DNA of 64,000 nucleotides from Cytophagaceae bacterium (GTDB taxonomy: Bacteria; Bacteroidota; Bacteroidia; Flavobacteriales; Flavobacteriaceae): assembly GCA_002712765.1 (NCBI GenBank), contig PAUP01000104.1, positions 1-64,000 on the forward strand, given 5' to 3'. Position numbers and translations under genes: made by a program. Of this stretch, positions 1-64,000 are shown piece by piece. Position 1 is the stretch's first letter. Each line of letters opens with the position of its first letter. Below the pieces are notes generated by a model. It saw only the letters and a program-made list of their open reading frames with translations, was not told the DNA's origin and did no database searches.

Positions 1-261
1 AGAACTATTTTTGCATTTGATGACATAATTGACCTGTTTTGAGTACGAAAGTCAAATCAGGTACAACATAGGTACAACATTGTGTTTTTTGCTCAATTTT
101 TGTTGTACACTTTCTATAAAGATACGTCTTTATTAGAACTTTTGGGTACAACATAGGTACAACAAATGCTGAAATCAACTGATATTAAATGACTTTAAAG
201 AAAATGAAAAAACGATTAACTCATTGAAAATAAGTGTTTTTGTGTTTCTTTGGTGCAATAT
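1..261. mobile_element. Distal end of a tRNA-Leu-integrated element (partial)
   Basis: This stretch carries no complete gene. It ends exactly where similarity to tRNA-Leu begins at 262, and the 5' half of that tRNA is absent. When a tyrosine recombinase inserts an element into a tRNA gene, the intact tRNA is rebuilt at one end and a 3' tRNA fragment is left at the other; this is what the junction looks like. The element would then lie to the left, mostly outside the window, and the host chromosome to the right. Frame 1 reads an open stretch from 1 to a stop at 40-42, possibly the C-terminus of an element gene, but 13 codons are too few to identify it. No integrase is visible here, so the call rests on the tRNA fragment and the repeated motifs. 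Confidence 0.55.
61..164. repeat. GTACAACA motif cluster, possible recombinase arm sites
   Basis: A 19-bp direct repeat, GTACAACATAGGTACAACA, occurs at 61-79 and again at 146-164. Each copy holds two GTACAACA units 11 bp apart, and an inverted unit (TGTTGTAC) lies at 101-108. The same octamer is found at the 3' end of the tRNA-Leu fragment (317-324). Clusters of short direct and inverted repeats next to an attachment core are typical arm-type binding sites for tyrosine recombinases; that role is inferred. Confidence 0.5.
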
Positions 262-320
262 ACGCTAGACTTAGGATCTAGTGCCTTACGGTGTGAGAGT
301 TCGAGTCTCTCCGCCCGTAC
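262..320 (+). pseudogene. 3' fragment of tRNA-Leu(UAG), probable attachment site
   Basis: The sequence contains the anticodon stem-loop (stem 265-269 with 277-281, anticodon TAG at 272-274), a class II variable arm (282-294), a T-arm (stem 295-299 with 307-311, loop 300-306) and the 3' acceptor strand with discriminator A at 319. The D-arm and the 5' acceptor strand are missing: the bases before 262 have no tRNA character. It cannot be a functional tRNA on its own. The best explanation is an att site left by integration into tRNA-Leu, with the intact copy at the other element end. Confidence 0.8.
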
Positions 321-323
321 AAC

Positions 324-352
324 AGCCGAAGAGCAATCTTCGGCTTTTTTTA
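324..352 (+). terminator. Rho-independent terminator after the tRNA-Leu fragment
   Basis: A 7-bp stem GCCGAAG/CTTCGGC with a short loop is followed by seven T. It is the native-looking terminator of the tRNA-Leu gene. In the downstream repeats the left arm is altered, so the hairpin is lost there while the right arm and T-run are kept. Confidence 0.75.
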
Positions 353-360
353 TGGAATAA

Positions 361-748
361 ACTGGTGTGAGAGTTCCCCCGACGCTTCGGGGTCTGTGCC
401 CGTACAACGGCTTCAACCCAATCTTCGGCTTTTTTTATGGAGTAAATTGGCGTGAGAGTTCCCCCGATGCTTCGGGGTCTGTGCCCGTACAACAGCTTCA
501 GCCCAATCTTCGGCTTTTTTTATGGAGTATATTGATGTGAGAGTTCCCCCGAGGCTTCGGGGTCTGTGCCCGTACAACAGCTTCAGCCCAATCTTCGGCT
601 TTTTTTATGGAGTAAATTGGCGTGAGAGTTCCCCCGACGCTTCGGGGTCTGTGCCCGTACAACAGCTTCAGCCCAATCTTCGGCTTTTTTATGGAATAAA
701 CTGGTGTGAGAGTTCCCCCGACGCTTCGGGGTCTGTGCCCGTACAACG
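361..748 (+). repeat. Tandem array of 85-bp tRNA-end-derived repeats
   Basis: About five units start with GTGAGAGTTC at 367, 452, 537, 622 and 706, giving periods of 85, 85, 85 and 84 bp. Each unit contains GTGAGAGTTC, a 16-nt hairpin block CCCCGANGCTTCGGGG (N is C, T or G), then GCCCGTACAAC, an altered terminator right arm CTTCGGC with a T-run, and ATGGA(A/G)TA. The first and last parts match the T-arm start and 3' end of the adjacent tRNA-Leu fragment (295-324), so the units look like tRNA 3' ends with a hairpin insertion. The last unit is truncated. Short open frames here are repeat artefacts. Confidence 0.85.
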
Positions 749-1057
749 GCCGTGATGCAATTTTGACTTGTCAAAACTATTTTACCAACTACCTTTAGCT
801 TTAGTACTATCTCTGCAATAGTTCTTTAGAAAAATATATGCTTTATAAACGGTGTGTTAATCGAATGCCTAGCTTCAAGCTAGTCAGAATATAGGGGTAG
901 TGGCAGGAGGGTAAAATTATCGCATATTGCTGTTTGACAAAATGGATGTATCTTCCTTTTTTTAAAATAGCTGAACAAATACCTACATTACAAAATAGTC
1001 AAACGATAAGGTATCATTACAGTTATAAAAGCTAATTAACATCGGAAACACTCAATT
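749..1057. other. Intergenic region with two inverted repeats
   Basis: No credible gene is seen. There is an inverted repeat TTTTGAC-TT-GTCAAAA at 761-776 and a second, CTAGCTT-C-AAGCTAG, at 869-883. Either could be a regulator site or a remnant of the array junction. No clear TAnnTTTG promoter box was found immediately before the gene at 1058. Confidence 0.4.
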
Positions 1058-2023
1058 ATGAAGAAAAAGATGATCATGATTGTTGGCATTGTGGCCTTGT
1101 TCATGGGAGGGTATTTTGTCTTAGATAACATGCTCTATACAGGTGTTAGGCCCGAAGCTATAGAAACCAACGGTTTTAGGGCAAACTTTTACGCCCAAGA
1201 CGATACTAGCAATGAGACAACACTCATCTTAATTGGTGGGGGTCAATGGGGCGACTATTGGGGGCATGAGGTTGCTCAACGAGGTATGGTAGGCTTATCA
1301 TTACCCTATTTAGGCAAAAAAGAGCTGCCAATATTGCCAGAAGAAATTGACTTGGTCTATTTTGAGAACGCCATAACCTGGCTAAGAGAACAACCCGAAG
1401 TCAATCCTGATAAGATCGTGGTAATGGGTGCTTCAAGAAATGCCGAATTAGCACTAATTCTCGCCACATCTTTTACAGAAACCGTCAGTGGTGTGATTGC
1501 CTATGCGCCTAGCTCGGTATCTTGGTCCAATACAGTTTTGCCGTACAATTCTAATAAAATAAAGGCAAGCTGGACCTATAAAGGTAGTGACATTGCCTAT
1601 GTGCCGATGGATAAAATAGCAGCAAATGCCCAAGGAGATATTGACTTTTTAAGTTATTGGAGAAGCGGTTTAGCCAAAAAGGATTTTGTAGAAAAAGCAT
1701 CGATAAAAGTTGAAAATATCAAGGGTCCAATACTCCTCTTTTCTGGTAAAGATGATCTTGTATGGCCATCTTCTGAAATGGCCAACAGTATAGAAAACAG
1801 ATTGGAAGAAGAACAGTTTGAGTATGATTTCGAAAATATCAAATATGATGAGGCTGGTCATCTTATTTCTACAAACCCCGACGATAGGTCGAGAATGGAA
1901 TCGGGTAGTATCACCATTGACGACAAAGAATATGCTTATACATTTGGAGGAACTGCCGATGGTGATTACAGCGCAAAACAAGATGCCAAGAATAGAGTGA
2001 TCACCTTTTTGACCAAACTATAG
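1058..2023 (+). CDS. Alpha/beta hydrolase, acyl-CoA thioester hydrolase (BAAT-C-like) family
   Basis: The 321-residue product has an N-terminal hydrophobic anchor or signal (residues 5-22) and an alpha/beta-hydrolase fold. The nucleophile elbow reads GASRNAEL with Ser126, resembling the G-x-S-x-G/N-A-E-L elbow of the C-terminal domain of bile-acid-CoA:amino-acid N-acyltransferases and acyl-CoA thioester hydrolases. Asp233 (in SGKDDLVWPS) and His268 (in EAGH) complete a plausible triad. The family hydrolyses acyl thioesters or esters; the substrate here is unknown. The N-terminal membrane segment suggests an envelope location. The gene stands alone, just inside the chromosome side of the putative attachment site, so it could be either old chromosomal or cargo of an earlier insertion. 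Confidence 0.8.
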   Translation: MKKKMIMIVGIVALFMGGYFVLDNMLYTGVRPEAIETNGFRANFYAQDDTSNETTLILIGGGQWGDYWGHEVAQRGMVGLSLPYLGKKELPILPEEIDLVYFENAITWLREQPEVNPDKIVVMGASRNAELALILATSFTETVSGVIAYAPSSVSWSNTVLPYNSNKIKASWTYKGSDIAYVPMDKIAANAQGDIDFLSYWRSGLAKKDFVEKASIKVENIKGPILLFSGKDDLVWPSSEMANSIENRLEEEQFEYDFENIKYDEAGHLISTNPDDRSRMESGSITIDDKEYAYTFGGTADGDYSAKQDAKNRVITFLTKL

Positions 2024-2213
2024 GCAAGTGATTTATTTTAGACATTGCCCAATTTATCAAAGGTCTTATGTTATTTGTTGATGGTGTCCAATGTCTCAGT
2101 GTCGGTCTAGTGGGCATGATTACTTTAATTGCCTCGCTTTGTAGTTACAATGGTGTTGTATTGATTGCTCTTCAAGGTAGTGTATCGCTGGATCGTTAGA
2201 TTAGGTGGTTACC

Positions 2214-2227
2214 GCTTTCGCGAAAGC
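2214..2227. repeat. GCTTTCGCGAAAGC palindrome, copy 1
   Basis: Perfect 14-bp palindrome, extended to 16 bp (CGCTTTCGCGAAAGCG, 2213-2228). Intergenic. Confidence 0.95.
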
Positions 2228-2302
2228 GCAATTGGAAAAATAGTAAGAGCTGACCAGAGTTACCCCTCATACTGAATTAAAAACAAGGTTTACCACCAAA
2301 AG

Positions 2303-2330
2303 AAAAAAGGAGGGAAAAACCCTCCTTTTC
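2303..2330. terminator. Bidirectional rho-independent terminator
   Basis: Stem GGAGGG/CCCTCC with an AAAAA loop, extended by flanking A/T pairs, gives a T-run on both strands. It can end transcription of both the hydrolase gene and the carbonic anhydrase gene. Confidence 0.75.
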
Positions 2331-2539
2331 TCAACACTGTTATACCCTAGGCAAACCGAATTAGTTTTAATTGGGTATGTTTTCGATAACTCTTCCAAGT
2401 CTTATGACGGTTGAGTAAAGTATCAATAAGTGCGCTTGTTTTCTTTACTTCGGTATCTTTCTTTTTCATATTCATTTTATTTAAAGTTGTCCAATTTTGG
2501 CTGTCCTATTTCCAGTGGACGCTAGAAATAGCGTTTAGT

Positions 2540-3334
2540 TTATTTCATTTGACTCCCATTATGGTCGTGGTGATCGTGGAAGGTAACTTTCCCGGTTTCC
2601 ATATCGTAAACTGCAGAGACAATCATGATCTCGCCCTTGTCTTCCATAGTAGCCATAACCGGGGATGTTTCTCTAATGTCTTTTACGGTTCGAATGGCAT
2701 TTTTTTCAATCACTTCGTTTGTAAATGCTACATTTTTTGAACTGCGCTCACCATCGGTTTCTACGCCTGTGATTGAAGGTTGAATTTTGTTGAGCAGTGA
2801 CTGTAGTGAATTCATTTCCATAGAAGCGGCATCTACCTGATCAATGGTTGATTTGACCGCTCCACATGCGGTGTGTCCCATAACAATCACCACTTTTGAA
2901 CCTGCAACCGCGGTGGCAAATTCCATAGAGCCTACCATATCCTCATTTTCAATATTACCAGCAACGCGAGCAACAAAAATATCGCCTATTCCTAAGTCAA
3001 AAACATCTTCTACAGGTACGCGACTGTCTACACATGAAAGGACAATCGCCTTGGGATATTGTCCTAGCATAGCCTCACGGCGTTGGGCCGAGTGATCTCT
3101 TCGCGTAAGATTATTATTGACAAAATTTTCATTCCCTTTTTTAAGCCGGCCAATAATCTCTGCGGGACTCATATCGGCTTGCTCTTCGGCAGTTAGAATA
3201 CTCTTTACTGGCTTTTCGAGAGTATTGACAGCTGTATTAGTAGTGACAACAGCCTCTTCTTTTGTCGATTGCTCGCAAGAGACCATACCCATTAAAACAA
3301 TTCCGGCTAAAACTAAATTGATATTCTTTTTCAT
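2540..3334 (-). CDS. Lipoprotein beta-class carbonic anhydrase
   Basis: The product interconverts CO2 and bicarbonate using zinc. I chose the start at 3334 (MKKN), giving 264 residues with a signal peptide and lipobox ending at Cys20; an upstream in-frame ATG would add nine residues ahead of the signal. Zinc ligands and the catalytic dyad are visible: Cys101-x-Asp103-x-Arg105 (CVDSR), His154 and Cys157 (HTACGAV). A His/Asp-rich tail (HDHHDHN) may bind metal. It lies 32 bp after a DUF2490 gene on the same strand, likely one operon, with a divergent TetR gene beyond. Lipidation suggests anchoring at the inner or outer membrane facing the periplasm, which is less common than cytoplasmic beta-CAs. 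Confidence 0.9.
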   Translation of the reverse strand: MKKNINLVLAGIVLMGMVSCEQSTKEEAVVTTNTAVNTLEKPVKSILTAEEQADMSPAEIIGRLKKGNENFVNNNLTRRDHSAQRREAMLGQYPKAIVLSCVDSRVPVEDVFDLGIGDIFVARVAGNIENEDMVGSMEFATAVAGSKVVIVMGHTACGAVKSTIDQVDAASMEMNSLQSLLNKIQPSITGVETDGERSSKNVAFTNEVIEKNAIRTVKDIRETSPVMATMEDKGEIMIVSAVYDMETGKVTFHDHHDHNGSQMK

Positions 3335-3366
3335 AGTAATTAGAATTATTGTGTTAAACATTTGGA

Positions 3367-4059
3367 TTAAAAATTGTGATGTAAACTAAACTGCAATTGT
3401 CCTTTTTGCCAGTTGACCGTGGTCTGCTCCATATAGCCAAGCTGTAGTCTTAAATGGTCTGTGACCGAATATCCCATACCGATGTACGTTCGATTGCGGT
3501 CAAAAAATTGAACACTTCTCCCATTACCTATATTGCGCTCTCCGTTGATAAATATTTCGTTGTAAAAAGCAGTGTAAAATGCTCCTTTGGATAGATCTTT
3601 CTTGTTCCACGGAACATTGATAAATAGATTATAACGAAATCGGGTTCTAAAAGCCTGATTTTCTACCCATCGCTGTTCAAAACGTATGCGATGAGTGAGC
3701 AATAGCCTGTCAAATAGCCTTTGACCAAAAAGCGCTTCCTGATAAATTCTGTTTTCTGATACGGGCGCATCGATATCTGCGCCAAAACGGCCGGTGGTAA
3801 TATTGGCGTACCCTAAGGTAAATTTAACATTGCTATTGGTGGGAGTATAGGTAACTCCTGTTCTCAATAACAATTGTTCTCTGTCTCCTAGCCCTCTCCA
3901 ATCACGATATTGGTAATCACCCTGTAATCCCCAATTGGAGTTTTTAAATTCTGTGTTCCAGAAATACATATACCACGCGCCCAATTGATCTTGGTCAGGA
4001 ACTTGAGCTGTAGCCTGTAGACAAACCATCAATAGTAAGGCAGTCAATATGTTTTTCAT
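3367..4059 (-). CDS. DUF2490 family outer-membrane protein
   Basis: The 230-residue product begins with a signal peptide (cleavage near TAQ-V, residue 18) and continues as alternating aromatic and charged beta strands ending in Phe, as expected of an outer-membrane beta-barrel. The pattern (WYMYFWNTEF, QYRDWRG, LLTHRIRFEQRW) fits DUF2490, whose function is not known. It precedes the carbonic anhydrase gene and is divergent from a TetR gene, with which it shares a 127-bp control region. Confidence 0.8.
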   Translation of the reverse strand: MKNILTALLLMVCLQATAQVPDQDQLGAWYMYFWNTEFKNSNWGLQGDYQYRDWRGLGDREQLLLRTGVTYTPTNSNVKFTLGYANITTGRFGADIDAPVSENRIYQEALFGQRLFDRLLLTHRIRFEQRWVENQAFRTRFRYNLFINVPWNKKDLSKGAFYTAFYNEIFINGERNIGNGRSVQFFDRNRTYIGMGYSVTDHLRLQLGYMEQTTVNWQKGQLQFSLHHNF

Positions 4060-4079
4060 GTGGGTTATTATTTAGATTA

Positions 4080-4087
4080 CAAAGATA
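4080..4087 (-). promoter_or_regulatory. -7 box TATCTTTG for the DUF2490-carbonic anhydrase genes
   Basis: A TAnnTTTG box lies 20 bp before the DUF2490 start. No well-spaced -33 TTG was found. Confidence 0.5.
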
Positions 4088-4104
4088 GGCATATTCTCCA
4101 AAAA

Positions 4105-4119
4105 GATAGTATTACTATC
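4105..4119. promoter_or_regulatory. Inverted repeat, probable TetR operator
   Basis: GATAGTA-T-TACTATC is a perfect 7+1+7 palindrome placed between the divergent DUF2490 and tetR genes, just upstream of the DUF2490 -7 box. Position and symmetry fit a TetR-family operator for the neighbouring regulator; binding is inferred. Confidence 0.55.
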
Positions 4120-4164
4120 ATAATAAATAGTTAAATATTCTTTCGTGTGTGTAATACCTTTTTT

Positions 4165-4172
4165 TATATTTG
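4165..4172 (+). promoter_or_regulatory. -7 box TATATTTG for the tetR gene
   Basis: A TAnnTTTG box ends 14 bp before the ATG at 4187. It lies inside the longer open frame from 4145, which argues for the later start. Confidence 0.5.
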
Positions 4173-4186
4173 GTAAAAAGTTTCGG

Positions 4187-4864
4187 ATGAGCAGAGGAAT
4201 ACAGTTTAATTTGACCGAGAATCTATATCTCAAAGACCCTCAAAATACAGCCTATGGTCAGCGGTTATTACAAAATACGGTCGAGCTAATGGCTCAGATA
4301 GGTTTTGAGTCATTTACTTTTAAAAAGCTTGGTAATCGTATGAAGTCTACAGAAACTTCGGTCTACCGCTATTTTGAGAATAAACATAAACTCCTAACTT
4401 ATATATGTTGTTGGTATTGGGAATGGGTGCATTATCTCATCGATATCCATACCTTAAATGTGAACGACCCCGAAGAGGTTTTAAAAATTATGATTCATCA
4501 GTTATTATACGCCTCTGAAGAGTCGAGTATGACCGTGTATATCAATGAATCTCTATTACATGATATTGTCGTGCTAGAGGGGGTCAAATCATTTCACGTA
4601 AGTGAAGTAGACAAAGACAACGATCTGGGCTTTTTTGACAGTTATAAATCACTTAATTCAAAAATAGCAAGCATTATCCAAGAGGTTAATCCTAACTATC
4701 CGTATCCAGAGAGTTTGGCCATAACACTAAACGCCATGGCGCACGATCAAATCTATTTTGCCACCCATTTTCCGGCGCTTTCTAGTTTTAAACAGCGCAA
4801 AAATCTCTCACAGATCGAAGAGATGATAAGACACACTGCAACGGCCTTATTACTTAAAGACTAA
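4187..4864 (+). CDS. TetR/AcrR-family transcriptional regulator
   Basis: The 225-residue product has an N-terminal helix-turn-helix domain (about 26-70; AQIGFESFTFKKLGNRM then TSVYRYFENKHKLL) and a C-terminal ligand domain without recognisable family. The frame is open from 4145, but a TAnnTTTG box at 4165-4172 puts transcription start after that ATG, so I use 4187. It is divergent from DUF2490-carbonic anhydrase and likely controls those genes through the palindrome at 4105-4119. The ligand is unknown. Confidence 0.8.
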   Translation: MSRGIQFNLTENLYLKDPQNTAYGQRLLQNTVELMAQIGFESFTFKKLGNRMKSTETSVYRYFENKHKLLTYICCWYWEWVHYLIDIHTLNVNDPEEVLKIMIHQLLYASEESSMTVYINESLLHDIVVLEGVKSFHVSEVDKDNDLGFFDSYKSLNSKIASIIQEVNPNYPYPESLAITLNAMAHDQIYFATHFPALSSFKQRKNLSQIEEMIRHTATALLLKD

Positions 4865-5086
4865 ACAGAGATAATCACACCTCCTTACACTGATACATTA
4901 GATAAATAGCTGGGGCGAGATTCTTTATCTTAGAAAATTTATTGATATATTCACCTATGGCGTTAAGACAGTAAACAAGGCAACTATTAGATATCATAGG
5001 TAAATTTTGTTGATTAGAAACAACATCTTGATGTTTTGGAATAAGAATTTAATGGAGGTCACAGTATATTACATAAAAACAATGTT

Positions 5087-5485
5087 ATGAATATACAAGC
5101 CTATCTGGCCTTTAATGGCAATTGCCAAGAAGCCTTATCATTTTACGCTTCTCTTTTTGATGCCGAAGTAATAAATACGGAAACCTATGCAAACAAACCT
5201 ATAGATGTGCCTGCCTCGTATCGCGACAAATGGCAACATGCCGAGTTAAAGGGTAATGGTGTTCATTTTATGGCTTATGACGCTGCACCAGACACGCCCA
5301 TTAACAGAGGTAATCAGATTCACATGAGTGTTGACTTGACAGATGACGCTAAAGCGAAATCGCTATTTGAGGCACTTTCAGAACAAGGAAAAATACATCA
5401 TCAATTTGAAGAAAGAGCGTGGGGGCATTTTGGAAGATGTACCGACCGCTTTGGAATTAACTGGATGATAAATGCTAATAAATAA
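5087..5485 (+). CDS. VOC superfamily protein, PhnB/YjdN-like
   Basis: The 132-residue protein has the vicinal-oxygen-chelate pattern of PhnB-like proteins: N-terminal LAFNGNCQEALSFYASLF, central HAELKGNGVHFMAYD, and C-terminal WGHFGRCTDRFGINWMI. Members of this subgroup are often labelled 3-demethylubiquinone methyltransferase-like by similarity, but most have no proven reaction. It precedes the HPF gene by only 7 bp, so the two are likely co-transcribed. Confidence 0.8.
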   Translation: MNIQAYLAFNGNCQEALSFYASLFDAEVINTETYANKPIDVPASYRDKWQHAELKGNGVHFMAYDAAPDTPINRGNQIHMSVDLTDDAKAKSLFEALSEQGKIHHQFEERAWGHFGRCTDRFGINWMINANK

Positions 5486-5492
5486 AAAAACT

Positions 5493-5795
5493 ATGGATAT
5501 AATTTTTGAATACCACGACGTCACTCAAAGTGATCGCTTAGAAAATATTGCAACAGAAAAATTGCAAAATTTACAAACCAAATACGATATGGTTCACAGA
5601 GCCGATGTGTTTTTTAAGGAAGAAAATACCAGTTCTGATGAGACAGGAATGATTTGCAATATCAGATTGAGTCTTCCGGGGCCTCGTCTTTTCGCAGAAG
5701 CGAGCCATGACAATTTTGTGAGTTCTATCTCAGAATCCATTAGTGATCTGGAGCGTCAATTGCGCAAGCGCAAAGAAAAAATGTCGAGTTACTAA
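5493..5795 (+). CDS. hpf: HPF/RaiA-family ribosome hibernation factor (short form)
   Basis: The 100-residue product matches the short HPF/RaiA fold: beta strand FEYHDVTQSDRLENIATEKLQNLQTKY, second strand DVFFKEE, and a basic C-terminal helix (SDLERQLRKRKEK). Such proteins bind the 30S decoding centre and inactivate ribosomes in stationary phase. An in-frame upstream ATG at 5472 lies inside the previous gene; ATG 5493 fits the domain start better. Confidence 0.85.
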   Translation: MDIIFEYHDVTQSDRLENIATEKLQNLQTKYDMVHRADVFFKEENTSSDETGMICNIRLSLPGPRLFAEASHDNFVSSISESISDLERQLRKRKEKMSSY

Positions 5796-5797
5796 AC

Positions 5798-5847
5798 TTC
5801 CTATTCGTGATAGGAATCAATCGATAAAACCGTGATAGGGTTTTTTT
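5798..5847 (+). terminator. Hairpins and terminator after hpf
   Basis: A TTCCTAT/ATAGGAA stem (5798-5816) is followed by a weak AAAACC/GGTTTT stem and a run of seven T (5826-5847). Confidence 0.55.
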
Positions 5848-5885
5848 CGTAGGTGTCTGCGTAAACAAACTAAGATACCCCAATC

Positions 5886-6770
5886 ATGAACAATTACAGT
5901 ACTTATTACAAGGCTATGCTCCTTTGCGGGAGTCTAGCCTTTTTTACTATTTCAAATGCGCAGGTAGGCATAAATACCACTTCACCCACAAAGCAATTAG
6001 ACATCGATGTGAGTGGGATGAGCAGCGAAGGTTTAAACATCCGCAATACTAATTTTAATCTTCAATTATTAACGACAAATACTCCAAACCCATTTACAGC
6101 CATTTTGAACAACGACAATACCAATGGCCTTGTCGATTTTAGGTTTGACAACGATAGCAGATATATTTTTAGCAGCAATGTCCTCTTTCCTGGAGTAAAT
6201 GCCACAGATAATACAGTGGCAGGGGGTTTAGATATTGGACGATTTGATCTGCATTTTAGACGTGTTTATTCAAGAGGGATCCATACCAACGACAATGGCG
6301 TCAATGGTGGCTTACGCATCAATATTGGCAGTTCTGGTGGTGTTACCGCCGATTATAACTTTAGCAATTTCGCTTTTTACCCTGTAGCTTCTCAAGTGAA
6401 AGACTTGGGGCGCAACGGTAATTTTTGGAGAAACTTTTATTTTGTAAGTGCTTTTACACCTTCAGATCGCAGATTAAAAAAAGACATCAAAACGCTCTCT
6501 AAAGGATTGGAAACGATACTAGCACTTAAAACCTACGAATACGGTTATACTTTCGACGAAAAAGAAATACGCCATTACGGATTTATGGCTCAGGAGCTAC
6601 AAAAACAACTCCCTAATCTAGTAGCCGTAGGTGATGATGAGCAGCAATCATTAAGTATTAATTATACCGAAGTCATACCTATCCTTATTAAAGCGGTGCA
6701 AGAGCAGCAAGTTCTTATTGAGCAACAAGCAACTGCCATTAAGGCGCTACAACAACAAGTTACAGATTAG
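5886..6770 (+). CDS. Exported protein with C-terminal S74 intramolecular chaperone domain
   Basis: The 294-residue protein has a signal peptide (to about residue 25, SNA-Q), a beta-rich repetitive middle, and a C-terminal peptidase S74/endosialidase chaperone domain (from about 195: SDRRLKKDI, YGFMAQEL, VNYTEVIPILIKAVQEQ) ending in a coiled coil (QEQQVLIEQQATAIKALQQQ). In phage tail spikes this domain trimerises the fibre and cleaves itself off. In Bacteroidota similar proteins are common surface or secreted proteins of unknown role. It is a single-gene unit closed by a strong terminator. Confidence 0.8.
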   Translation: MNNYSTYYKAMLLCGSLAFFTISNAQVGINTTSPTKQLDIDVSGMSSEGLNIRNTNFNLQLLTTNTPNPFTAILNNDNTNGLVDFRFDNDSRYIFSSNVLFPGVNATDNTVAGGLDIGRFDLHFRRVYSRGIHTNDNGVNGGLRINIGSSGGVTADYNFSNFAFYPVASQVKDLGRNGNFWRNFYFVSAFTPSDRRLKKDIKTLSKGLETILALKTYEYGYTFDEKEIRHYGFMAQELQKQLPNLVAVGDDEQQSLSINYTEVIPILIKAVQEQQVLIEQQATAIKALQQQVTD

Positions 6771-6805
6771 CCAGACTATAGAACACACTTTCTATGGTTT
6801 TACGC

Positions 6806-6840
6806 AAAAAAGCCTCGAGTAAAATACTCGAGGCTTTTTT
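6806..6840. terminator. Strong bidirectional terminator
   Basis: An 11-bp stem AGCCTCGAGTA/TACTCGAGGCT with A-run before and T-run after serves both the S74 gene and the convergent hemD gene. Confidence 0.9.
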
Positions 6841-6862
6841 AATAGCTAATAACGTTATAGCT

Positions 6863-7609
6863 CTATTTTTTATTGACCGATTTGATATACTTTTCTAAGG
6901 CCATGGTCATAGAAGGTGTTTCTGGTGTTGGTGCCTGAATATCAATATTCAAGCCAGCTTCCTTTGCAGCCTTTACTGTAGTCGCCCCAAAAACCGCGAT
7001 ACGGGTATTGTTTTGTTTGAAATTTGGAAAGTTTTTGAATAGCGATTCAATCCCACTTGGGCTAAAGAAGACAAGTATATCATAAAAGACTTCTTCCAAA
7101 TGTGAAAGATCACTTACAACCGTTCTGTAAAAAGTGGCTTGTTTCCAATCTACCCCTAATTTATTGAGCGTGTCTGGCACTTCAGCTTTTAATTTGTCTG
7201 AAGAGGGAAGTAAAAATTTTTCGTTTTTGTACTTCTTGATGATAGGAGCCATTTCAGAAAAGGTACGCTTCCCAACATATATTTTTCGTTTTCTGTAGAC
7301 AACATACTTCTGTAGGTAGTAGGCTACGGCTTCACTCTGACAGAAATACTTTAAAGAATCTGGGACTTTAAAGCGCATTTCTTCTGCAATTCTGAAAAAA
7401 TGATCTACAGCATTTCTGCTGGTAAGTATAATGGCAGTATAATCTTTTAAATCTACTTTTTGTAAACGTACTTCCTTGCTGGATTCTCCTTCTACATGAA
7501 TAAAAGGAATGAAATCTATCTTTACTTTTTGACGCTGTTCCAACTCAAAGTATGGAGAATTTTCTACCTTAGGCTTGGGTTGCGATACTAAAATAGTTTT
7601 CACTTTCAT
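6863..7609 (-). CDS. hemD: Uroporphyrinogen-III synthase
   Basis: The 248-residue product closes hydroxymethylbilane to uroporphyrinogen III in haem biosynthesis. The family pattern is visible: N-terminal VKTILVSQPKP, AIILTSRNAVDHFF, FCQSEAVAYYLQKY, FLLPSSDK, YRTVVSD, VFFSPSGIESLF, IAVFGATTVKAAKEAG. The order hemD with an upstream DUF4271 gene (28 bp gap) is the usual arrangement in flavobacteria. Confidence 0.9.
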   Translation of the reverse strand: MKVKTILVSQPKPKVENSPYFELEQRQKVKIDFIPFIHVEGESSKEVRLQKVDLKDYTAIILTSRNAVDHFFRIAEEMRFKVPDSLKYFCQSEAVAYYLQKYVVYRKRKIYVGKRTFSEMAPIIKKYKNEKFLLPSSDKLKAEVPDTLNKLGVDWKQATFYRTVVSDLSHLEEVFYDILVFFSPSGIESLFKNFPNFKQNNTRIAVFGATTVKAAKEAGLNIDIQAPTPETPSMTMALEKYIKSVNKK

Positions 7610-7636
7610 AGACTTCGATTTTATAACCCCCTCATT

Positions 7637-8293
7637 TTAAATGCCGATCGTTTTAAAGACCAAATAGTAGGGTGCTAATTCGAGTGCGCAAAAATACAAA
7701 ATAAAATAAAATGGATAGACAATTATTTGACTTCTATAACTAGCCATAAAATTAATAAGTGAAATCAAGAATAACAGCCCAAAAATACCCACTGCCAAAT
7801 AAATCATTATTGTGTTGTTAGACGAGGTGTACACTAAGAAAGTCGAAAGGACAAACAAGAGAATTCCAAATACATTGCGATAGGTAAATTTTTTAAATGT
7901 GTAGATAGAAAGATGAGGTCTTAAGTTCAAAATCCATATGACACTGTATTCCAAGCCATTCTTTACGCCAAAAAATACGATATATGCCACCAATATTTGA
8001 ATATAGACAAAGGGTTTACTCGCCACAGGCCAGCCCTGGTAATAGCAGTAGAGTATATAGATAAACAATGGGATACTTAGGACTTGAAGCAAGGTCAATA
8101 ACAGATGTAGCGGATGCCAATAAGAGATTTCTTTTTTTGTCCCTGAAAAAAAAGTCTCTGTTTGAAAAATCCGAAGCAAATCGGTAAAGCGGTGGGTGTG
8201 ACGTGTTCGTGCCAAAGTCACTAAAATAAGACAAACCAGCAGTAATGCGGTTATCCAGTCTTGTGAAATAAGTTGTCTAAATGTGGTGTCCAA
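7637..8293 (-). CDS. DUF4271 integral membrane protein
   Basis: The 218-residue protein has about six hydrophobic helices (for example 12-28, 61-85, and four after 95) and matches DUF4271 by its position before hemD and its FFSGTKKEISYWHPLHLLLTLLQ-type pattern. Its function is not known; the conserved link with hemD suggests a role tied to haem or envelope metabolism, which is inference. Confidence 0.75.
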   Translation of the reverse strand: MDTTFRQLISQDWITALLLVCLILVTLARTRHTHRFTDLLRIFQTETFFSGTKKEISYWHPLHLLLTLLQVLSIPLFIYILYCYYQGWPVASKPFVYIQILVAYIVFFGVKNGLEYSVIWILNLRPHLSIYTFKKFTYRNVFGILLFVLSTFLVYTSSNNTIMIYLAVGIFGLLFLISLINFMASYRSQIIVYPFYFILYFCALELAPYYLVFKTIGI

Positions 8294-8374
8294 TGCGTTT
8301 TAATCTTGCGTTAAAAATACGATAAAATCAGACCATAGAATTCATTCTAATAGAAGAACAGTTTGTAAAATAAC

Positions 8375-8382
8375 TACATTTG
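8375..8382 (+). promoter_or_regulatory. -7 box TACATTTG before the mannosyltransferase-pyrC operon
   Basis: A TAnnTTTG box lies 16 bp before the ATG at 8399. No -33 TTG at the usual spacing was found. Confidence 0.5.
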
Positions 8383-8398
8383 CCCAAAGTTTTTTGCA

Positions 8399-9124
8399 AT
8401 GACCAATTCGGTAGTCATCATACCAACATATAACGAAATTGAGAACATCGAGCGTATTATTCGCAATGTGTTTGCGTTGCAACGGCCCTTTGATCTCTTG
8501 GTGGTAGACGACAACTCTCCCGACGGAACCGCTCAAATGGTAAAGACGCTGCAGCAATCTTTTCCAAATAAGCTCTTTCTCATAGAGCGCTCTGGCAAGC
8601 TGGGTTTGGGTACTGCATATTTAGAAGGCTTTGATTGGGCACTTTCCAGAGCGTACGGGTATATCTTTCAGATGGATGCCGATTTTTCTCATAATCCAAA
8701 TGATTTGATTCGCTTGTATAACGCTTGCGCCAAAGACAACTACGACATGTCTATTGGGTCTCGATATATTACTGGAGTCAACGTTGTAAATTGGCCTATG
8801 GGAAGGGTATTGCTATCTTGGGGAGCTTCTAAATATGTGCGATTAATTACCGGAATGGACATACACGATACTACAGCAGGCTTTGTGTGCTATCAAAGAA
8901 AGGTGTTGGAAACCATTAATTTGAAAAAAATAAAATTTGTGGGTTATGCTTTTCAAATTGAAATGAAATACAAGACGTATCTTTGTAACTTCAACATCAA
9001 GGAAGTACCTGTGGTTTTTACAGACAGAACCAGGGGTCAAAGCAAAATGAGTACAGGTATAATTTCGGAAGCTGTATTTGGGGTAATAAAAATGCGACTA
9101 CAGCATTTATTTAAGAGAAAATAA
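8399..9124 (+). CDS. Polyprenol-phosphate mannosyltransferase (GT2)
   Basis: The 241-residue product is a family GT2 glycosyltransferase like dolichol/polyprenol-phosphate mannose synthase. It should transfer a sugar from a nucleotide donor (GDP-mannose in the family) to polyprenyl phosphate. Visible motifs are [10 protein letters not shown] at the N-terminus, [10 protein letters not shown], the metal-binding [10 protein letters not shown] and the RTRGQSKMS signature. No C-terminal membrane domain is present, so it is the short soluble form. It is 1 bp from pyrC and starts a three-gene operon. Confidence 0.88.
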
Positions 9125-9125
9125 T

Positions 9126-10466
9126 ATGGAGCAAGTTTTGATTAAGGATGCCCACATCGTAAATGAGGGCAGTATTTTCTACGGAGATGTTTTAATTCAG
9201 GATGGAATCATCGTAGAGATTGGAGAGAGCATAAGTGCCAAATCACCAGATGTCAATATTTATTATGCCGAAGGCAAATATTTATTACCAGGGGTAATTG
9301 ATGATCAGGTTCATTTTAGAGAACCCGGTCTTACCCATAAGGCAACAATAGGTACAGAATCTAGGGCAGCCGTAGCTGGAGGGATCACTTCCTTTATAGA
9401 AATGCCCAACACTGTACCTCAAACCACTACTGTAGAAAAACTTGAAGAAAAGTTTGCCATTGCCTCTAGAACTAGTTGTGCCAATTATTCTTTTATGTTT
9501 GGCGGCACCAATGACAACTTGGATGAGATACTAAAGGTGGATAAAAAACAGGTGGCTGGGCTCAAACTTTTTTTAGGAAGCTCTACTGGAAATATGCTTG
9601 TAGACGATGATAAAGTGCTCGAGAAGATATTTGAAGCCACCGATTTGAGAATATCGGTACACTGTGAAGATGAAACGACGATTAAAAACAATCTCGCCGT
9701 GTATAAAGAGCGTTATGGTGATGATATCCCCATGCAGTTTCACCCTATAATTCGAAGCGAGGAGGCTTGTTATTTGTCTTCTTCAAATGCTATCGCCTTG
9801 GCCAAAAAAACTGGAGCTAGACTTCATGTGTTTCATTTGTCAACCGCCAAAGAAACGGCCCAGTTTGATAATGATATCCCTTTAAAGGATAAGAAAATTA
9901 CGTCCGAGGTATGTATCCATCACCTGTGGTTTTCTGACGAAGATTACGAAGAGAAAGGAAGTCATATCAAGTGGAATCCTGCAGTCAAAAAGGCCTCAGA
10001 CCGTGATGCGCTATTTGAAGCCTTACTTGACGATCGCATTGATGTGATCGCCACCGATCATGCCCCACACACCCTTGAAGAAAAAGCCAATGTGTACACG
10101 GAGGCTCCAAGTGGTGGGCCATTGGTACAGCACGCGCTACCTGCTATGTTGGAGTTCTATCATCAAGGTAAAATTAGCTTGGAAAAAATTGTCGAAAAGA
10201 TGTGTCACAACCCGGCCATAATGTTCGAAATCGAAAAGCGAGGCTTTATCAGAGAAGGCTATAAGGCCGATTTGGTACTGGTTGATCTCAATAATCCTTG
10301 GACCGTACAAAAGGACAATATCCTATACAAATGTGGCTGGTCTCCTTTTGAGGGTACTACCTTCAAATCGCGTATAAGTCACACCTTTGTAAACGGTAGA
10401 TTGGTCTACAAGAATTTTAAAGTATACGATGGGCTCTTTGGAGAGCGCTTAACCTTTGACCGCTAA
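9126..10466 (+). CDS. pyrC: Dihydroorotase
   Basis: The 446-residue enzyme of pyrimidine biosynthesis cyclises carbamoyl-aspartate. The amidohydrolase signature reads [10 protein letters not shown] (residues 59-68). The first metal-binding position, normally His of H-x-H, is Gln61, with His63 and Arg65 kept; as far as I know this is common in Bacteroidota dihydroorotases. Later metal and active-site motifs are present: [28 protein letters not shown] and the loop [16 protein letters not shown]. It sits between the mannosyltransferase and a DUF4296 gene with 1-bp spacing or overlap. Confidence 0.93.
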
Positions 10467-10963
10467 TGCAAAGATCGCTGGTTTATACCGCTATATTGTC
10501 TTTTTTCTTATTGGGGTGTCAAAATATCACACCAGTACAGGCCCCAGAACGGCTTATCCCTAAGCAAAAGATGGAATCGATTATGTACGACATTGCTATT
10601 GTTAATGCGGCAAGAGGGTTAAATGTGCAGCGCTTAAAGCGATATAATGTATCTCCAGAAACCTATATTTTTGAAAAGCATAATATAGATAGTCTTCAAT
10701 TTGCCCAAAGCACGGTGTACTACGCGGCCAATTCTGAAGAGTACAAAGAGATGTATCTCAATATAGAAGCCAGAATCGAAGCATTACGAAAAGACTTTCA
10801 AGACAAAGAAGATGCTTTTCAGCGTAGGAAAGATTCGATTAGGACGGCACAGGTACTCGCCCGCCGTAAACGCGATAGCATCAAACGGGCCAATGGTGAT
10901 ACCACCAAGACAACAAAAGTACAGTTTAAGCGTCCTGATATTTCTAAGTCTGCACAGTTTTAA
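10466..10963 (+). CDS. DUF4296 lipoprotein
   Basis: The 165-residue product has a lipoprotein signal (lipobox FLLGC, Cys18), followed by the DUF4296 pattern (IPKQKMESIMYDIAIVNAARG...YIFEKHNIDSLQFAQSTVYYA) and a basic, coiled-coil C-terminus. Its function is unknown; it follows pyrC in many flavobacteria. Its start shares one base with the pyrC stop, and its last 20 bp overlap the convergent epimerase gene. Confidence 0.8.
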   Translation: MQRSLVYTAILSFFLLGCQNITPVQAPERLIPKQKMESIMYDIAIVNAARGLNVQRLKRYNVSPETYIFEKHNIDSLQFAQSTVYYAANSEEYKEMYLNIEARIEALRKDFQDKEDAFQRRKDSIRTAQVLARRKRDSIKRANGDTTKTTKVQFKRPDISKSAQF

Positions 10964-11942
10964 AATGAGCAACAATACGCGCTATACTATCTTCTAAATC
11001 CCGCGGTTGATATCCCAATTCTCTTTGGGCCTTTTGGTTGTTAAATTCGGATATTTCTGTGGCAGATTGCACACTGTTTTTGGTGAGTTTACGCTTTCGC
11101 GAAAGCCATCCCACAACGCTATCCAATAGTCGCAATACATGTAGCGTATTTTTTCCAACACATCGTTTGGGAGGTTTTTTATGAAATGCAGCGGCAATAG
11201 TAGCGAGTAATTTTTGATAGGTCCAATTTTGGGCAATGATGATATAGCGCTGATTAACGACCGCCTTGTCCATAGCTTTGAGCATCATATCGACGACATC
11301 CAGTACATCTACCACCCCAGAGCCACCAGAAGTATAATGGTTCAAGCCCTTGGCTACCCGTGTAAAGAAAACACCACTTCCCGAATCGTAGCGCCCAGCC
11401 CCCAAAATAATACCAGGATTTAATATAATAGCATCCAGTCCTTCTTGCGTGCCACGCCAGACTTCCATTTCGCCTCCGTATTTGGTGATGGCATAGACAG
11501 AATTAGTCACATTAGGATCCCAGTGATTCTCTTCGGTAATTGGCCAGTTTGGAGTTTTGGCCAAAGTTGCTATAGAACTGAGATACACTATTTTTTGTAC
11601 CTGCTGGCTAAGACATAGATTGACCACATTCGCGGTTCCTTCTACATTGACTTTTCTCAATTCCTTATAGCGGTATGGGTCGAAGGAAATCAGTGCCGCA
11701 CAATGATATACTTGTGTTACTTGGTCAAAGGCCGAGCTAAGTTGAGGGATATCGAGTAAGTCTGCCTGTACCCAATCTATTGTGTGCCAACGATCGGATG
11801 CTTTCGCGAAAGCAAAAAAAGTAGCCACTTCCTCCTTGCGTTTTTCGGTACGGTATAAAGCCCTGACCTGCTGATGTTGCTTAGTCAAGGCGAGTAATAA
11901 ATGACTACCTACCAGTCCTGTTGCGCCAGTTACTAATATCAT
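10944..11942 (-). CDS. NAD-dependent epimerase/dehydratase (extended SDR)
   Basis: The 332-residue protein is an extended short-chain dehydrogenase. It has the Rossmann motif TGATGLVG (5-12), VYHCAA (78-83), the catalytic Tyr150-x3-Lys154 pair (YAITK) and NPGIILG. Substrates in the family are nucleotide sugars or dihydroflavonol-like compounds; none can be assigned here. Two copies of the GCTTTCGCGAAAGC palindrome lie inside the gene, read in different frames (AFAKAS near residue 43 and LSRK near residue 280). The 3' end overlaps the DUF4296 gene. Confidence 0.85.
11093..11106. repeat. GCTTTCGCGAAAGC palindrome, copy 2
   Basis: Perfect copy inside the epimerase gene, read there as L-S-R-K. 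Confidence 0.95.
11800..11813. repeat. GCTTTCGCGAAAGC palindrome, copy 3
   Basis: Perfect copy inside the same epimerase gene, read there as A-F-A-K-A. Confidence 0.95.
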
Positions 11943-12015
11943 GGGTTAAAGATAGACCCTTAAGACGAATTAATTTGAGATTTGCTAATTTTTCACACAA
12001 GATAGTAGGTCTAGC

Positions 12016-12047
12016 TTGTGGTGCTAACGTTCATATTTTTATCTTTG
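12016..12047 (+). promoter_or_regulatory. tyrS promoter, TTG and TATCTTTG
   Basis: -33 TTG at 12016-12018 and -7 TATCTTTG at 12040-12047 are separated by 21 bp. This fits the Bacteroidota primary sigma consensus and gives a leader of about 15 nt before the ATG at 12068. Confidence 0.7.
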
Positions 12048-12067
12048 CGATCGCTAAAATAAGACCG

Positions 12068-13363
12068 ATGATTACAAATTTTGTGGAAGAACTAAAATGG
12101 CGTGGTATGGTGCATGACACTATGCCTGGAGCCGAAGAACATTTGATGGAAAGCATGAGAAGTGCCTACGTTGGATTTGATCCTACGGCAGACTCACTAC
12201 ACATCGGTAATTTAGTGCCTATTATGTTACTCGCTCATTTTCAAAGAGCAGGACATCGTCCTGTTGCCTTGGTAGGTGGAGCCACCGGTATGATAGGTGA
12301 CCCATCTGGCAAATCGTCAGAGCGCAACTTACTTGACGAAGCCACTTTGCGTCACAATCAAGAATGTGTGCGCAAACAACTATCACATTTTTTGGACTTT
12401 TCATCGGGTGAGGCTAATCAGGCAGTCATGGTCAATAATTATGACTGGATGAAAGAATTTAGCTTTTTAGATTTTATAAGAGACGTGGGTAAGCATATTA
12501 CCGTAAATTATATGATGGCCAAGGATTCTGTAAAAAACAGGCTCTCTGGAGAAGCTGCCGATGGGATGTCTTTTACCGAATTTACCTATCAAATGGTACA
12601 AGGCTATGACTTTTTGCATTTATATCGCGAGATGGATTGTACCATGCAAATGGGAGGTAGTGATCAGTGGGGTAATATAACTACTGGAACAGAGCTCATC
12701 CGTCGTATTGCCGGTGGTAAAGGCTACGCCTTAACCTGCCCACTTATTACCAAATCTGATGGAAGTAAATTTGGAAAGAGTGAGGGCGGTAATGTCTGGT
12801 TGGACCCAGCCAGAACTTCTCCTTATAAATTCTACCAATATTGGCTCAACACCAGCGATGAAGATGCAGCCAAATACATTAAAATCTTTACATTTTTAGG
12901 TCAATCAGAAATAGAAGCTCTGATTAAAGAGCATGCCGAGGCTCCACATACCAGAATGTTGCAAAAACGCCTAGCTCAAGAGGTGACTACCACGGTTCAC
13001 GGTGAAGCAGCCTTAGAAAATGCGATTAAAGCATCCAACATCCTTTTTGGAAAATCTACAGCCGATGATTTAAAGCAATTGGATGAAGCTACTTTTTTAG
13101 ATGTATTTGATGGAGTGCCACAGGCCGAAATCGCAAAAGCCGAACTTCCTTCAGGTATCGATATTATTGCAGCCTTAGCCGAAAAATCAGGCTTCTTAAA
13201 GTCTAATGGGGAGGCGCGTAGAGCCTTAAAAGAAAATTCAATTTCGGTGAATCGCGAGAAAGTTAAGGACGATTTTCAATTGACCGAAGCCCAGTTGATC
13301 AATGACAAATTTGTGTTGTTGCAGCGCGGAAAAAAGAACTATTTTATCTTGCGATTTGTATAG
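12068..13363 (+). CDS. tyrS: Tyrosyl-tRNA synthetase
   Basis: The 431-residue class I synthetase charges tRNA-Tyr. It has the HIGH-type motif HIGN (45-48), [14 protein letters not shown] (70-83), the tyrosine pocket ([10 protein letters not shown]), the KMSKS-type loop KFGKS (near 234) and a C-terminal S4 RNA-binding domain ([15 protein letters not shown]). The open frame extends upstream to 11921, but that part overlaps the divergent epimerase start and the promoter, and normal TyrS length supports the ATG at 12068. Confidence 0.95.
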
Positions 13364-13370
13364 AAAAAAA

Positions 13371-13399
13371 GCGCTGGTGAGATCGAGATCAACCAGCGC
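13371..13399 (+). terminator. Hairpin after tyrS
   Basis: An 8-bp stem GCGCTGGT/ACCAGCGC follows the stop, with an A-run before it and a weak T-run after. It also lies downstream of the convergent YHS gene, for which the A-run is a T-run. Confidence 0.6.
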
Positions 13400-13437
13400 C
13401 TTCTGAGTTGATGGCCATCATTCCATCAAACTACCTA

Positions 13438-13887
13438 TTACGATTTATACTTTACATCATTCCAAGCAGCATCGGCTTGACCTTGCAGTGTTTTTGGATT
13501 TTCTTCTAGCCATTTTTCGAGGGTGTTGGTGCCCCATGAATTGTAAAACAAATAGAGTTTACCATCTCTTATTTCGAAAGTTTCTGGGTTGACGCCTACT
13601 TTCTCACCTTTGACTGCAATGGCATAAGCGCAGTATCCTCCATACTGAGGGATGTATTTCTCAGGAGCGGCTTTGAAGGTGTTGGCATTGGCACTGTTGG
13701 CAAATTTGAATCGGGCCCCATCGTGAGTAACCACATATCTCTTATCGCCTTCTAAGGCTTGATTGTCAAAATAAGCAACGACATCATAGCCTTCGGCGGC
13801 ATAGCCTTTTTTGAGATTATAATCGGTTTGCTGTCCTAATAGGCTGGTAGTGATAAATAGCAGCACTACGCTAAAAACTGTTTTCAT
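13438..13887 (-). CDS. Exported YHS-domain protein
   Basis: The 149-residue product has a signal peptide (MKTVFSVVLLFITTSLLGQ) and a YHS-type domain (GYDVVAYFDNQALEGDKRYVVTHDGARFKFANSAN...YIPQYGGYCAYAIA). YHS domains are small metal-linked modules; the exported form is frequent in marine Bacteroidota and has no proven function. I chose ATG 13887 because the residues before it in the longer frame do not belong to a signal peptide. Confidence 0.8.
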   Translation of the reverse strand: MKTVFSVVLLFITTSLLGQQTDYNLKKGYAAEGYDVVAYFDNQALEGDKRYVVTHDGARFKFANSANANTFKAAPEKYIPQYGGYCAYAIAVKGEKVGVNPETFEIRDGKLYLFYNSWGTNTLEKWLEENPKTLQGQADAAWNDVKYKS

Positions 13888-13950
13888 AATATAAGTATAT
13901 AGCAACTAGGTCGTAAAAAGTGAAGCGCATTACAATACTTCTGTGTTTTT

Positions 13951-14937
13951 TTACAAAGCCATCAAATTACACCCTCTAATATCGGCATTGTCAAACCGTC
14001 CAAGCACGGCAAAACTTTGATCGGCCCATTTTTTACCCAAATCTTGGGTAGCGATAAAAGCGCAAGAATGGACATTGGCTAGATCGATAATATTGAGCCC
14101 TCCCGTACGCGCATCATCAAATAGTGTCAATGGATCTTCTGGATCTCTTATAAAAACCTGCATCCATGGTGGTGTTTCAAAAATACCCTCGCCTTTAGAG
14201 TAAGCCTGTGATAGCAATTCGGTCATTCCGTATTCGCTGTGAATATGCTTGACTCCAAAACCTGCCTTCAAGCTGTCGTGCAATTGAGCCCTGATGATTT
14301 CTTTGCGTCGTCCTTTCATACCACCAGTTTCCATAACTATGGTGTGATTGAGATCAAAACGATGTATTTCAACAAGGTCTAGTAGAGCAAAGGAAACTCC
14401 AATGAGAAGTACTTTATTTCCAGATTGATCGAGCTGTCGCAGCTTTTCGCTTAAAGCGGAAAAATTATCGAGATAAAAGCCACTATCGGGCTGTTTACTT
14501 TTTTTGATTAAATCATCAACCATATAAATTAAGGAAGAACCTTCGCGTTCTAAATAAGATGGCAGTAAAGCGAGTATGGTATACTCTGAAATCGGGCCGT
14601 ATTGATTTTGGAACCCTTGGAGGTAACTCTCTTGGTAGATCGACAGATCGCTCACGTAGTGTTTGCTGCTTGTACTTGAGGTAGTGCCACTACTACTAAA
14701 GGTTTGCACAATAGGCCCCTTCCCACTAACAACTTGATGTGTTTTAAAAAAGTTGATGGGTAAAAAAGGAATCTGCTCTAAAGCATTTACCTCACTTGGA
14801 TGTTTGTAAAGTAAATCACAAAAAGAACGATACACCGCATTGTGCTCAAATTGATACCTAAAAAGTGCTAAAGCAACCTCCTCAAATTGTGAAGGCGTCC
14901 TAATTGAAAATATATCCTGAGCAGCGGGTGGCTTCAT
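13951..14937 (-). CDS. LuxE-like acyl-protein synthetase family enzyme
   Basis: The 328-residue protein belongs to the LuxE/acyl-protein synthetase fold, related to AMP-forming adenylating enzymes. The P-loop-like SSSGTTSS, IALLPSYLER-type core, GGMKGRR and HSEYGMTELLSQAYS motifs are visible; the last resembles the adenylate-forming A5 motif. In lux systems LuxE activates a fatty acid, but no luciferase genes are present here, so the acyl substrate is unknown. The frame extends to 14988, but that part covers the terminator of the next gene; ATG 14937 is preferred. Confidence 0.75.
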   Translation of the reverse strand: MKPPAAQDIFSIRTPSQFEEVALALFRYQFEHNAVYRSFCDLLYKHPSEVNALEQIPFLPINFFKTHQVVSGKGPIVQTFSSSGTTSSTSSKHYVSDLSIYQESYLQGFQNQYGPISEYTILALLPSYLEREGSSLIYMVDDLIKKSKQPDSGFYLDNFSALSEKLRQLDQSGNKVLLIGVSFALLDLVEIHRFDLNHTIVMETGGMKGRRKEIIRAQLHDSLKAGFGVKHIHSEYGMTELLSQAYSKGEGIFETPPWMQVFIRDPEDPLTLFDDARTGGLNIIDLANVHSCAFIATQDLGKKWADQSFAVLGRFDNADIRGCNLMAL

Positions 14938-14973
14938 AAGAGCAAAGGTATCATATGCAGTCTTTTTAAAAAA

Positions 14974-15001
14974 GAAAAGCACCTCCATAAGAGGTGCTTT
15001 A
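14974..15001 (-). terminator. Terminator of the T9SS gene at 15024
   Basis: Stem AAAGCACCTC/GAGGTGCTTT, with a T-rich tract on the minus strand, ends transcription coming from the T9SS cargo gene. Confidence 0.8.
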
Positions 15002-15023
15002 AACGCATAGGTATTAGAACGCT

Positions 15024-16718
15024 TTACTGAACAATCAACTTGGTTGTTGCCGTAGCGGTGCCTTCTGTAATTTTCATGATATAAACCCCAGCCGCTAAGT
15101 TGCTAATGTTTACAGCGGCCTTAGTGGTTGTTGTGATCACTGTTTTACCTGTGATATCGTAAATGGCAATGTGCTTGTCTGAGTCAAGTCCTGTTGTGAT
15201 GGTAATCACATTATTGGCAGGGTTAGGATAGACACTCAATTGGGCAATACGGTTACTGTCTACCGATAAATTTTCGTCTATATCGGCGGCATTACGTGCG
15301 GTAATGAAGTAATCTCCATTATTTCTTTCGGTAATAATACCTGAAACGTTTACCAAACCAGTTGGCACATCGTTTCCGATATAATCGGCATCAAAGAAAG
15401 AGGTTCTGAAAACATAATCTCCATTAGAAGTGCTAATATCGTAGGTCTCTCCAGTATCCCAAGTAGACAAGGTAGAATTGTCAATAGTCGCACTTAAGAT
15501 ACGCACATACTCAGACTCATAATTGTTTGGATTGGCGTTTAACTCATCGGCAGTTACATCTTGTGCCACCACAGCATTTCCTGTAGATGAAGCAGCTCCT
15601 GGATCTTCAAGAGGTACAAATTGTAACATCCCTTGGAAAGAACTTAACGTACCACGTAAACCAGTAATACCGTCACCTATCGAGTAAGTAGTTGTGATTA
15701 CCGTATCGTCATCATCGATCAAAATCGCTCCTGTAGCATCTTCAATAAATTTCTGACCTCTAAAATCCTGCTGATAGGTCAAGATGGCTTCACCGGTCAA
15801 TTCATAGTCTATCCCTTCGGCACTAGCTCTCAAGGTGGCAATATCGGCTACAGCGGTTTCCATAGCACAGGCTTGAGCATTGATATTTTGTGTAAAATCA
15901 CAAGAGGCACTGCTTACTGTAAGGACTATAGTAGTATCTTCTTCTATACCGGTAATGGTAATAGTACCTGTTGCTTGTGAAGAAGGATCGTCTCCTGTAA
16001 TGGTACCAGTGGCATCCAATGACAAGGTGTAGGTTTCTGTACCACCACCTGTGAAATCGATGGTCGCGGTTACCGTATCAATACCAGAAGTTTCGGCATC
16101 ACAAGTTGTCATGATATTGCTCAAGTCTAAAGGACAGTTCACACAAGAGGCATTTGCCGCTTTTGGCGTTGGTAGAGAAGGACAGAAGCTGTCATCACTT
16201 TGACGTTGTAATGACTCTGTGTCTTTCATGCCGTTTCCGTTTTCGTCATATTGTGTGCTCAATCCTAAGGCAGCTTGTAGGGCAGTGTCAGGACCGTCAT
16301 TGGTTTCGTAGACCATGGCATCAATTAGATTGGTCGTCGTAGGAGGGGTGTCTCCAGGAAAATCGGCAGGCGTTCCTGTATAGATCGCTACGGCATCTGT
16401 CCCGTTTTGGATGATGTTGTCTGGGCCAATTTGAATATCGGCATTTGGGAAGCCATCATTGGCTACAAGAAAAAAGCCGTTAGCGTCTGTGGTAAAACCA
16501 TCGAGATCAATCACATTATAAGAACCGTCTACCGCATTGTTTCCATTAAAGAAAACCAAGACGAGACCGTCTAGTGATTGACTCGGGTTGTCAGAAAGAA
16601 GTTCGACAAATTCGGTCATATCTGTTCCGGTTTGGTCGGCATCAATCTCATTGATGCTCACCTGTCCAAAAGAGATACTTGCCACCATAAGGGCAAGGAG
16701 AAAGGTAATTTTTTTCAT
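15024..16718 (-). CDS. Secreted T9SS cargo with lamin-tail-like and DUF5689-like regions
   Basis: The 564-residue protein has a signal peptide (to SFGQ, about residue 19), an N-terminal lamin-tail-like domain (VSINEIDADQTGTDMTEFVEL), a Cys-containing beta region, an OB-fold-like region resembling DUF5689 (residues about 300-460), and a C-terminal type A sorting domain (SVYPNPANNVITI...GVYIMKI...KLIVQ). It should be exported by Sec, carried across the outer membrane by the type IX system and attached or released. Lamin-tail domains often sit on extracellular nucleases or phosphatases, but no catalytic domain is recognisable here. Confidence 0.8.
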   Translation of the reverse strand: MKKITFLLALMVASISFGQVSINEIDADQTGTDMTEFVELLSDNPSQSLDGLVLVFFNGNNAVDGSYNVIDLDGFTTDANGFFLVANDGFPNADIQIGPDNIIQNGTDAVAIYTGTPADFPGDTPPTTTNLIDAMVYETNDGPDTALQAALGLSTQYDENGNGMKDTESLQRQSDDSFCPSLPTPKAANASCVNCPLDLSNIMTTCDAETSGIDTVTATIDFTGGGTETYTLSLDATGTITGDDPSSQATGTITITGIEEDTTIVLTVSSASCDFTQNINAQACAMETAVADIATLRASAEGIDYELTGEAILTYQQDFRGQKFIEDATGAILIDDDDTVITTTYSIGDGITGLRGTLSSFQGMLQFVPLEDPGAASSTGNAVVAQDVTADELNANPNNYESEYVRILSATIDNSTLSTWDTGETYDISTSNGDYVFRTSFFDADYIGNDVPTGLVNVSGIITERNNGDYFITARNAADIDENLSVDSNRIAQLSVYPNPANNVITITTGLDSDKHIAIYDITGKTVITTTTKAAVNISNLAAGVYIMKITEGTATATTKLIVQ

Positions 16719-16752
16719 AATCTTAAAATTGAATGAGTAAGTGGTAAAATTA

Positions 16753-16760
16753 CAAAAATA
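16753..16760 (-). promoter_or_regulatory. -7 box TATTTTTG for the T9SS gene
   Basis: A TAnnTTTG box on the minus strand lies 34 bp before the start at 16718. Confidence 0.45.
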
Positions 16761-16781
16761 AAGCGGCTGATGCCCATAGGC

Positions 16782-16795
16782 GCTTTCGCGAAAGC
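16782..16795. repeat. GCTTTCGCGAAAGC palindrome, copy 4
   Basis: Perfect copy between the divergent T9SS and response-regulator genes. Confidence 0.95.
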
Positions 16796-16916
16796 AATAA
16801 TTTAACCCATTGTTAATATGAGGTCATAGTGGTGGCTGGGCAGTAAAATGTAACTTGCTGAGTGAACTTGGGTAAATCAATTATTGCTTATATTTAACCC
16901 TTAGTCTTACCGTTTT

Positions 16917-17600
16917 ATGAAGAAAAAAGATTTAAAAATTCTCTTGGTCGATGACGAGCCTGATATTCTAGAGATTGTGGGCTACAATTTGTCTAACGCA
17001 GGATATCAAATCATCACGGGTTCCAACGGAGTCGAAGCCGTCAAACTCGCAAAAAAGCACAAACCGCACTTGGTCATTCTCGATGTGATGATGCCCGAAA
17101 TGGATGGTATTGAAGCATGCGAACAAATTAGAAAAGTGCCAGAGCTCTCCGAAACAGTCATTACTTTTTTGACTGCTCGTGGTGAAGATTACAGTCAGGT
17201 AGCTGGTTTTGATGCCGGGGCCGATGACTATATCACTAAGCCGATAAAACCAAAAGTCTTATTGAGTCGAGTTAAGGCGCTATTGCGCAGGATCAAAGAT
17301 GGAGATGAGGCTCAAGATATTGTCAAGGTGGGTAATATCGTTATAGACCGAGGAGAGTATAAGATTAAAAAAGGAAAGGAAGAGATCATACTACCTAGAA
17401 AAGAATTTGAATTATTATCACTATTGGCTTCCAAGCCTGGGAAGGTCTTTAAGCGCGCCGATATCTTAGATAGTGTATGGGGTAACGAAGTAGTGGTAGG
17501 TGGGAGAACCATCGATGTACACATTCGAAAATTACGCGAAAAAATAGGCGACGATTCGTTTAAAACCATTAAAGGGGTTGGCTATAAATTTGTGATCTAA
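16917..17600 (+). CDS. OmpR/PhoB-family response regulator
   Basis: The 227-residue product has a receiver domain with phosphorylatable Asp56 (VILDVMMPEMDG), acidic pocket Asp12/Asp13, Thr/Lys switch positions (FLTARG, KPIKP) and a C-terminal winged helix (from about 130; RKEFELLSLLASKPGKVF, GGRTIDVHIRKLREKIG, IKGVGYKF). It is a DNA-binding regulator. Its stop overlaps the ATG of the following sensor kinase gene (TAATG), so the two proteins form a cognate pair. PhoB is the nearest well-known relative, but phosphate control is not shown. Confidence 0.9.
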   Translation: MKKKDLKILLVDDEPDILEIVGYNLSNAGYQIITGSNGVEAVKLAKKHKPHLVILDVMMPEMDGIEACEQIRKVPELSETVITFLTARGEDYSQVAGFDAGADDYITKPIKPKVLLSRVKALLRRIKDGDEAQDIVKVGNIVIDRGEYKIKKGKEEIILPRKEFELLSLLASKPGKVFKRADILDSVWGNEVVVGGRTIDVHIRKLREKIGDDSFKTIKGVGYKFVI

Positions 17601-18652
17601 TGGCTGCCGACTTTAAAAAGTCATATGGCTTCGCACTTGCAACGGCACTTTATGGTACTATAGCAATTACAGCGGTACTTTATGGACTTTGCATTCTGTT
17701 TGAAGTTGATATTGGTAAAGTTATTTACTTATTTGCAGTAGGGTGTTTCCTATTCATTTTTATTATTGTTCAGAGTCGTATCCAATTGTTTATTTACGAA
17801 CGGGTAAAAAAAATCTATGAGGAGGTCTCACTGCTAGAAAGTGCCAAGCTCACTCCAGGTAAGGTAACCACAGACATGGAGGTGCTAAAAAAAGAAGTAG
17901 CACAATTTGCCACCACCAAAAAGCTCGAACTAGAAGCCCTGCGCATACAGGAAGAATACCGTAAAGACTTTATTGGTAATATTGCTCATGAGCTCAAGAC
18001 TCCACTCTTTACCGTGCAAGGGTATATACTAACGCTTATTGGAGGAGCTGTCAAAGACAAAAAAGTACGCAAGAAGTACTTGCAGCGTGCCGAGGCAGGG
18101 GTCGAGCGTCTTATCTATCTAGTTAATGATTTGGATATGATCACCAAATTAGAAGTAGGCGATCTCAATCTGAATTATGCCTATTTTGATATAGTCACTT
18201 TGGTGAGGTCTATTTTTGATATGCTCGAGATGAAAGCGGCCCAACGCAATATTACCTTAACCTTTGAGACGGAGTATACCGAGCCAATTATGGTTAATGC
18301 CGACGAAGAGCGTATACAGCAATTATTGACCAACCTTATCGATAATTCAATCAAATACGGGAAGGTAGACGGTACCACCGAGGTGAGCATACAAAACTTG
18401 ATTCAAAATAAAATCCTAGTCAGAGTAACCGATAACGGAGATGGAATCGAAGAAGAACACCTCACTAGGCTATTTGAACGTTTTTATCGTGTCGATAAAA
18501 CGGGTAATAGAAAAGTGGGTGGTTCAGGGCTTGGACTTTCTATAGTCAAGCATATCATCGAAGCGCATGACGAACGAATTTATGTCGAAAGTGAGTTTGG
18601 AGTGGGTTCTGAATTCTCTTTTACCCTCGAACAAGCCGAAGAACTCGAATAA
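17600..18652 (+). CDS. Sensor histidine kinase, PhoR-like
   Basis: The 350-residue kinase has two N-terminal membrane helices (about 12-34 and 41-58) with a very short external loop, a coiled linker, the H-box NIAHELKTP with His130, and an ATPase domain with N-box (NLIDNSIKYGK), DNGDGI and GSGLGLSIVKHI. It lacks a PAS or large sensor domain, so the signal is likely membrane-borne or comes from a partner. The last 129 bp overlap the convergent glycosyltransferase gene. Confidence 0.9.
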   Translation: MAADFKKSYGFALATALYGTIAITAVLYGLCILFEVDIGKVIYLFAVGCFLFIFIIVQSRIQLFIYERVKKIYEEVSLLESAKLTPGKVTTDMEVLKKEVAQFATTKKLELEALRIQEEYRKDFIGNIAHELKTPLFTVQGYILTLIGGAVKDKKVRKKYLQRAEAGVERLIYLVNDLDMITKLEVGDLNLNYAYFDIVTLVRSIFDMLEMKAAQRNITLTFETEYTEPIMVNADEERIQQLLTNLIDNSIKYGKVDGTTEVSIQNLIQNKILVRVTDNGDGIEEEHLTRLFERFYRVDKTGNRKVGGSGLGLSIVKHIIEAHDERIYVESEFGVGSEFSFTLEQAEELE

Positions 18653-19678
18653 GTCTCTTTTAATCCTAGGGGTGGTAAAGCCTGTGTACAAAGCTAATCG
18701 CGCCAAATCCTTTATTTGAAAGTCTTCTTGCTCGCTAAATGGAGCTATGCGTTTTTGTTTTAGATAGCTCGCGAGATACTCTTGTTCGGGCTGACCTGGG
18801 GTAGGTATAAAATAGGCCTTTTTGCCCAGTACCGCCAGATCCATAATTGTAGTGTAGCCAGATCGCGCCACTACAAAAGCACTCTCACAAATTGCCGTAT
18901 TGAGTTGTAGGGTGGTTAAAAAATTATAAATAGTAATATTTTTTTCGACCTGCTTACGTTGTTCTTGCTCTACAACACCTCTCACCAAAAGTACATTGCC
19001 ATTAAACTTTTTAAAGGCAATCTTAAGGTGATTTTCTAGGATGGATCGCTGTGGTTCTGGACCAGATAACACAATCATTGCCTTCCATTTTTGAGGAAGA
19101 TCAACTGGTGTAAACCTACTCAAGGTTCCGATGTAATCTACGCGATTATCCGGCTTTTCTAAACTGCTAAGAATCCCACTAAGCGCTTGGGCTCCAGAGG
19201 CATCAGGCACCCAACAACGATCAAATTTTTTGATAAAATATTGTTGTATCCATGTCGAAATTCCTGTTGTTCGACCGCTGAGCACTTTAAGTTGGTGCGT
19301 TATAAAAACAGTGGGAACTGCCGAGGTATACAGCCCCCAGCGATTATCAGAAATAACACCAGTGATGTTATGGGTTTGTATTAAACCTTGCAAGGCTTTG
19401 TGTTCGGCGTAGATCGATCGTAGAATCTTGGGAGTGGCAAAAAGTAATTTTCGCTTTAAGCGCTTACCACTTTTGTGATAGGCTATGGTATAAGAAGGCA
19501 ACACCACACTTGGTAAGTCTGGAAACTCATGTCTAAGCAAGGTCAATGAAGGCCCGTCTCCTGCTATGACAACGCCAAAATTATTCTCGAGCAACTGTTC
19601 AATAATGGGAACACAACGAGTGGCGTGACCTAAACCCCAATTTAATGGAGCCACCAAAATGGTAGAGTGTTGATTCAT
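18524..19678 (-). CDS. GT-B glycosyltransferase (MurG-like fold)
   Basis: The 384-residue protein starts with VAPLNWGLGHATRC, the glycine-rich loop of GT28/GT1-type enzymes, and has a C-terminal donor site (VVARSGYTTIMDLAVLGKKAYFIPTPGQPEQEYLA). It should transfer a sugar from a UDP-sugar; similar flavobacterial proteins are annotated only as glycosyltransferase. Its 3' end runs 129 bp into the antisense of the histidine kinase ATPase domain; the terminal part after about residue 340 may be an acquired tail after stop-codon loss. Confidence 0.8.
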   Translation of the reverse strand: MNQHSTILVAPLNWGLGHATRCVPIIEQLLENNFGVVIAGDGPSLTLLRHEFPDLPSVVLPSYTIAYHKSGKRLKRKLLFATPKILRSIYAEHKALQGLIQTHNITGVISDNRWGLYTSAVPTVFITHQLKVLSGRTTGISTWIQQYFIKKFDRCWVPDASGAQALSGILSSLEKPDNRVDYIGTLSRFTPVDLPQKWKAMIVLSGPEPQRSILENHLKIAFKKFNGNVLLVRGVVEQEQRKQVEKNITIYNFLTTLQLNTAICESAFVVARSGYTTIMDLAVLGKKAYFIPTPGQPEQEYLASYLKQKRIAPFSEQEDFQIKDLARLALYTGFTTPRIKRDLFEFFGLFEGKREFRTHSKLTFDINSFVMRFDDMLDYRKSKP

Positions 19679-19746
19679 AGGACAAAGGTCTGGTAGTAAG
19701 TTCTATTAAAAGTTTCCTTAATTTTACCAAAATATTAATTTACACT

Positions 19747-20421
19747 GTGGGAAGTAAAAATAAGCTTAAGCGCTTTCGCGAAAACGAAACTTTTAAAAAC
19801 GTCATTCAACCAACTAGAGAAGAACTTACCGATGGCGATTTCTTTCTTAAAGGTAAGTGGAATAGCGATTTTTTCAAAAACAATAATCCAATAGTTTTAG
19901 AATTGGGTTGTGGTAAAGGTGAATATACCGTCGGGTTGGCGCAGGCCTATCCCGAAAAGAACTTTATTGGGATTGATATCAAAGGAGCGCGTTTTTGGAG
20001 AGGCGCCAAGACCGCCTTAGAAGAGCAATTGGACAATGCAGGATTCTTAAGAATGCAAATAGAATTGATTACTCACGCTTTCGCGAAAGCGGAAGTAGAC
20101 GAAATCTGGATCACCTTTCCCGACCCACAAATCAAGTTTCAGCGTACCAAACACCGTATGACCAACACCACTTTTTTGAAGAAATACAAGGAGGTGCTAA
20201 AGCCGGAAGGGGTGATTAATCTCAAAACCGATTCAGAATTTATGCACGGTTATACGTTAGGGCTTTTACACGGTGAGGGGCATGAAATCTTACACGCCAA
20301 TCACAATGTGTATAAAAATGAATATTCGCCCAAAGAAGTGGTCCAAATTCAGACTTTTTACGAAAAACAATACCTCAAAGAGGGAAAACCCATAACTTAT
20401 ATTAAATTTAGGGTGAATTAA
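19747..20421 (+). CDS. trmB: tRNA (guanine-N7-)-methyltransferase
   Basis: The 224-residue enzyme makes m7G46 in tRNA. The SAM-binding motif LELGCGKGEY (51-60), ITFPDPQIK and the C-terminal Y-E-x2-Y-x2-EGK signature (TFYEKQYLKEGKPI) are typical. Translation starts at GTG 19747; no ATG fits. The gene contains two copies of the GCTTTCGCGAAAGC palindrome, one with a single mismatch at the basic N-terminus (KRFREN) and one perfect copy read as AFAKA. Confidence 0.93.
   Translation: MGSKNKLKRFRENETFKNVIQPTREELTDGDFFLKGKWNSDFFKNNNPIVLELGCGKGEYTVGLAQAYPEKNFIGIDIKGARFWRGAKTALEEQLDNAGFLRMQIELITHAFAKAEVDEIWITFPDPQIKFQRTKHRMTNTTFLKKYKEVLKPEGVINLKTDSEFMHGYTLGLLHGEGHEILHANHNVYKNEYSPKEVVQIQTFYEKQYLKEGKPITYIKFRVN
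19772..19785. repeat. GCTTTCGCGAAAAC, variant copy 5
   Basis: One mismatch to the palindrome, within codons 9-13 of trmB, read as R-F-R-E-N. Confidence 0.85.
20077..20090. repeat. GCTTTCGCGAAAGC palindrome, copy 6
   Basis: Perfect copy inside trmB, read as A-F-A-K-A. Confidence 0.95.
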
Positions 20422-20431
20422 CAGCCTTGGA

Positions 20432-21061
20432 TTGGAGATAACAAAACTCTTTCTCATCACTTTTTTTGCAGCATTTGCCGGTGTGCTTCCTCCAGGGCTC
20501 ATCAATATGTCTGTGGCCAAAACCTGTGTACAACACGGTCGCAAAAACGGTGTTTTGGTGGCCATAGGGGCCTCATCTGTTGTGATATTTCAGGCCTTAA
20601 TAGCCATACTTCTGGCCAAGTATATCTTTGGGAATCCTTATGTGACCAATATTCTCTTAAGGACGGGTTTGGTGGTGTTCTTGATTATGGCGGTGTTTTT
20701 CTTTGTCAAGGCCAAACGCTCGCGGGTACAAAAAGTGCAAATACCCAAACACGCTGGGCTAAGAAGTTTGGGTAAAGGAATGATGCTCTCACTGCTTAAC
20801 GTTTTACCTATTCCTTATTTCTGTGCTTTGGGTGCAGCACTTAATGTGAGTGGGAAGGTCTCTTACGATGTCATAGCCATCGTCGTATTTATTACCGCAG
20901 CAGCCATGGGTACATTTTCGGCCTTGTATGGCTATGTTTCGTTTTTTACAAGAATTCACAAGAAGTCAGAGCGCTTTTCAAAGTACTCCAATTACTTTAT
21001 GGCCGTGCTTATGCTTATTTTGGTAGTGATTACATTAATAAGAATCGTGTATTACGAATGA
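20432..21061 (+). CDS. LysE-family amino-acid exporter
   Basis: The 209-residue membrane protein has about six helices and the LysE/RhtB opening pattern (FFAAFAGVLPPGLINMSVAKTCVQHGRKNG). Members export amino acids or related small molecules; the substrate is unknown. Translation probably begins at TTG 20432, 10 bp after the trmB stop. Its end overlaps the next gene by 4 bp (ATGA), so trmB, this gene and the alkyltransferase-like gene look co-transcribed. Confidence 0.85.
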   Translation: MEITKLFLITFFAAFAGVLPPGLINMSVAKTCVQHGRKNGVLVAIGASSVVIFQALIAILLAKYIFGNPYVTNILLRTGLVVFLIMAVFFFVKAKRSRVQKVQIPKHAGLRSLGKGMMLSLLNVLPIPYFCALGAALNVSGKVSYDVIAIVVFITAAAMGTFSALYGYVSFFTRIHKKSERFSKYSNYFMAVLMLILVVITLIRIVYYE

Positions 21062-21405
21062 AGTATTCTTTAGAAACCGAAAATTTTTTTGAGCGTGTGT
21101 ATCATGTTGTGCGTCAGATACCATATGGCCGTGTGACTTCCTATGGCGCAATAGCTAACTATCTGGGTGCTGCACGTAGCTCTCGTATGGTTGGTTGGGC
21201 AATGAATGCTGCTCATACGCAACCCGATATTCCAGCCCATCGCGTTGTTAATAGAAACGGAGTATTGACAGGTAAAATGCATTTTGGAAGTTCTATTGCG
21301 ATGGAGCAAATGCTAGCCGAAGAAGACATTGCTGTAGACAATGATAAAATAGTAGATTTTAAGCTGCACTTTTGGGATCCTTCAACAGCGCTTAGCAAAG
21401 CTTAA
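21058..21405 (+). CDS. Alkyltransferase-like protein (MGMT family without active cysteine)
   Basis: The 115-residue protein is a single MGMT/Ogt DNA-binding domain (FERVYHVVRQIPYGRVTSYGAIANYLG). The active-site motif P-C-H-R of O6-methylguanine methyltransferases reads P-A-H-R here, with Ala60 in place of the alkyl-acceptor Cys. It therefore cannot accept alkyl groups and should act as an Atl protein, which flips and binds O6-alkylguanine and hands the lesion to nucleotide excision repair. Tyr29 and Arg43 (SSRMVGWAM) fit the nucleotide-flipping residues of the family. It overlaps the LysE gene by 4 bp. Confidence 0.9.
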   Translation: MKYSLETENFFERVYHVVRQIPYGRVTSYGAIANYLGAARSSRMVGWAMNAAHTQPDIPAHRVVNRNGVLTGKMHFGSSIAMEQMLAEEDIAVDNDKIVDFKLHFWDPSTALSKA

Positions 21406-21478
21406 AACAACACGAATGAGTCCTTTTTGATACTCTTAAATAAAGGCTAACAAGGTTTTAAAAATGAGGTTTAGACCG

Positions 21479-21486
21479 TATCTTTG
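21479..21486 (+). promoter_or_regulatory. -7 box TATCTTTG for the mrp-nifU-fnr-fdx operon
   Basis: The TAnnTTTG box lies 46 bp before the mrp start. No clean -33 TTG was found at the usual distance. Confidence 0.5.
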
Positions 21487-21532
21487 CATTTAGAATGAAT
21501 CTAGATAGAAAGATACAATCCAAAAGGTAGCA

Positions 21533-22669
21533 ATGAAATTACAAAAACAGGAAATTCTCGACGCTCTCAAGACAATCACTGCTCCAGGTGCAGCCGAAAA
21601 CATGGTAGACAGCGGTGCGGTGACCAATGTACTTACATTTGGTGATGAGGTAGTGGTTGATATAACGATCACAAATCCAACCTTACAAGCCCGTAAAAAG
21701 ACAGAGGTTGATATTTTAAAAACCATACACGATAAAGTATATGCCAAGGCGCAGGTAAAGGTCAATGTCAAAGTGCAGGCACCAGCTACTCCAGACAAAA
21801 ATGAGATCAAAGGCAAAGCGATTCCTGGAATTAAAAATATTATCGCTGTTGCATCAGGTAAAGGAGGTGTAGGAAAATCTACAGTAACCGCCAATCTTGC
21901 CGTGAGCCTGTCAAAGATGGGATTCAAAGTGGGTGTGCTTGATGCCGATATCTACGGGCCCTCAATTCCAATTATGTTTGATGTGGTTAATGAGCGACCG
22001 CTTTCTGTGACTGTAGACGGTAAGTCAAAGATGAAACCTATCCACAATTATGGTGTAGACGTACTATCTATTGGGTTTTTTACTAAACCTGATCAGGCTG
22101 TAATCTGGAGAGGTCCTATGGCTGCTAAGGCCTTAAACCAAATGATATTTGATGCCGCTTGGGGAGAATTGGACTTTTTGCTCCTAGACCTTCCTCCGGG
22201 TACTGGAGATATACATTTGAGTATAATGCAAGCATTACCTATAACTGGAGCTGTAGTAGTGAGTACTCCTCAAAATGTTGCCCTAGCCGATGCGAGAAAG
22301 GGAGTAGCTATGTTTCAACAAGAGAGTATTAATGTACCCGTCTTAGGTATCATAGAAAATATGGCCTACTTTACACCAGAAGAGCTACCAGAAAACAAAT
22401 ACTATATCTTTGGAAAAGAGGGCGCTAAGCACTTGGCCAATGATCTTGATGTGAGGCTGTTAGGGGAGATTCCTTTGGTGCAAAGTGTACGAGAGGCTGG
22501 AGATGTAGGTAGACCTGCAGCATTACAAGAAGACTCTGCCATTGCGACGGCTTTTGAAACGCTTACGCGAAATGTAGTAGAAGAGACGGTACGAAGAAAC
22601 ACCTCTCTACCAGCAACTGAGGCAATAAAAATTACCACAATGGCAGGTTGTTCTGCTGTAAAAAATTAA
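21533..22669 (+). CDS. Mrp/NBP35-family iron-sulfur carrier ATPase
   Basis: The 378-residue protein has an N-terminal MIP18/DUF59 domain (1-85) and a P-loop domain with deviant Walker A GKGGVGKST (109-117), DADIYGPSIP and LLLDLPPGTGD. The family carries and transfers Fe-S clusters. The C-x2-C motif that normally follows ENMSYF is missing: the equivalent segment reads ENMAYFTPEELPENKYYIFG. A single Cys is found near the C-terminus (MAGCSAVKN). It is the first gene of a compact operon with nifU, an FNR and a ferredoxin, supporting a role in Fe-S assembly. Confidence 0.9.
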   Translation: MKLQKQEILDALKTITAPGAAENMVDSGAVTNVLTFGDEVVVDITITNPTLQARKKTEVDILKTIHDKVYAKAQVKVNVKVQAPATPDKNEIKGKAIPGIKNIIAVASGKGGVGKSTVTANLAVSLSKMGFKVGVLDADIYGPSIPIMFDVVNERPLSVTVDGKSKMKPIHNYGVDVLSIGFFTKPDQAVIWRGPMAAKALNQMIFDAAWGELDFLLLDLPPGTGDIHLSIMQALPITGAVVVSTPQNVALADARKGVAMFQQESINVPVLGIIENMAYFTPEELPENKYYIFGKEGAKHLANDLDVRLLGEIPLVQSVREAGDVGRPAALQEDSAIATAFETLTRNVVEETVRRNTSLPATEAIKITTMAGCSAVKN

Positions 22670-22672
22670 CCG

Positions 22673-22915
22673 ATGACAGCAGAAGAATTAACCGCAAAAG
22701 TACAAGAAGCTCTCAATGAGATTCGCCCATTTCTTCAAAGTGATGGAGGTGATATCTCACTCTTGGGTATAGATGATGGTACCATCGTTAGGGTGCAGTT
22801 AGAAGGTGCGTGTGTAGGATGTTCTGTCAATCAAATGACCTTAAAAAGTGGTGTTGAAATGACCATAAAAAAACACGCCCCCCAAATTGAACAAGTAATC
22901 AACATTGAAGCTTAA
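22673..22915 (+). CDS. NifU-like Fe-S scaffold (NfuA C-terminal domain)
   Basis: The 80-residue protein is a free-standing NifU C-terminal domain with the cluster-binding motif C-V-G-C (47-50) and LQSDGGDISL. It can hold a 4Fe-4S cluster and deliver it to target proteins. It starts 3 bp after mrp, so the two are probably translationally linked and act together. Confidence 0.92.
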   Translation: MTAEELTAKVQEALNEIRPFLQSDGGDISLLGIDDGTIVRVQLEGACVGCSVNQMTLKSGVEMTIKKHAPQIEQVINIEA

Positions 22916-22943
22916 TCATAGCTTTGCGAATTAGCAGTACTAT

Positions 22944-23996
22944 ATGATCACCACCGATATTCTTATCATAGGCGCTGGCCCAACGGGGCTGTTTGCTGTT
23001 TTTGAAGCTGGCCTATTAAAATTAAAATGTCACCTCATTGATGCACTGCCTCAACCGGGAGGACAGTGTTCGGAAATTTATCCTAAAAAACCAATTTATG
23101 ATATACCTGCTTTCCCAGAAGTACTCGCAGGTGACCTTGTCGATAATCTGATGAAACAGATTGCTCCTTTTCAACCTGGATTTACACTAGGAGAGCGAGC
23201 AGAAACTATAGAAAAGCTAGATGACGGTCAATTTATTGTAACCACAAATAAAGGCACCAAACATAAAGCTCCTGTTGTAGCAATTGCAGGGGGCTTAGGT
23301 AGTTTTGAACCAAGAAAACCGCCTATTGAAGGTATCGCTGCTTTTGAAGATCGCGGTGTAGAATATATTATTCGAGACCCTGAAGTATATAAAAATAAAG
23401 AAGTCGTTATTGCTGGTGGCGGAGACAGTGCGCTAGACTGGAGTATTTTCCTAGCTGATATTGCGCGCTCTGTAACCTTAGTACACCGCCGAAATGAATT
23501 TAGAGGCGCCTTAGACAGTGTCGAAAAAGTACAAGAGCTCAAAAATCAAGGCAAGATTCGATTAATCACCCCAGCCGAAGTAACTGGTGTTCATGGCGAG
23601 GGCAAGGTGACAGGAGTTACCATTAAGAAAGGGGAGGAGCACATCGAGCTAGTGACCGATCACTTTATTCCATTATTTGGATTGGCGCCTAAGTTAGGCC
23701 CTATCGCAGACTGGGGTCTAGAAATCGAAAAAAATGCAATTAAGGTAGATAATAGCTTAGACTATCAAACCAATATTCCAGGGATTTATGCCATTGGCGA
23801 TGTCAACACTTATCCAGGTAAGTTAAAATTAATTTTGTGTGGTTTTCACGAGGCAACCCTAATGTGTCAAAGTGCCTATCAGCGTATTTTTCCAGACAAA
23901 CGCTATGTGATGAAATACACCACTGTAGGTGGAGTGACTGGTTTTGATGGTTCAAAGAAACAGGCACCTAAAGCCGTAGTAAAGGCCATAGAATAA
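22944..23996 (+). CDS. Thioredoxin reductase-like ferredoxin-NADP reductase
   Basis: The 350-residue flavoprotein has an FAD motif (IIGAGPTGLFAVFEAG), an NAD(P) motif (IAGGGDSALDWS) and the FNR-type C-terminal pattern AIGDVNTYPGKLKLILCGFHEA. The redox C-x2-C of thioredoxin reductases is absent, placing it with the dimeric YumC-type FNRs. It should pass electrons between NADPH and the ferredoxin encoded next. Its last base is the first base of the ferredoxin ATG. Confidence 0.9.
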   Translation: MITTDILIIGAGPTGLFAVFEAGLLKLKCHLIDALPQPGGQCSEIYPKKPIYDIPAFPEVLAGDLVDNLMKQIAPFQPGFTLGERAETIEKLDDGQFIVTTNKGTKHKAPVVAIAGGLGSFEPRKPPIEGIAAFEDRGVEYIIRDPEVYKNKEVVIAGGGDSALDWSIFLADIARSVTLVHRRNEFRGALDSVEKVQELKNQGKIRLITPAEVTGVHGEGKVTGVTIKKGEEHIELVTDHFIPLFGLAPKLGPIADWGLEIEKNAIKVDNSLDYQTNIPGIYAIGDVNTYPGKLKLILCGFHEATLMCQSAYQRIFPDKRYVMKYTTVGGVTGFDGSKKQAPKAVVKAIE

Positions 23997-24325
23997 TGGA
24001 GGATATCAAAATTACCATTATTGATAGGGAAGGGGTTTCCCACCAAGTAATCGCTCCTACAGATATGAATATGAACCTGATGGAAGTAGTCCGTTCTTAC
24101 GAGCTTGCACCAGAAGGAACTATAGGTGTTTGTGGAGGTATGGCTATGTGCGCTTCTTGCCAGTGCTATGTTCAATCAGATCATGCGCTCCCTGAAATGT
24201 CTGATGACGAAGAAGCCATGCTAGCCGAAGCATTTCACGTAAAAGACAATAGCCGTTTAGGGTGCCAAATTCACATACATGAAGACTTAGAAGGTCTTCA
24301 GGTGAGACTGGCTCCAGAATCCTAG
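23996..24325 (+). CDS. [2Fe-2S] ferredoxin, adrenodoxin type
   Basis: The 109-residue protein has cluster ligands Cys46, Cys52, Cys55 and Cys90 in the C-x5-C-x2-C-x34-C arrangement, plus an extra Cys57. It is an electron carrier likely reduced by the FNR encoded immediately upstream. Being in one operon with mrp and nifU suggests it supplies electrons for Fe-S cluster assembly. Confidence 0.92.
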   Translation: MEDIKITIIDREGVSHQVIAPTDMNMNLMEVVRSYELAPEGTIGVCGGMAMCASCQCYVQSDHALPEMSDDEEAMLAEAFHVKDNSRLGCQIHIHEDLEGLQVRLAPES

Positions 24326-24438
24326 TACCTCTATCAAAAATTAAATTTGCCGTGATGCCTAGCATTTTAAAGATGAATGCTTGGTGATAAGACTTTATGG
24401 ATGAGTCTTGTGAAGAAGTTGCCAGCCATCAACACTTG

Positions 24439-25347
24439 TTAGTTAGAAGTACCTTTTTTATGATAATGGGATATTGGGGTAGGGCCTTCCAACAATACTC
24501 TGGAAACCCTTAAATTTCCTTCATCATTGGTCGAAATATGCCATTTGATGAGCGAAATGGCACCATTTTCTAATTCTAATCCAGTAATACTTCTTGGGTG
24601 TACACAACTGCCATCATTAAAGAAAGCAATGTCACCTGGTTCGGGAAAGCGAGGTCTATGTGTATGCCCCATAATGGTCATTAGATTGTCATTTTCTATA
24701 ATCCACTTTTTAACTCTGCGTTCTACCTTGATGAGTTCTTTGTAGTTTTTGGCAGGGCTAGTAGGATCTGTAATTCCAAAAACCTGAAGTGGTTTCCATA
24801 ACAATCGTACCATAAATCGATTAAAACGCCAGCCGTGATAATTCATCCAATCGGCTTGATGGCCGTGACACATGAATAATTCTTGGGCGGTGTCAGCGTG
24901 TTTTAAAATGATGGCCTCATGATATTCAAGATTTTTAAAAAGCACTTCTTCTTTGCCGTCTTTGGGGTCAAAATAGGTGCTAAGATGCTTTTTGACATAG
25001 CCCGGATCGCGATAGACCATATCGTGATTGCCCCATATGAGATGAAGCCTTTTATCAAAATGAAATTTTTGGAGTAGATGATAGACGTTTTTATGCGCCT
25101 TGAGAATATCGTCAAAGGAGTTGCTTTCCCATAATTCATCACCGTCGCCAAGTTCAAGATAAGTAAAGCCTTCTTTGTAATAGTGTTTTATGGCGTGATA
25201 ATAGATGTTTTCATTTCGGGCAAATTCATCGGCAAAACTCTTATCGCCACGATGACAGTCAGAAAAAAAGACAAATTTGGCGGTATCGTCAAAATGAATG
25301 ATTTTGGCATTTTTATAAGCGCGATCAAGACGACGTCGGGTATTCAT
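24439..25347 (-). CDS. Metallophosphoesterase
   Basis: The 302-residue protein has the calcineurin-like metal motifs in order: FFSDCHRGD, LGDGDELWE, IWGNHD, CHGHQAD and GHTHRP. It belongs to the group near UDP-2,3-diacylglucosamine hydrolase and related phosphoesterases, but its first motif (D-x-H-R-G-D) and length are those of a Bacteroidota-type general phosphoesterase. The substrate is unknown. The gene stands alone. Confidence 0.85.
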   Translation of the reverse strand: MNTRRRLDRAYKNAKIIHFDDTAKFVFFSDCHRGDKSFADEFARNENIYYHAIKHYYKEGFTYLELGDGDELWESNSFDDILKAHKNVYHLLQKFHFDKRLHLIWGNHDMVYRDPGYVKKHLSTYFDPKDGKEEVLFKNLEYHEAIILKHADTAQELFMCHGHQADWMNYHGWRFNRFMVRLLWKPLQVFGITDPTSPAKNYKELIKVERRVKKWIIENDNLMTIMGHTHRPRFPEPGDIAFFNDGSCVHPRSITGLELENGAISLIKWHISTNDEGNLRVSRVLLEGPTPISHYHKKGTSN

Positions 25348-25425
25348 GCCTTAAAGATGCACAAAATATATTATATGATTTACCTGCTTGGATCAAATCA
25401 AAATAAACCCGTTTGGCAAACACAT

Positions 25426-25461
25426 AAAAAAAGGCTTTCCTGTTTTGGGAAAGCCTTTTGA
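25426..25461. terminator. Bidirectional terminator
   Basis: Stem AAAAGGCTTTCC/GGAAAGCCTTTT lies just downstream of the acyl-CoA dehydrogenase gene (minus strand). The inner sequence resembles but does not match the GCTTTCGCGAAAGC repeat. Confidence 0.85.
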
Positions 25462-25478
25462 TATAGAGGTTTTGTTTT

Positions 25479-26657
25479 TTATTTAAAGGCATTTTCTCCG
25501 GTAATGTCTAAACCAGTAATGAGTAAGTGTATATCGTGTGTGCCTTCATAAGTGATCACACTTTCTAAGTTCATCATATGTCTCATAATGCTATACTCTC
25601 CAGTTATACCCATGCCTCCTAAGATTTGACGCGCTTCTCTGGCTATTTTGATGGCCATATCAACATTGTTACGCTTGGCCATTGAGATTTGAGCTGAGGT
25701 GGCTCGGTCTTCGTTTTTTAGTTGCCCCAAACGCAAAGCCAATAATTGTGCTTTGGTAATCTCGGTAATCATTTCGGCAAGTTTTTTCTGTTGTAATTGG
25801 AAGGCGGCAATTGGCTTTCCAAATTGTATGCGTTCTTTAGCATAACGCAGGGCTGTGTCATAACAGTCCATCGCGGCACCAATGGCTCCCCAAGCAATCC
25901 CAAATCGCGCCGAATCTAAACAGCCTAGTGGTGCGCCAAGCCCCGATTTGTTCGGAAGTAAATTTTCTTTAGGCACCTTTACATCTTGAAAAATAAGTTC
26001 TCCAGTGGCGCTGGCGCGCAATGACCACTTATTATGTGTTTCTGGTGTTGAAAAACCTTCCATTCCTCTCTCTACAATCAAACCATGTATACGGCCTTCT
26101 TCATTTTTGGCCCAGACAACTGCGATATCACAAAAAGGACTATTGGAGATCCAAAGCTTGGCTCCATTTAGCAAATAATGATCTCCCATATCTTTGAAAT
26201 TGGTAACCATACCTCCAGGATTTGAACCGTGGTCAGGTTCGGTAAGTCCAAAAGAACCCATGAACTCACCACTGGCAAGTTTGGGTAAGAATTTTTGACG
26301 CTGTTCTTCGGTGCCGTATTTCCAAATTGGGTACATGACCAATGAAGATTGTACTGAGGCAGTAGAGCGTACTCCAGAATCACCGCGTTCAATCTCCTGC
26401 ATAATCAAACCATAAGATATTTGATCCAGCCCAGGACCGCCGTATTCTTCTGGAATATACGGGCCAAAGGCACCAATCTCAGCCAAACCAGGAATAATTG
26501 ACTTTGGAAAAGTGGCTGTTTGAGCAGCTTCTTCGATGATAGGCGATACATCACGCTTTACCCAAGCACGTGCCGATTCTCTAATGAGCTTGTGTTCTTC
26601 GGTGAGTAAATCGTCAATATTGTAATAATCTGGAGCTTCGAAAAGATCTGGTTTCAT
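25479..26657 (-). CDS. Glutaryl-CoA dehydrogenase (acyl-CoA dehydrogenase family)
   Basis: The 392-residue flavoprotein has the acyl-CoA dehydrogenase pattern with the glutaryl-CoA subgroup signatures: SGVRSTASVQSSLVMYPI, GLTEPDHGSNP, WISNSP and, at the C-terminus, YEGTHDIHLL with the catalytic-base Glu. It should oxidise and decarboxylate glutaryl-CoA to crotonyl-CoA in lysine or tryptophan breakdown; a saturated short-chain acyl-CoA is the alternative substrate. It is a single gene. Confidence 0.88.
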   Translation of the reverse strand: MKPDLFEAPDYYNIDDLLTEEHKLIRESARAWVKRDVSPIIEEAAQTATFPKSIIPGLAEIGAFGPYIPEEYGGPGLDQISYGLIMQEIERGDSGVRSTASVQSSLVMYPIWKYGTEEQRQKFLPKLASGEFMGSFGLTEPDHGSNPGGMVTNFKDMGDHYLLNGAKLWISNSPFCDIAVVWAKNEEGRIHGLIVERGMEGFSTPETHNKWSLRASATGELIFQDVKVPKENLLPNKSGLGAPLGCLDSARFGIAWGAIGAAMDCYDTALRYAKERIQFGKPIAAFQLQQKKLAEMITEITKAQLLALRLGQLKNEDRATSAQISMAKRNNVDMAIKIAREARQILGGMGITGEYSIMRHMMNLESVITYEGTHDIHLLITGLDITGENAFK

Positions 26658-26717
26658 GCGTTCGATGTTTTATAGCACAAAGGTAACGAAAACGTTATCT
26701 TTCTTAAAAAATCTCAC

Positions 26718-27482
26718 CTACATTTTCAAGTAGAATTCCTCGACTAGTTTTGTGTATTCCTCGGTATATGTATGACGCGCAATTTCTATAGTTAACGCTT
26801 CGATGATGGGCTTTTTTCGCACTAGGGGTGTCTGCCTATTTGTTTGATTTTCTGAAGGATTTTCGGTCTTTTTTTCAAAACATAGCAAGCTTCGTTTTAA
26901 AGGAGATTTGGTAGTACCTCTAACCCTTACGATGTGGCTAGGGTAGAGATGGGCTTTTTGTGCGAGTAGGCAAAAATCGGTCTCTCTTTCAAAAGGTAAG
27001 ATCATCGTAAAACGGCCTTGTTCTGAAAGTAATTTGGCGACAGCGCCAACCAACAAATCAAAGGGAAGTGCATCATCAAAACGGGCCTTATCTCGAGCTG
27101 TATCATCGGTTTTGTAATGCGGTGCAAAAAACGGAGGATTACACACAATTAGATCGTATTGCTCGTCTACCTCTACGGCAAACTCATAGAGATGGGCGTG
27201 ATAACAAAACAAGCGATCTGACCAAGGGCTGTTTTCAAAATTGGCCGTGGCTTGCTCGTAGGCGTGCTCATCTACCTCTACAGCATCAATATGCTGCGCC
27301 CCAGATCGCTGTGCCAGCATGAGAGCGATAACACCTGTACCCGTACCTATATCCAAAATAGAATTAGGATGATTATCCAAAGGGCTCCACGCCCCTAAAA
27401 GCACACCATCTGTACCTATTTTCATAGCGCAGCGGTCTTGTGCTACAGTAAATTGCTTAAAGCGAAATGGCGTACTGCTCAT
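26718..27482 (-). CDS. tRNA1(Val) (adenine-N6)-methyltransferase
   Basis: The 254-residue enzyme resembles TrmN6/YfiC. It has a SAM site (LDIGTGTGVIALMLAQRSG, from 43) and the N6-adenine methyltransferase motif N-P-P-F (VCNPPFF, near 131). The family methylates A37 of tRNA1(Val). It follows rimM with an 8-bp gap and ends the rpsP-rimM-trmN6 operon, matching the translation theme of the operon. Confidence 0.88.
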   Translation of the reverse strand: MSSTPFRFKQFTVAQDRCAMKIGTDGVLLGAWSPLDNHPNSILDIGTGTGVIALMLAQRSGAQHIDAVEVDEHAYEQATANFENSPWSDRLFCYHAHLYEFAVEVDEQYDLIVCNPPFFAPHYKTDDTARDKARFDDALPFDLLVGAVAKLLSEQGRFTMILPFERETDFCLLAQKAHLYPSHIVRVRGTTKSPLKRSLLCFEKKTENPSENQTNRQTPLVRKKPIIEALTIEIARHTYTEEYTKLVEEFYLKM

Positions 27483-27490
27483 CTATTTTC

Positions 27491-28018
27491 TTATTGAATA
27501 TAGAGCTCGATCAGGCCGTCAGGAACCTGTAAGACCATTTCTTTTTTATCACGATCTATTGAGCTAATAAAGTCATCTATTACAGGGACCAATACCTGTT
27601 GTCCTGCACGGTCAATTTCAAAAATAGCCTGGGCTGTAGTGTCGTTTACTCCGGTAATCGTACCAATAACACCAAAATTGACGTCGATGGCAGAGAAGCC
27701 AATAATTTCATGAAAATAAAATTTATTACCCGTGAGATCGGGTAAAAGTGTAAGTGGCAGATAGAGATCGGCACCAATGAGATCATCGGCGTCTTCTTCT
27801 GTATCGACATCCTCAAATTTAAAACGCAATAAAGCCGATTTGTGAAGTTGAGAAGATTCAAAAAAGAATGGAACCAAATTTGGGCCATACTCGACAAAGA
27901 CACTGTCCAGATTGACATAAGCTTCTGGTTCGTCAGTTTCTAGTTTGGCTAGCAATTCTCCTTTAAAACTGTACTTACGAACAATTTTGCCTAAGTAAAA
28001 GCACTCATCTTTTTTCAT
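27491..28018 (-). CDS. rimM: Ribosome maturation factor RimM
   Basis: The 175-residue protein has the RimM N-terminal domain (YLGKIVRKYSFKGELLAKLETDEPEAY) and a C-terminal PRC-barrel (FYFHEIIGFSAIDVNFGVIGTITGV...DDFISSIDRDKKEMVLQVPDGL). It assists 30S head assembly around S19. It lies 72 bp after rpsP with a hairpin between them. Confidence 0.93.
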   Translation of the reverse strand: MKKDECFYLGKIVRKYSFKGELLAKLETDEPEAYVNLDSVFVEYGPNLVPFFFESSQLHKSALLRFKFEDVDTEEDADDLIGADLYLPLTLLPDLTGNKFYFHEIIGFSAIDVNFGVIGTITGVNDTTAQAIFEIDRAGQQVLVPVIDDFISSIDRDKKEMVLQVPDGLIELYIQ

Positions 28019-28041
28019 GATAAAAGTATTTAAAATGAAAA

Positions 28042-28066
28042 CGTCCCAATTGTGATAATTGGGACG
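28042..28066 (-). terminator. Hairpin between rpsP and rimM
   Basis: A perfect 10-bp stem CGTCCCAATT/AATTGGGACG with a 5-nt loop is followed on the minus strand by a T-rich but interrupted tract. It could be a partial terminator that lowers rimM-trmN6 expression relative to rpsP, or an RNA-processing site. Confidence 0.6.
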
Positions 28067-28090
28067 CTCAAAGAAATTAAATTTCTATGT

Positions 28091-28609
28091 TTATTCTTCT
28101 GAATCAGCTGGAGCAGCATCTGCATCGGCAGCTGGAGCGTCTTCTGTATCAGCAACAACTTCTGGTTGAGCGGCAGCAATACGCGCTTCGTTTACTGCTT
28201 TTTCGGCAGCTAAAGCGTCGGCTTTTGCTTTTTGAGCAGCATCAGAAAGATTTGATTCTTTGGCAGAGATACGACTTGCCTTTTCTTCTACCCATGCATT
28301 AAATTTCTCTTCGGCTTGCTCTTCGGTTAAAGCTCCTTTACGAACCCCACCCGCAAGGTGATTTTTAAGCATAGCACCTTTGTAAGACAAGAGGCGTTTT
28401 GCAGTTTCAGTAGGTTGTGCACCATTCTGTAACCACTTTACCGATCCATCTACATCTAATTCGATAGTAGCAGGATTGGTGTTTGGATTGTAAACTCCTA
28501 ATTTTTCTAAGAATTTACCATCTCTTTTTGCACGCGCATCGGCGGCTACGATCCAGTAAAAAGGTTTTCCTTTTTTACCGTGTCTTTGTAATCTAATTTT
28601 AACTGACAT
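28091..28609 (-). CDS. rpsP: 30S ribosomal protein S16 with Ala/Glu-rich C-terminal extension
   Basis: The 172-residue product begins with the S16 core (MSVKIRLQRHGKKGKPFYWIVAADARAKRDGKFLEKLGVYNP, to about residue 80). A long, low-complexity tail rich in Ala, Glu and Asp follows; bacterial S16 is usually 80-100 residues. Such tails are common in Bacteroidota. The frame is open to 28666, but a strong promoter at 28656-28684 and the S16 core start fix ATG 28609. It is the first gene of the operon with rimM and trmN6. Confidence 0.95.
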   Translation of the reverse strand: MSVKIRLQRHGKKGKPFYWIVAADARAKRDGKFLEKLGVYNPNTNPATIELDVDGSVKWLQNGAQPTETAKRLLSYKGAMLKNHLAGGVRKGALTEEQAEEKFNAWVEEKASRISAKESNLSDAAQKAKADALAAEKAVNEARIAAAQPEVVADTEDAPAADADAAPADSEE

Positions 28610-28655
28610 AAACGTTAATTTTTGAGGTACCCGACCTCTGTTTTGATTAAGGGTG

Positions 28656-28684
28656 CAAAGATACACAATTTTTCACGCTATCAA
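28656..28684 (-). promoter_or_regulatory. rpsP operon promoter, TTG-N18... TATCTTTG
   Basis: On the minus strand, -33 TTG (28682-28684) and -7 TATCTTTG (28656-28663) are 18 bp apart, a close match to the Bacteroidota primary sigma consensus, about 47 bp before the rpsP ATG. Confidence 0.75.
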
Positions 28685-28706
28685 TACGTTATTTACTTTT
28701 TTACAG

Positions 28707-28714
28707 TACATTTG
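28707..28714 (+). promoter_or_regulatory. -7 box TACATTTG for the lipoprotein at 28734
   Basis: The TAnnTTTG box is 19 bp before the chosen ATG and supports that start over the upstream frame extension. Confidence 0.5.
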
Positions 28715-28733
28715 CCTTATACCTATTTATGTT

Positions 28734-29546
28734 ATGAAACGATTACTACTTTTACCTATTGTAGCTTTTCTCCTTGCTTCATGTAGTCAGGATATCTCAA
28801 CAAATACTCCAGGTTTTCAAGCGAAACAGAATGATTCGTTGCTTTTTAGAGCGATTGACTCACGTGCATTTTATAATGATCAAGGAAATTTGATTATCGA
28901 GGGCTCTACGGATATTGAGACAATGAGGTTTAATATTGGACTTCTTGATCAAAGTTCTGAAGGTTTGAGTAGTGATAATAATAGGGGTAATGTTGCATCT
29001 TTTGAGGATGTGGATGGGAATATTTTTTCTACAGCGATACCTGGCGGAACTGGAGAAATACGAATTATCATGAATTCTGATAATTCATTAAATGCTAATT
29101 TTAATTTTACAGCTTTGCGAATTGGGCAAACAATGACTTTTAGTGAAGGTGTGATGTATAAAGTACCCATAGTTGAGCCTTTTGATCCAGACGATGATGA
29201 CGATGGTATTGATGATCGTTTTACCGCTAGAGTTAATACGGTTAGTTTTAATCCTACTGTGATTACCAGTGCATTGGCTGGAGGAGTGTTGACCATTTCG
29301 GGAGCTACTTCTACACAAGATATCACCTTGAGATTTCCTTCAAACACCGGGCCTGGTGACTATGATTTTACAGAGGCAGGTGCTATCACAGGAGTCTACA
29401 CGGTAAGCAGTGCATCTAATGTGTCTACAACAGGACAATTAAAAATTATTTCAAATGATACCGAAAACCGAGTAATCTCAGGAGAGTTTGTATTTACAGC
29501 AGGATCTTTTGAAATTACCGATGGTCAGTTCTTTATCAATTACTAA
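28734..29546 (+). CDS. Lipoprotein, DUF6252-like
   Basis: The 270-residue product has a lipoprotein signal (lipobox LLASC, Cys17), then NTPGFQAKQNDSLLFRAIDSRA and an Ala/Thr/Ser-rich beta structure of two similar halves (about 25-145 and 165-270), joined by an acidic Asp-rich linker (PDDDDDGIDD). The pattern resembles DUF6252 lipoproteins of Bacteroidota, but I recognise it only by eye. Function unknown. The open frame from 28653 precedes the promoter, so ATG 28734 is used. Confidence 0.6.
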   Translation: MKRLLLLPIVAFLLASCSQDISTNTPGFQAKQNDSLLFRAIDSRAFYNDQGNLIIEGSTDIETMRFNIGLLDQSSEGLSSDNNRGNVASFEDVDGNIFSTAIPGGTGEIRIIMNSDNSLNANFNFTALRIGQTMTFSEGVMYKVPIVEPFDPDDDDDGIDDRFTARVNTVSFNPTVITSALAGGVLTISGATSTQDITLRFPSNTGPGDYDFTEAGAITGVYTVSSASNVSTTGQLKIISNDTENRVISGEFVFTAGSFEITDGQFFINY

Positions 29547-29583
29547 AACCCAATCGCCATTTGTAGTGGCGCGATGATACTAT

Positions 29584-29611
29584 AAAAGCATCCTTAGGGA
29601 TGCTTTTTTTT
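29584..29611 (+). terminator. Terminator of the lipoprotein gene
   Basis: Stem AAAGCATCC/GGATGCTTT with a short TTA loop is followed by a run of T. Confidence 0.85.
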
Positions 29612-29695
29612 GTGCATAAAAGTTAATAACTACTGTGATTACTCCTTTTATCAAACCGAGGAAATTGCTTACTTTTCTTCTCTTGTTTTTTGCCT

Positions 29696-32600
29696 ATGTA
29701 CTTAATATTTGATACCGAAACAACTGGTCTTCCTAAAAACTGGAATGCCCCAATAACAGACACCGATAATTGGCCTAGGGCGATTCAGATTGCCTGGCAA
29801 TTACACGATGCTATGGGGCAAGTGATCGAGCATCAGGACTACCTCATTACACCAGATGGTTTTGATATACCCTATGACGCCGAACGCATACACGGTATTT
29901 CTACGGCTTTGGCCACTCAGCGGGGCGTCGCCTTAACCGAGGTGCTAGACAAATTTCAAATTGCCTTGTCTAAGGCCAAGTTTGTGGTTGGGCAAAATGT
30001 GGGTTTTGATACCAATATCATGGGTGCCGAGTTTCACCGGTTGCAGGTGGCAAATAATTTGCAGGAATTGCCGGTCTTAGACACCTGTACCGAACATACT
30101 GCGCAACTCTGTCAAATTCCTGGAGGACGTGGAGGTAAGTTCAAATTACCTACATTGACCGAGCTGCATCAGCATTTGTTTGGCGAGCCTTTTTCAGAGG
30201 CTCATAACGCCACCGCCGATGTTGAAGCGACCACGCGCTGTTTCTTTGAATTGATAAGAAGACGCGAGTATACTCTCGAACAGTTAGGGGTTCAACCCGA
30301 TTATTTTGAACGTTTTGCTCAGGTCAATCCAGGCCCTATTCCTGTAATTGGACTCAAACATGTCAATCTTAAAAAGGCCTCGGCTCAGATTGCCAAGTCA
30401 CAAGAAAAAAAACAAGCTCCTTCGATTTCTCAGACCGAACTCGAAGAAAATGCCCAGCAACTCTCTGAGGTACGATTTGCCCATTTACACAATCACTCAC
30501 AATTCTCGATCCTTCAGTCTACGGCTAATGTTCAAGACTTGGTCAATGCGGCCGTCAAACATAAAATGCCCGCAGTGGCCATGACCGATACGGGCAATAT
30601 GATGGGTGCTTTTCATTTTGTGAAGGCGGTAGGCAGACATAACGCTTCGGCCAAAGCGAAAAATAAGGCAGCTCTTGAGCAAGGAGAAGAAGCTACCGAA
30701 ATACCACTCAAAGCGATTGTAGGCTGTGAATTTAACGTATGTCAGGATCACACCAACAAAAGCCAAAAAGATAATGGCTATCAAATTGTGATGCTTGCCA
30801 AAAACAAAAATGGCTATCACAATCTGGCTAAGATGGCGTCTATAGCGTATACCGACGGTTTTTACTATGTCCCTAGAATAGACCGAAATGTGATTGAGCA
30901 GTATAAGGAAGATATCATCGTTCTTACTGGAAATCTTTATGGCGAAGTGCCAAGCAAGGTATTAAACGTAGGAGAAAAACAAGCCGAAGAGGCCCTGTTG
31001 TGGTGGCAGTCACAATTTCAGGATGATCTCTATGTAGAGCTTATGCGTCATGGTCAGGAAGATGAAAAAAGGGTGATGCCGGTGCTGGCTGCGCTTTCGC
31101 GAAAGCATAATATCAAGATGGTCGCCACCAATAATACTTTTTATATCAACAAAGAAGATGCCGATGCCCATGATATTTTACTCTGTGTAAAAGATGGGGA
31201 GAAGGTAGCCACACCTAAAGGTCGCGGGCGAGGCTATCGCTATGGTCTTGAAAATAAAGAGTACTATTTTAAAAGTCCTGAAGAGATGAAATTGCTCTTC
31301 GCAGATACGCCTGAAGCCATTTTAAATGTTCAGGAGATTATTGATAAGATTGAACCCTTTGAGCTTGCCCGAGATGTGTTATTGCCTGCCTTTGATATTC
31401 CTGAAGAGTTTCAAAGTCCAGAAGATGCGGTAGATGGCGGCAAACGCGGAGAGAACAAGTTTTTGCGTCACATCACCTATGAAGGGGCCAAAAAACGCTA
31501 TGGCGAGCTTACTCCTGAGATTACCGAGCGGTTGGATTTTGAGCTCGATGTAATTGAAAAAACAGGGTATCCTGGGTATTTTCTTATTGTCGAAGATTTT
31601 ATACGAGAAGCCCGAAATATGGACGTGTCGGTGGGGCCAGGACGAGGCTCGGCCGCGGGTAGTGTGGTGGCCTTTTGTTTGTGGATTACCAATATTGACC
31701 CTTTAAAGTACGATCTGCTTTTTGAGCGTTTTCTCAATCCAGATCGTGTGAGCATGCCAGATATTGATATCGATTTTGACGACGAAGGTCGGGGTCGGGT
31801 CATGCAATATGTGATCGATAAATATGGTGCCAATCAAGTAGCACAAATTATCACCTACGGTACCATGGCGGCAAAGTCTTCTATACGAGACACCTCCCGT
31901 GCCATGGATTTGCCTTTGAGTGATGCCGACAGAATAGCAAAACTCATCCCAACGATGAGTAAGCTGCGCAAGATATTTGGGAAAACAGATGCAGAGCTCA
32001 AACAGCAATTTAGAGCCGATGATCTAGTCAAAGTTCAGGAACTTATACAACTCGAACAAGGCGAAGATCTGGAAGGGCAAATGTTGAGCAAGGCCAGACA
32101 ATTGGAGGGTTCTTTAAGAAACACTGGGATACATGCCTGCGGGGTAATTATCACTCCAGACGACATTACCAACTTTGTGCCTGTCGCCACGGCCAAAGAC
32201 TCGGATTTGTATGTGACACAGTTTGACAACTCTGTGGTAGAAGAGGCAGGGCTATTAAAAATGGACTTTCTGGGCTTAAAAACCTTGACGCTTATTAAGG
32301 ATACGGTCAAGCTGGTCAAATATCGTCACGATGTAGATTTGGATCCAGAGAATTTTCCGCTAGATGATGCGCCTACCTATGAGTTGTTTCAACGAGGCGA
32401 TACTGTTGGTATATTTCAATACGAATCTCCAGGTATGCAAAAGCATATGCAGTCTTTAAAACCCACAGTTTTTGAAGATCTCATTGCTATGAATGCGCTA
32501 TACCGACCTGGTCCAATGGAATACATCCCATCTTTTGTGCGCAGAAAACACGGAGAAGAAGAGATTACCTATGATCTTGAAGGGATGGAGGAGTACCTCA

Positions 32601-34078
32601 AAGAAACCTATGGAATTACGGTCTATCAAGAGCAAGTGATGCTACTCTCTCAAAAGCTGGCCAACTTTACCAAAGGTGAAGCCGATGTCTTGCGAAAGGC
32701 TATGGGTAAAAAGCAGAAAGCGGTACTCGATAAAATGAAGCCCAAATTTATTAAGCAAGCTTCAGAGAACGGCCATGACGAAGAAAAACTAGAGAAGGTA
32801 TGGAAGGATTGGGAAGCTTTTGCAGCCTATGCTTTTAACAAGTCGCATTCTACCTGCTATGCCTGGATTGCCTATCAAACCGCCTATTTAAAAGCCCATT
32901 ATCCTGCCGAGTATCTGGCTGCGGTATTGTCAAACAATATGAATGACATCAAACAGGTCACTTTTTTTATGGAAGAAGCCAAGCGTATGGGCTTGGAGGT
33001 TTTGGGTCCAGATGTCAATGAATCTTTTAGAAAATTTACGGTAAACGATCAAGGCGCTATCCGGTTTGGTATGGGAGCGATTAAAGGAGTAGGAACCGGA
33101 GCGGTAGCCACCATAGTCGAAAACAGAAAGGACGGTAAATACAAATCGGTGTTTGATTTTGCACGTCGTATCGATTTGCGCGCAGCCAATAAGAAGGCTT
33201 TTGAAAGTTTGGCGCTGGCTGGAGGTTTTGATGAGTTTGGCGATACCCATCGCGCGCAGTATTTTCATCAGGAAGGCGATGGGGTGACCTTTTTAGAAAA
33301 AGCGGTTAAGTATGGTGCCCGCTTTCAGGAAAATGAAAATAGCGCCCAGGTAAGTCTTTTTGGAGAGGCTAGCGAGGTGCAAATTCCCGAACCCGAGGTG
33401 CCGCCGTGTGAAGAATGGGGCACTATGGAAAAGTTACGAAGAGAAAAAGAAGTAGTTGGGGTATATATTTCTGGACATCCATTGGATGATTTTAAAACCG
33501 AGATGCGTACTTTTTGTAATGCCAAGGTTTCCGATTTTAATAGGATGGAAGCCTTTGTCAATAGAGAGCTTACATTTGGCGGTGTCATCACCGATGTACA
33601 GCACAGAGTCTCCAAAAATGGGAAAGGTTGGGCCGCATTTACAGTCGAAGATTTTACCGATTCTTTTGAGTTTAGAATGTTTGGTGAAGAGTATTTAAAA
33701 CTGAGACATTTTTTAATACCCAACAGCTTTATACATGCCAAAGTTTATGTAAAAGAAGGATTTACCAATAGAGAAACAGGGAAAAAGGGAGACCCCAGAA
33801 CCCAATTTAATGTCATACAGCAGTTGCAGGACGTGATGGAGTCTCATGCCAAAAAATTGACCATCAATATCGATATAAATGAGATTGAAGAGGCACGTGT
33901 AGCAGCGATCAAAGAGATACTAGATGGTCACAAAGGAGATGTCAAACTACATTTTCAAGTTTTTGAACCTAAAGAAAAGTTATATGTACGCATGCCAAGT
34001 AAGCGTCAAAAGGTGCGTATTACACAAGAGCTTCTAGATGTTTTAGAAGCCAATGATGTGCATTATCAATTAAACTAA
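29696..34078 (+). CDS. dnaE: DNA polymerase III alpha subunit with fused DnaQ-like exonuclease
   Basis: The 1460-residue protein begins with a DEDD exonuclease domain (FDTETTG at 5-11, VGQNVGFD, HNATADVEAT; to about residue 190). A PHP domain follows (HLHNHSQFSILQ, from about 261), then the C-family polymerase core with GPGRGSAAGS and the catalytic Asp triad in PDIDIDFDDEGR (about 689-693), HhH and OB-fold regions. Unlike E. coli, proofreading is on the same chain as the polymerase; I recall this fusion as usual in Bacteroidota. A TTG two codons upstream is open, but ATG 29696 is preferred. One GCTTTCGCGAAAGC copy lies inside. The next gene starts at once. Confidence 0.95.
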   Translation: MYLIFDTETTGLPKNWNAPITDTDNWPRAIQIAWQLHDAMGQVIEHQDYLITPDGFDIPYDAERIHGISTALATQRGVALTEVLDKFQIALSKAKFVVGQNVGFDTNIMGAEFHRLQVANNLQELPVLDTCTEHTAQLCQIPGGRGGKFKLPTLTELHQHLFGEPFSEAHNATADVEATTRCFFELIRRREYTLEQLGVQPDYFERFAQVNPGPIPVIGLKHVNLKKASAQIAKSQEKKQAPSISQTELEENAQQLSEVRFAHLHNHSQFSILQSTANVQDLVNAAVKHKMPAVAMTDTGNMMGAFHFVKAVGRHNASAKAKNKAALEQGEEATEIPLKAIVGCEFNVCQDHTNKSQKDNGYQIVMLAKNKNGYHNLAKMASIAYTDGFYYVPRIDRNVIEQYKEDIIVLTGNLYGEVPSKVLNVGEKQAEEALLWWQSQFQDDLYVELMRHGQEDEKRVMPVLAALSRKHNIKMVATNNTFYINKEDADAHDILLCVKDGEKVATPKGRGRGYRYGLENKEYYFKSPEEMKLLFADTPEAILNVQEIIDKIEPFELARDVLLPAFDIPEEFQSPEDAVDGGKRGENKFLRHITYEGAKKRYGELTPEITERLDFELDVIEKTGYPGYFLIVEDFIREARNMDVSVGPGRGSAAGSVVAFCLWITNIDPLKYDLLFERFLNPDRVSMPDIDIDFDDEGRGRVMQYVIDKYGANQVAQIITYGTMAAKSSIRDTSRAMDLPLSDADRIAKLIPTMSKLRKIFGKTDAELKQQFRADDLVKVQELIQLEQGEDLEGQMLSKARQLEGSLRNTGIHACGVIITPDDITNFVPVATAKDSDLYVTQFDNSVVEEAGLLKMDFLGLKTLTLIKDTVKLVKYRHDVDLDPENFPLDDAPTYELFQRGDTVGIFQYESPGMQKHMQSLKPTVFEDLIAMNALYRPGPMEYIPSFVRRKHGEEEITYDLEGMEEYLKETYGITVYQEQVMLLSQKLANFTKGEADVLRKAMGKKQKAVLDKMKPKFIKQASENGHDEEKLEKVWKDWEAFAAYAFNKSHSTCYAWIAYQTAYLKAHYPAEYLAAVLSNNMNDIKQVTFFMEEAKRMGLEVLGPDVNESFRKFTVNDQGAIRFGMGAIKGVGTGAVATIVENRKDGKYKSVFDFARRIDLRAANKKAFESLALAGGFDEFGDTHRAQYFHQEGDGVTFLEKAVKYGARFQENENSAQVSLFGEASEVQIPEPEVPPCEEWGTMEKLRREKEVVGVYISGHPLDDFKTEMRTFCNAKVSDFNRMEAFVNRELTFGGVITDVQHRVSKNGKGWAAFTVEDFTDSFEFRMFGEEYLKLRHFLIPNSFIHAKVYVKEGFTNRETGKKGDPRTQFNVIQQLQDVMESHAKKLTINIDINEIEEARVAAIKEILDGHKGDVKLHFQVFEPKEKLYVRMPSKRQKVRITQELLDVLEANDVHYQLN
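31093..31106. repeat. GCTTTCGCGAAAGC palindrome, copy 7
   Basis: Perfect copy inside dnaE, read as L-S-R-K. Confidence 0.95.
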
Positions 34079-34105
34079 ATGATAACTATAATAAGTCACC
34101 CCGTA

Positions 34106-34810
34106 ATGAAAAGAATAGGTATAATGGCGATAGCGCTTTGTTTTGGCCTACCCCAATTAAGGGCTCAAGAATTAAGTGGGAGTGATCTGTTAGATAAATC
34201 GATCGCATATCACGACCCCAATAATCAATGGTCAACTTTTGCGGGAGAGCTAAAGTTATTATTTACAGGCCCCGCTATGGCAGATAGAGAAAGTATGATC
34301 ACTATTGATCTTCCCAATCAATTTTTTAATGTGAGTACAACCCAAGATGGGCAAACTAGCTTTCGGCAAATCGATGGGCAGGCGTGTCGTTTTACATCAG
34401 AAGAAGGATCGGTAATCGCGACTACAATAGATGATGAGGCTTGCGAGCGCACTGTAATGTATAGAGATTATTACACCTACTTGTACGGTTTGCCCATGAA
34501 GCTCAAAGACCCAGGGACCCTGGTTGATCCCAAGGTGCAAAAGGTCACTTTTAAAGGCAAGCAATACCTCAAATTAAAGGTTACTTACAAGCAAGATGTG
34601 GGTGCCGATATTTGGTATTTTTACTTCAATCCAGAAAATTATGCCATGGAGGTCTATCAATTCTATAAGCCCGATGACCCTAAGAGTGGAGAGTATATTT
34701 TGTTAACCGGAGAAGCGGTCGTCAATGGGATCAAAATGCCTAAAGACCGCGCTTGGTACTACAATAAGGACGATGGCTTTTTGGGTACCGATATCCTTTT
34801 AAATAAGTAA
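34106..34810 (+). CDS. Exported protein, DUF6503-like (LolA-like fold)
   Basis: The 234-residue product has a signal peptide (to about LRAQ, residue 21) and a beta-rich pattern (YHDPNNQWSTFAGELKLLF, YRDYYTYLYGLPMKLKDPG, VTFKGKQYLKLKVTY) like the DUF6503 outer-membrane lipoprotein-sorting-like proteins. Function unknown; a lipid- or lipoprotein-binding cup is possible. An in-frame ATG at 34079 touches the dnaE stop; 34106 fits the signal peptide better. The palindrome copy 8 follows the stop directly. Confidence 0.65.
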   Translation: MKRIGIMAIALCFGLPQLRAQELSGSDLLDKSIAYHDPNNQWSTFAGELKLLFTGPAMADRESMITIDLPNQFFNVSTTQDGQTSFRQIDGQACRFTSEEGSVIATTIDDEACERTVMYRDYYTYLYGLPMKLKDPGTLVDPKVQKVTFKGKQYLKLKVTYKQDVGADIWYFYFNPENYAMEVYQFYKPDDPKSGEYILLTGEAVVNGIKMPKDRAWYYNKDDGFLGTDILLNK

Positions 34811-34824
34811 GCTTTCGCGAAAGC
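34811..34824. repeat. GCTTTCGCGAAAGC palindrome, copy 8
   Basis: Perfect copy immediately after the stop codon of the DUF6503-like gene. Confidence 0.95.
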
Positions 34825-34897
34825 AAAAATAGCAAGCCTACATTTTTGAACATAGGTTTAGGAGTTTTAAGTCCTACATTGCCGGCGGTTAAGGTCA

Positions 34898-34932
34898 TAA
34901 AAAAACCCTCTCCATGAAGGAAAGGGTTTTTT
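34898..34932. terminator. Bidirectional terminator between DUF6503-like gene and rpmA
   Basis: Stem AAAAACCCT/AGGGTTTTT with an inner CTCC/GGA pairing has A- and T-runs at both sides. Confidence 0.75.
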
Positions 34933-34952
34933 ATAAGGAATAAAACATTTCC

Positions 34953-35213
34953 TTATGCTTCAAATGGTACTACTGAAACATAAGATCTGTTGTCTTTTTT
35001 CTTAGTGAATTTTACCACTCCGTCCACTTTTGCGTGAAGCGTGTGATCTTTACCACCGTATACATTTTCGCCAGGGTGATGTGTGTTCCCTCTTTGACGT
35101 ACGATGATGTTTCCTGCAATGGCAGCTTGTCCTCCAAAGATCTTAACACCTAAGCGTTTCGATTCTGATTCACGACCGTTTTTAGAACTACCAACTCCTT
35201 TTTTATGAGCCAT
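34953..35213 (-). CDS. rpmA: 50S ribosomal protein L27
   Basis: The 86-residue protein has the L27 pattern [31 protein letters not shown] and [13 protein letters not shown]. The N-terminus starts directly with AHKKG, without the cleaved leader of Firmicutes. It is 39 bp after rplU in the standard L21-L27 operon. Confidence 0.97.
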
Positions 35214-35252
35214 CTTGTTTCGGTTTTATATTGTTATACTTTAGAAGTATGC

Positions 35253-35918
35253 TTATGCTTTACCTCCGTCTAATTCGTCTTGTAATGTTTTAAGCTCATC
35301 CCACTTTCCGTCTGCGGCAAGTTGGGCTTGCTTAGGCCATGTGTCTGTCACATGATTACCACGTACACCAGAAATGATCTCGGCAATCTTAGCGGCATCA
35401 GTTGTTGCTAATTCATTAAAGGTGGTAATACCAGCTTCGTTTAATGTTTCAGCAATTTTTGGGCCAATACCTTCGATTTTCTTAAGATCATCACCTTTTG
35501 AGGTGGCTTTCTTTGGAGCTGCTTTTTTAGCTTTCGCCTTTGGAGCTTCTTCCTTTTTGGCTTCGGCCTTAGGGGCAGCTTTCTTGGCAGTAGCTTTTTT
35601 AGCTCCTGAAGCAGTGATGCTTTCAATTACGATTTCAGTAAGTGACTGACGGTGTCCGTTTTTCTTACGGTATCCTTTACGTCTCTTCTTTTTGAAAACG
35701 ATTACTTTGTCACCCTTAAGGTGTTTTAAGACTTTAGCTCCTACTTGAGCTCCGTCTATAGCCGGGGCGCCGATCGTCACATTGTCACCGTCTCCGATTA
35801 AAAGGACATTGTCGAAATCGACTTTTTTCCCTTCTTCGGTAGACAAACGGTTAACAAAGACTTTCTGGTCTTTTGCAACTTTAAATTGCTGCCCTGCTAT
35901 CTCTACAATTGCGTACAT
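35253..35918 (-). CDS. rplU: 50S ribosomal protein L21 with C-terminal HhH domain
   Basis: The 221-residue product starts with the normal L21 (1-103: MYAIVEIAGQQFKV to KKNGHRQSLTEIVI). It continues with a Lys/Ala/Glu-rich linker (about 104-141) and a helix-hairpin-helix-like domain (DDLKKIEGIGPKIAETLNEAGITTFNELA, about 143-190). Usual L21 is about 103 residues, so the tail doubles the protein. Related fusions occur in other Bacteroidota. The added domain resembles those of topoisomerase- or DNA-binding proteins and may bind rRNA or DNA; the role is unknown. Confidence 0.95.
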   Translation of the reverse strand: MYAIVEIAGQQFKVAKDQKVFVNRLSTEEGKKVDFDNVLLIGDGDNVTIGAPAIDGAQVGAKVLKHLKGDKVIVFKKKRRKGYRKKNGHRQSLTEIVIESITASGAKKATAKKAAPKAEAKKEEAPKAKAKKAAPKKATSKGDDLKKIEGIGPKIAETLNEAGITTFNELATTDAAKIAEIISGVRGNHVTDTWPKQAQLAADGKWDELKTLQDELDGGKA

Positions 35919-35980
35919 AGCGATGAATTAATATGTTGTTTTACACTAATAATGCTTTCCTCTTTCGATTTAAGCGGGTG

Positions 35981-36010
35981 CAAATATACCACTAATTACT
36001 TAATATACAA
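35981..36010 (-). promoter_or_regulatory. rplU-rpmA promoter, TTG and TATATTTG
   Basis: On the minus strand, -33 TTG (36008-36010) and -7 TATATTTG (35981-35988) are 19 bp apart, about 63 bp before the rplU start. Confidence 0.75.
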
Positions 36011-36110
36011 ATGGCTTGAAGGCTTTTTTAAGAGGCTTTTCGGGATGTTTTTATGGGTCATGTTTCGCCTTAAGGCAAAAATAAAAGCAAGCGGTGAGAC
36101 GGGAGTGTAT

Positions 36111-36596
36111 TTATGGTTTTGAAATAGCTTGATTGCTGTCTGAGGTCTTGTTTTTTTCTTTAGACGTATTCCAGCTGGGTTTAAAGAGTTGCATAAACGA
36201 AAGCGTGGTTACAATACTTGTTGTAAATCCAGAGATGGCCACTGTAAAAATGACAACACCTAAACTCGTGGTTCCTCCCCATGGGCCTACCAAATTTTCT
36301 AAAAACTCAGGATCGATATTGCCGGCGTAGATTCCGAAAAATAAGGTAAATAAGAGCGTGGCAACAAATCCCGTAACTATACCTGTGGTAAAGCCTTCGG
36401 CATAGGAAAAATCTGATCCTTTACGCAGTTTATAGATTTTGATGACCTCATATATTCCCAAGCCAGTAATAACTCCGTTAAAGAGACTAAAAAGTGGATT
36501 GGTGTGCCATCCAAACAGTGAGATGATAAAAAAGTAGGCAATGAGTAATCCCGTGATAACGATAGCAAAACGTATAGGGAGTCCGAAACGTGACAT
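36111..36596 (-). CDS. DUF4199 membrane protein
   Basis: The 161-residue protein has four hydrophobic helices (about 9-28, 33-51, 72-92, 113-137) and the DUF4199 pattern (GVITGLGIYEVIKIYKLRKGSDFSYAEGFTTGIVTGFVATLLFTLFFGIY). Function unknown. It is a single gene upstream of the rplU promoter and not part of that operon by strand gap and promoter position. Confidence 0.72.
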   Translation of the reverse strand: MSRFGLPIRFAIVITGLLIAYFFIISLFGWHTNPLFSLFNGVITGLGIYEVIKIYKLRKGSDFSYAEGFTTGIVTGFVATLLFTLFFGIYAGNIDPEFLENLVGPWGGTTSLGVVIFTVAISGFTTSIVTTLSFMQLFKPSWNTSKEKNKTSDSNQAISKP

Positions 36597-36675
36597 AATT
36601 TTTTTTTTTTTGGTTTGTGTGCTCTTAAGGTAAGGATTATCTAAGAGTTATACTTTTTAAGTGGCGTTAAAAAAA

Positions 36676-36715
36676 AGCAAAAACACCTGTCCTTTTCAAG
36701 ACAAGTGTTTTTTAG
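36676..36715 (-). terminator. Terminator of the efflux operon
   Basis: Imperfect stem AAAACAC-CTGTC/GACAAG-TGTTTT lies downstream of the RND gene, with a T-run on the minus strand (about 36671). Confidence 0.7.
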
Positions 36716-36756
36716 TAGGGGGAATTAAAAAGGGTGTATGTACACCGTGTACGTAA

Positions 36757-39700
36757 TTATTCGCCTTCAGGCAGTGGGTAGTTTATGGTTTCCCTATCCA
36801 TAATATTGGCATCAAAGGCAGCTTCGAGATCTTCGTCATCGCCCTGTTCTTGGGCAAGATGCTCACGTGTGCGCCCTACGCCACCAAAATAAATTTTGAG
36901 GCGATACGTTATAAAAAAGAGCAAGGGTACGATGATCAAGGTTAAAAAGGTAGCAATGATCAATCCATAGATAACCGCCCAAGCCAATGGACCCCAAAAG
37001 ATCACATTATCTCCACCGATATAAATGCCTGGATCAAAATTTTGGAACAATCCAAAAAAGTCGATATTAATACCTACAGCAAGCGGAATAAGTCCGAGTA
37101 CCGTTGTAATTGCAGTCAAAATTACGGGACGTAAACGCGCCCGTCCTCCTTGTACAATAAGTTCGGCTACTTCTTCTTTGGTAAGTAGGGCACGATCGGG
37201 TAGATCTAAGGCCACCATTTTGCGATCAATGAGCAATTGGGTGTAATCCAATAGTACCACTCCATTATTTACTACAATACCCGCCAGAGAGATAATACCC
37301 ATCATTGTCATCATAATAACAAAAGGCGCTCCGGTAATAAGAATTCCTCCAAAAACACCAATGAAACTCAAGAATATCGCTATCATGATAATCATTGGTT
37401 TGGAAATAGAACTAAATTGAAATATCAATAAGAAAAAGATCAGACCCAGCCCTGCAAAAAAGGCGCCCATCAAAAAGGTCATTTGTTTTTCTTGTTCTTC
37501 AATTTGACCAGTGTAATTTACCTTGATATCTTCGGGAATAAGACTTTTGGCATCCTGAGCTTCCATTTCTGATTTAATTTTTGACACAATAGCTCCTGCG
37601 TCTGTAAATCCAGGTGCTAGCGCCGAGTACACGGTAACCACACGTCTGGTATCTCTGTGTTTTATCGCACTAAAAGAAGAAGTGTTGCGCGTTGTGGTTA
37701 CAGCAGCAATAGGCACTTCTTTGATCTGACCTGTCGCAGGATCTCTAAAGGTGATGTTTTGATTAAATAAGGCAGAGTTGTCATAGCGCTGATCTTCATT
37801 AAAGCGTACATAGATATCATAATCTTCTCCATCTTCTTTATAAATACCCGCTTTATCTCCAAAAATCGAACGACGCAATTGGTTCCCCACCATACCCGCT
37901 GCAATGCCGAGTTCTCCAGCTTTTTTTCTGTCAACAATCACCTGAGTACCTGGCTTTCCTTTGTTGACGTCTATTTTTAACTCATCAATCCCTGCGATAC
38001 TTTTGGTATTGATATAATTACGCATGGCTTCGGCGGCGGCAATCAAGGTATTGTAATCTTTACCTTCCAATTCGATGTTAATTGGGTATCCAGCTGGTGG
38101 GCCCACGGCATCTTTTTCTACAGAGATGGCTACACCAGGATAAATCCCTTTAATAGCCTGTTGTACTTTGGCTCGGAGCTTTTCACTGTCGGCGCCATTG
38201 CGAAATTTATACTCGCGCATCGTGGCCAGAATTTTGGCTCTATGGGGCATTTCGGCCGCACTCCCCCCATCGGTTTGAGGATTACCAGCGCCTTCCCCTA
38301 CCTGCGCTACCGCAGTTTCTACTAAGTAATTATAATCCTCTCCTTCTACGTATTGCTCGTCATTAAAGACTTTAAAAACGCGGTTTTCAATCTCTTTGGT
38401 GATGCGGTTGGTTTTGGCAATCGCTGTACCTTCAGGATATTCGATGTAGACAATAATCTGGTTGGGGGTATTATCAGGGAAAAATTCAATTTTGGTACGT
38501 TGGGACTGCACAGAGGCACCAAAGGCACCAAAGGTGATAAACAAGAGTAAAAAGATACCAACAACAAATAGCACGGGTTTATAACCCTTAATAGACCATT
38601 TGAGAAAGCCTTGATATTTTCGTTCTAACCAAGTCAAAAAGCGACGTTGAAAAGTCTCTGTGGCTCCCATAAGTACATAGCGATAAAACCACATAAAAAT
38701 AATGGTTGCAAAGACAAGGACGCCCAAGCCACGTATTTCGCCGCCAAGGAAAAATATTATCAAAGCAATAGGTAGCATGATAAGCGATGTGCGTATAAGA
38801 AATTTACGAGTCAAGGGTTTTTCTTCGACTTTCATAAATTTTGACACCAACATCGAGTTGATAAAAATGGCAACAAATAACGAAGAGCCCAGTACCACCG
38901 ATAAAGTGATTGGGAAATAAATCATAAACTGCCCCATCACACCAGGCCACATACCCAAAGGCACAAAGGCGGCTACGGTAGTTAAGGTGGATATAATTAT
39001 AGGGAAGGCAATTTCTCCAATTCCCTTTTTGGCCGCTTCTATTCTAGACATGCCTTCTTCGTCCATGAGACGGTACACATTCTCGACCACAACAATCCCA
39101 TTGTCTACCAGCATACCAAGCCCCATAATTAAGGCAAATAAGATCATCGTATTCATGGTATAACCCATCAAATTGAGGATCATAAAACTCATAAACATCG
39201 ACATAGGAATAGCAAACCCTACAAATAGTGCGTTTCTAAACCCTAAGAAGAACATCAATACACCCACTACGAGTATGATTCCAAAAATGATGTTATTAAC
39301 CAAATCATTTACTTGGTTTACGGTTTTTGCACTTTGATCATTGGCTACTGTGATTTTTAAGTCTGGTGGAAAGACGTCTTTTTTTGATCGCTCTAGAATC
39401 TCGTCTATTTTTTCGACAGCTTCAATCATGTTCTTACCCGAGCGCTTTTTGACATCGAGCATGACCACGCTTTCACTAACCTTGTCATCAGTGATAGATT
39501 CACCTTCTTCTAGGGTTAAATCTCGAGCAAAGGTGGTACGGTCTTGTTCTCCAAAACTAACCTTGGCGATATCCTTGAGATACACCGCTCCTTTTTCAGA
39601 TTTTACAACAAAGTTGTTGAGTTCTGAAGGATCGTCTATTTCTCCTAGAATACGAATCGTTCGGCGTTGCCCGCTTGAGACGAGATTTCCTGCAGATAAG

Positions 39701-40386
39701 GTCATGTTTTCATTTCTGATCGTATTGATGATATCGTCAAAACTAATTTTGGCGGCCATCATGCTATACACATCAACAGCGATTTCGACCTCTTTTTCTT
39801 GTGCCCCGCGTATATCGGCGGCCTTGATTTCTGAGAGTGCTTCTATTTCATCTTGGAGGTATTCGGCATATTCTTTAAGTTGTTCTACCTTGTAATCTCC
39901 AGAAATATTGACATTGAGAATTGGGGTCTCTTCTGAGATACTCAAATCAAAAATATTGGGCTCTACTTTGGCACCATTAAAGGTAGGCCAGTCTTCACTT
40001 GCGGTTTCACTATCTACCTCGTCCTTTACTTTTTGTTTGGCCTCTGCAACAGAGAACTTTTCTTCAAACTCGACGGTAATGATGGCATAATCTTCTTGAG
40101 CGGTCGAAATAATTTCTACCACACCTGTAATATTTTGCAATTCGTCTTCTAAAGGGTCTACGATAAGGCGTTCTATATCTTCGGCGGTATTACCAGGGTA
40201 GGGCGCCGATATATAAATCTTAGTTTCGTTGATCTCAGGAAAATTTTCTCTAGGCATTCCAAAATAGGCCACCAATCCCAATATGAGAAAGAGCGTTATC
40301 AATACATAGATGATCGTTGGATTATCTATCGCCCAGCTGGATAGAATAAATTCCTTATCAACCTTTTTCTTTTTCTGTGCGTTCAT
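36757..40386 (-). CDS. RND-family efflux permease
   Basis: The 1209-residue inner-membrane transporter has the RND layout: twelve membrane helices in two halves, with two large periplasmic loops. It is larger than the usual 1020-1050 residues, with extra sequence between and at the ends of the helices. The TM4 proton-relay motif reads LVDNGIVVVEN, so Asp428 is kept but the second Asp of AcrB is Asn429; TM10 reads VVNNG with Asn1040 where AcrB has Lys. It works with the adaptor and TolC-type proteins encoded upstream, 7 bp away. The substrate class is not readable. Confidence 0.93.
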   Translation of the reverse strand: MNAQKKKKVDKEFILSSWAIDNPTIIYVLITLFLILGLVAYFGMPRENFPEINETKIYISAPYPGNTAEDIERLIVDPLEDELQNITGVVEIISTAQEDYAIITVEFEEKFSVAEAKQKVKDEVDSETASEDWPTFNGAKVEPNIFDLSISEETPILNVNISGDYKVEQLKEYAEYLQDEIEALSEIKAADIRGAQEKEVEIAVDVYSMMAAKISFDDIINTIRNENMTLSAGNLVSSGQRRTIRILGEIDDPSELNNFVVKSEKGAVYLKDIAKVSFGEQDRTTFARDLTLEEGESITDDKVSESVVMLDVKKRSGKNMIEAVEKIDEILERSKKDVFPPDLKITVANDQSAKTVNQVNDLVNNIIFGIILVVGVLMFFLGFRNALFVGFAIPMSMFMSFMILNLMGYTMNTMILFALIMGLGMLVDNGIVVVENVYRLMDEEGMSRIEAAKKGIGEIAFPIIISTLTTVAAFVPLGMWPGVMGQFMIYFPITLSVVLGSSLFVAIFINSMLVSKFMKVEEKPLTRKFLIRTSLIMLPIALIIFFLGGEIRGLGVLVFATIIFMWFYRYVLMGATETFQRRFLTWLERKYQGFLKWSIKGYKPVLFVVGIFLLLFITFGAFGASVQSQRTKIEFFPDNTPNQIIVYIEYPEGTAIAKTNRITKEIENRVFKVFNDEQYVEGEDYNYLVETAVAQVGEGAGNPQTDGGSAAEMPHRAKILATMREYKFRNGADSEKLRAKVQQAIKGIYPGVAISVEKDAVGPPAGYPINIELEGKDYNTLIAAAEAMRNYINTKSIAGIDELKIDVNKGKPGTQVIVDRKKAGELGIAAGMVGNQLRRSIFGDKAGIYKEDGEDYDIYVRFNEDQRYDNSALFNQNITFRDPATGQIKEVPIAAVTTTRNTSSFSAIKHRDTRRVVTVYSALAPGFTDAGAIVSKIKSEMEAQDAKSLIPEDIKVNYTGQIEEQEKQMTFLMGAFFAGLGLIFFLLIFQFSSISKPMIIMIAIFLSFIGVFGGILITGAPFVIMMTMMGIISLAGIVVNNGVVLLDYTQLLIDRKMVALDLPDRALLTKEEVAELIVQGGRARLRPVILTAITTVLGLIPLAVGINIDFFGLFQNFDPGIYIGGDNVIFWGPLAWAVIYGLIIATFLTLIIVPLLFFITYRLKIYFGGVGRTREHLAQEQGDDEDLEAAFDANIMDRETINYPLPEGE

Positions 40387-40393
40387 AAGGCAA

Positions 40394-41566
40394 TTAGTTT
40401 ATAATTTTTATTTCCTGTTTGTCTTTGACACTTCTGGCGCCTTCGGCAATAACCTGATCACCTGTGTTTAGACCTTCCAAAACTTCAATCATATCGCCTT
40501 GGGTTTTTCCTACTTTGATTACCTGACGACTGGCGATCATTTGGTTGTCAGTATTCGCTTTCGCGGAAGCGGTATATACATACTGATCACCATCTGCGTT
40601 TTCATTAATTACATTGAGCGGGATAAGAATCGAATTCTCGGCCGTATAGTCATTAATCGAAAGACGTGCACTGAGATTGGGCTTGACGGCGCCATCCTTG
40701 TTGGGTACATCAACCTCGATGGTGTAGGTTCTATTGGCGGGATTAATGTAGTTGCCCGTCTCACGTATTTTTGAACGAAGCATTTCTCCTAAAACGGGTA
40801 AATACACATCTACTTCCTTGCCTGGGGTAATGGTCGCAAGATAGCTCTCAGGCACTTCGGCAGCCACATACATATTACTCAGATTGACAATTCTAAATAG
40901 GGCTTGTCCTGGTGAAACCACTGTACCTTGCTCTGTAATAATCTCGTCAATCACACCAGAGAATGGGGCGCTCACATTGGTTTTGGCCAATTGGCTTTTT
41001 AATTGATTGACCGCATTTTGACTGGCTTCATATTGTGTTTTGGTCTGGAGGTATTGAATCTCAGAACCAATTTTTTGATCCCAAAGTCGTTGCTGTCTTT
41101 CAAATGTTGTTTTGGCAAGCGCTGCTTGGGTCTCTAGTTGCGCTAGCTGGCTACTCAAGCCACCATCATCAATGCGAGCTAAAGTCTGTCCTTTGGCCAC
41201 CCGATCCCCTTTTTTGACATACACACTCGTGAGCATGCCTTGATATTCTGGGTAAATCAGCACATTTTGTTTGGTCTCAACACTTCCTTGTACTTCTACA
41301 TAATGTTTAAACAAGGTGTCGTTTAATGTAATAGTGGTAACCAGAGCTTCTTTGCCTGTGGTATCCTTCTTTTTGAGTACCGCATCCAAAGAGGCTATTT
41401 GTGAAGACAGGTTTGCCACTTCGCTTTTAAGCGCTTCCTTTTTTGCCTTGATCGCTTGTAGATCTCCCGATTCGATAAGGCTATCAACCGATGGGGTGTC
41501 GCCAGGGTTCCCTCCGCAAGAGATCAGTACAATGACGAGAACTAATAATGAGAACAAATTTTTCAT
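40394..41566 (-). CDS. RND efflux periplasmic adaptor (membrane fusion protein)
   Basis: The 390-residue lipoprotein (lipobox LISC, Cys17) has the adaptor order: coiled coil (about 25-65), lipoyl-like half domains (VYVKKGDRVAKGQTLARIDDGG and VSAPFSGVIDEIITEQGTVV), long hairpin, and beta-barrel (AAEVPESYLATITPGKEVDVYLP). It links the RND pump to the TolC-like channel. It holds a palindrome copy with one mismatch. Confidence 0.92.
   Translation of the reverse strand: MKNLFSLLVLVIVLISCGGNPGDTPSVDSLIESGDLQAIKAKKEALKSEVANLSSQIASLDAVLKKKDTTGKEALVTTITLNDTLFKHYVEVQGSVETKQNVLIYPEYQGMLTSVYVKKGDRVAKGQTLARIDDGGLSSQLAQLETQAALAKTTFERQQRLWDQKIGSEIQYLQTKTQYEASQNAVNQLKSQLAKTNVSAPFSGVIDEIITEQGTVVSPGQALFRIVNLSNMYVAAEVPESYLATITPGKEVDVYLPVLGEMLRSKIRETGNYINPANRTYTIEVDVPNKDGAVKPNLSARLSINDYTAENSILIPLNVINENADGDQYVYTASAKANTDNQMIASRQVIKVGKTQGDMIEVLEGLNTGDQVIAEGARSVKDKQEIKIIN
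40557..40570. repeat. GCTTTCGCGGAAGC, variant copy 9
   Basis: One mismatch to the palindrome, inside the adaptor gene, read as A-S-A-K-A. Confidence 0.85.
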
Positions 41567-41587
41567 GTATGTTGATTTTGGATGGTC

Positions 41588-43000
41588 TTAATTTTGTGTA
41601 TTTCTGTAGTCAGGCGTATTGAGAATAGTTTCTAGATCGGCCTTGGTAGTAACAATACTCAACATGGCTTGTATGAGTTCTTGTTGGGTAGTATAGAGCT
41701 GTATTTGTGCCTGTCGCAATTCAAAACTACTGCTCAAACCTTCTTTAAATTTTATTTGATTTTTATTTTCAATCCGGCTGGCCAACGCCAAATTGCGTTT
41801 AGAGGTTTCATAATTGTCTATGGCCAGTTCGTGTTCGCTTTTGGCACTTTCGTAGGCCAGTCGTAATTGCTGCGTAGTCTCTAGCAGTTGGGTTTCAGAT
41901 TGTTCTAAAGCGATTTTTGCCTGTTGGGTACGGGCACTTCGCATGCCAGAGCTAAAAATGGGCACATTTAGACTAACACCAGCGATAGATTGGGCAAACC
42001 AACGCGTACCGCTATCAAAAAAGTCAAATTCATTTCTTCCCGTTTGGGTACCCACATTAATAAAGCCGCTTAAAGAGGGGAGTGCTTTACTCTTTTCGAG
42101 TTTAAGCTCGAGAGCGCGCTGTTCTGTCAGGTTGTTGGCAATTTTAAAATCGACATTATTCTCGGTAACATCGGTGGCGTTTAAAAGTCCAAGTGCGGGG
42201 GTAGCCAGTGAAGATAGCGTTTGGGTAAGTACCACCTCTTCATAGAGGTCTATTCCCAAGGCCAGATTAAACATTTGACGCGCAATTTTTTCCATTCGAA
42301 CGGCATTGGCCAGCTGATTTTTGAGCGAGCCTAAGGTGATTTGCAGCTGCTCCAAATCTTCTTCTTCGGCAAGACCGTTTTCATAGATAAGAGCTGTTTC
42401 TCGTACGTTTTCTTCTAGGGTTTGAATGTTGTTTTCTAAAATGGCAATGCCTTCTTCTGCAAGTAGTACACTACCGTAAGCATTGATGACGCCCTTTCTT
42501 ACTTCTAATTGGGTTTTTTCGTTGGCATTTTCTGTAAAGTCCAAAAAGGTTCTTGCAGCCTGAAGCCCTACTAGATAGGAGCCATCAAAAATAAGCTGTG
42601 TAAGGGTAGCTGTAGCCGAGGCATTTTGTTTTGTCCCAAAAACAATAGGGATAAAGCCTTCTGGGGGCCTGGCTTCCATATTGGGGGTGAGGTCAAAAAA
42701 GTCTTCGACAATTCCTACGGTACTCGCCGTATTGTCAAAGGCGGCAGCGGGCAGTAAAGACACCGGTTGTTTGATCTGATTTTGATAGTCAATAAGACCA
42801 TTGATCTGAGGTAGTCCACTAGCTGTAGTCTCCCATTTTTGCTTGATGGCTTTGGCAATATCTCTACGTGCGTTAATAGCGGTATAATTGCTGTCTAAGG
42901 CATAAGTTATGGCTTCTTCCAGCGAAAAAGAACGCTTTTCTTGAGCAAAGAGTTGACTACCGAATAGAAAAACGGTCAACAAAATGATTCTATACGTCAT
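41588..43000 (-). CDS. TolC-family outer-membrane efflux protein
   Basis: The 470-residue protein has a signal peptide (to LFAQ, about residue 20) and two TolC-like repeats of long helices (SLEEAITYALDSNYTAINARRDI; AKIALEQSETQLLETTQQLRLAYESAKSEHELA). It should form the outer-membrane channel of the tripartite pump. Its start overlaps the end of the tetR gene by 11 bp and it precedes the adaptor by 21 bp. Confidence 0.92.
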   Translation of the reverse strand: MTYRIILLTVFLFGSQLFAQEKRSFSLEEAITYALDSNYTAINARRDIAKAIKQKWETTASGLPQINGLIDYQNQIKQPVSLLPAAAFDNTASTVGIVEDFFDLTPNMEARPPEGFIPIVFGTKQNASATATLTQLIFDGSYLVGLQAARTFLDFTENANEKTQLEVRKGVINAYGSVLLAEEGIAILENNIQTLEENVRETALIYENGLAEEEDLEQLQITLGSLKNQLANAVRMEKIARQMFNLALGIDLYEEVVLTQTLSSLATPALGLLNATDVTENNVDFKIANNLTEQRALELKLEKSKALPSLSGFINVGTQTGRNEFDFFDSGTRWFAQSIAGVSLNVPIFSSGMRSARTQQAKIALEQSETQLLETTQQLRLAYESAKSEHELAIDNYETSKRNLALASRIENKNQIKFKEGLSSSFELRQAQIQLYTTQQELIQAMLSIVTTKADLETILNTPDYRNTQN

Positions 43001-43604
43001 GAGTGATGTTGGATTGGATGAGTTGGTTTAAAAGTGTTTTACCTGTAGGGGTAACGATACCTCTCAAGTGATATTCGAGATACATATCGTATAATGGCTG
43101 TGGCGGAAAATCTTCTGGTGGAAATATTTCATGGTCTTTAATTCCAGTCATACCCGTAAAATAGATCCTAGCGACAAATTGCACATTGATATTCTCTCTG
43201 TAAATCCCGAGTGATATACCTCTGGTAATGTTCTCTACCATACAATCTTGCATATAATCGTATTGTTTTTTTCTCAACGAAAAATGAATGGCAGGATAAT
43301 ACTTTTGCAATTGATACATAGGAGAAGACTGCTCTCCTTTTAAATGCTCAAGTACAAACTTTTTAATGTCATAAAGCTCTTCAATAGGATTTTTGCTGAT
43401 ATCACATATGTGGTCGATACCCGAGCATATTACATTAAATAAACCATCTGTAGCCGCTGCAATTATGGCTTCTTTGTTTTGATAATGGGTATAGATGGTC
43501 TTTTTGGAAATCGACATTTCTTTGGCGATATCATCCATGGTTATGCTTTTAAATCCTTGATTTAAAAACATTTCGGTCGCGGTATGTAGGATTTGATCTT
43601 TCAT
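42990..43604 (-). CDS. TetR/AcrR-family regulator of the efflux operon
   Basis: The 204-residue product has an N-terminal HTH (MDDIAKEMSISKKTIYTHYQNKEAIIAAA; about 20-50) and a C-terminal ligand domain. As the first gene of a tetR-tolC-MFP-RND operon, it should repress its own operon and be released by a pump substrate. A 9-10-9 inverted repeat upstream (43628-43655) is the likely operator. Confidence 0.9.
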   Translation of the reverse strand: MKDQILHTATEMFLNQGFKSITMDDIAKEMSISKKTIYTHYQNKEAIIAAATDGLFNVICSGIDHICDISKNPIEELYDIKKFVLEHLKGEQSSPMYQLQKYYPAIHFSLRKKQYDYMQDCMVENITRGISLGIYRENINVQFVARIYFTGMTGIKDHEIFPPEDFPPQPLYDMYLEYHLRGIVTPTGKTLLNQLIQSNITHDV

Positions 43605-43615
43605 AAAATCGAATG

Positions 43616-43623
43616 CAAAACTA
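43616..43623 (-). promoter_or_regulatory. -7 box TAGTTTTG for the efflux operon
   Basis: A TAnnTTTG box on the minus strand ends 12 bp before the tetR ATG, giving a very short leader. Confidence 0.5.
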
Positions 43624-43627
43624 CAAA

Positions 43628-43655
43628 GGAAACTTTAAAAACTTTAAAAGTTTCC
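43628..43655. promoter_or_regulatory. Putative TetR operator
   Basis: Arms GGAAACTTT and AAAGTTTCC are perfect inverted repeats with a 10-nt spacer, directly upstream of the tetR -7 box and between tetR and the divergent prenyl synthase gene. Confidence 0.65.
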
Positions 43656-43756
43656 TCAGTATTTACGTTTTTTTAACATTAGACTTGGGTTGTCGATTTT
43701 TGAAGAAGTACATTTTCAATCGTTTGATATGTACTATTTTTACAAAAAAATTGCGA

Positions 43757-44731
43757 ATGCAAACTGTGCTAGAATACGCTTCTATTTTTCAAAATTATTT
43801 AGAAGAACACACCTTAGACAAAGAGCCTAAGAACTTATACAAGCCTATTAATTACATTTTAAAGCTGGGAGGTAAACGCCTGCGTCCTGTGCTTACCATG
43901 TTGGCAGCCGAAATGTTTAACACTTCCTACCAAAAAGCGATGCCTGCTGCTTTGGCTATAGAGATGTTTCACAATTTTTCATTGGTACACGATGACATCA
44001 TGGATGATGCTCCTTTAAGACGAGGGGAACAAACTGTACATGAAAAATGGGACGTGAATACAGGGATCCTCTCCGGAGATGCTATGTTGATATTGGCTTA
44101 TCAACTCTTTGAACAATATGACGGTACCATTTTTCGCGAGCTTGCGAAGCTCTTCTCCAAAACAGCTATGGAAGTGTGCGAAGGACAGCAGTACGATGTA
44201 GATTTTGAGACTAGAGACGATGTTACTCTTGATCAATATTTAAAAATGATCGAGTATAAAACTGCGGTATTGGTGGGTGCGGCTCTGAAAATGGGTGCAA
44301 TTATCGCTGGAGCTTCCCACTCCTGTCAAGAGGCGATCTATACCTTTGGAAGAGATTTGGGATTGGCTTTTCAATTACAGGATGATTATCTCGATGCCTT
44401 TGGCGATCCTGAAACCTTTGGCAAACAAGTGGGGGGCGATATTATAGAAAATAAAAAAACCTTTTTGTACCTCACTGCCTTAGACAATTCAGATCCTGAT
44501 GAGGCCCAACAATTACGACATTTGTATTCGGTGTCTCCTATTGATCCATCAGAAAAAATAGAAACAGTCAAACAACAGTTTTTAGATAGCGGAGCAGCCA
44601 AGGCCACCCAAGATGAAATCAAGCGACACACCCAACACGCTTTTGAGGCGCTAGAATCTTTAAAAATTGACGATTCAAAAAAAGAGGTATTGCGCGATTT
44701 TGGAACTGCTTTGATGCGTAGGACGGTATAG
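43757..44731 (+). CDS. Polyprenyl diphosphate synthase
   Basis: The 324-residue trans-prenyltransferase has both Asp-rich motifs: DDIMDD (Asp79, 80, 83, 84) followed by RRG, and DDYLD (Asp209, 210, 213), plus GGKRLRPVL near the N-terminus. It condenses isopentenyl diphosphate units, for example for the menaquinone side chain; chain length cannot be read safely. The frame extends to 43613, but the extra part is not family-like, so ATG 43757 is used. Confidence 0.92.
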   Translation: MQTVLEYASIFQNYLEEHTLDKEPKNLYKPINYILKLGGKRLRPVLTMLAAEMFNTSYQKAMPAALAIEMFHNFSLVHDDIMDDAPLRRGEQTVHEKWDVNTGILSGDAMLILAYQLFEQYDGTIFRELAKLFSKTAMEVCEGQQYDVDFETRDDVTLDQYLKMIEYKTAVLVGAALKMGAIIAGASHSCQEAIYTFGRDLGLAFQLQDDYLDAFGDPETFGKQVGGDIIENKKTFLYLTALDNSDPDEAQQLRHLYSVSPIDPSEKIETVKQQFLDSGAAKATQDEIKRHTQHAFEALESLKIDDSKKEVLRDFGTALMRRTV

Positions 44732-44741
44732 CCCTTAACCT

Positions 44742-45275
44742 CTAGAAATACACCCTAACAAAAGGTTGCCAAGCGTCTGCATAGATGCTCTCGCCCTCGC
44801 GATATAGGACATTATAACGCGCACCTATAGTAACATTGTTTGTGCGAAATCCCCCGCCCAAAAACAGAGAGGTATTCCAGAAATTGTCTTCCATATCACC
44901 CTCTAGACCTTCGATGGTGTTGTTAACACGTAGTTGTTCCAATTCGCCCGAGATCTGGATTTCTCGAATAGGATTAATAAGTACAATGGCACTCCCTCCA
45001 TATAGTGTGCTTTTAAAGAAATCAGAACTTTGATAGCCAAAGGTAAGTGCAGGACCAATTGAGATGTATGGATTGACATCGTAAATCGCACTTGGAGAAA
45101 GTGATAGTTGAAAATTTCCATTCCCAAAATTTAATCCAAAGCCTCCTCCGAAACGAACATTTTCCCAGAATGAGGGTTGATTAGGTGCTGGCCGCGACTC
45201 TTGGCTATGGCTTGAATATGAGATACAAAGTAGCAATAGGGTGATAATGAGGCAATATGGTTTCTTTCCTAACAT
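44742..45275 (-). CDS. Outer-membrane beta-barrel protein
   Basis: The 177-residue product has a signal peptide (to SHSQ, about residue 24) and alternating strands ending in FVRVYF, typical of a small outer-membrane barrel. In flavobacteria such genes beside sucA are sometimes annotated as alpha-ketoglutarate decarboxylase; nothing in the sequence supports an enzyme. It is divergent from sucA. Confidence 0.75.
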   Translation of the reverse strand: MLGKKPYCLIITLLLLCISYSSHSQESRPAPNQPSFWENVRFGGGFGLNFGNGNFQLSLSPSAIYDVNPYISIGPALTFGYQSSDFFKSTLYGGSAIVLINPIREIQISGELEQLRVNNTIEGLEGDMEDNFWNTSLFLGGGFRTNNVTIGARYNVLYREGESIYADAWQPFVRVYF

Positions 45276-45337
45276 ATGGGTCTCTTAATTAAGTGTTATA
45301 AATATAGGAATTATATACCCTAAAATGTTAATTATTG

Positions 45338-45345
45338 TATTTTTG
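45338..45345 (+). promoter_or_regulatory. -7 box TATTTTTG for sucA-sucB
   Basis: The TAnnTTTG box lies 38 bp before the sucA ATG. Confidence 0.55.
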
Positions 45346-45383
45346 CACTTCTATTGTCACTTTGAGACAGATTAATAAAAAAA

Positions 45384-48128
45384 ATGGATAGATTTTCATT
45401 TCTGAATGCCGCACATACAGCGTACTTCGCTGAGCTTTACGATCAATACTTAAACAATCCCGATAGTGTAGAACCTAGCTGGAGAGCCTTTTTTCAAGGA
45501 TTTGACTTTGGAATGGCCGATACAGCCGAGGTCACAGATGTCGTGACCACTACACATGCAGGAATTCCTGAGCAAATGCAAAAGGAGTTTGCGGTGGTGC
45601 AATTAATTGATGGGTATCGTACAAGAGGGCATCTGTTTACAAAGACCAATCCCGTTAGAGATCGAAGAAAATATGCTCCAACATTGGCGCTTGAAAACTT
45701 TGGTTTGAGTCAGTCGGATCTTAATTCAGAATTTGATGCGGGTAATATTATAGGACTTGGCAAAACGACACTTCGTGAAATCGTAAAGCATTTGGATGCT
45801 ATTTATTGCGATTCGATAGGAGTCGAATATATGTATATTCGTAAGCCTGAAGAACGCAAATGGATACAGGATTGGCTCAATGAGAACGACAATCACCCTA
45901 AATTTTCGGCAGACGAGAAAAAGCACATTCTTAAAAAATTAAATCAAGCCGTTTCTTTCGAGACCTTTCTACATTCTAAATATGTAGGTCAGAAACGATT
46001 TTCGGTAGAGGGCTTAGATGCAATGATACCTGGGCTAGATTCTTTGATAGAACGCGGTTCTGAAAAGGGGATCAAGCAATTTGTGTTGGGAATGGCCCAT
46101 CGTGGTCGTCTCAATGTCTTGGCCAATATTTTTGGTAAGTCTCCCGAGGCTATTTTTAGCGAATTTGACGGTAAAGAGTACGACGAAGACGAATTATTTG
46201 ACGGAGATGTCAAGTATCACATGGGTTGGACTAGCTTTCGCGAAAGCGATAAAGGAAAACAAATACGCATGGATCTGGCTCCTAATCCTTCTCATCTGGA
46301 AACAGTGGGCGCGGTTATAGAGGGGATGTCTCGTGCCAAAATTGACAACGAATTAAAAGGGGACGAAAATGCGATTCTTCCCATCGCGATTCACGGTGAC
46401 GCAGCTGTAGCTGGTCAAGGTATTGTGTACGAAATTGTACAAATGGCGCAGCTCGATGGCTATCGCACCGGCGGGACAATTCACGTGGTAGCAAACAATC
46501 AGGTTGGTTTTACCACCAACTATTTGGATGCGCGCTCGTCTACCTATAGTACAGACGTAGGTAAAGTGACATTGTCTCCAGTATTACATGTAAATGGTGA
46601 TGATGTGGAAGCTGTTTGTCATGCTTTCGCCTTTGCTTTGGATTTTAGAATGGAATTTGGGCGTGATGTTTTTATCGACATTCTAGGATACAGAAAATAC
46701 GGTCATAATGAAGGTGATGAGCCCCGTTTTACCCAACCCTTATTGTATAAGGCTATTGCCAAGCACGCAAATCCTAGAGACTTGTATGCAGATCGCCTGA
46801 TCAAAGAAGGCATTATACAACCTGGACATGTTAAAGAGTTGGAGAAGGAGTATAAAGCCGATTTGGAAGAAGACCTAGAAGCTAGCCGCAAAAAAGACAA
46901 AACCGTTATTACCGAAATACTCGCTGATGACTGGGCCAACTTTGAATTGGGAAGTGCCCAAGACATACTCACTCCAATAGACACTACCTATTCATTAGAG
47001 AAGTTAGATACGCTTGCCGATGGTATTACCCAATTGCCAGAAGACAAAAAGTTTATTAGGAAAATAGAGCGCATCATTGCCGATAGACGCAAACAATACC
47101 ACGAGACCAATAAATTGGATTGGGGTATGGGAGAACTATTGGCCTATGCTACCTTAATGGAAGAAGGTCATAATATTAGAATCTCGGGTCAAGATGTAGA
47201 AAGAGGAACGTTTTCGCATCGTCATGCCATTATTAAGACAGAAGAGGTAGAAGAAATCAACCTGCACAATCGTTTGGATCTAGACGGTACAATGTACATC
47301 TACAATTCGCTCTTATCAGAGTATGGCGTTGTAGGTTTTGATTACGGTTATGCAATGGCCGCCCCTATGACCTTGACCATTTGGGAGGCACAATTTGGAG
47401 ATTTCTCCAATGGAGCCCAAATCATGCTCGATCAATATATCTCTGCAGCCGAGTCTAAATGGAAAACTCAAAACGGGCTCGTCATGCTATTGCCGCATGG
47501 ATATGAAGGTCAAGGTTCTGAGCATTCGAGCGCACGTATGGAGCGCTATTTGCAATTATGTGCTAGAGACAATATGATTATGGCAGATGTTACGACACCT
47601 GCTAATTTCTTTCATTTGCTGAGACGCCAGATGAAATGGAATTTTAGAAAACCCTTAGTGGTTTTTACTCCAAAGAGTTTATTGCGTCACCCTAAGGTAG
47701 TTTCTTCAAAAGAAGACCTAGCAGGGGGGCAGTTTCAAGAAGTTATAGATGATACTCAAGTAGCTAAAGACAAAGTGAATTCGCTGGTTTTTTGTACCGG
47801 TAAATTCTATTACGATTTGTTAGAACGCAGAGAAGAAAACGGTCGGGATGACGTGGCATTGGTTCGCATAGAGCAGCTTTTCCCTTTACCAGAAAAACAA
47901 TTGCAACGTATTATTGATACATATCCAAATGTCTCAGATTATGTTTGGGCTCAAGAAGAGCCAAGAAACATGGGGGCTTATGGGTATATGCTGATGAATT
48001 TTAATATGGTTTCCTTTAGAGTGGCATCAAGAAGAGTGTATTCATCTCCTGCTGCTGGAAGTAGTACCCGATCAAAAGCACGTCACAAGCAGGTGATCGA
48101 TAGTGTATTTGAAACACCAAAAAAATAA
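45384..48128 (+). CDS. sucA: 2-oxoglutarate dehydrogenase E1 component
   Basis: The 914-residue thiamine-diphosphate enzyme decarboxylates 2-oxoglutarate in the TCA cycle and passes the succinyl group to E2. N-terminal motif NAAHTAYFAELYDQYLNNPDSVEPSWRAFF, TPP-binding regions (GMAHRGRLNVL, HGDAAVAGQGIVYE) and the C-terminal transketolase part (SSEHSSARMERYLQL) are clear. Length and order are normal. It is followed by sucB after 75 bp. One palindrome copy is inside. Confidence 0.97.
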   Translation: MDRFSFLNAAHTAYFAELYDQYLNNPDSVEPSWRAFFQGFDFGMADTAEVTDVVTTTHAGIPEQMQKEFAVVQLIDGYRTRGHLFTKTNPVRDRRKYAPTLALENFGLSQSDLNSEFDAGNIIGLGKTTLREIVKHLDAIYCDSIGVEYMYIRKPEERKWIQDWLNENDNHPKFSADEKKHILKKLNQAVSFETFLHSKYVGQKRFSVEGLDAMIPGLDSLIERGSEKGIKQFVLGMAHRGRLNVLANIFGKSPEAIFSEFDGKEYDEDELFDGDVKYHMGWTSFRESDKGKQIRMDLAPNPSHLETVGAVIEGMSRAKIDNELKGDENAILPIAIHGDAAVAGQGIVYEIVQMAQLDGYRTGGTIHVVANNQVGFTTNYLDARSSTYSTDVGKVTLSPVLHVNGDDVEAVCHAFAFALDFRMEFGRDVFIDILGYRKYGHNEGDEPRFTQPLLYKAIAKHANPRDLYADRLIKEGIIQPGHVKELEKEYKADLEEDLEASRKKDKTVITEILADDWANFELGSAQDILTPIDTTYSLEKLDTLADGITQLPEDKKFIRKIERIIADRRKQYHETNKLDWGMGELLAYATLMEEGHNIRISGQDVERGTFSHRHAIIKTEEVEEINLHNRLDLDGTMYIYNSLLSEYGVVGFDYGYAMAAPMTLTIWEAQFGDFSNGAQIMLDQYISAAESKWKTQNGLVMLLPHGYEGQGSEHSSARMERYLQLCARDNMIMADVTTPANFFHLLRRQMKWNFRKPLVVFTPKSLLRHPKVVSSKEDLAGGQFQEVIDDTQVAKDKVNSLVFCTGKFYYDLLERREENGRDDVALVRIEQLFPLPEKQLQRIIDTYPNVSDYVWAQEEPRNMGAYGYMLMNFNMVSFRVASRRVYSSPAAGSSTRSKARHKQVIDSVFETPKK
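46234..46247. repeat. GCTTTCGCGAAAGC palindrome, copy 10
   Basis: Perfect copy inside sucA, read as S-F-R-E-S. Confidence 0.95.
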
Positions 48129-48203
48129 AAAACAATCCGAGGTGTTGAGTAAGGTTTTCAAAACCGTATTTGACAACGCAAACAACACATAATTTATACA
48201 ATC

Positions 48204-49451
48204 ATGGTTTTAGAAATGAAAGTCCCATCTCCGGGAGAATCAATTACCGAAGTAGAAATAGCTCAATGGCTTGTGGCCGATGGAGATTATGTAGAAAAAG
48301 ACCAAGCTATTGCTGAGGTTGATAGTGATAAGGCGACGTTAGAACTTCCTGCAGAGGCCAGTGGTACCATTACGCTTAAAGCGGAAGAAGGCGATGCCGT
48401 AGAAGTAGGAGCTGTCGTGTGTTTGATTGACACGGCCGCCGAAGCGCCAGCAAGCTCGACCTATGAAGGTGGAGATGAAGGAAGTAATTCTAATGCCGAA
48501 GAAGATGTTGCCAAGCAACAAAAGCAAGCTGCAGATGCTCCTGCAAAGGCACCGGCAGAAACACAAAAAACCTATGCTTCGGGCACGCCAAGTCCTGCGG
48601 CCAAGAAGATTCTTGATGAGAAGGGCATTAGCAGCAGTGATGTTAAAGGGAGTGGACGCGACGGAAGAATTACCAAAGATGACGCTGTACAGGCAAAACC
48701 TTCTATGGGTACACCAGGCCTAGGCAATAGAAGCGAAAGTCGTACAAAGCTTTCGATGCTACGTCGTAAAGTGGCAGAGCGTTTGGTAGAAGCCAAAAAT
48801 ACTACAGCCATGCTTACGACCTTTAATGAGGTAAACATGCAGCCTATTTTTGATATAAGAAAAGAGTACAAGGAAGCTTTCAAAGCCAAACATGGCGTAA
48901 GCCTTGGCTTTATGTCATTCTTCACTTTGGCTGTGGTACGCGCTTTAGAGCTGTACCCTTCTGTCAATAGTATGATAGACGGTAAGGAAATGCTGACTTT
49001 TGATTATAAAGATATATCCATAGCCGTATCTGGACCCAAAGGATTGATGGTACCTGTGATGCGCAATGCCGAAAACTTATCCTTTAGAGGAGTGGAAAGT
49101 GAGGTAAAGCGTCTGGCGCTTAGAGCCCGTGATGGACAGATTACAGTCGATGAAATGACTGGAGGTACTTTTACCATCTCTAATGGAGGTGTTTTTGGGT
49201 CGATGTTATCGACACCTATCATTAATCCACCACAATCAGGGATACTAGGTATGCACAATATCGTAGAGCGACCTATTGTACAAGATGGTCAAATTGTTAT
49301 TGCACCAATAATGTACGTTGCCCTGTCTTACGATCACAGAATTATCGATGGAAAAGAATCGGTTGGCTTCTTGGTTGCGGTTAAAGAGGCACTTGAAGAC
49401 CCTATCAATTTATTGATGGATGGCGATATTAAAAAAGCGCTTGAGATGTAA
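48204..49451 (+). CDS. sucB: Dihydrolipoyl succinyltransferase E2 of 2-oxoglutarate dehydrogenase
   Basis: The 415-residue protein has one lipoyl domain (1-75) with lipoylated Lys43 in DSDKATLEL, an Ala/Pro/Glu-rich linker, the peripheral subunit-binding domain (about 125-163, [13 protein letters not shown]) and a catalytic domain ending with the active-site [10 protein letters not shown]. It transfers the succinyl group to CoA. A lipoamide dehydrogenase gene is not in this window. Confidence 0.96.
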
Positions 49452-49467
49452 AGTAGTATTACAAGAA

Positions 49468-49503
49468 ATAAAAAAGCCCGTCTAAGGAGACGGGCTTTTT
49501 TTA
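49468..49503 (+). terminator. Terminator of sucA-sucB
   Basis: Stem AGCCCGTCT/AGACGGGCT with a short loop is followed by a run of seven T. Confidence 0.92.
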
Positions 49504-49583
49504 TAAGCAACTTTTTCTTGGAGTAACTTAAATATGTAAATAAACTAAGGCAGTCGTAAGACTGCCCAAGTTTACATCATCAA

Positions 49584-51977
49584 TTATTGTTTAACAACAC
49601 GTTTAACCGTTTGAGAATTGTCTGCACTAATTTGTACAAAGTAAATTCCAGCGGCTAGATTACTAAAGTCTAATGTTGTTGTAGTGCTTATATCTGCGGT
49701 CTTTGAGAAGACCACACGACCACTCACATCTACAATAGACATACTACGCACAACAGCATTACTATTGTTGCTTACCGTAATCACATCTCTAGTCGGGTTA
49801 GGATAAATCGCTATACTACTACTTAACTCTTGATCTGAAACACTTAAAGTACTATCTACCAAAATATCGAAAGTACAACTAGCCACATTTCCTGCTTCGT
49901 CTGTAGCCGTAACAGTGACCGTTGTCGTAGACCCTTCTTCTACAACTGTTCCAGCTGCTGGTTCTTGAGTAGTCACGATATTGGAAGCCGACGTACAATT
50001 ATCGGTGGCTGCGGTATAATCTTCTATGGTGTAATTACCACTGTCATCTGCACTTACAATAAGATCGCCAGGACAATCCAACTGAGGTAAATCAGTGTCT
50101 GTTACTGTCACGTTAAATGAGCAAAAAGTGGCCACTCCGTTAATATCTGCGGTAAACTCAACTAAGGTAGTCCCTACAGGGAAAGCAGAACCACTTGCTG
50201 GTCCGGCAGTTTGAGTGATTACAGGTGCCCCACATACACTTGTTGCTGTTGGAGTAGGGAAGGTAATCACTGCAGAGCAAACACCAGATCCTGTTCCTGT
50301 AAATATATCTACAGCGCAATTGGCAAAGCTTACTTCTGGAATTACAGAAACAGTAGCTGTACAACTTGAGGTGTTACCATTACTATCTGTCGCGGTAACA
50401 GTAACGGTATTGTCTCCTGCATCTGCACAAGTGAAATCTGTCATATCTAGAACAATATCGGTGGTTGGACCATCATTGTCTGGTACAGCTACTTGAGGCG
50501 TAAAAGAAACGTAGTCATTACTTACGGTCCAAGCTTGAGCGTTTCGGCCTGGCGTGGCTATCGCTTCTGTCCCGTCTGCATTTTCAAGTCCTTGCGTATG
50601 AGAACCTCCTGCAGGCTGTGCCGTAGTGTGTATCTCAATTTTATTTGATCCTTCAAAAAGGTGTACTTGTGAAGTTACCGCATCACCAGAAGGGAAATGA
50701 TCTACATTAAAAAATTCCATCACTAGAATTCTATTGGGTGCAGATCCTATGGTATTATAACGCACCAAATTAATAGCAGGTTGCCCGCCATTTCCTGGAT
50801 CCAAATCTTCCCATGCAAAAGCAATCAAATTGTTGGGGTTGTTCGTATTTGGGATAAATTGACCCGAACAACAGCCACTATTGGTGCCGGCATTAAAGGT
50901 TATAAAGCCGTTTGAAGAGATAAAGAAGTTCGAATAATCATTACCATAAAAATTGAAATCAAATCCTATTGGTAAAGATCCAGAAACTTGATCGTCTCCA
51001 AGACTAACGTTGGTGGCTCCACTAGAAATATCGATAGGAGCAAAGGTTCCGGTTTGGTCGATTTCATAACCTCCAAAAATAGTGTTTGATAAAATGTCAC
51101 TAGCGCCTATAGACGCCTCGCCATTTGCATCAAGTGTCACTGTGATATCTTGACATACTACTTCGGGGCCCGTGCCATCATTGACAGTAACGATAAAACT
51201 GCAACTAACGGTAGCGCCTGTATTTTCATCAACAGCTTCAAAAGTGTTTGTGGTAGCTCCCAAGGGGAAACTAGCGCCAGAGGCCAATCCTGCTGTTTGT
51301 GTAAACCCAGCCATCGTACAATCTCCAGACAAAGTAGGATCGGCATAGGTAACCACCGCCGATGTCATACCTGGCATGGCTGTTACCGTCATAGAAGGTG
51401 GGCAGCTTATCGCACATGGTGTCATTACTGCCGCAAAACTTTGACCTGCATTTACTGCTCCAAAAGACTGGGCTACGCCACCAACCCAAGTAAAATCACC
51501 TGAAGCACTACCAGGTCCACCAGTTAATTGGAGAGAGGTGCCTGCCGCTGTACCACTGTTTTCAGAAATACCAATATCTGTTGAAGTCATCCCTGCTGCC
51601 GGGCCATCGTTGGCGGTAAGGGTCCCTTCGTAGCTCAGAAATTGAACGACAACCCCAGTGTTATTGACCAAGGCAAAACCATCTGGCGCCCCATTTTGTA
51701 GTCCGTTAGTAGGATAGGATATACTCGTGGTTCCAAAACCATTATCTTGATCGGGTAAGGTGCCTACAAAGTTATCCATCCCGTACATGTTACCGTTGCT
51801 ACCGTTATAGCGTACAATGCTCCAGCCGCTTACATCGGTTCCAGCGGTTCCAGCAATTTCAATGGCTTCACCGCTGTCTGTGCCACTGTTGTCATAATGT
51901 ATTTCGTTAACGAAGACCGTTTGCGCCGATAGCACTGCCGTCATTAAAAACATACATAGTAAAGTAATTTTTTTCAT
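49584..51977 (-). CDS. Secreted T9SS cargo with HYR repeats
   Basis: The 797-residue protein has a signal peptide (to LSAQ, about residue 18), an N-terminal lamin-tail-like domain (VFVNEIHYDNSGTDSGEAIEIAG), several HYR-type beta repeats with the DxxxPxxxCP pattern, a nidogen-like patch (FYGNDYSNFFISSNGFITFN) and a C-terminal type A sorting domain (SIAIYPNPTRDVITV...GIYFVQI...KRVVKQ). It resembles adhesins or surface-layer proteins. The open frame from 52007 is trimmed to ATG 51977 because that places the basic start next to the signal helix. Confidence 0.82.
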   Translation of the reverse strand: MKKITLLCMFLMTAVLSAQTVFVNEIHYDNSGTDSGEAIEIAGTAGTDVSGWSIVRYNGSNGNMYGMDNFVGTLPDQDNGFGTTSISYPTNGLQNGAPDGFALVNNTGVVVQFLSYEGTLTANDGPAAGMTSTDIGISENSGTAAGTSLQLTGGPGSASGDFTWVGGVAQSFGAVNAGQSFAAVMTPCAISCPPSMTVTAMPGMTSAVVTYADPTLSGDCTMAGFTQTAGLASGASFPLGATTNTFEAVDENTGATVSCSFIVTVNDGTGPEVVCQDITVTLDANGEASIGASDILSNTIFGGYEIDQTGTFAPIDISSGATNVSLGDDQVSGSLPIGFDFNFYGNDYSNFFISSNGFITFNAGTNSGCCSGQFIPNTNNPNNLIAFAWEDLDPGNGGQPAINLVRYNTIGSAPNRILVMEFFNVDHFPSGDAVTSQVHLFEGSNKIEIHTTAQPAGGSHTQGLENADGTEAIATPGRNAQAWTVSNDYVSFTPQVAVPDNDGPTTDIVLDMTDFTCADAGDNTVTVTATDSNGNTSSCTATVSVIPEVSFANCAVDIFTGTGSGVCSAVITFPTPTATSVCGAPVITQTAGPASGSAFPVGTTLVEFTADINGVATFCSFNVTVTDTDLPQLDCPGDLIVSADDSGNYTIEDYTAATDNCTSASNIVTTQEPAAGTVVEEGSTTTVTVTATDEAGNVASCTFDILVDSTLSVSDQELSSSIAIYPNPTRDVITVSNNSNAVVRSMSIVDVSGRVVFSKTADISTTTTLDFSNLAAGIYFVQISADNSQTVKRVVKQ

Positions 51978-52117
51978 AGATTGAATATTTGAGTTAATGG
52001 AATACAATAATACAATTCCACATCTTATTTAAGATTAAGATATGGTTATCTTAGGAGTCAATTAAAGGTAGTTATTTTTAGAATAATGCCTCTTCGCATT
52101 ATCTGATAGAACAACTA

Positions 52118-52555
52118 TTATTTGAGATAGAGGCAATTGTATTGATAGTCAATAATACCCTTGCCACTATTTAATAGATCGGCACCAAGAATGCCGTGCA
52201 CGGCCTTGGCATTGTGATTTTCTAAAGCCGTATTGACACTACTTAGATCAAATAAAACCACATTGAGCTTATCGAGTTGCCATTTTCCAATTTGCAACCG
52301 ATTGTTTTGTGATAATTTGGTAGGCATGTCAATGGCTCCAGCACCAGCTGCCAATATTTCACTTTCTTCAGAGAGTAGCCCAAAATGAGCAGCTGCATCA
52401 AAGCCCACACAAGAACTAGAAGCACCAGTGTCTAAAATAAAAGAGCCTTCTATACCGTTGAGTTTGGCTTTGAGTTCTAGGTGATTGGTTTGTGTTGGAA
52501 ATAGACGTATTCTAGTGTAGCCTTTGTCGAGCAAAAATTCGCGAAGTGATGCCAT
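52118..52555 (-). CDS. Retropepsin-like aspartyl protease
   Basis: The 145-residue protein has the aspartic protease signature L-D-T-G-A-S-S (DTG at 42-44) and the second hydrophobic motif HGILGADLL, as in single-domain retropepsin-like proteases that act as dimers. No signal peptide is visible, so it is probably cytoplasmic. Its first 44 bp overlap the end of the CHAT gene, suggesting translational coupling and shared expression. Its target is unknown; the neighbours (CHAT protease, sigma and anti-sigma) are candidates. Confidence 0.8.
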   Translation of the reverse strand: MASLREFLLDKGYTRIRLFPTQTNHLELKAKLNGIEGSFILDTGASSSCVGFDAAAHFGLLSEESEILAAGAGAIDMPTKLSQNNRLQIGKWQLDKLNVVLFDLSSVNTALENHNAKAVHGILGADLLNSGKGIIDYQYNCLYLK

Positions 52556-55187
52556 ATTTTCTTACTATCAAAAGGCCTAAAAATACTATTAATAATCCAA
52601 GTGCCAGACCCCACAACCAGAAGTTCTTAGATACGACAGGATCTACCGTACCATAGTACACAAAAGCAGCCCAGTAATAGGGCGACTTTTTGGCATTAGA
52701 AACGGATTTATCTTTGAGATATATCCTTTTTGCAAGAGAGAGACTTTTGTTGCGAGAATTGTTTTGTTTTAGTGTTTTGTAAAAGCTACTCATGAGTTGG
52801 GTGGTGGCCTGATCGTTAACCTGCCATAGGGAGAATACAATATTCTTACTACCCGAATACTGGAATGCTCTGGCCAAGCTTTGGGCTCCTTCGCCTGTTA
52901 CAATCCTGCCTATTCCAGTTTCACAAGCACTCAAAACGACTAGATCAGGTTGCCATACATTTCCATATAACTGAGTGACAGGGAGAATACTGTCATAGAA
53001 GGAAATCGCAGGGGGTTCTGTAAAGCTACCTCCACTGGCGTGGGTAGATAGGTGTATGATTTGGTGGGTATCCGCTTTCGCGAAAGCGGCCACAACCGAA
53101 GCCTCCTCTTTAAGTAAGAGTACGCTGGGGAACTGTTTTTCTAGCGAGGCAGCTTCTTGTAAGGAATAGGGAAGTGCCCTGTTACTGCCCTCAAATACGG
53201 GAAAGACACCTAGCGCAGTCGCAGTAGAAGGCATAGGGTTGTCGTGGGTGAGATAAAGTTGAGCCGAAAGTGCAAAAGAGATATCGGTACGATTACTCAA
53301 CCAAGGCATTTGATCAAATTGAAATCCTTTATGAGCCGAGGTGAGCAAAGCGTCAAAAGGCACAAATTGCAAAAATGAATCGGGTAGTATCACCAGTGAT
53401 TTGTCTAAAGGGATGTGTAAATTTTGAAACAGCGCAAAGGCAGCATTAGCATATTTCTGCGGATCTCGGTTAATGGTGTTTGCATCGGTAAAATAGTCTA
53501 GAAATTGAGTGATGCTTTTTAAAAATTTGGTATTGGCCTGAGCGCTTGAGGTGAGTTTGACAAATTGGGTCTCATTAGCATCAATGACAAATTGAAAACT
53601 CGTGTTTTTACCTAAAAAATAACTCAACACCCGATGTTGCTGTACGGCTGTCTTTGCTTTGACCTTTTCGAGCTCCCATAGGGTGTCTTTCTGCTCATCG
53701 GGATACCTCTTGGCCAAGGCCTGTTGGGTGGCTGTAATTATAAATCGATTGCTTTCAATACTATCGAGTAAGGCGAGGTAGGGGGGTGTTTCGGTTTCAA
53801 GTGCTGAGCGTTTTTGCTGTAGTTCAGTATACCATTGTGTTTGTTTTTTTTCTAAGGCATTTAAGGTACTCACCAGTGGTTCATCTTGGAGTCTTTGTCG
53901 CTTTTCTTTATCGATATATCCTTGGGTAGCTAAGAGCGCTTGGGTTGACTGGGACATGGCAAAAGCCCTGTTTAAAAGTTCGGGACTGGGCTGTGATTGG
54001 TAAATAGAATAAGCGAGTTCAAGAAAAGCTTCGGCTCGTTTTTTTTGAGCTGTTTGTAATCCCATTTTTGATTGTTGACTGGACAGATTGTTGCTCATGA
54101 GTCTACTTACTGTAGTAGCGTGCTCATATAAGATCAAAGCGTCTTTTTCTCTGTTACCTCTCTCAAAGATGCGGGCGTGAAGGTCAAGAGCGTCCATTAA
54201 GGTGTTTTCGGCATATAGGAGGGGGCGGGGCGGTGGAGTGCCCTTAGCTCTTTGATCCACATTCATAGCTGGTATAAGCTTTTGATAGGCTGCTTCAATT
54301 TGGGAAAGGGCTGCCTTAGTTTGCTCTTGCCTAAATCGAATGTTGGCCATGGCTAGATGTAATTTGGCTTGTGCTCTAGTATCAACTATAGGTTGGGCTG
54401 TTTCTATAGAAAGCGCGTAGGCCAAAGTGTCATAAGCCTGATCGTAGGCGCCTATTTGTGCGAGAACCTGGGCTTGTAAACTATACACACTAGGTTGATT
54501 TGGATCTATAGCAATAGATGCGGCAGCTACAGTCAAACCCTCTTCGATACGCTGGGCCGCCACAAGACTGCTAGCCAGATTGGTAAGTAAAAAGGTGTTT
54601 TTTGGGTATTGCATAACACCATCACGTAGTATTTGAATGGCTTTTTCGGGATTTCCAAAATGTTGATAGACATTAGCCAGATTAGATATACCTCCGGCTA
54701 CAGCTGCATTGTTTTTGGCTTGCTGAGCAAGACTGAGATAGCGTTGATGAATCTCTATAGCTTCGGTGTAGGCGTTGGTTTGGGTATAGAGGTTGCCCAA
54801 GGGCTTTAGACAGGATTCTAAGATGTCAAACCCGCTCAACCCATGTTCTCTATAGATAAACCAGGCTTGGGTATAAAAGTCGATGGCCTTTGTTAAGTTT
54901 CCTAGTTGTCTACTGTGATACCCCAATTGGGAAAGACCAATAACCTTGGCCAAAAATGCATCATTGGTGGTGGGGTTTTTAGAAGAAAGCCAATTAGAAA
55001 AACTTGCGGTGGCCTTTACATCGGGCGCCAGTAGATAGGTGTCAAGCTCCTTGTATATTTGATTGGCGAGCAAAGATTGTTGGGTGTTTGTACTAGCTTC
55101 TCTCGATTGCCCTAAGACTATAATAGATGGTGTGATGACCAGTATAAACAAGAGTTTTTTGATCAAAAGGGAGGCTTTAGCGAGCAT
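52512..55187 (-). CDS. Exported TPR-CHAT protease with C-terminal membrane anchor
   Basis: The 891-residue protein has a signal peptide (to VLGQ, about residue 27), TPR repeats (about 70-430; YTQAWFIYREHGL, AIEIHQRYLSLAQQA, YDQAYDTLAYAL), a CHAT domain (about 590-850) with catalytic His716 (IIHLSTHASGG) and Cys755 (VLSACETGIGR), and a C-terminal membrane helix (about 855-877) followed by basic residues. CHAT domains are caspase-like cysteine proteases. The topology places the protease in the periplasm. It follows the PKD/barrel gene and precedes the aspartyl protease. One palindrome copy is inside. Confidence 0.88.
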   Translation of the reverse strand: MLAKASLLIKKLLFILVITPSIIVLGQSREASTNTQQSLLANQIYKELDTYLLAPDVKATASFSNWLSSKNPTTNDAFLAKVIGLSQLGYHSRQLGNLTKAIDFYTQAWFIYREHGLSGFDILESCLKPLGNLYTQTNAYTEAIEIHQRYLSLAQQAKNNAAVAGGISNLANVYQHFGNPEKAIQILRDGVMQYPKNTFLLTNLASSLVAAQRIEEGLTVAAASIAIDPNQPSVYSLQAQVLAQIGAYDQAYDTLAYALSIETAQPIVDTRAQAKLHLAMANIRFRQEQTKAALSQIEAAYQKLIPAMNVDQRAKGTPPPRPLLYAENTLMDALDLHARIFERGNREKDALILYEHATTVSRLMSNNLSSQQSKMGLQTAQKKRAEAFLELAYSIYQSQPSPELLNRAFAMSQSTQALLATQGYIDKEKRQRLQDEPLVSTLNALEKKQTQWYTELQQKRSALETETPPYLALLDSIESNRFIITATQQALAKRYPDEQKDTLWELEKVKAKTAVQQHRVLSYFLGKNTSFQFVIDANETQFVKLTSSAQANTKFLKSITQFLDYFTDANTINRDPQKYANAAFALFQNLHIPLDKSLVILPDSFLQFVPFDALLTSAHKGFQFDQMPWLSNRTDISFALSAQLYLTHDNPMPSTATALGVFPVFEGSNRALPYSLQEAASLEKQFPSVLLLKEEASVVAAFAKADTHQIIHLSTHASGGSFTEPPAISFYDSILPVTQLYGNVWQPDLVVLSACETGIGRIVTGEGAQSLARAFQYSGSKNIVFSLWQVNDQATTQLMSSFYKTLKQNNSRNKSLSLAKRIYLKDKSVSNAKKSPYYWAAFVYYGTVDPVVSKNFWLWGLALGLLIVFLGLLIVRKYGITSRIFARQRLH
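53074..53087. repeat. GCTTTCGCGAAAGC palindrome, copy 11
   Basis: Perfect copy, extended to 18 bp (53072-53089), inside the CHAT gene, read as A-F-A-K-A. Confidence 0.95.
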
Positions 55188-55202
55188 AGCGGCCGTTATC
55201 GA

Positions 55203-57230
55203 TTAAAATTTCCAAATTCCGTACACCTGGATTTGGGAAGTGGGCGCGTCAAAATTAAGTACATATCTGATGCCAGCACTAGGTCCAATACGAACACCTC
55301 CTATATTAGCACCTATGAACACACCAGTTTGAAAGTTGCCAAACCCCTTGCTGCATTCGGTGCGTTGCAGGGTATCTTGTGAATCATCGCTTACCTCTCC
55401 AACACCAGGTATGATTTGAGAAAAACTACCTCTGGTCTCCACATCACAATTGCTATTGAGATCGGCCTTGAGCTGTATGCCACCTCCAAAAGCCAAAAAA
55501 TTGTTCAGATTATAACGATAGGAGATGGGCACCAGATAGGCGGTAATCGACTTTTGCTTGGCTTCTTCTCTAAAGCGCGTGATGCTCTCAATACCAATAT
55601 CGTTAATAGCTCTTGTTTCAAAATTACGCAATGTCTCAAAGGAGGCTGCCGAGAAGAATAATTCGGCCTGAAAATACACGCGATATGATTTAAAGGGAGA
55701 CAGGGTTATCCCTGCAAAATATTCTGAACTATTCTCTCGATTGGGAGTAAAAATGGTACCAGCTTTGGCTCCTATAGATATTCCTGGGGTAAAACGTGTC
55801 GTACTATAATTGGTATATATGGGAGGGTTTTTGTCAAAGTAAATTGCCGTTCGGTTACGTGTTTTGATCTTGTGAAAATCAGAACCAAACTTCATAGAAT
55901 ACTTGACAAAGCCCTTGGTTGAGTCTCGCTCTTCGACATTTTTTTGTTCTGAACCTGGGAGATAGATCTTCTTGAAGGTGAAAATGAGTTTGTCTTTTTT
56001 AAGAATGGTGTCCAGACAAGAGTAATTGACTTCCCGATCTTTTGGACAGATGCGACACTTGGGATACATGTCTACCACTTCAAGGGTTTTGCGGTCAAAC
56101 ATTTCTGGGGTATCTACCTCTAATTTAATCGTATTTGCAGGGCCTTCACCATTATTTTGAAACCGCACCTTAAATTTAAGTCTTTTAAAACGAGCCAATC
56201 TATAATTTAGGATGGTCCCGTTTGAAGACATTTTATTGGGGTCGTGAGAGGTGACAATTTCTAATTCGGTGTCTTTGACAGAGTGATTGTCATAATTTTT
56301 GTCTGGCACATATATGGTTCTCAAAGTCACAATGGCACTAGTGTCTTTGAGCATTTCTGGTGTGGTTTTTAAAGTGTGAAAGATATTGCGTTCTTCTCCG
56401 GGTTGCATCTGGTCAAACTCGATCACTTGACTATTGCGGTAGAGGGCCTTGGTTTGTTCGAGGGTAAGCGGAAGGTTGATGCGCTTGGTACTATCTTGCT
56501 GTTGGATACCCCTAGGCTGTATTATCATAGGTGAGGTAGAGGCCAAATCACCATAGCCGTAATTTTGATCAGACCGTGAGGCGATAAGTGATTCATCTAC
56601 TAGGGTTTCTCCGTGATGCATACGGGTATCACTTATTTCAAAATTGTCATTTTTAAACTGTCTGTCATTATAAAACAGATACAATTTGCCGCTGCTGGTG
56701 TAGTCTGTGGTGTTTTTATAACTAGTGATTAAAACCATTTCTTGATCTGGGACAGGCTCTCTGTTGTGTTGCACGACCAAGTCGGTATCATTGGTAAAGG
56801 GTGATGGCGCTTTCGCGAAAGCGGAAGTATCCAGACTCGCTTCTTCATCTGAAGCCGAAGCACCTATGACTACCTCCTTAGGTCTGCTCTCTGGCGGTTT
56901 TCCATTGTCATAATTGTTGGTACTCCAGAGTCTGACCTTATAGGTGCCAGGCTTTTTATAGACGTGAGAAGGTTTTTTGTCAAAACTATAGCTACCATCT
57001 CCTAATTCCCAATAATAGGTGTAAAAAGCCCGTGGTGCTCCTGCAATTTGATTGAGCGGAGGCATGGTGGCTCCAAAATTAATGCGATACCCATTGGCAT
57101 CGTAATATATAGGAGCCCTTCTAGTGGTAGTGTCTTGAACTATAGACGGCGGGATATCTTGTGCCATAAGATTCCCAAGTGCTACTATGGCCAACGCGAT
57201 ATAGATAAATAAATTTCTCATAGTTGGCAT
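55203..57230 (-). CDS. PKD-domain protein with C-terminal outer-membrane barrel
   Basis: The 675-residue product has a signal peptide (to LMAQ, about residue 24), a PKD domain (about 68-125; YYWELGDGSYSFDKKPSHVYKKPGTYKVRLW), a central beta-sandwich region with a Cys-rich patch (CRICPKDREVNYSC), and a C-terminal part with barrel-like strands ending in GIWKF. It probably sits in the outer membrane with its N-terminal part in the periplasm or outside. It starts 1 bp after the lipoprotein gene stop and is 15 bp before the CHAT gene. Alternative ATG at 57221. One palindrome copy is inside. Confidence 0.75.
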   Translation of the reverse strand: MPTMRNLFIYIALAIVALGNLMAQDIPPSIVQDTTTRRAPIYYDANGYRINFGATMPPLNQIAGAPRAFYTYYWELGDGSYSFDKKPSHVYKKPGTYKVRLWSTNNYDNGKPPESRPKEVVIGASASDEEASLDTSAFAKAPSPFTNDTDLVVQHNREPVPDQEMVLITSYKNTTDYTSSGKLYLFYNDRQFKNDNFEISDTRMHHGETLVDESLIASRSDQNYGYGDLASTSPMIIQPRGIQQQDSTKRINLPLTLEQTKALYRNSQVIEFDQMQPGEERNIFHTLKTTPEMLKDTSAIVTLRTIYVPDKNYDNHSVKDTELEIVTSHDPNKMSSNGTILNYRLARFKRLKFKVRFQNNGEGPANTIKLEVDTPEMFDRKTLEVVDMYPKCRICPKDREVNYSCLDTILKKDKLIFTFKKIYLPGSEQKNVEERDSTKGFVKYSMKFGSDFHKIKTRNRTAIYFDKNPPIYTNYSTTRFTPGISIGAKAGTIFTPNRENSSEYFAGITLSPFKSYRVYFQAELFFSAASFETLRNFETRAINDIGIESITRFREEAKQKSITAYLVPISYRYNLNNFLAFGGGIQLKADLNSNCDVETRGSFSQIIPGVGEVSDDSQDTLQRTECSKGFGNFQTGVFIGANIGGVRIGPSAGIRYVLNFDAPTSQIQVYGIWKF
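56809..56822. repeat. GCTTTCGCGAAAGC palindrome, copy 12
   Basis: Perfect copy inside the PKD/barrel gene, read as A-F-A-K-A. Confidence 0.95.
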
Positions 57231-57231
57231 A

Positions 57232-58230
57232 TTATTGAAGACTATTGACCTGAGTGATAAAGCTAGTTTCGGTAGCCGATAAGACTTCTGGTGTAAAACC
57301 TATTTGATCTCTACCAATACTCGAGGTTTGCCAGGCATATTGATACATGCCTTGCTGATGGGTCACCAAAATATACGAGGCTGGTGTGTCTATAGGAATT
57401 TGCCCGTAGGTTTCGCTAAAAACATTCAAACTCGTATCGTAACGATCAAATAGTGCAACTGCTATACTTTCTGAATTATATAGTAAAAAGGTGTCACTAT
57501 TGCTGCCGTTAAAGGCAGTAGGCGCCTTGTTGTAGACTATTGTTCTCTCGGTGTCGGTAGGGTTATAGCGGCTCAGGCTTACCCAGCCCAATTCAAACAC
57601 CGAAGTTTGATATCCTGTGATTAGGGTGCCGTCTGGATTGTCTATAATTGAAGGTTCGACCCCAGCATCTGGATTGATCTCCCACAGTACCTTACATTCC
57701 AACTCTTGACAGCTCAAAGAGTTGAATTGAAAGAGTAGTAATTCTTCATTGTTTGAAGGGGTAAATACGTTTATCGGATTGAGTAAAGTGATGTCTTGTC
57801 CCGGTGCTACGAGATTGATATAGTATATTCCTTCGCTTAATAGGGGCTCTACAATACCGGTGGTGCTTAAGCCATTGGTAGATAGTTGACAGGCTATAAT
57901 AGCACCAGGAGAGTACATTTCTATCAATTCTAAGGTAACGGTTACATCAATAGGTTCTCCGTTCTGATCGACGATACTTTGAGCGGGAACAATAACCTGA
58001 GTGTTTTGCTCGCCTCTAAAAACACCGCCTTCAAAGGCTGGAAATTCAAAACGTTGCACCTTGGGCAGTCTACAATCTAGTAAATTATCTCCATAGCTTT
58101 CGGCCGGTAATGGTGTGGTACTATTGACAATTTCGACAAGACCTTCGTCACAGTCATTATCTTCAGAACAAGAGGGGAGCAGTAGAAGAATGACCATCAA
58201 TAACCAGGTTAAATGATGTATTCTTTTCAT
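57232..58230 (-). CDS. Lipoprotein, paralogue of the product at 58396
   Basis: The 332-residue product has a lipobox (LLPSC, Cys21). The part around residues 65-115 (GGVFRGEQNTQVIVPAQSIVDQNGEPIDVTVTLELIEMYSPGAII) resembles a ZU5-like beta domain by its GG...G-x-IP pattern. Later blocks (LSTNG, EGIYYIN, DRYDTSLNVFSETYGQIPI) match the neighbouring lipoprotein closely. Function unknown. It is translated just before the PKD/barrel and CHAT genes, so it is likely part of their operon. Confidence 0.72.
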   Translation of the reverse strand: MKRIHHLTWLLMVILLLLPSCSEDNDCDEGLVEIVNSTTPLPAESYGDNLLDCRLPKVQRFEFPAFEGGVFRGEQNTQVIVPAQSIVDQNGEPIDVTVTLELIEMYSPGAIIACQLSTNGLSTTGIVEPLLSEGIYYINLVAPGQDITLLNPINVFTPSNNEELLLFQFNSLSCQELECKVLWEINPDAGVEPSIIDNPDGTLITGYQTSVFELGWVSLSRYNPTDTERTIVYNKAPTAFNGSNSDTFLLYNSESIAVALFDRYDTSLNVFSETYGQIPIDTPASYILVTHQQGMYQYAWQTSSIGRDQIGFTPEVLSATETSFITQVNSLQ

Positions 58231-58395
58231 AATGGTTGGTTGTTTGAAAAGGAAGCCAATCGTTTTAAATCCAGATGATAGCCCCCAATGTATCGTATTA
58301 AATGTAAGTAAAATAAATGAGCTTGTAAAAGTAGAAACCCTGGCGTCCTTTCAGATACCAGAGTTCTACCCAACAAACCTAAACAAACATATGTT

Positions 58396-59439
58396 TTAAG
58401 GTAAAGCGTTGATCAATGCCGTAATGCCGGCTTCAGAGGTTACTTGTGTAGTCCCGATTACTTCGGTATGACCATCTACAATTGTAGCTGCCTGAATGGC
58501 GTATACATAATCTCCGTTTTGTACAGACACAAAGATGAAATGTACTTGTTGTCCTATTGGCATTTGACCATAGTGCTCAGAAAATACTTCTAAGGTACTG
58601 TCATAGGTGTCAAAATAAGCTAGAGCAGTAGGTTCACCATCATATGATACGTATACAGCACTATTGCTATCATCAAATCCTTCTGGCACATCTACTAAAA
58701 CCATGGTCTTTGGTCCTGCATAAGAATACCATCTGTCTAAATTGGTCCATCCAAACCCTGTTAAAGGAGCTACATAAGAAGAAGTCCAAGTACCATCAGG
58801 GTTTTGCATTTCTCCTCCATTTACTACGGCATCTTCTTCTTCTTCCCATACAACCTCACAATCGATGCGATCACAATTTTCGGCTCTAAAAATGGTCATT
58901 TCTGGATCAAAGCTATTTGTAGGTGCGTTCAGTTCAAAAGCTGCTGCAGGGACGAGTTGTTGCCCACCTTGAGTAGCATTGATGAAGAATTCTCCTCCAG
59001 ATATAATGGTCGAGATATCTCCATTTGTTTGTTTTCCATTGGTAGGAAGTTGTTTTTTCAACATGTCGGCACGAGTATAGACTTCAAGAAGCTGAATATC
59101 TACTGGCCCCGTTACGGGTTCTCCACCAATAAATTCAAAACCGTTGGCAGGAAATGTAATTTGGGTGCCTTGATCTCCGATCACTATACCGCCAGTAGTT
59201 GCGTCTACAGTAAAGGTTTGAAGGTCGTTGTTTCTATCGTCTTGGATGCTGTTTTCAAATTCTAATCCGCTAAGGATTTCTGTTCCTGTCTCAAAATCTG
59301 GATCGAGGTCCGAATCGTCTACCGATTCACAGCTGGTAAGAAGTATCAATGATGCTGCTGCTCCTAATACTAATTTTTTAAAAGTGTTAGCGATCGTACT
59401 GTTGTTCTGAAGCGCTATTGTGTTGTTTTGTGTTTTCAT
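58396..59439 (-). CDS. Lipoprotein, paralogue of the product at 57232
   Basis: The 347-residue protein has an N-terminal signal with lipobox (LLTSC, Cys37) after an unusually long polar lead. Shared blocks with the downstream paralogue include GGIVIGDQGTQITFPANGF, LLEVYTRADMLKKQLPTNGKQTNGD, GEFFIN and FDTYDSTLEVFSEHYGQMPIG. The pair is probably a tandem duplication. ZU5-like similarity is by eye only. It is divergent from the sigma factor gene. Confidence 0.72.
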   Translation of the reverse strand: MKTQNNTIALQNNSTIANTFKKLVLGAAASLILLTSCESVDDSDLDPDFETGTEILSGLEFENSIQDDRNNDLQTFTVDATTGGIVIGDQGTQITFPANGFEFIGGEPVTGPVDIQLLEVYTRADMLKKQLPTNGKQTNGDISTIISGGEFFINATQGGQQLVPAAAFELNAPTNSFDPEMTIFRAENCDRIDCEVVWEEEEDAVVNGGEMQNPDGTWTSSYVAPLTGFGWTNLDRWYSYAGPKTMVLVDVPEGFDDSNSAVYVSYDGEPTALAYFDTYDSTLEVFSEHYGQMPIGQQVHFIFVSVQNGDYVYAIQAATIVDGHTEVIGTTQVTSEAGITALINALP

Positions 59440-59551
59440 AATAGTTGTATTAAAATGTTTGTTTGATTACAACCCTATATCACAAGCAGTTCTTTTTTGT
59501 TACCCCTAATTCTAAATCTTTTTTATACATTAGTTGTAAATAGCTGATAAA

Positions 59552-60145
59552 ATGGGGGATAACAGCATACATCCAGATCAAAAATATGTGGATGCACTAC
59601 TTTCTAATGATCATAAAATCATAGACGAGATCTATCTGAGGTTTGCGCCTAAGGTCATTGGGTATGTCAAAAAAAATAGCGGTACCGAATCTCAGGCACG
59701 AGATATTGTACAGGAAGGCATCCTTACTATATATGACCAAGCCAAAGTGAAGGGCCTGACCTTGAGTTGCCCTTTTGACGCTTACTTTTTTCTAATATGT
59801 AAACGAAAGTGGTTAAACACACTAAAAAAAGCTGGCCCAAATAGGGTAACAATAAATGAAGAGATAACATCTAGAGATGCAGAGTTGCAGGCTCAAGCCG
59901 ATCAAACCAGTCAGTTTGAAGCCCAAAGCAATTTGTTTCACACAAAATTAGCTGCTTTGGGAGAAAAGTGTCGCCAAATCATTAAACTTTCTTTCCGTAT
60001 AAAATCTATGGAAAAAGTAGCCCAACAATTAGGAGTCACTTATGCTTATGCCCGCAAAAAGAAATCACTCTGCATAGGAAAACTAACCGAGATGATACAA
60101 AACTCACGAGAGTATCATATGCTAAAAATGGAGCATGATGGATGA
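59552..60145 (+). CDS. ECF-family RNA polymerase sigma factor
   Basis: The 197-residue protein has sigma region 2 (about 23-95; IYLRFAPKVIGYVKKNSGTESQARDIVQEGILTIYDQ) and a region 4 helix-turn-helix (about 145-185; EKCRQIIKLSFRIKSMEKVAQQLGVTYAYARKKKSLCIGKL). It should direct RNA polymerase to a small set of promoters. It overlaps the next gene by 11 bp, the usual pattern of a sigma with its anti-sigma. It is divergent from the lipoprotein-CHAT operon, its probable target. Confidence 0.88.
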   Translation: MGDNSIHPDQKYVDALLSNDHKIIDEIYLRFAPKVIGYVKKNSGTESQARDIVQEGILTIYDQAKVKGLTLSCPFDAYFFLICKRKWLNTLKKAGPNRVTINEEITSRDAELQAQADQTSQFEAQSNLFHTKLAALGEKCRQIIKLSFRIKSMEKVAQQLGVTYAYARKKKSLCIGKLTEMIQNSREYHMLKMEHDG

Positions 60146-60875
60146 GAAAACGATGTTATTATTTGACGATTATTTGCAAGGCGCCTTAAGTGCCCCTCAG
60201 CAAAAAGATTTAGAACAGCGCCTGGCCAATGAGCCCGAACTGGCCGATGCCTTTGTCATATTTAGAGAATTAAACGGGCACTTGAGTCATCACTACTCAG
60301 AAGAACGAGCTTCTTTTGCGGCTCAGCTTAGACTAAAAGCGCAGGAGCATGCCCCTACCCAAGAAGCAGAGACCAAGAAAACCACTAAGGTAATACGGTT
60401 GCGACCCTTACAGTATTTTGTAGCTGCGAGTATCGTTTTATTATTTGGCGCTATTCTTTGGAGCCAGCTAGCGGTGCCCACCTATAGCGATTATCAAATA
60501 GAACAACCTATAAGTCTTAGCATACGTTCTGAGGGAGAGATTGCTTTCGCGAAAGCGGAAGAAGCCTTTAACACCGGTGATTATGAAATGGCTGTACTAT
60601 TTTTTAATAGCATACTTTCCAACACCCCTGACAATGTTGAGGTTCAATATTATAAAGCCATCGCCCTAACCCAGCAAGACAATTATGAAGAGGCCGACAA
60701 TCTATACAAAGCGCTTTGGGAAGGGAGTTCGGTTTATAAATACAAGGCGCTTTGGCGTCATGCCTTGAGCAAATTAAAACAAAAGGATAGGGCCTCTGCT
60801 AAGGCTTTACTTGAACAAATACCGCCCGAGGCCGAAGACTATGAGCAAGCCCAAGATTTGTTAGATAAGTTGTAA
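60135..60875 (+). CDS. Membrane anti-sigma-like protein with periplasmic TPR domain
   Basis: The 246-residue product has an N-terminal cytoplasmic segment (DDYLQGALSAPQQKDLEQRLANEPELADAF, about 11-40) that resembles the helical sigma-binding region of anti-sigma factors but lacks the zinc Cys-His motif. One membrane helix (about 94-112) follows, then a periplasmic TPR domain (about 135-240). The overlap with the sigma gene supports an anti-sigma role. The periplasmic TPRs could sense the TPR-CHAT protein or be cleaved by it; this is inference. ATG 60138 is an alternative start. One palindrome copy is inside. Confidence 0.75.
   Translation: MMDEKTMLLFDDYLQGALSAPQQKDLEQRLANEPELADAFVIFRELNGHLSHHYSEERASFAAQLRLKAQEHAPTQEAETKKTTKVIRLRPLQYFVAASIVLLFGAILWSQLAVPTYSDYQIEQPISLSIRSEGEIAFAKAEEAFNTGDYEMAVLFFNSILSNTPDNVEVQYYKAIALTQQDNYEEADNLYKALWEGSSVYKYKALWRHALSKLKQKDRASAKALLEQIPPEAEDYEQAQDLLDKL
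60543..60556. repeat. GCTTTCGCGAAAGC palindrome, copy 13
   Basis: Perfect copy inside the anti-sigma-like gene, read as A-F-A-K-A. Confidence 0.95.
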
Positions 60876-60906
60876 GACTTGCGTATGTTACTCTGATAAA
60901 TCCTGC

Positions 60907-60914
60907 TATTTTTG
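60907..60914 (+). promoter_or_regulatory. -7 box TATTTTTG immediately before tatD
   Basis: The TAnnTTTG box ends only 4 nt before the ATG at 60919. With initiation normally about 5-8 nt after the box, the transcript would begin at or next to the start codon, so tatD may be leaderless. Confidence 0.5.
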
Positions 60915-60918
60915 CGGC

Positions 60919-61686
60919 ATGCAATTTACAGATACACATACCCACTTATACAGCGAAGCTTTTGACGAAGATAGAGCTGCAATGATAGCAAGGGCTAATG
61001 CAGCAGGAGTTACCCAATTTTACATCCCTGCGATAGATGCTTCTTACACCCAGCGCATGTATGATTTGGAAGCGGCATACCCAGACCAGATGCATTTGAT
61101 GGCTGGTTTGCATCCTACTCATGTCAAAGAAGATTATCAAGAAGAACTGGCACACGTCGCCCAGCAGCTCTCCACTCGTAGCTTTTGCGCTATTGGCGAA
61201 ATTGGTATTGATTTGTACTGGGATAAAACAACCTTAGGGATACAGCAAGAAGCCTTTAAAGCACAAATAAGACTAGCCAAAAAATATAAGTTACCTATAG
61301 TAATCCATTGCAGAGATGCCTTTGACGCTGTTTTTGAAGTGCTCGAATCAGAAAAGGCGCCCAATTTGTTTGGCATTTTTCATTGTTTTACTGGTACTAA
61401 GGAGCAGGCATTACGTGCGATTGGATATCAAATGAAATTGGGAATAGGTGGGGTGGTCACCTTTAAAAATGGAAAAATAGATCAATTTCTTCACGAGATA
61501 CCCCTAGAACATATCGTTTTGGAGACAGATGCTCCTTATTTGAGTCCGGTACCGTTTCGCGGTAAGCGCAACGAAAGCAGTTACCTCACTTATGTTGCCG
61601 AAAAATTGGCGACTATATATGAGCTACCTCTGTCAGAAATTGCAACAATTACCTCAAAAAATGCCCAATCAGTTTTTGGAGGATAG
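60919..61686 (+). CDS. TatD-family metal-dependent hydrolase
   Basis: The 255-residue TIM-barrel enzyme has the metal motifs DTHTHLY (His7, His9), GEIGIDLYW, IHCRDA, FHCFTGT and LETDAPYLSP. TatD proteins are 3'-5' exonucleases acting on DNA or RNA, with a role in oxidative DNA damage or RNA turnover. The gene lies 43 bp after the anti-sigma-like gene but has its own promoter box. Confidence 0.9.
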   Translation: MQFTDTHTHLYSEAFDEDRAAMIARANAAGVTQFYIPAIDASYTQRMYDLEAAYPDQMHLMAGLHPTHVKEDYQEELAHVAQQLSTRSFCAIGEIGIDLYWDKTTLGIQQEAFKAQIRLAKKYKLPIVIHCRDAFDAVFEVLESEKAPNLFGIFHCFTGTKEQALRAIGYQMKLGIGGVVTFKNGKIDQFLHEIPLEHIVLETDAPYLSPVPFRGKRNESSYLTYVAEKLATIYELPLSEIATITSKNAQSVFGG

Positions 61687-61760
61687 TGGTTTTGCATTCT
61701 AACCAATGGTCACCTTATATTTATTTTGTTCTTTTGTCCTAAATAACCCAACCCCAGAAT

Positions 61761-62888
61761 TTGTCCAAATTTGACCACATAAGACCTTATCTTGACACCG
61801 AGGTGCACGACGCCTTAAAGACGCATGCAAAACACCCTATGTTTAAGGTTTTGCTTCAGTTTACCTTTCCTGACAAATCGGTGCGGGAGATCAAGGAAAT
61901 TATTGAAGGTTGTCATTCGATACGCGATTTTCAAACTAAGGTTATTTATCACTCGGTTCAAAATTTATTGGCCAAGAGTTCTGAAGGTTTTTCGACCTCG
62001 GGTTTTGATGCCTTAGAAAAACAGCAGCCGTATCTTTTTATTTCCAATCATCGCGATATTGTCTTAGACACTTCACTACTTAATGTGGCCCTGTTGGATC
62101 ATGGCCTAATTAGCACGGCCTCTGCTATTGGAGATAATCTTGTACAAAAAGATTTTTTGATGGCTTTGTCAAAACTCAATCGCAATTTTTTAGTGCTCCG
62201 TGGTCAATCGCCTCGTCAAATGCTACAATCGTCAAAGACGCTGTCTGAGTATATGAAATACTTATTGTCTCAAAACCGATCGGTATGGGTGGCCCAACGT
62301 GAGGGACGTACCAAAGATGGACACGATTTTACTCAGCAAGGGGTTTTAAAGATGATTACCATGGCCAAAGGATCGCTAACACTAATGGAATATATGAAGC
62401 AGTTGCACATAGCTCCAGTGGCCATCTCTTATGAATATGATCCTACCGATATTCTGAAAATCCCAGAATTGGTAGCCAAGGAAGAAAATTTACCTTATGT
62501 CAAAACACCCAATGAAGATTTTAATAGTATCTTAAAGGGTGCCTTAGGCAACAAAAAGCATATCCATATCTCGTGTAGTGAGCTTGATCCAGAACTATTT
62601 GATCGTATCGATCAAGAAGAGCAAAGCGATAATGACAAATTACAGCGTGTTGCCGTAGAAATTGATAAGGCGATTTACAAAAATTACAAATTGTGGCCTT
62701 CTAATTATATCGCCTATGATTTGTATTACAAGACCGATCGTTTTTCCGATAAATACGATGTCAAAGAAAAGAGACAATTTGAGCGGCGTTTAGAGCGACG
62801 TGTTGATACAGCTATCGCTCTAGAAGTAGAGAGCTTTTTGCGCATGTATGCCACCCCAGTAAGCAACCGTCTAGAAACACAGTCATGA
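61761..62888 (+). CDS. 1-acylglycerol-3-phosphate acyltransferase-like protein
   Basis: The 375-residue protein has an acyltransferase block FISNHRDIVLD, where the His97 to Asp103 spacing is H-x5-D instead of the common H-x4-D, and a second block (LNRNFLVLRG, WVAQREGRTKDG). It should transfer acyl chains to lysophosphatidate or a similar acceptor at the membrane face. Translation appears to start at TTG 61761. Its stop overlaps the asparaginase ATG by 4 bp. Confidence 0.82.
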   Translation: MSKFDHIRPYLDTEVHDALKTHAKHPMFKVLLQFTFPDKSVREIKEIIEGCHSIRDFQTKVIYHSVQNLLAKSSEGFSTSGFDALEKQQPYLFISNHRDIVLDTSLLNVALLDHGLISTASAIGDNLVQKDFLMALSKLNRNFLVLRGQSPRQMLQSSKTLSEYMKYLLSQNRSVWVAQREGRTKDGHDFTQQGVLKMITMAKGSLTLMEYMKQLHIAPVAISYEYDPTDILKIPELVAKEENLPYVKTPNEDFNSILKGALGNKKHIHISCSELDPELFDRIDQEEQSDNDKLQRVAVEIDKAIYKNYKLWPSNYIAYDLYYKTDRFSDKYDVKEKRQFERRLERRVDTAIALEVESFLRMYATPVSNRLETQS

Positions 62889-63904
62889 CCCCAAATATTT
62901 TGCTCATATATACAGGTGGTACCATAGGCATGGTCAAAGATTATGACACTGGAGCCTTGCGATCCTTCAATTTTGATAATCTTTTACTCAAAATTCCTGA
63001 ATTACGTCATTTGGACTGTGAGATAAGTGCTGTTTCTTTTGAAACCCCTTTGGATTCTTCAAATATGAATCCCGAATTCTGGACTCAAATTTGTGAATTT
63101 ATACAAGAGGGATACGATCGCTATGATGGCTTTGTGGTATTACATGGCAGTGATACGATGAGTTATACGGCTTCGGGCTTGAGTTTTATGCTCGAAAACC
63201 TTGCCAAGCCTGTTATATTTACGGGTTCTCAACTTCCTATTGGTGATTTGCGTACCGATGCCAAAGAAAATTTAATTACCGCGATTCAACTCGCAGGGCT
63301 TAGAAAGCGCAATAGACCTATGATACAGGAGGTGGCACTTTATTTTGAATACAAATTGTACCGCGCCAATCGCACGACCAAAATAAGCGCCGAACAATTT
63401 GAAGCCTTCGATTCTCCCAATTATTTGCCATTACTAACCTCTGGAGTACATCTTCAAATAAATGAGGAGGCGCTACTTAGACCTGCCAAACGCGTGTTTA
63501 AGGTACATACCAATTTGGTCAAAGATATTATGCTCATTAAATTGTTCCCAGGGATGTGTCAAAATGTATTTGAGCATATGTTGTCCCTAGATGGTCTGAA
63601 AGGTGTGGTGTTAGAAACCTATGGCTCTGGTAATGCGACCACTGCGCCTTGGTTTATTAGCGCTTTAAAAGATGCGATCAAAAGAGGTATTTCTATAGTC
63701 AATATCACCCAATGCAATACGGGTAGTGTTAAAATGGGTAATTATGAAACCAGTGTTGAGCTAAAGAAAATTGGAATTATTAATGGAGGTAATATGACAC
63801 CCGAAGCCGCCGTTGCAAAAATGATGTATTTATTAGGGCAACAATTGGGTCCAAAAGCATTTAAAACGGTCTATGAGACCTCATTGAGAGGTGAGTTGTC
63901 TTAA
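62885..63904 (+). CDS. ansA: Type I L-asparaginase
   Basis: The 339-residue cytoplasmic enzyme converts asparagine to aspartate and ammonia. The two catalytic Thr motifs are visible: IYTGGTIGM (residues 9-16) and LHGSDTMSYTA (about 86-96), plus TGSQLPIGDLRTDAKENL. No signal peptide, fitting the type I form. It is coupled to the acyltransferase gene by an ATGA overlap. Confidence 0.92.
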   Translation: MTPNILLIYTGGTIGMVKDYDTGALRSFNFDNLLLKIPELRHLDCEISAVSFETPLDSSNMNPEFWTQICEFIQEGYDRYDGFVVLHGSDTMSYTASGLSFMLENLAKPVIFTGSQLPIGDLRTDAKENLITAIQLAGLRKRNRPMIQEVALYFEYKLYRANRTTKISAEQFEAFDSPNYLPLLTSGVHLQINEEALLRPAKRVFKVHTNLVKDIMLIKLFPGMCQNVFEHMLSLDGLKGVVLETYGSGNATTAPWFISALKDAIKRGISIVNITQCNTGSVKMGNYETSVELKKIGIINGGNMTPEAAVAKMMYLLGQQLGPKAFKTVYETSLRGELS

Positions 63905-63973
63905 ATGTTGATTAATTCTTTAGAACGTCATATTTTTTTTATTATTTAGCGTTCCTTTTTTAAGAAGGCCTTT

Positions 63974-63987
63974 GCTTTCGCGAAAGC
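63974..63987. repeat. GCTTTCGCGAAAGC palindrome, copy 14
   Basis: Perfect copy in the intergenic region after the asparaginase gene, near the window end. Confidence 0.95.
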
Positions 63988-64000
63988 ATTGTCCTGCATA

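Follow-up and report, generated by a model that had tools for sequence, protein, structure and literature searches.

A conserved gene module in the analysed window (the whole 64,000-nucleotide stretch of DNA) probably encodes a self-amplifying envelope-signalling system, in which a TPR-CHAT protease would cut a membrane anti-sigma factor after Arg131 and the freed ECF sigma factor would transcribe the operon encoding lipoproteins, a barrel protein and the protease itself. The initial annotation described seven genes around a divergent promoter, a sigma gene overlapping that of a membrane anti-sigma and two paralogous lipoproteins; all seven ORFs are intact, the overlap amounts to 11 bases, and the lipoproteins show cross-matches in relatives, with about 30% identity. 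Six of the seven genes make up the module, which consists of the ECF sigma factor, the TPR anti-sigma, one or two ZU5-like lipoproteins, the PKD/DUF7849 protein and TPR-CHAT. The features are as follows.

59552..60145, + strand: ECF sigma factor, 197 aa (TIGR02937 6.1e-18, Sigma70_r2 8e-6)
60135..60875, + strand: membrane anti-sigma, 246 aa (TPR_19 1.5e-8; NCBIfam antisigma 7.4e-7; hydropathy)
60525..60527, + strand: codon of Arg131, candidate P1 of the CHAT cut, in the TM-TPR linker, with Ser132 next
59476..59504, - strand: candidate promoter GGTAACAA-N14-TGATATA, reading toward lip1-lip2-barrel-CHAT
58396..59439, - strand: lip1 lipoprotein, ZU5-like domain 68-239, C-terminal beta-sandwich domain 242-334
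57232..58230, - strand: lip2 lipoprotein, lip1 paralogue (lip1 profile match 2.8e-56)
55203..57230, - strand: PKD/DUF7619/DUF7849 protein, 675 aa (PKD_4 8e-10, DUF7619 2e-17, C-terminal DUF7849 1.8e-60)
52512..55187, - strand: TPR-CHAT protease, 891 aa (CHAT 1.4e-41 and TPR matches; H716, C755, D792)
52812..52814, - strand: codon of Asp792, aligned counterpart of the separases' Arg-binding Asp, co-varying with the anti-sigma P1
52118..52555, - strand: retropepsin-like aspartyl protease (Asp_protease_2 1.8e-12), a neighbouring core gene

Of 99 genomes, 10 have the module genes together, and the barrel protein and a close sigma orthologue are found in the identical set of 10. A search of genome contigs with the barrel (PKD/DUF7849) protein returned 323 relatives, from which 80 loci in 19 named genera were kept. 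Among the 62 well-flanked loci, the sigma factor is present in 61, the anti-sigma in 61, CHAT in all 62 and at least one lipoprotein in 60. The gene set is far above chance because the module, minus the aspartyl protease, is conserved across genera; the expectation of a sigma module reaching beyond this species is thus borne out without the protease. Conservation of CHAT is lower than that of the barrel protein (30-42% versus 44-73%), and the only PHROGs match is a weak, unnamed one to the barrel protein. The literature matches listed, most of them judged without full text, include no earlier report of the module itself. The module is found in marine bacteria.

The anti-sigma is a single-pass protein encoded with its own ECF sigma factor. 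Its predicted layout comprises a cytoplasmic N-terminal domain, a single transmembrane stretch near residues 96-114 (by hydropathy), a periplasmic linker and a TPR domain; the NCBIfam 'antisigma' match covers residues 11-112 with a score below the model cut-off. TPR-CHAT carries a signal-like segment at its N-terminus and a transmembrane segment near residues 857-875 at its C-terminus, and is predicted to face the periplasm. The His-Cys dyad following the TPRs identifies it as a TPR-CHAT/separase-like clan CD peptidase, for which proteolytic activity is predicted from sequence. All 75 module CHATs have H716, C755 and D792, and H716 and C755 are also unvaried in all 64 CHATs of a mixed set (R, M, K and Q types, the one Q row being counted by its printed line). 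The predicted structure (pLDDT 87, pTM 0.84) finds its best match in Csx29 (8eex; Z 29.1, rmsd 8.4, 552 aligned) and also matches separase (5u1s; Z 25.2, rmsd 4.1, 439 aligned). A profile of the module-subfamily CHAT domain has no match among solved structures up to E 1, and a broader CHAT profile matches Csx29 entries and DdvA. PADLOC gives CHAT a weak BovA match and a generic TPR match.

Cleavage of the anti-sigma by CHAT is the best explanation of three observations that lend it strong, if indirect, support: the linker Arg, the co-variation of P1 and S1 residues, and the reciprocal neighbourhood of the two genes. The initial annotation had placed the cut in the TPR domain; cleavage stands as a prediction, with the likely site at Arg131 of the linker instead. 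Arg131 is invariant in 71 of 71 module anti-sigmas, and anti-sigmas beside other CHATs carry a linker Arg, or a Lys, Met or Gln, mostly with a small residue next. In separase, an invariant Asp (Asp2151/Asp2070) binds the P1 Arg (PMC10317155, in excerpt); an older separase model placed the S1 acid elsewhere (PMC4626109, in excerpt).

Across 67 pairs of CHAT and anti-sigma, an Arg at P1 goes with Asp792 in 52 of 52, and Met, Lys or Gln goes with Glu in 13 of 15; the exceptions belong to one Lys clade that retains Asp (L046, L216), and at L046 four genes lie within the pair. The rule was fixed before inspection of 10 unseen pairs, included in the 67, and was correct in all 10. Only two of 574 columns shift alike in both non-Arg clades (threshold 60% in the Arg set, 80% elsewhere), and column 792 is one of them. 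Residue 792 changes only twice on the tree, so that the co-variation represents two events, and with only two independent switches a test on independent pairs cannot reach significance. The pairing of Met with Glu is puzzling and counts against the cleavage model. In the first set, P1 residues were labelled by eye; module CHATs account for ten of its 50 Arg rows, and three of these ten (L057, L085, L089) have no anti-sigma in view and are left out of the pooled table. That table represents the module by the window, by L052 and L065, and by five module-like loci (L132, L133, L137, L138, L236). L146, L158 and L163, all with Asp792, were left out because they have no single clear P1, and two loci of the unseen set, both with Asp, were left unscored (L249, with the pair ten genes off and no site, and L247, with a TPR-less anti-sigma).

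The neighbourhood holds in both directions: at least 53 of 65 TPR anti-sigmas (77 rows minus 12 fragments or off-size frames) have a TPR-CHAT within 9 kb, start to start, and 53 of 61 CHATs have such an anti-sigma nearby. The figure of 53 is a lower bound because G015:C140 (L193), scored without a CHAT, does have one; it is among the 12 of 65 anti-sigmas lacking a listed CHAT nearby, some of which lie at contig ends. The orphan anti-sigmas L192, L194 and L199 retain a site-like linker, and L196 and L197 do not. CHATs of this kind (E 1e-30) occur in 69 of 149 sampled family genomes. In two class samples, 14 of 20 and 11 of 20 CHAT loci have a sigma/anti-sigma pair no more than 6 kb away, versus 0 of 19 control stretches; outside the class, the count is 4 of 20. 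The first sample is made up of the top listed CHAT from each of 18 genomes and two additional copies, and four of its 20 loci (L132, L133, L137, L138) are module orthologues; the second draws on further CHATs of those genomes. One control, L181, was left out because it contains a CHAT (again with a pair), and the sigma and anti-sigma profiles were widened with matches from samples and controls alike. CHAT and the TPR anti-sigma are kept together across three different gene orders.

The sigma factor is predicted to recognise GGTAACAA-N14-TGATATA. GGTAAC is present in 63 of 64 divergent regions and the strict form, picked after survey of these regions, in 29 of 64. The strict pattern has 17 sites in the 99 genomes, with at least one in each of the 10 module genomes and none in the other 89; 11 sites lie at the module itself, the source of the pattern, and six elsewhere. 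A relaxed pattern yields 45 matches versus 43 for its reversed control, so it is no commoner overall, and 22 of its matches fall in module-less genomes. The confinement of the strict promoter to module genomes among the 99 supports the earlier suggestion that the sigma regulon includes the divergent operon.

These components could work as follows. The cytoplasmic domain of the membrane anti-sigma would retain the sigma factor, and the ZU5-like lipoproteins and the PKD/barrel protein may act as sensors that regulate CHAT. The separase-like protease, membrane-tethered in the periplasm, would then cut the anti-sigma after Arg131, a cleavage expected to activate the sigma factor rather than to silence it. 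In the RseA pathway, RseP presumably acts after the periplasmic cut of the membrane anti-sigma, and this general intramembrane protease would probably remove the leftover stump here; an RseP-type M50 protein was found in 11 of 12 genomes, with no match in the window's own genome (G000, 78% complete). Freed sigma would finally drive transcription of the lipoprotein-barrel-CHAT operon from the candidate promoter.

It is also conceivable, though unlikely, that CHAT is an output: induced by sigma, it would cut other envelope or invader proteins (in defence, surface remodelling or death) while a DegS/RseP-type pathway cleaves the anti-sigma and the linker Arg is structural. The position of CHAT under the module promoter is consistent with such a role, as are the resemblance of the barrel protein and lipoproteins to surface proteins, the second strict promoter site of G010, which lies beside ORFs weakly matching the lipoprotein profile (4e-4, 6e-4), and the subtilase or beta-lactamase-fold gene at two scanned CHAT loci. 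However, the joint switch of linker and pocket residues and the linkage of CHAT to the TPR anti-sigma through three gene orders would then be left unexplained. Control by TPR-TPR binding, in which CHAT regulates the anti-sigma, or the anti-sigma inhibits CHAT, without cutting, is quite improbable. Both proteins contain TPR domains, and two residues of the anti-sigma TPR, N146 and A153, match Arg131 in their invariance, but the catalytic dyad is unvaried in module and mixed CHATs alike and the co-variation sits at the expected substrate pocket.

The full cascade of the initial annotation, in which CHAT cuts the TPR domain and a cytoplasmic aspartyl protease completes sigma release, is scarcely credible. 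The protease is indeed cytoplasmic by sequence, with no hydrophobic segment, and its reading frame begins inside the 3' end of the CHAT gene. However, it is a core gene found in 62 of 99 genomes whether or not the module is present; within the family, 59 of 60 genomes have it, most of them module-less. At three empty sites (L204-L206), tatD and the aspartyl protease are direct neighbours; in 14 of 62 loci no copy was detected next to the module, and in G075 it lies on another contig. Because the protease is present with or without the module, its step in the cascade is unsupported, and these observations rule it out as a module part: it is a bystander. PADLOC gives weak PDC-M08B matches for the protease and a QatD match for its tatD neighbour; no mention of PDC-M08 was found in the literature searched.

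The lipoproteins and the barrel protein are the candidate sensors. In VIA, four ankyrin ZU5 entries rank first for the AlphaFold model of lip1 (pLDDT 85), with Z 11.4 to 10.3, led by ankyrin-B ZU5 (4d8o; Z 11.4, rmsd 3.3, 132 aligned), and GAIN domains score Z 8.5-9.2. On this predicted model lip1 carries a ZU5 beta-sandwich fold; Pfam and a profile search gave no match, and the best 50 Foldseek matches include no ZU5 entry, the top ones being unrelated glucanotransferases with low TM-score. Among 84 lip1 homologues, the autoproteolytic motif H[FL][ST] is present in 2 and CxH in none. A lipobox regex matches 73 of 84 lip1 and 10 of 17 lip2 homologues. The DUF7849 protein is a putative outer-membrane anchor or barrel.

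The absence of CRISPR genes noted initially is confirmed for the 13 window proteins at 45384-63904 scanned with NCBIfam and PADLOC, among which there is no Cas-like protein and neither Cas7-11 nor Csx30 alongside TPR-CHAT. The comparison with Craspase was nonetheless apt, Csx29 being the best structural match of TPR-CHAT. Craspase likewise has a TPR-CHAT protease with a sigma-factor inhibitor as substrate, but it is RNA-activated via Cas7-11, and Csx30 is cut in loop 427-429 with no essential residue (PMC10028731, in excerpt). Here both the protease and its site have a predicted periplasmic location, and the candidate site is an invariant Arg. In the TPR-CHAT of 8d9f, a Ser aligns with Asp792. 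Separase shares a TPR-like region with a caspase-like protease, the cut after Arg and the S1 Asp, but is eukaryotic, with known substrates that include the cohesin subunit Scc1 (PMC10317155, in excerpt). DdvA (PDB 8rot, 8rw5; PMC4374960, in excerpt) is a transmembrane anti-sigma with a TPR-CHAT-like region (Z ~20, and a CHAT sequence match); it joins anti-sigma and CHAT in one polypeptide, whereas here they are separate ORFs with a candidate site. In RseA-DegS (PMC10028731, in excerpt) a membrane anti-sigma is cut periplasmically, as proposed here, but DegS is a PDZ serine protease, whereas here a caspase-like enzyme, dedicated to the task and encoded together with its substrate, would serve as site-1 protease. 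ECF54 sigma genes lie near CHAT and subtilase genes, with proteolytic control proposed without an anti-sigma (PMC8999054, in excerpt), whereas a TPR anti-sigma adjoins the sigma gene in 61 of 62 loci here. EACC2-caspase systems encode a caspase-fold peptidase with an ECF sigma and a DUF1822 TPR protein in a conflict-system architecture, the excerpted description of which includes neither a membrane anti-sigma nor a cleavage site (PMC8195603).

The chances seem evenly balanced that Bacteroidota TPR-CHATs, caspase/separase-like enzymes, form a class of dedicated site-1 proteases for envelope sigma factors, with an S1/P1 lock and key (Asp-Arg; Glu-Lys/Gln/Met) that pairs every protease with its own anti-sigma, and with subfamily-specific sensors (here the ZU5 lipoproteins and PKD barrel), Craspase being an intracellular offshoot. 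Substrates are known for few of the bacterial CHAT proteases; the present module offers a candidate substrate, scissile bond, specificity-setting pocket residue and promoter, each open to a few point mutants. If the proposal is correct, a caspase-like site-1 protease would join the envelope-signalling field, the CRISPR Craspase would gain a non-CRISPR setting, and regulators would be suggested for many Bacteroidota ECF sigma factors. Within a single bacterial operon, the module also couples a ZU5-like domain to a caspase-like protease; the familiar pairing of the two is that of animal PIDD.

Seven intact genes lie in the window, bounded by tatD and by odhA/odhB, the 2-oxoglutarate dehydrogenase genes, from which a single gene for a T9SS-sorted protein separates them. 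The genes for the ECF sigma factor and the TPR anti-sigma factor, both on the (+) strand, share 11 bases; divergent from them on the (-) strand lie genes for two lipoproteins (lip1 and lip2), a PKD/DUF7619/DUF7849 protein (the barrel protein, after its putative outer-membrane barrel), a TPR-CHAT protein and a retropepsin-like aspartyl protease. By hydropathy, the TPR-CHAT protein has a signal-like N-terminus and one transmembrane stretch at its C-terminus, the anti-sigma factor has a single transmembrane stretch, and none was found in the aspartyl protease. This pattern would place CHAT and the TPR domain of the anti-sigma factor on the periplasmic side, and the aspartyl protease in the cytoplasm. 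A T9SS-sorted HYR-domain protein is encoded downstream of the module on the same strand (49584-52007), and likewise in the relative G011 (locus L032).

The initial annotation treated these genes as a candidate seven-gene system that should recur beyond this species, and the recurrence is borne out for six of them. A barrel-protein scan with one genome per species identified 323 relatives, of which the best 80 were kept; 73 of these 80 are assigned to Flavobacteriaceae and 59 fall in 19 named genera. Of 62 loci with enough flank, all encode CHAT, 61 sigma, 61 anti-sigma, 60 one or more lipoproteins and 48 the aspartyl protease; the CHAT gene comes after the barrel gene wherever flank is available (74 of 74 loci). 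Among 99 genomes (the window's own, G000, and 98 relatives), the barrel protein is present in 10, and close sigma orthologues are confined to the same 10 (E at most 6e-58, against 5e-25 for the next match). CHAT is encoded as a full-length orthologue in nine of these; in the tenth, G006, there is a fragment at the end of a contig. A search of the 10 found a lipoprotein in each.

The module is real, but it comprises six genes rather than seven. The aspartyl protease is carried by 59 of the family's 60 genomes whether or not the module is present, and is directly adjacent to tatD at the three empty sites read (L204-L206); it is therefore an old neighbour. These observations, with its presence at only 48 of the 62 module loci, speak against it as a module component, and its proposed role, completing sigma release after CHAT had cut the anti-sigma TPR domain, is not upheld. 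This near-universal, well-conserved DTGAS protease (52118-52555) weakly matches the PADLOC candidate PDC-M08B. At one locus (L192 in G020), sigma and anti-sigma genes stand beside it with the R-G site kept, and lipoproteins, barrel and CHAT have been lost from that place. G004 retains at the module's place (L040:9377-10775) a TPR-less CHAT domain, alongside the aspartyl protease and a fragment of the anti-sigma factor, which looks like a module decayed by deletion. A 406-aa beta-lactamase-fold protein is encoded between lip1 and the barrel gene at L069:8670-9890, and other Aquimarina loci have ORFs of 406-409 aa at this position.

The divergent region carries GGTAACAA-N14-TGATATA, oriented toward the lipoprotein-CHAT operon. 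GGTAAC is found in 63 of 64 divergent regions, GGTAAC-N15-17-TGATAT in 49 and the strict form given above in 29. In G011, where a gene is inserted in the region, the site remains with lip1, and G038 has two lipoprotein genes, each preceded by a site of its own. Across the 99 genomes, relaxed GGTAAC-N15-17-TGATATA gave 45 matches versus 43 for a reversed control (23 versus 6 in the 10 module genomes, 22 versus 37 in the others). The strict form occurs at 17 sites, every one within the 10 module genomes, with none in the 89 others; 11 are at the module, and because the pattern was derived from the module, only the remaining six serve as a test. Of these, a site in G010 (G010:C23:294770) is flanked by two tandem ORFs of 614 and 596 aa with weak lipoprotein-profile matches (4e-4 and 6e-4). 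The window's own genome has a second strict site (G000:C15:26183-26211). Such a distribution would be expected of a sigma-specific promoter with positive feedback, for which the motif is a candidate.

Module anti-sigma factors share 'Y.D....IsL..R[GS]' between helix and TPR domain. All 71 of them have Arg131 (numbered as in the window's anti-sigma factor), and N146 and A153 within the TPR are equally invariant. In anti-sigma factors beside other CHATs, roughly this position holds Arg or, in some, Lys, Met or Gln, and the next residue is mostly small; no such candidate residue was found in the L163 linker. Shuffled linkers contained [RK][GSNA] in 24 cases on average and 34 at most over 1000 shuffles, against 48 of the 57 paired linkers, a comparison that is only a guide because the sequences are related. 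Separases hold the substrate P1 Arg through one Asp (Asp2151 or Asp2070, in the available text of PMC10317155); an older model placed the S1 acid elsewhere (PMC4626109, likewise in part). The candidate counterpart in CHAT is D792 in 'WQVND', assigned from profile alignment and its position 37 residues downstream of the catalytic Cys (in human separase, C2029 and Asp2070 are 41 apart) rather than from structure overlay.

In a first set, linkers were labelled by eye and residue 792 of the paired CHATs was then read: Asp accompanied Arg in 50/50, and Glu accompanied Met in 7/7, Lys in 4/6 and Gln in 1/1. The rule was fixed in writing before previously uninspected loci were scored, and it held in 10 of 10 (nine Arg/Asp, one Lys/Glu). 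The pooled 67 pairs (P1/792) comprise 52 R/D, 7 M/E, 5 K/E, 2 K/D and 1 Q/E; their Fisher value of 4e-12 ignores relatedness and is not to be taken as significance. On a quick CHAT-domain tree built without column 792, this residue changes twice, each time where P1 leaves Arg, and with only two events an independent-pair test cannot reach significance; at a third P1 change (L046, L216), Asp stays. Only two of 574 columns, 792 and 728 (Ile to Leu), undergo an identical change in the two non-Arg clades. Linker and pocket strongly suggest a cut at Arg131-Ser132.

In the proposed mechanism, lipoproteins and barrel would sense a surface signal, CHAT would then be activated and cut at this bond, and RseP may remove the remaining stump. 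An M50 protease is present in 11 of 12 genomes; none was found in G000, an incomplete genome. Freed sigma would then transcribe the operon, as the promoter evidence suggests. Cleavage is presumed to activate; alternatively, it could in principle be constitutive and halted by the signal.

The CHAT model (pLDDT 87) best matches Csx29 (8eex, Z 29.1, rmsd 8.4, 552 aligned), followed by separase (5u1s, Z 25.2, rmsd 4.1, 439 aligned; 5fby, Z 23.6). It also matches the transmembrane anti-sigma factor DdvA (8rw5, 8rot; Z about 20), which combines anti-sigma and TPR-CHAT in one protein. In the lip1 model (pLDDT 85), a ZU5-like domain (4d8o, Z 11.4) is joined by a second beta-sandwich; the model also matches GAIN domains (Z 8.5-9.2) and UNC5b, whose Z of 7.7 would carry little weight by itself. 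ZU5 was absent from its best Foldseek rows, and residues for ZU5 self-cleavage were not found in lip1. ZU5 domains were reported earlier in bacterial surface proteins and toxins (PMC3482391, in part). Regulated cleavage of anti-sigma factors is already known. Among the reports found, Craspase alone is a TPR-CHAT with proven action on an inhibitor of a sigma factor (PMC10028731, available text). What is new is a predicted periplasmic version of CHAT acting on an anti-sigma factor, with matched candidate site and pocket and its own candidate promoter. Genes for CHAT proteins or caspases in the vicinity of ECF sigma genes were noted earlier for ECF54 (PMC8999054) and EACC2 systems (PMC8195603), as far as the available text goes. 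One Lys-type sigma/anti-sigma/CHAT locus encodes a subtilase with a lipoprotein-like N-terminus (L134:11775-13076), comparable to reported ECF54 neighbourhoods.

The association of TPR-CHAT with TPR anti-sigma factors is general. In the 99 genomes, 53 of 65 full-size TPR anti-sigma factors have a listed CHAT within 9 kb, and 53 of 61 listed CHATs have an anti-sigma factor nearby. In class samples picked by CHAT alone, a sigma/anti-sigma pair lies within 6 kb in 14/20 and 11/20 loci, versus 0/19 control stretches, which with the exception of one set come from the same genomes; for the first sample, a Fisher test that ignores relatedness gives 3e-6. Beyond the class, 4/20 loci have such a pair near CHAT. 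Because gene order is divergent, convergent or co-directional, a single inherited operon does not account for the link. One clade of co-directional sigma/anti-sigma/CHAT operons (L193, L208, L209, L210, L212, L215, L149) has the linker 'PDPGLPTTM[SG]', with variants in L149 and L210, and a pocket Glu; L194 and L199 have anti-sigma factors with this linker and no CHAT in the stretches read. At other same-genus TPR-CHAT loci (stretches L042:2451-4655, L042:12390-12632 and L044:6472-9167), there are adjoining small peptides that by eye have a GG-type leader look, and L042 also encodes a VKOR/thioredoxin protein that weakly matches a C39 peptidase, as if these loci were tied to secreted peptides.
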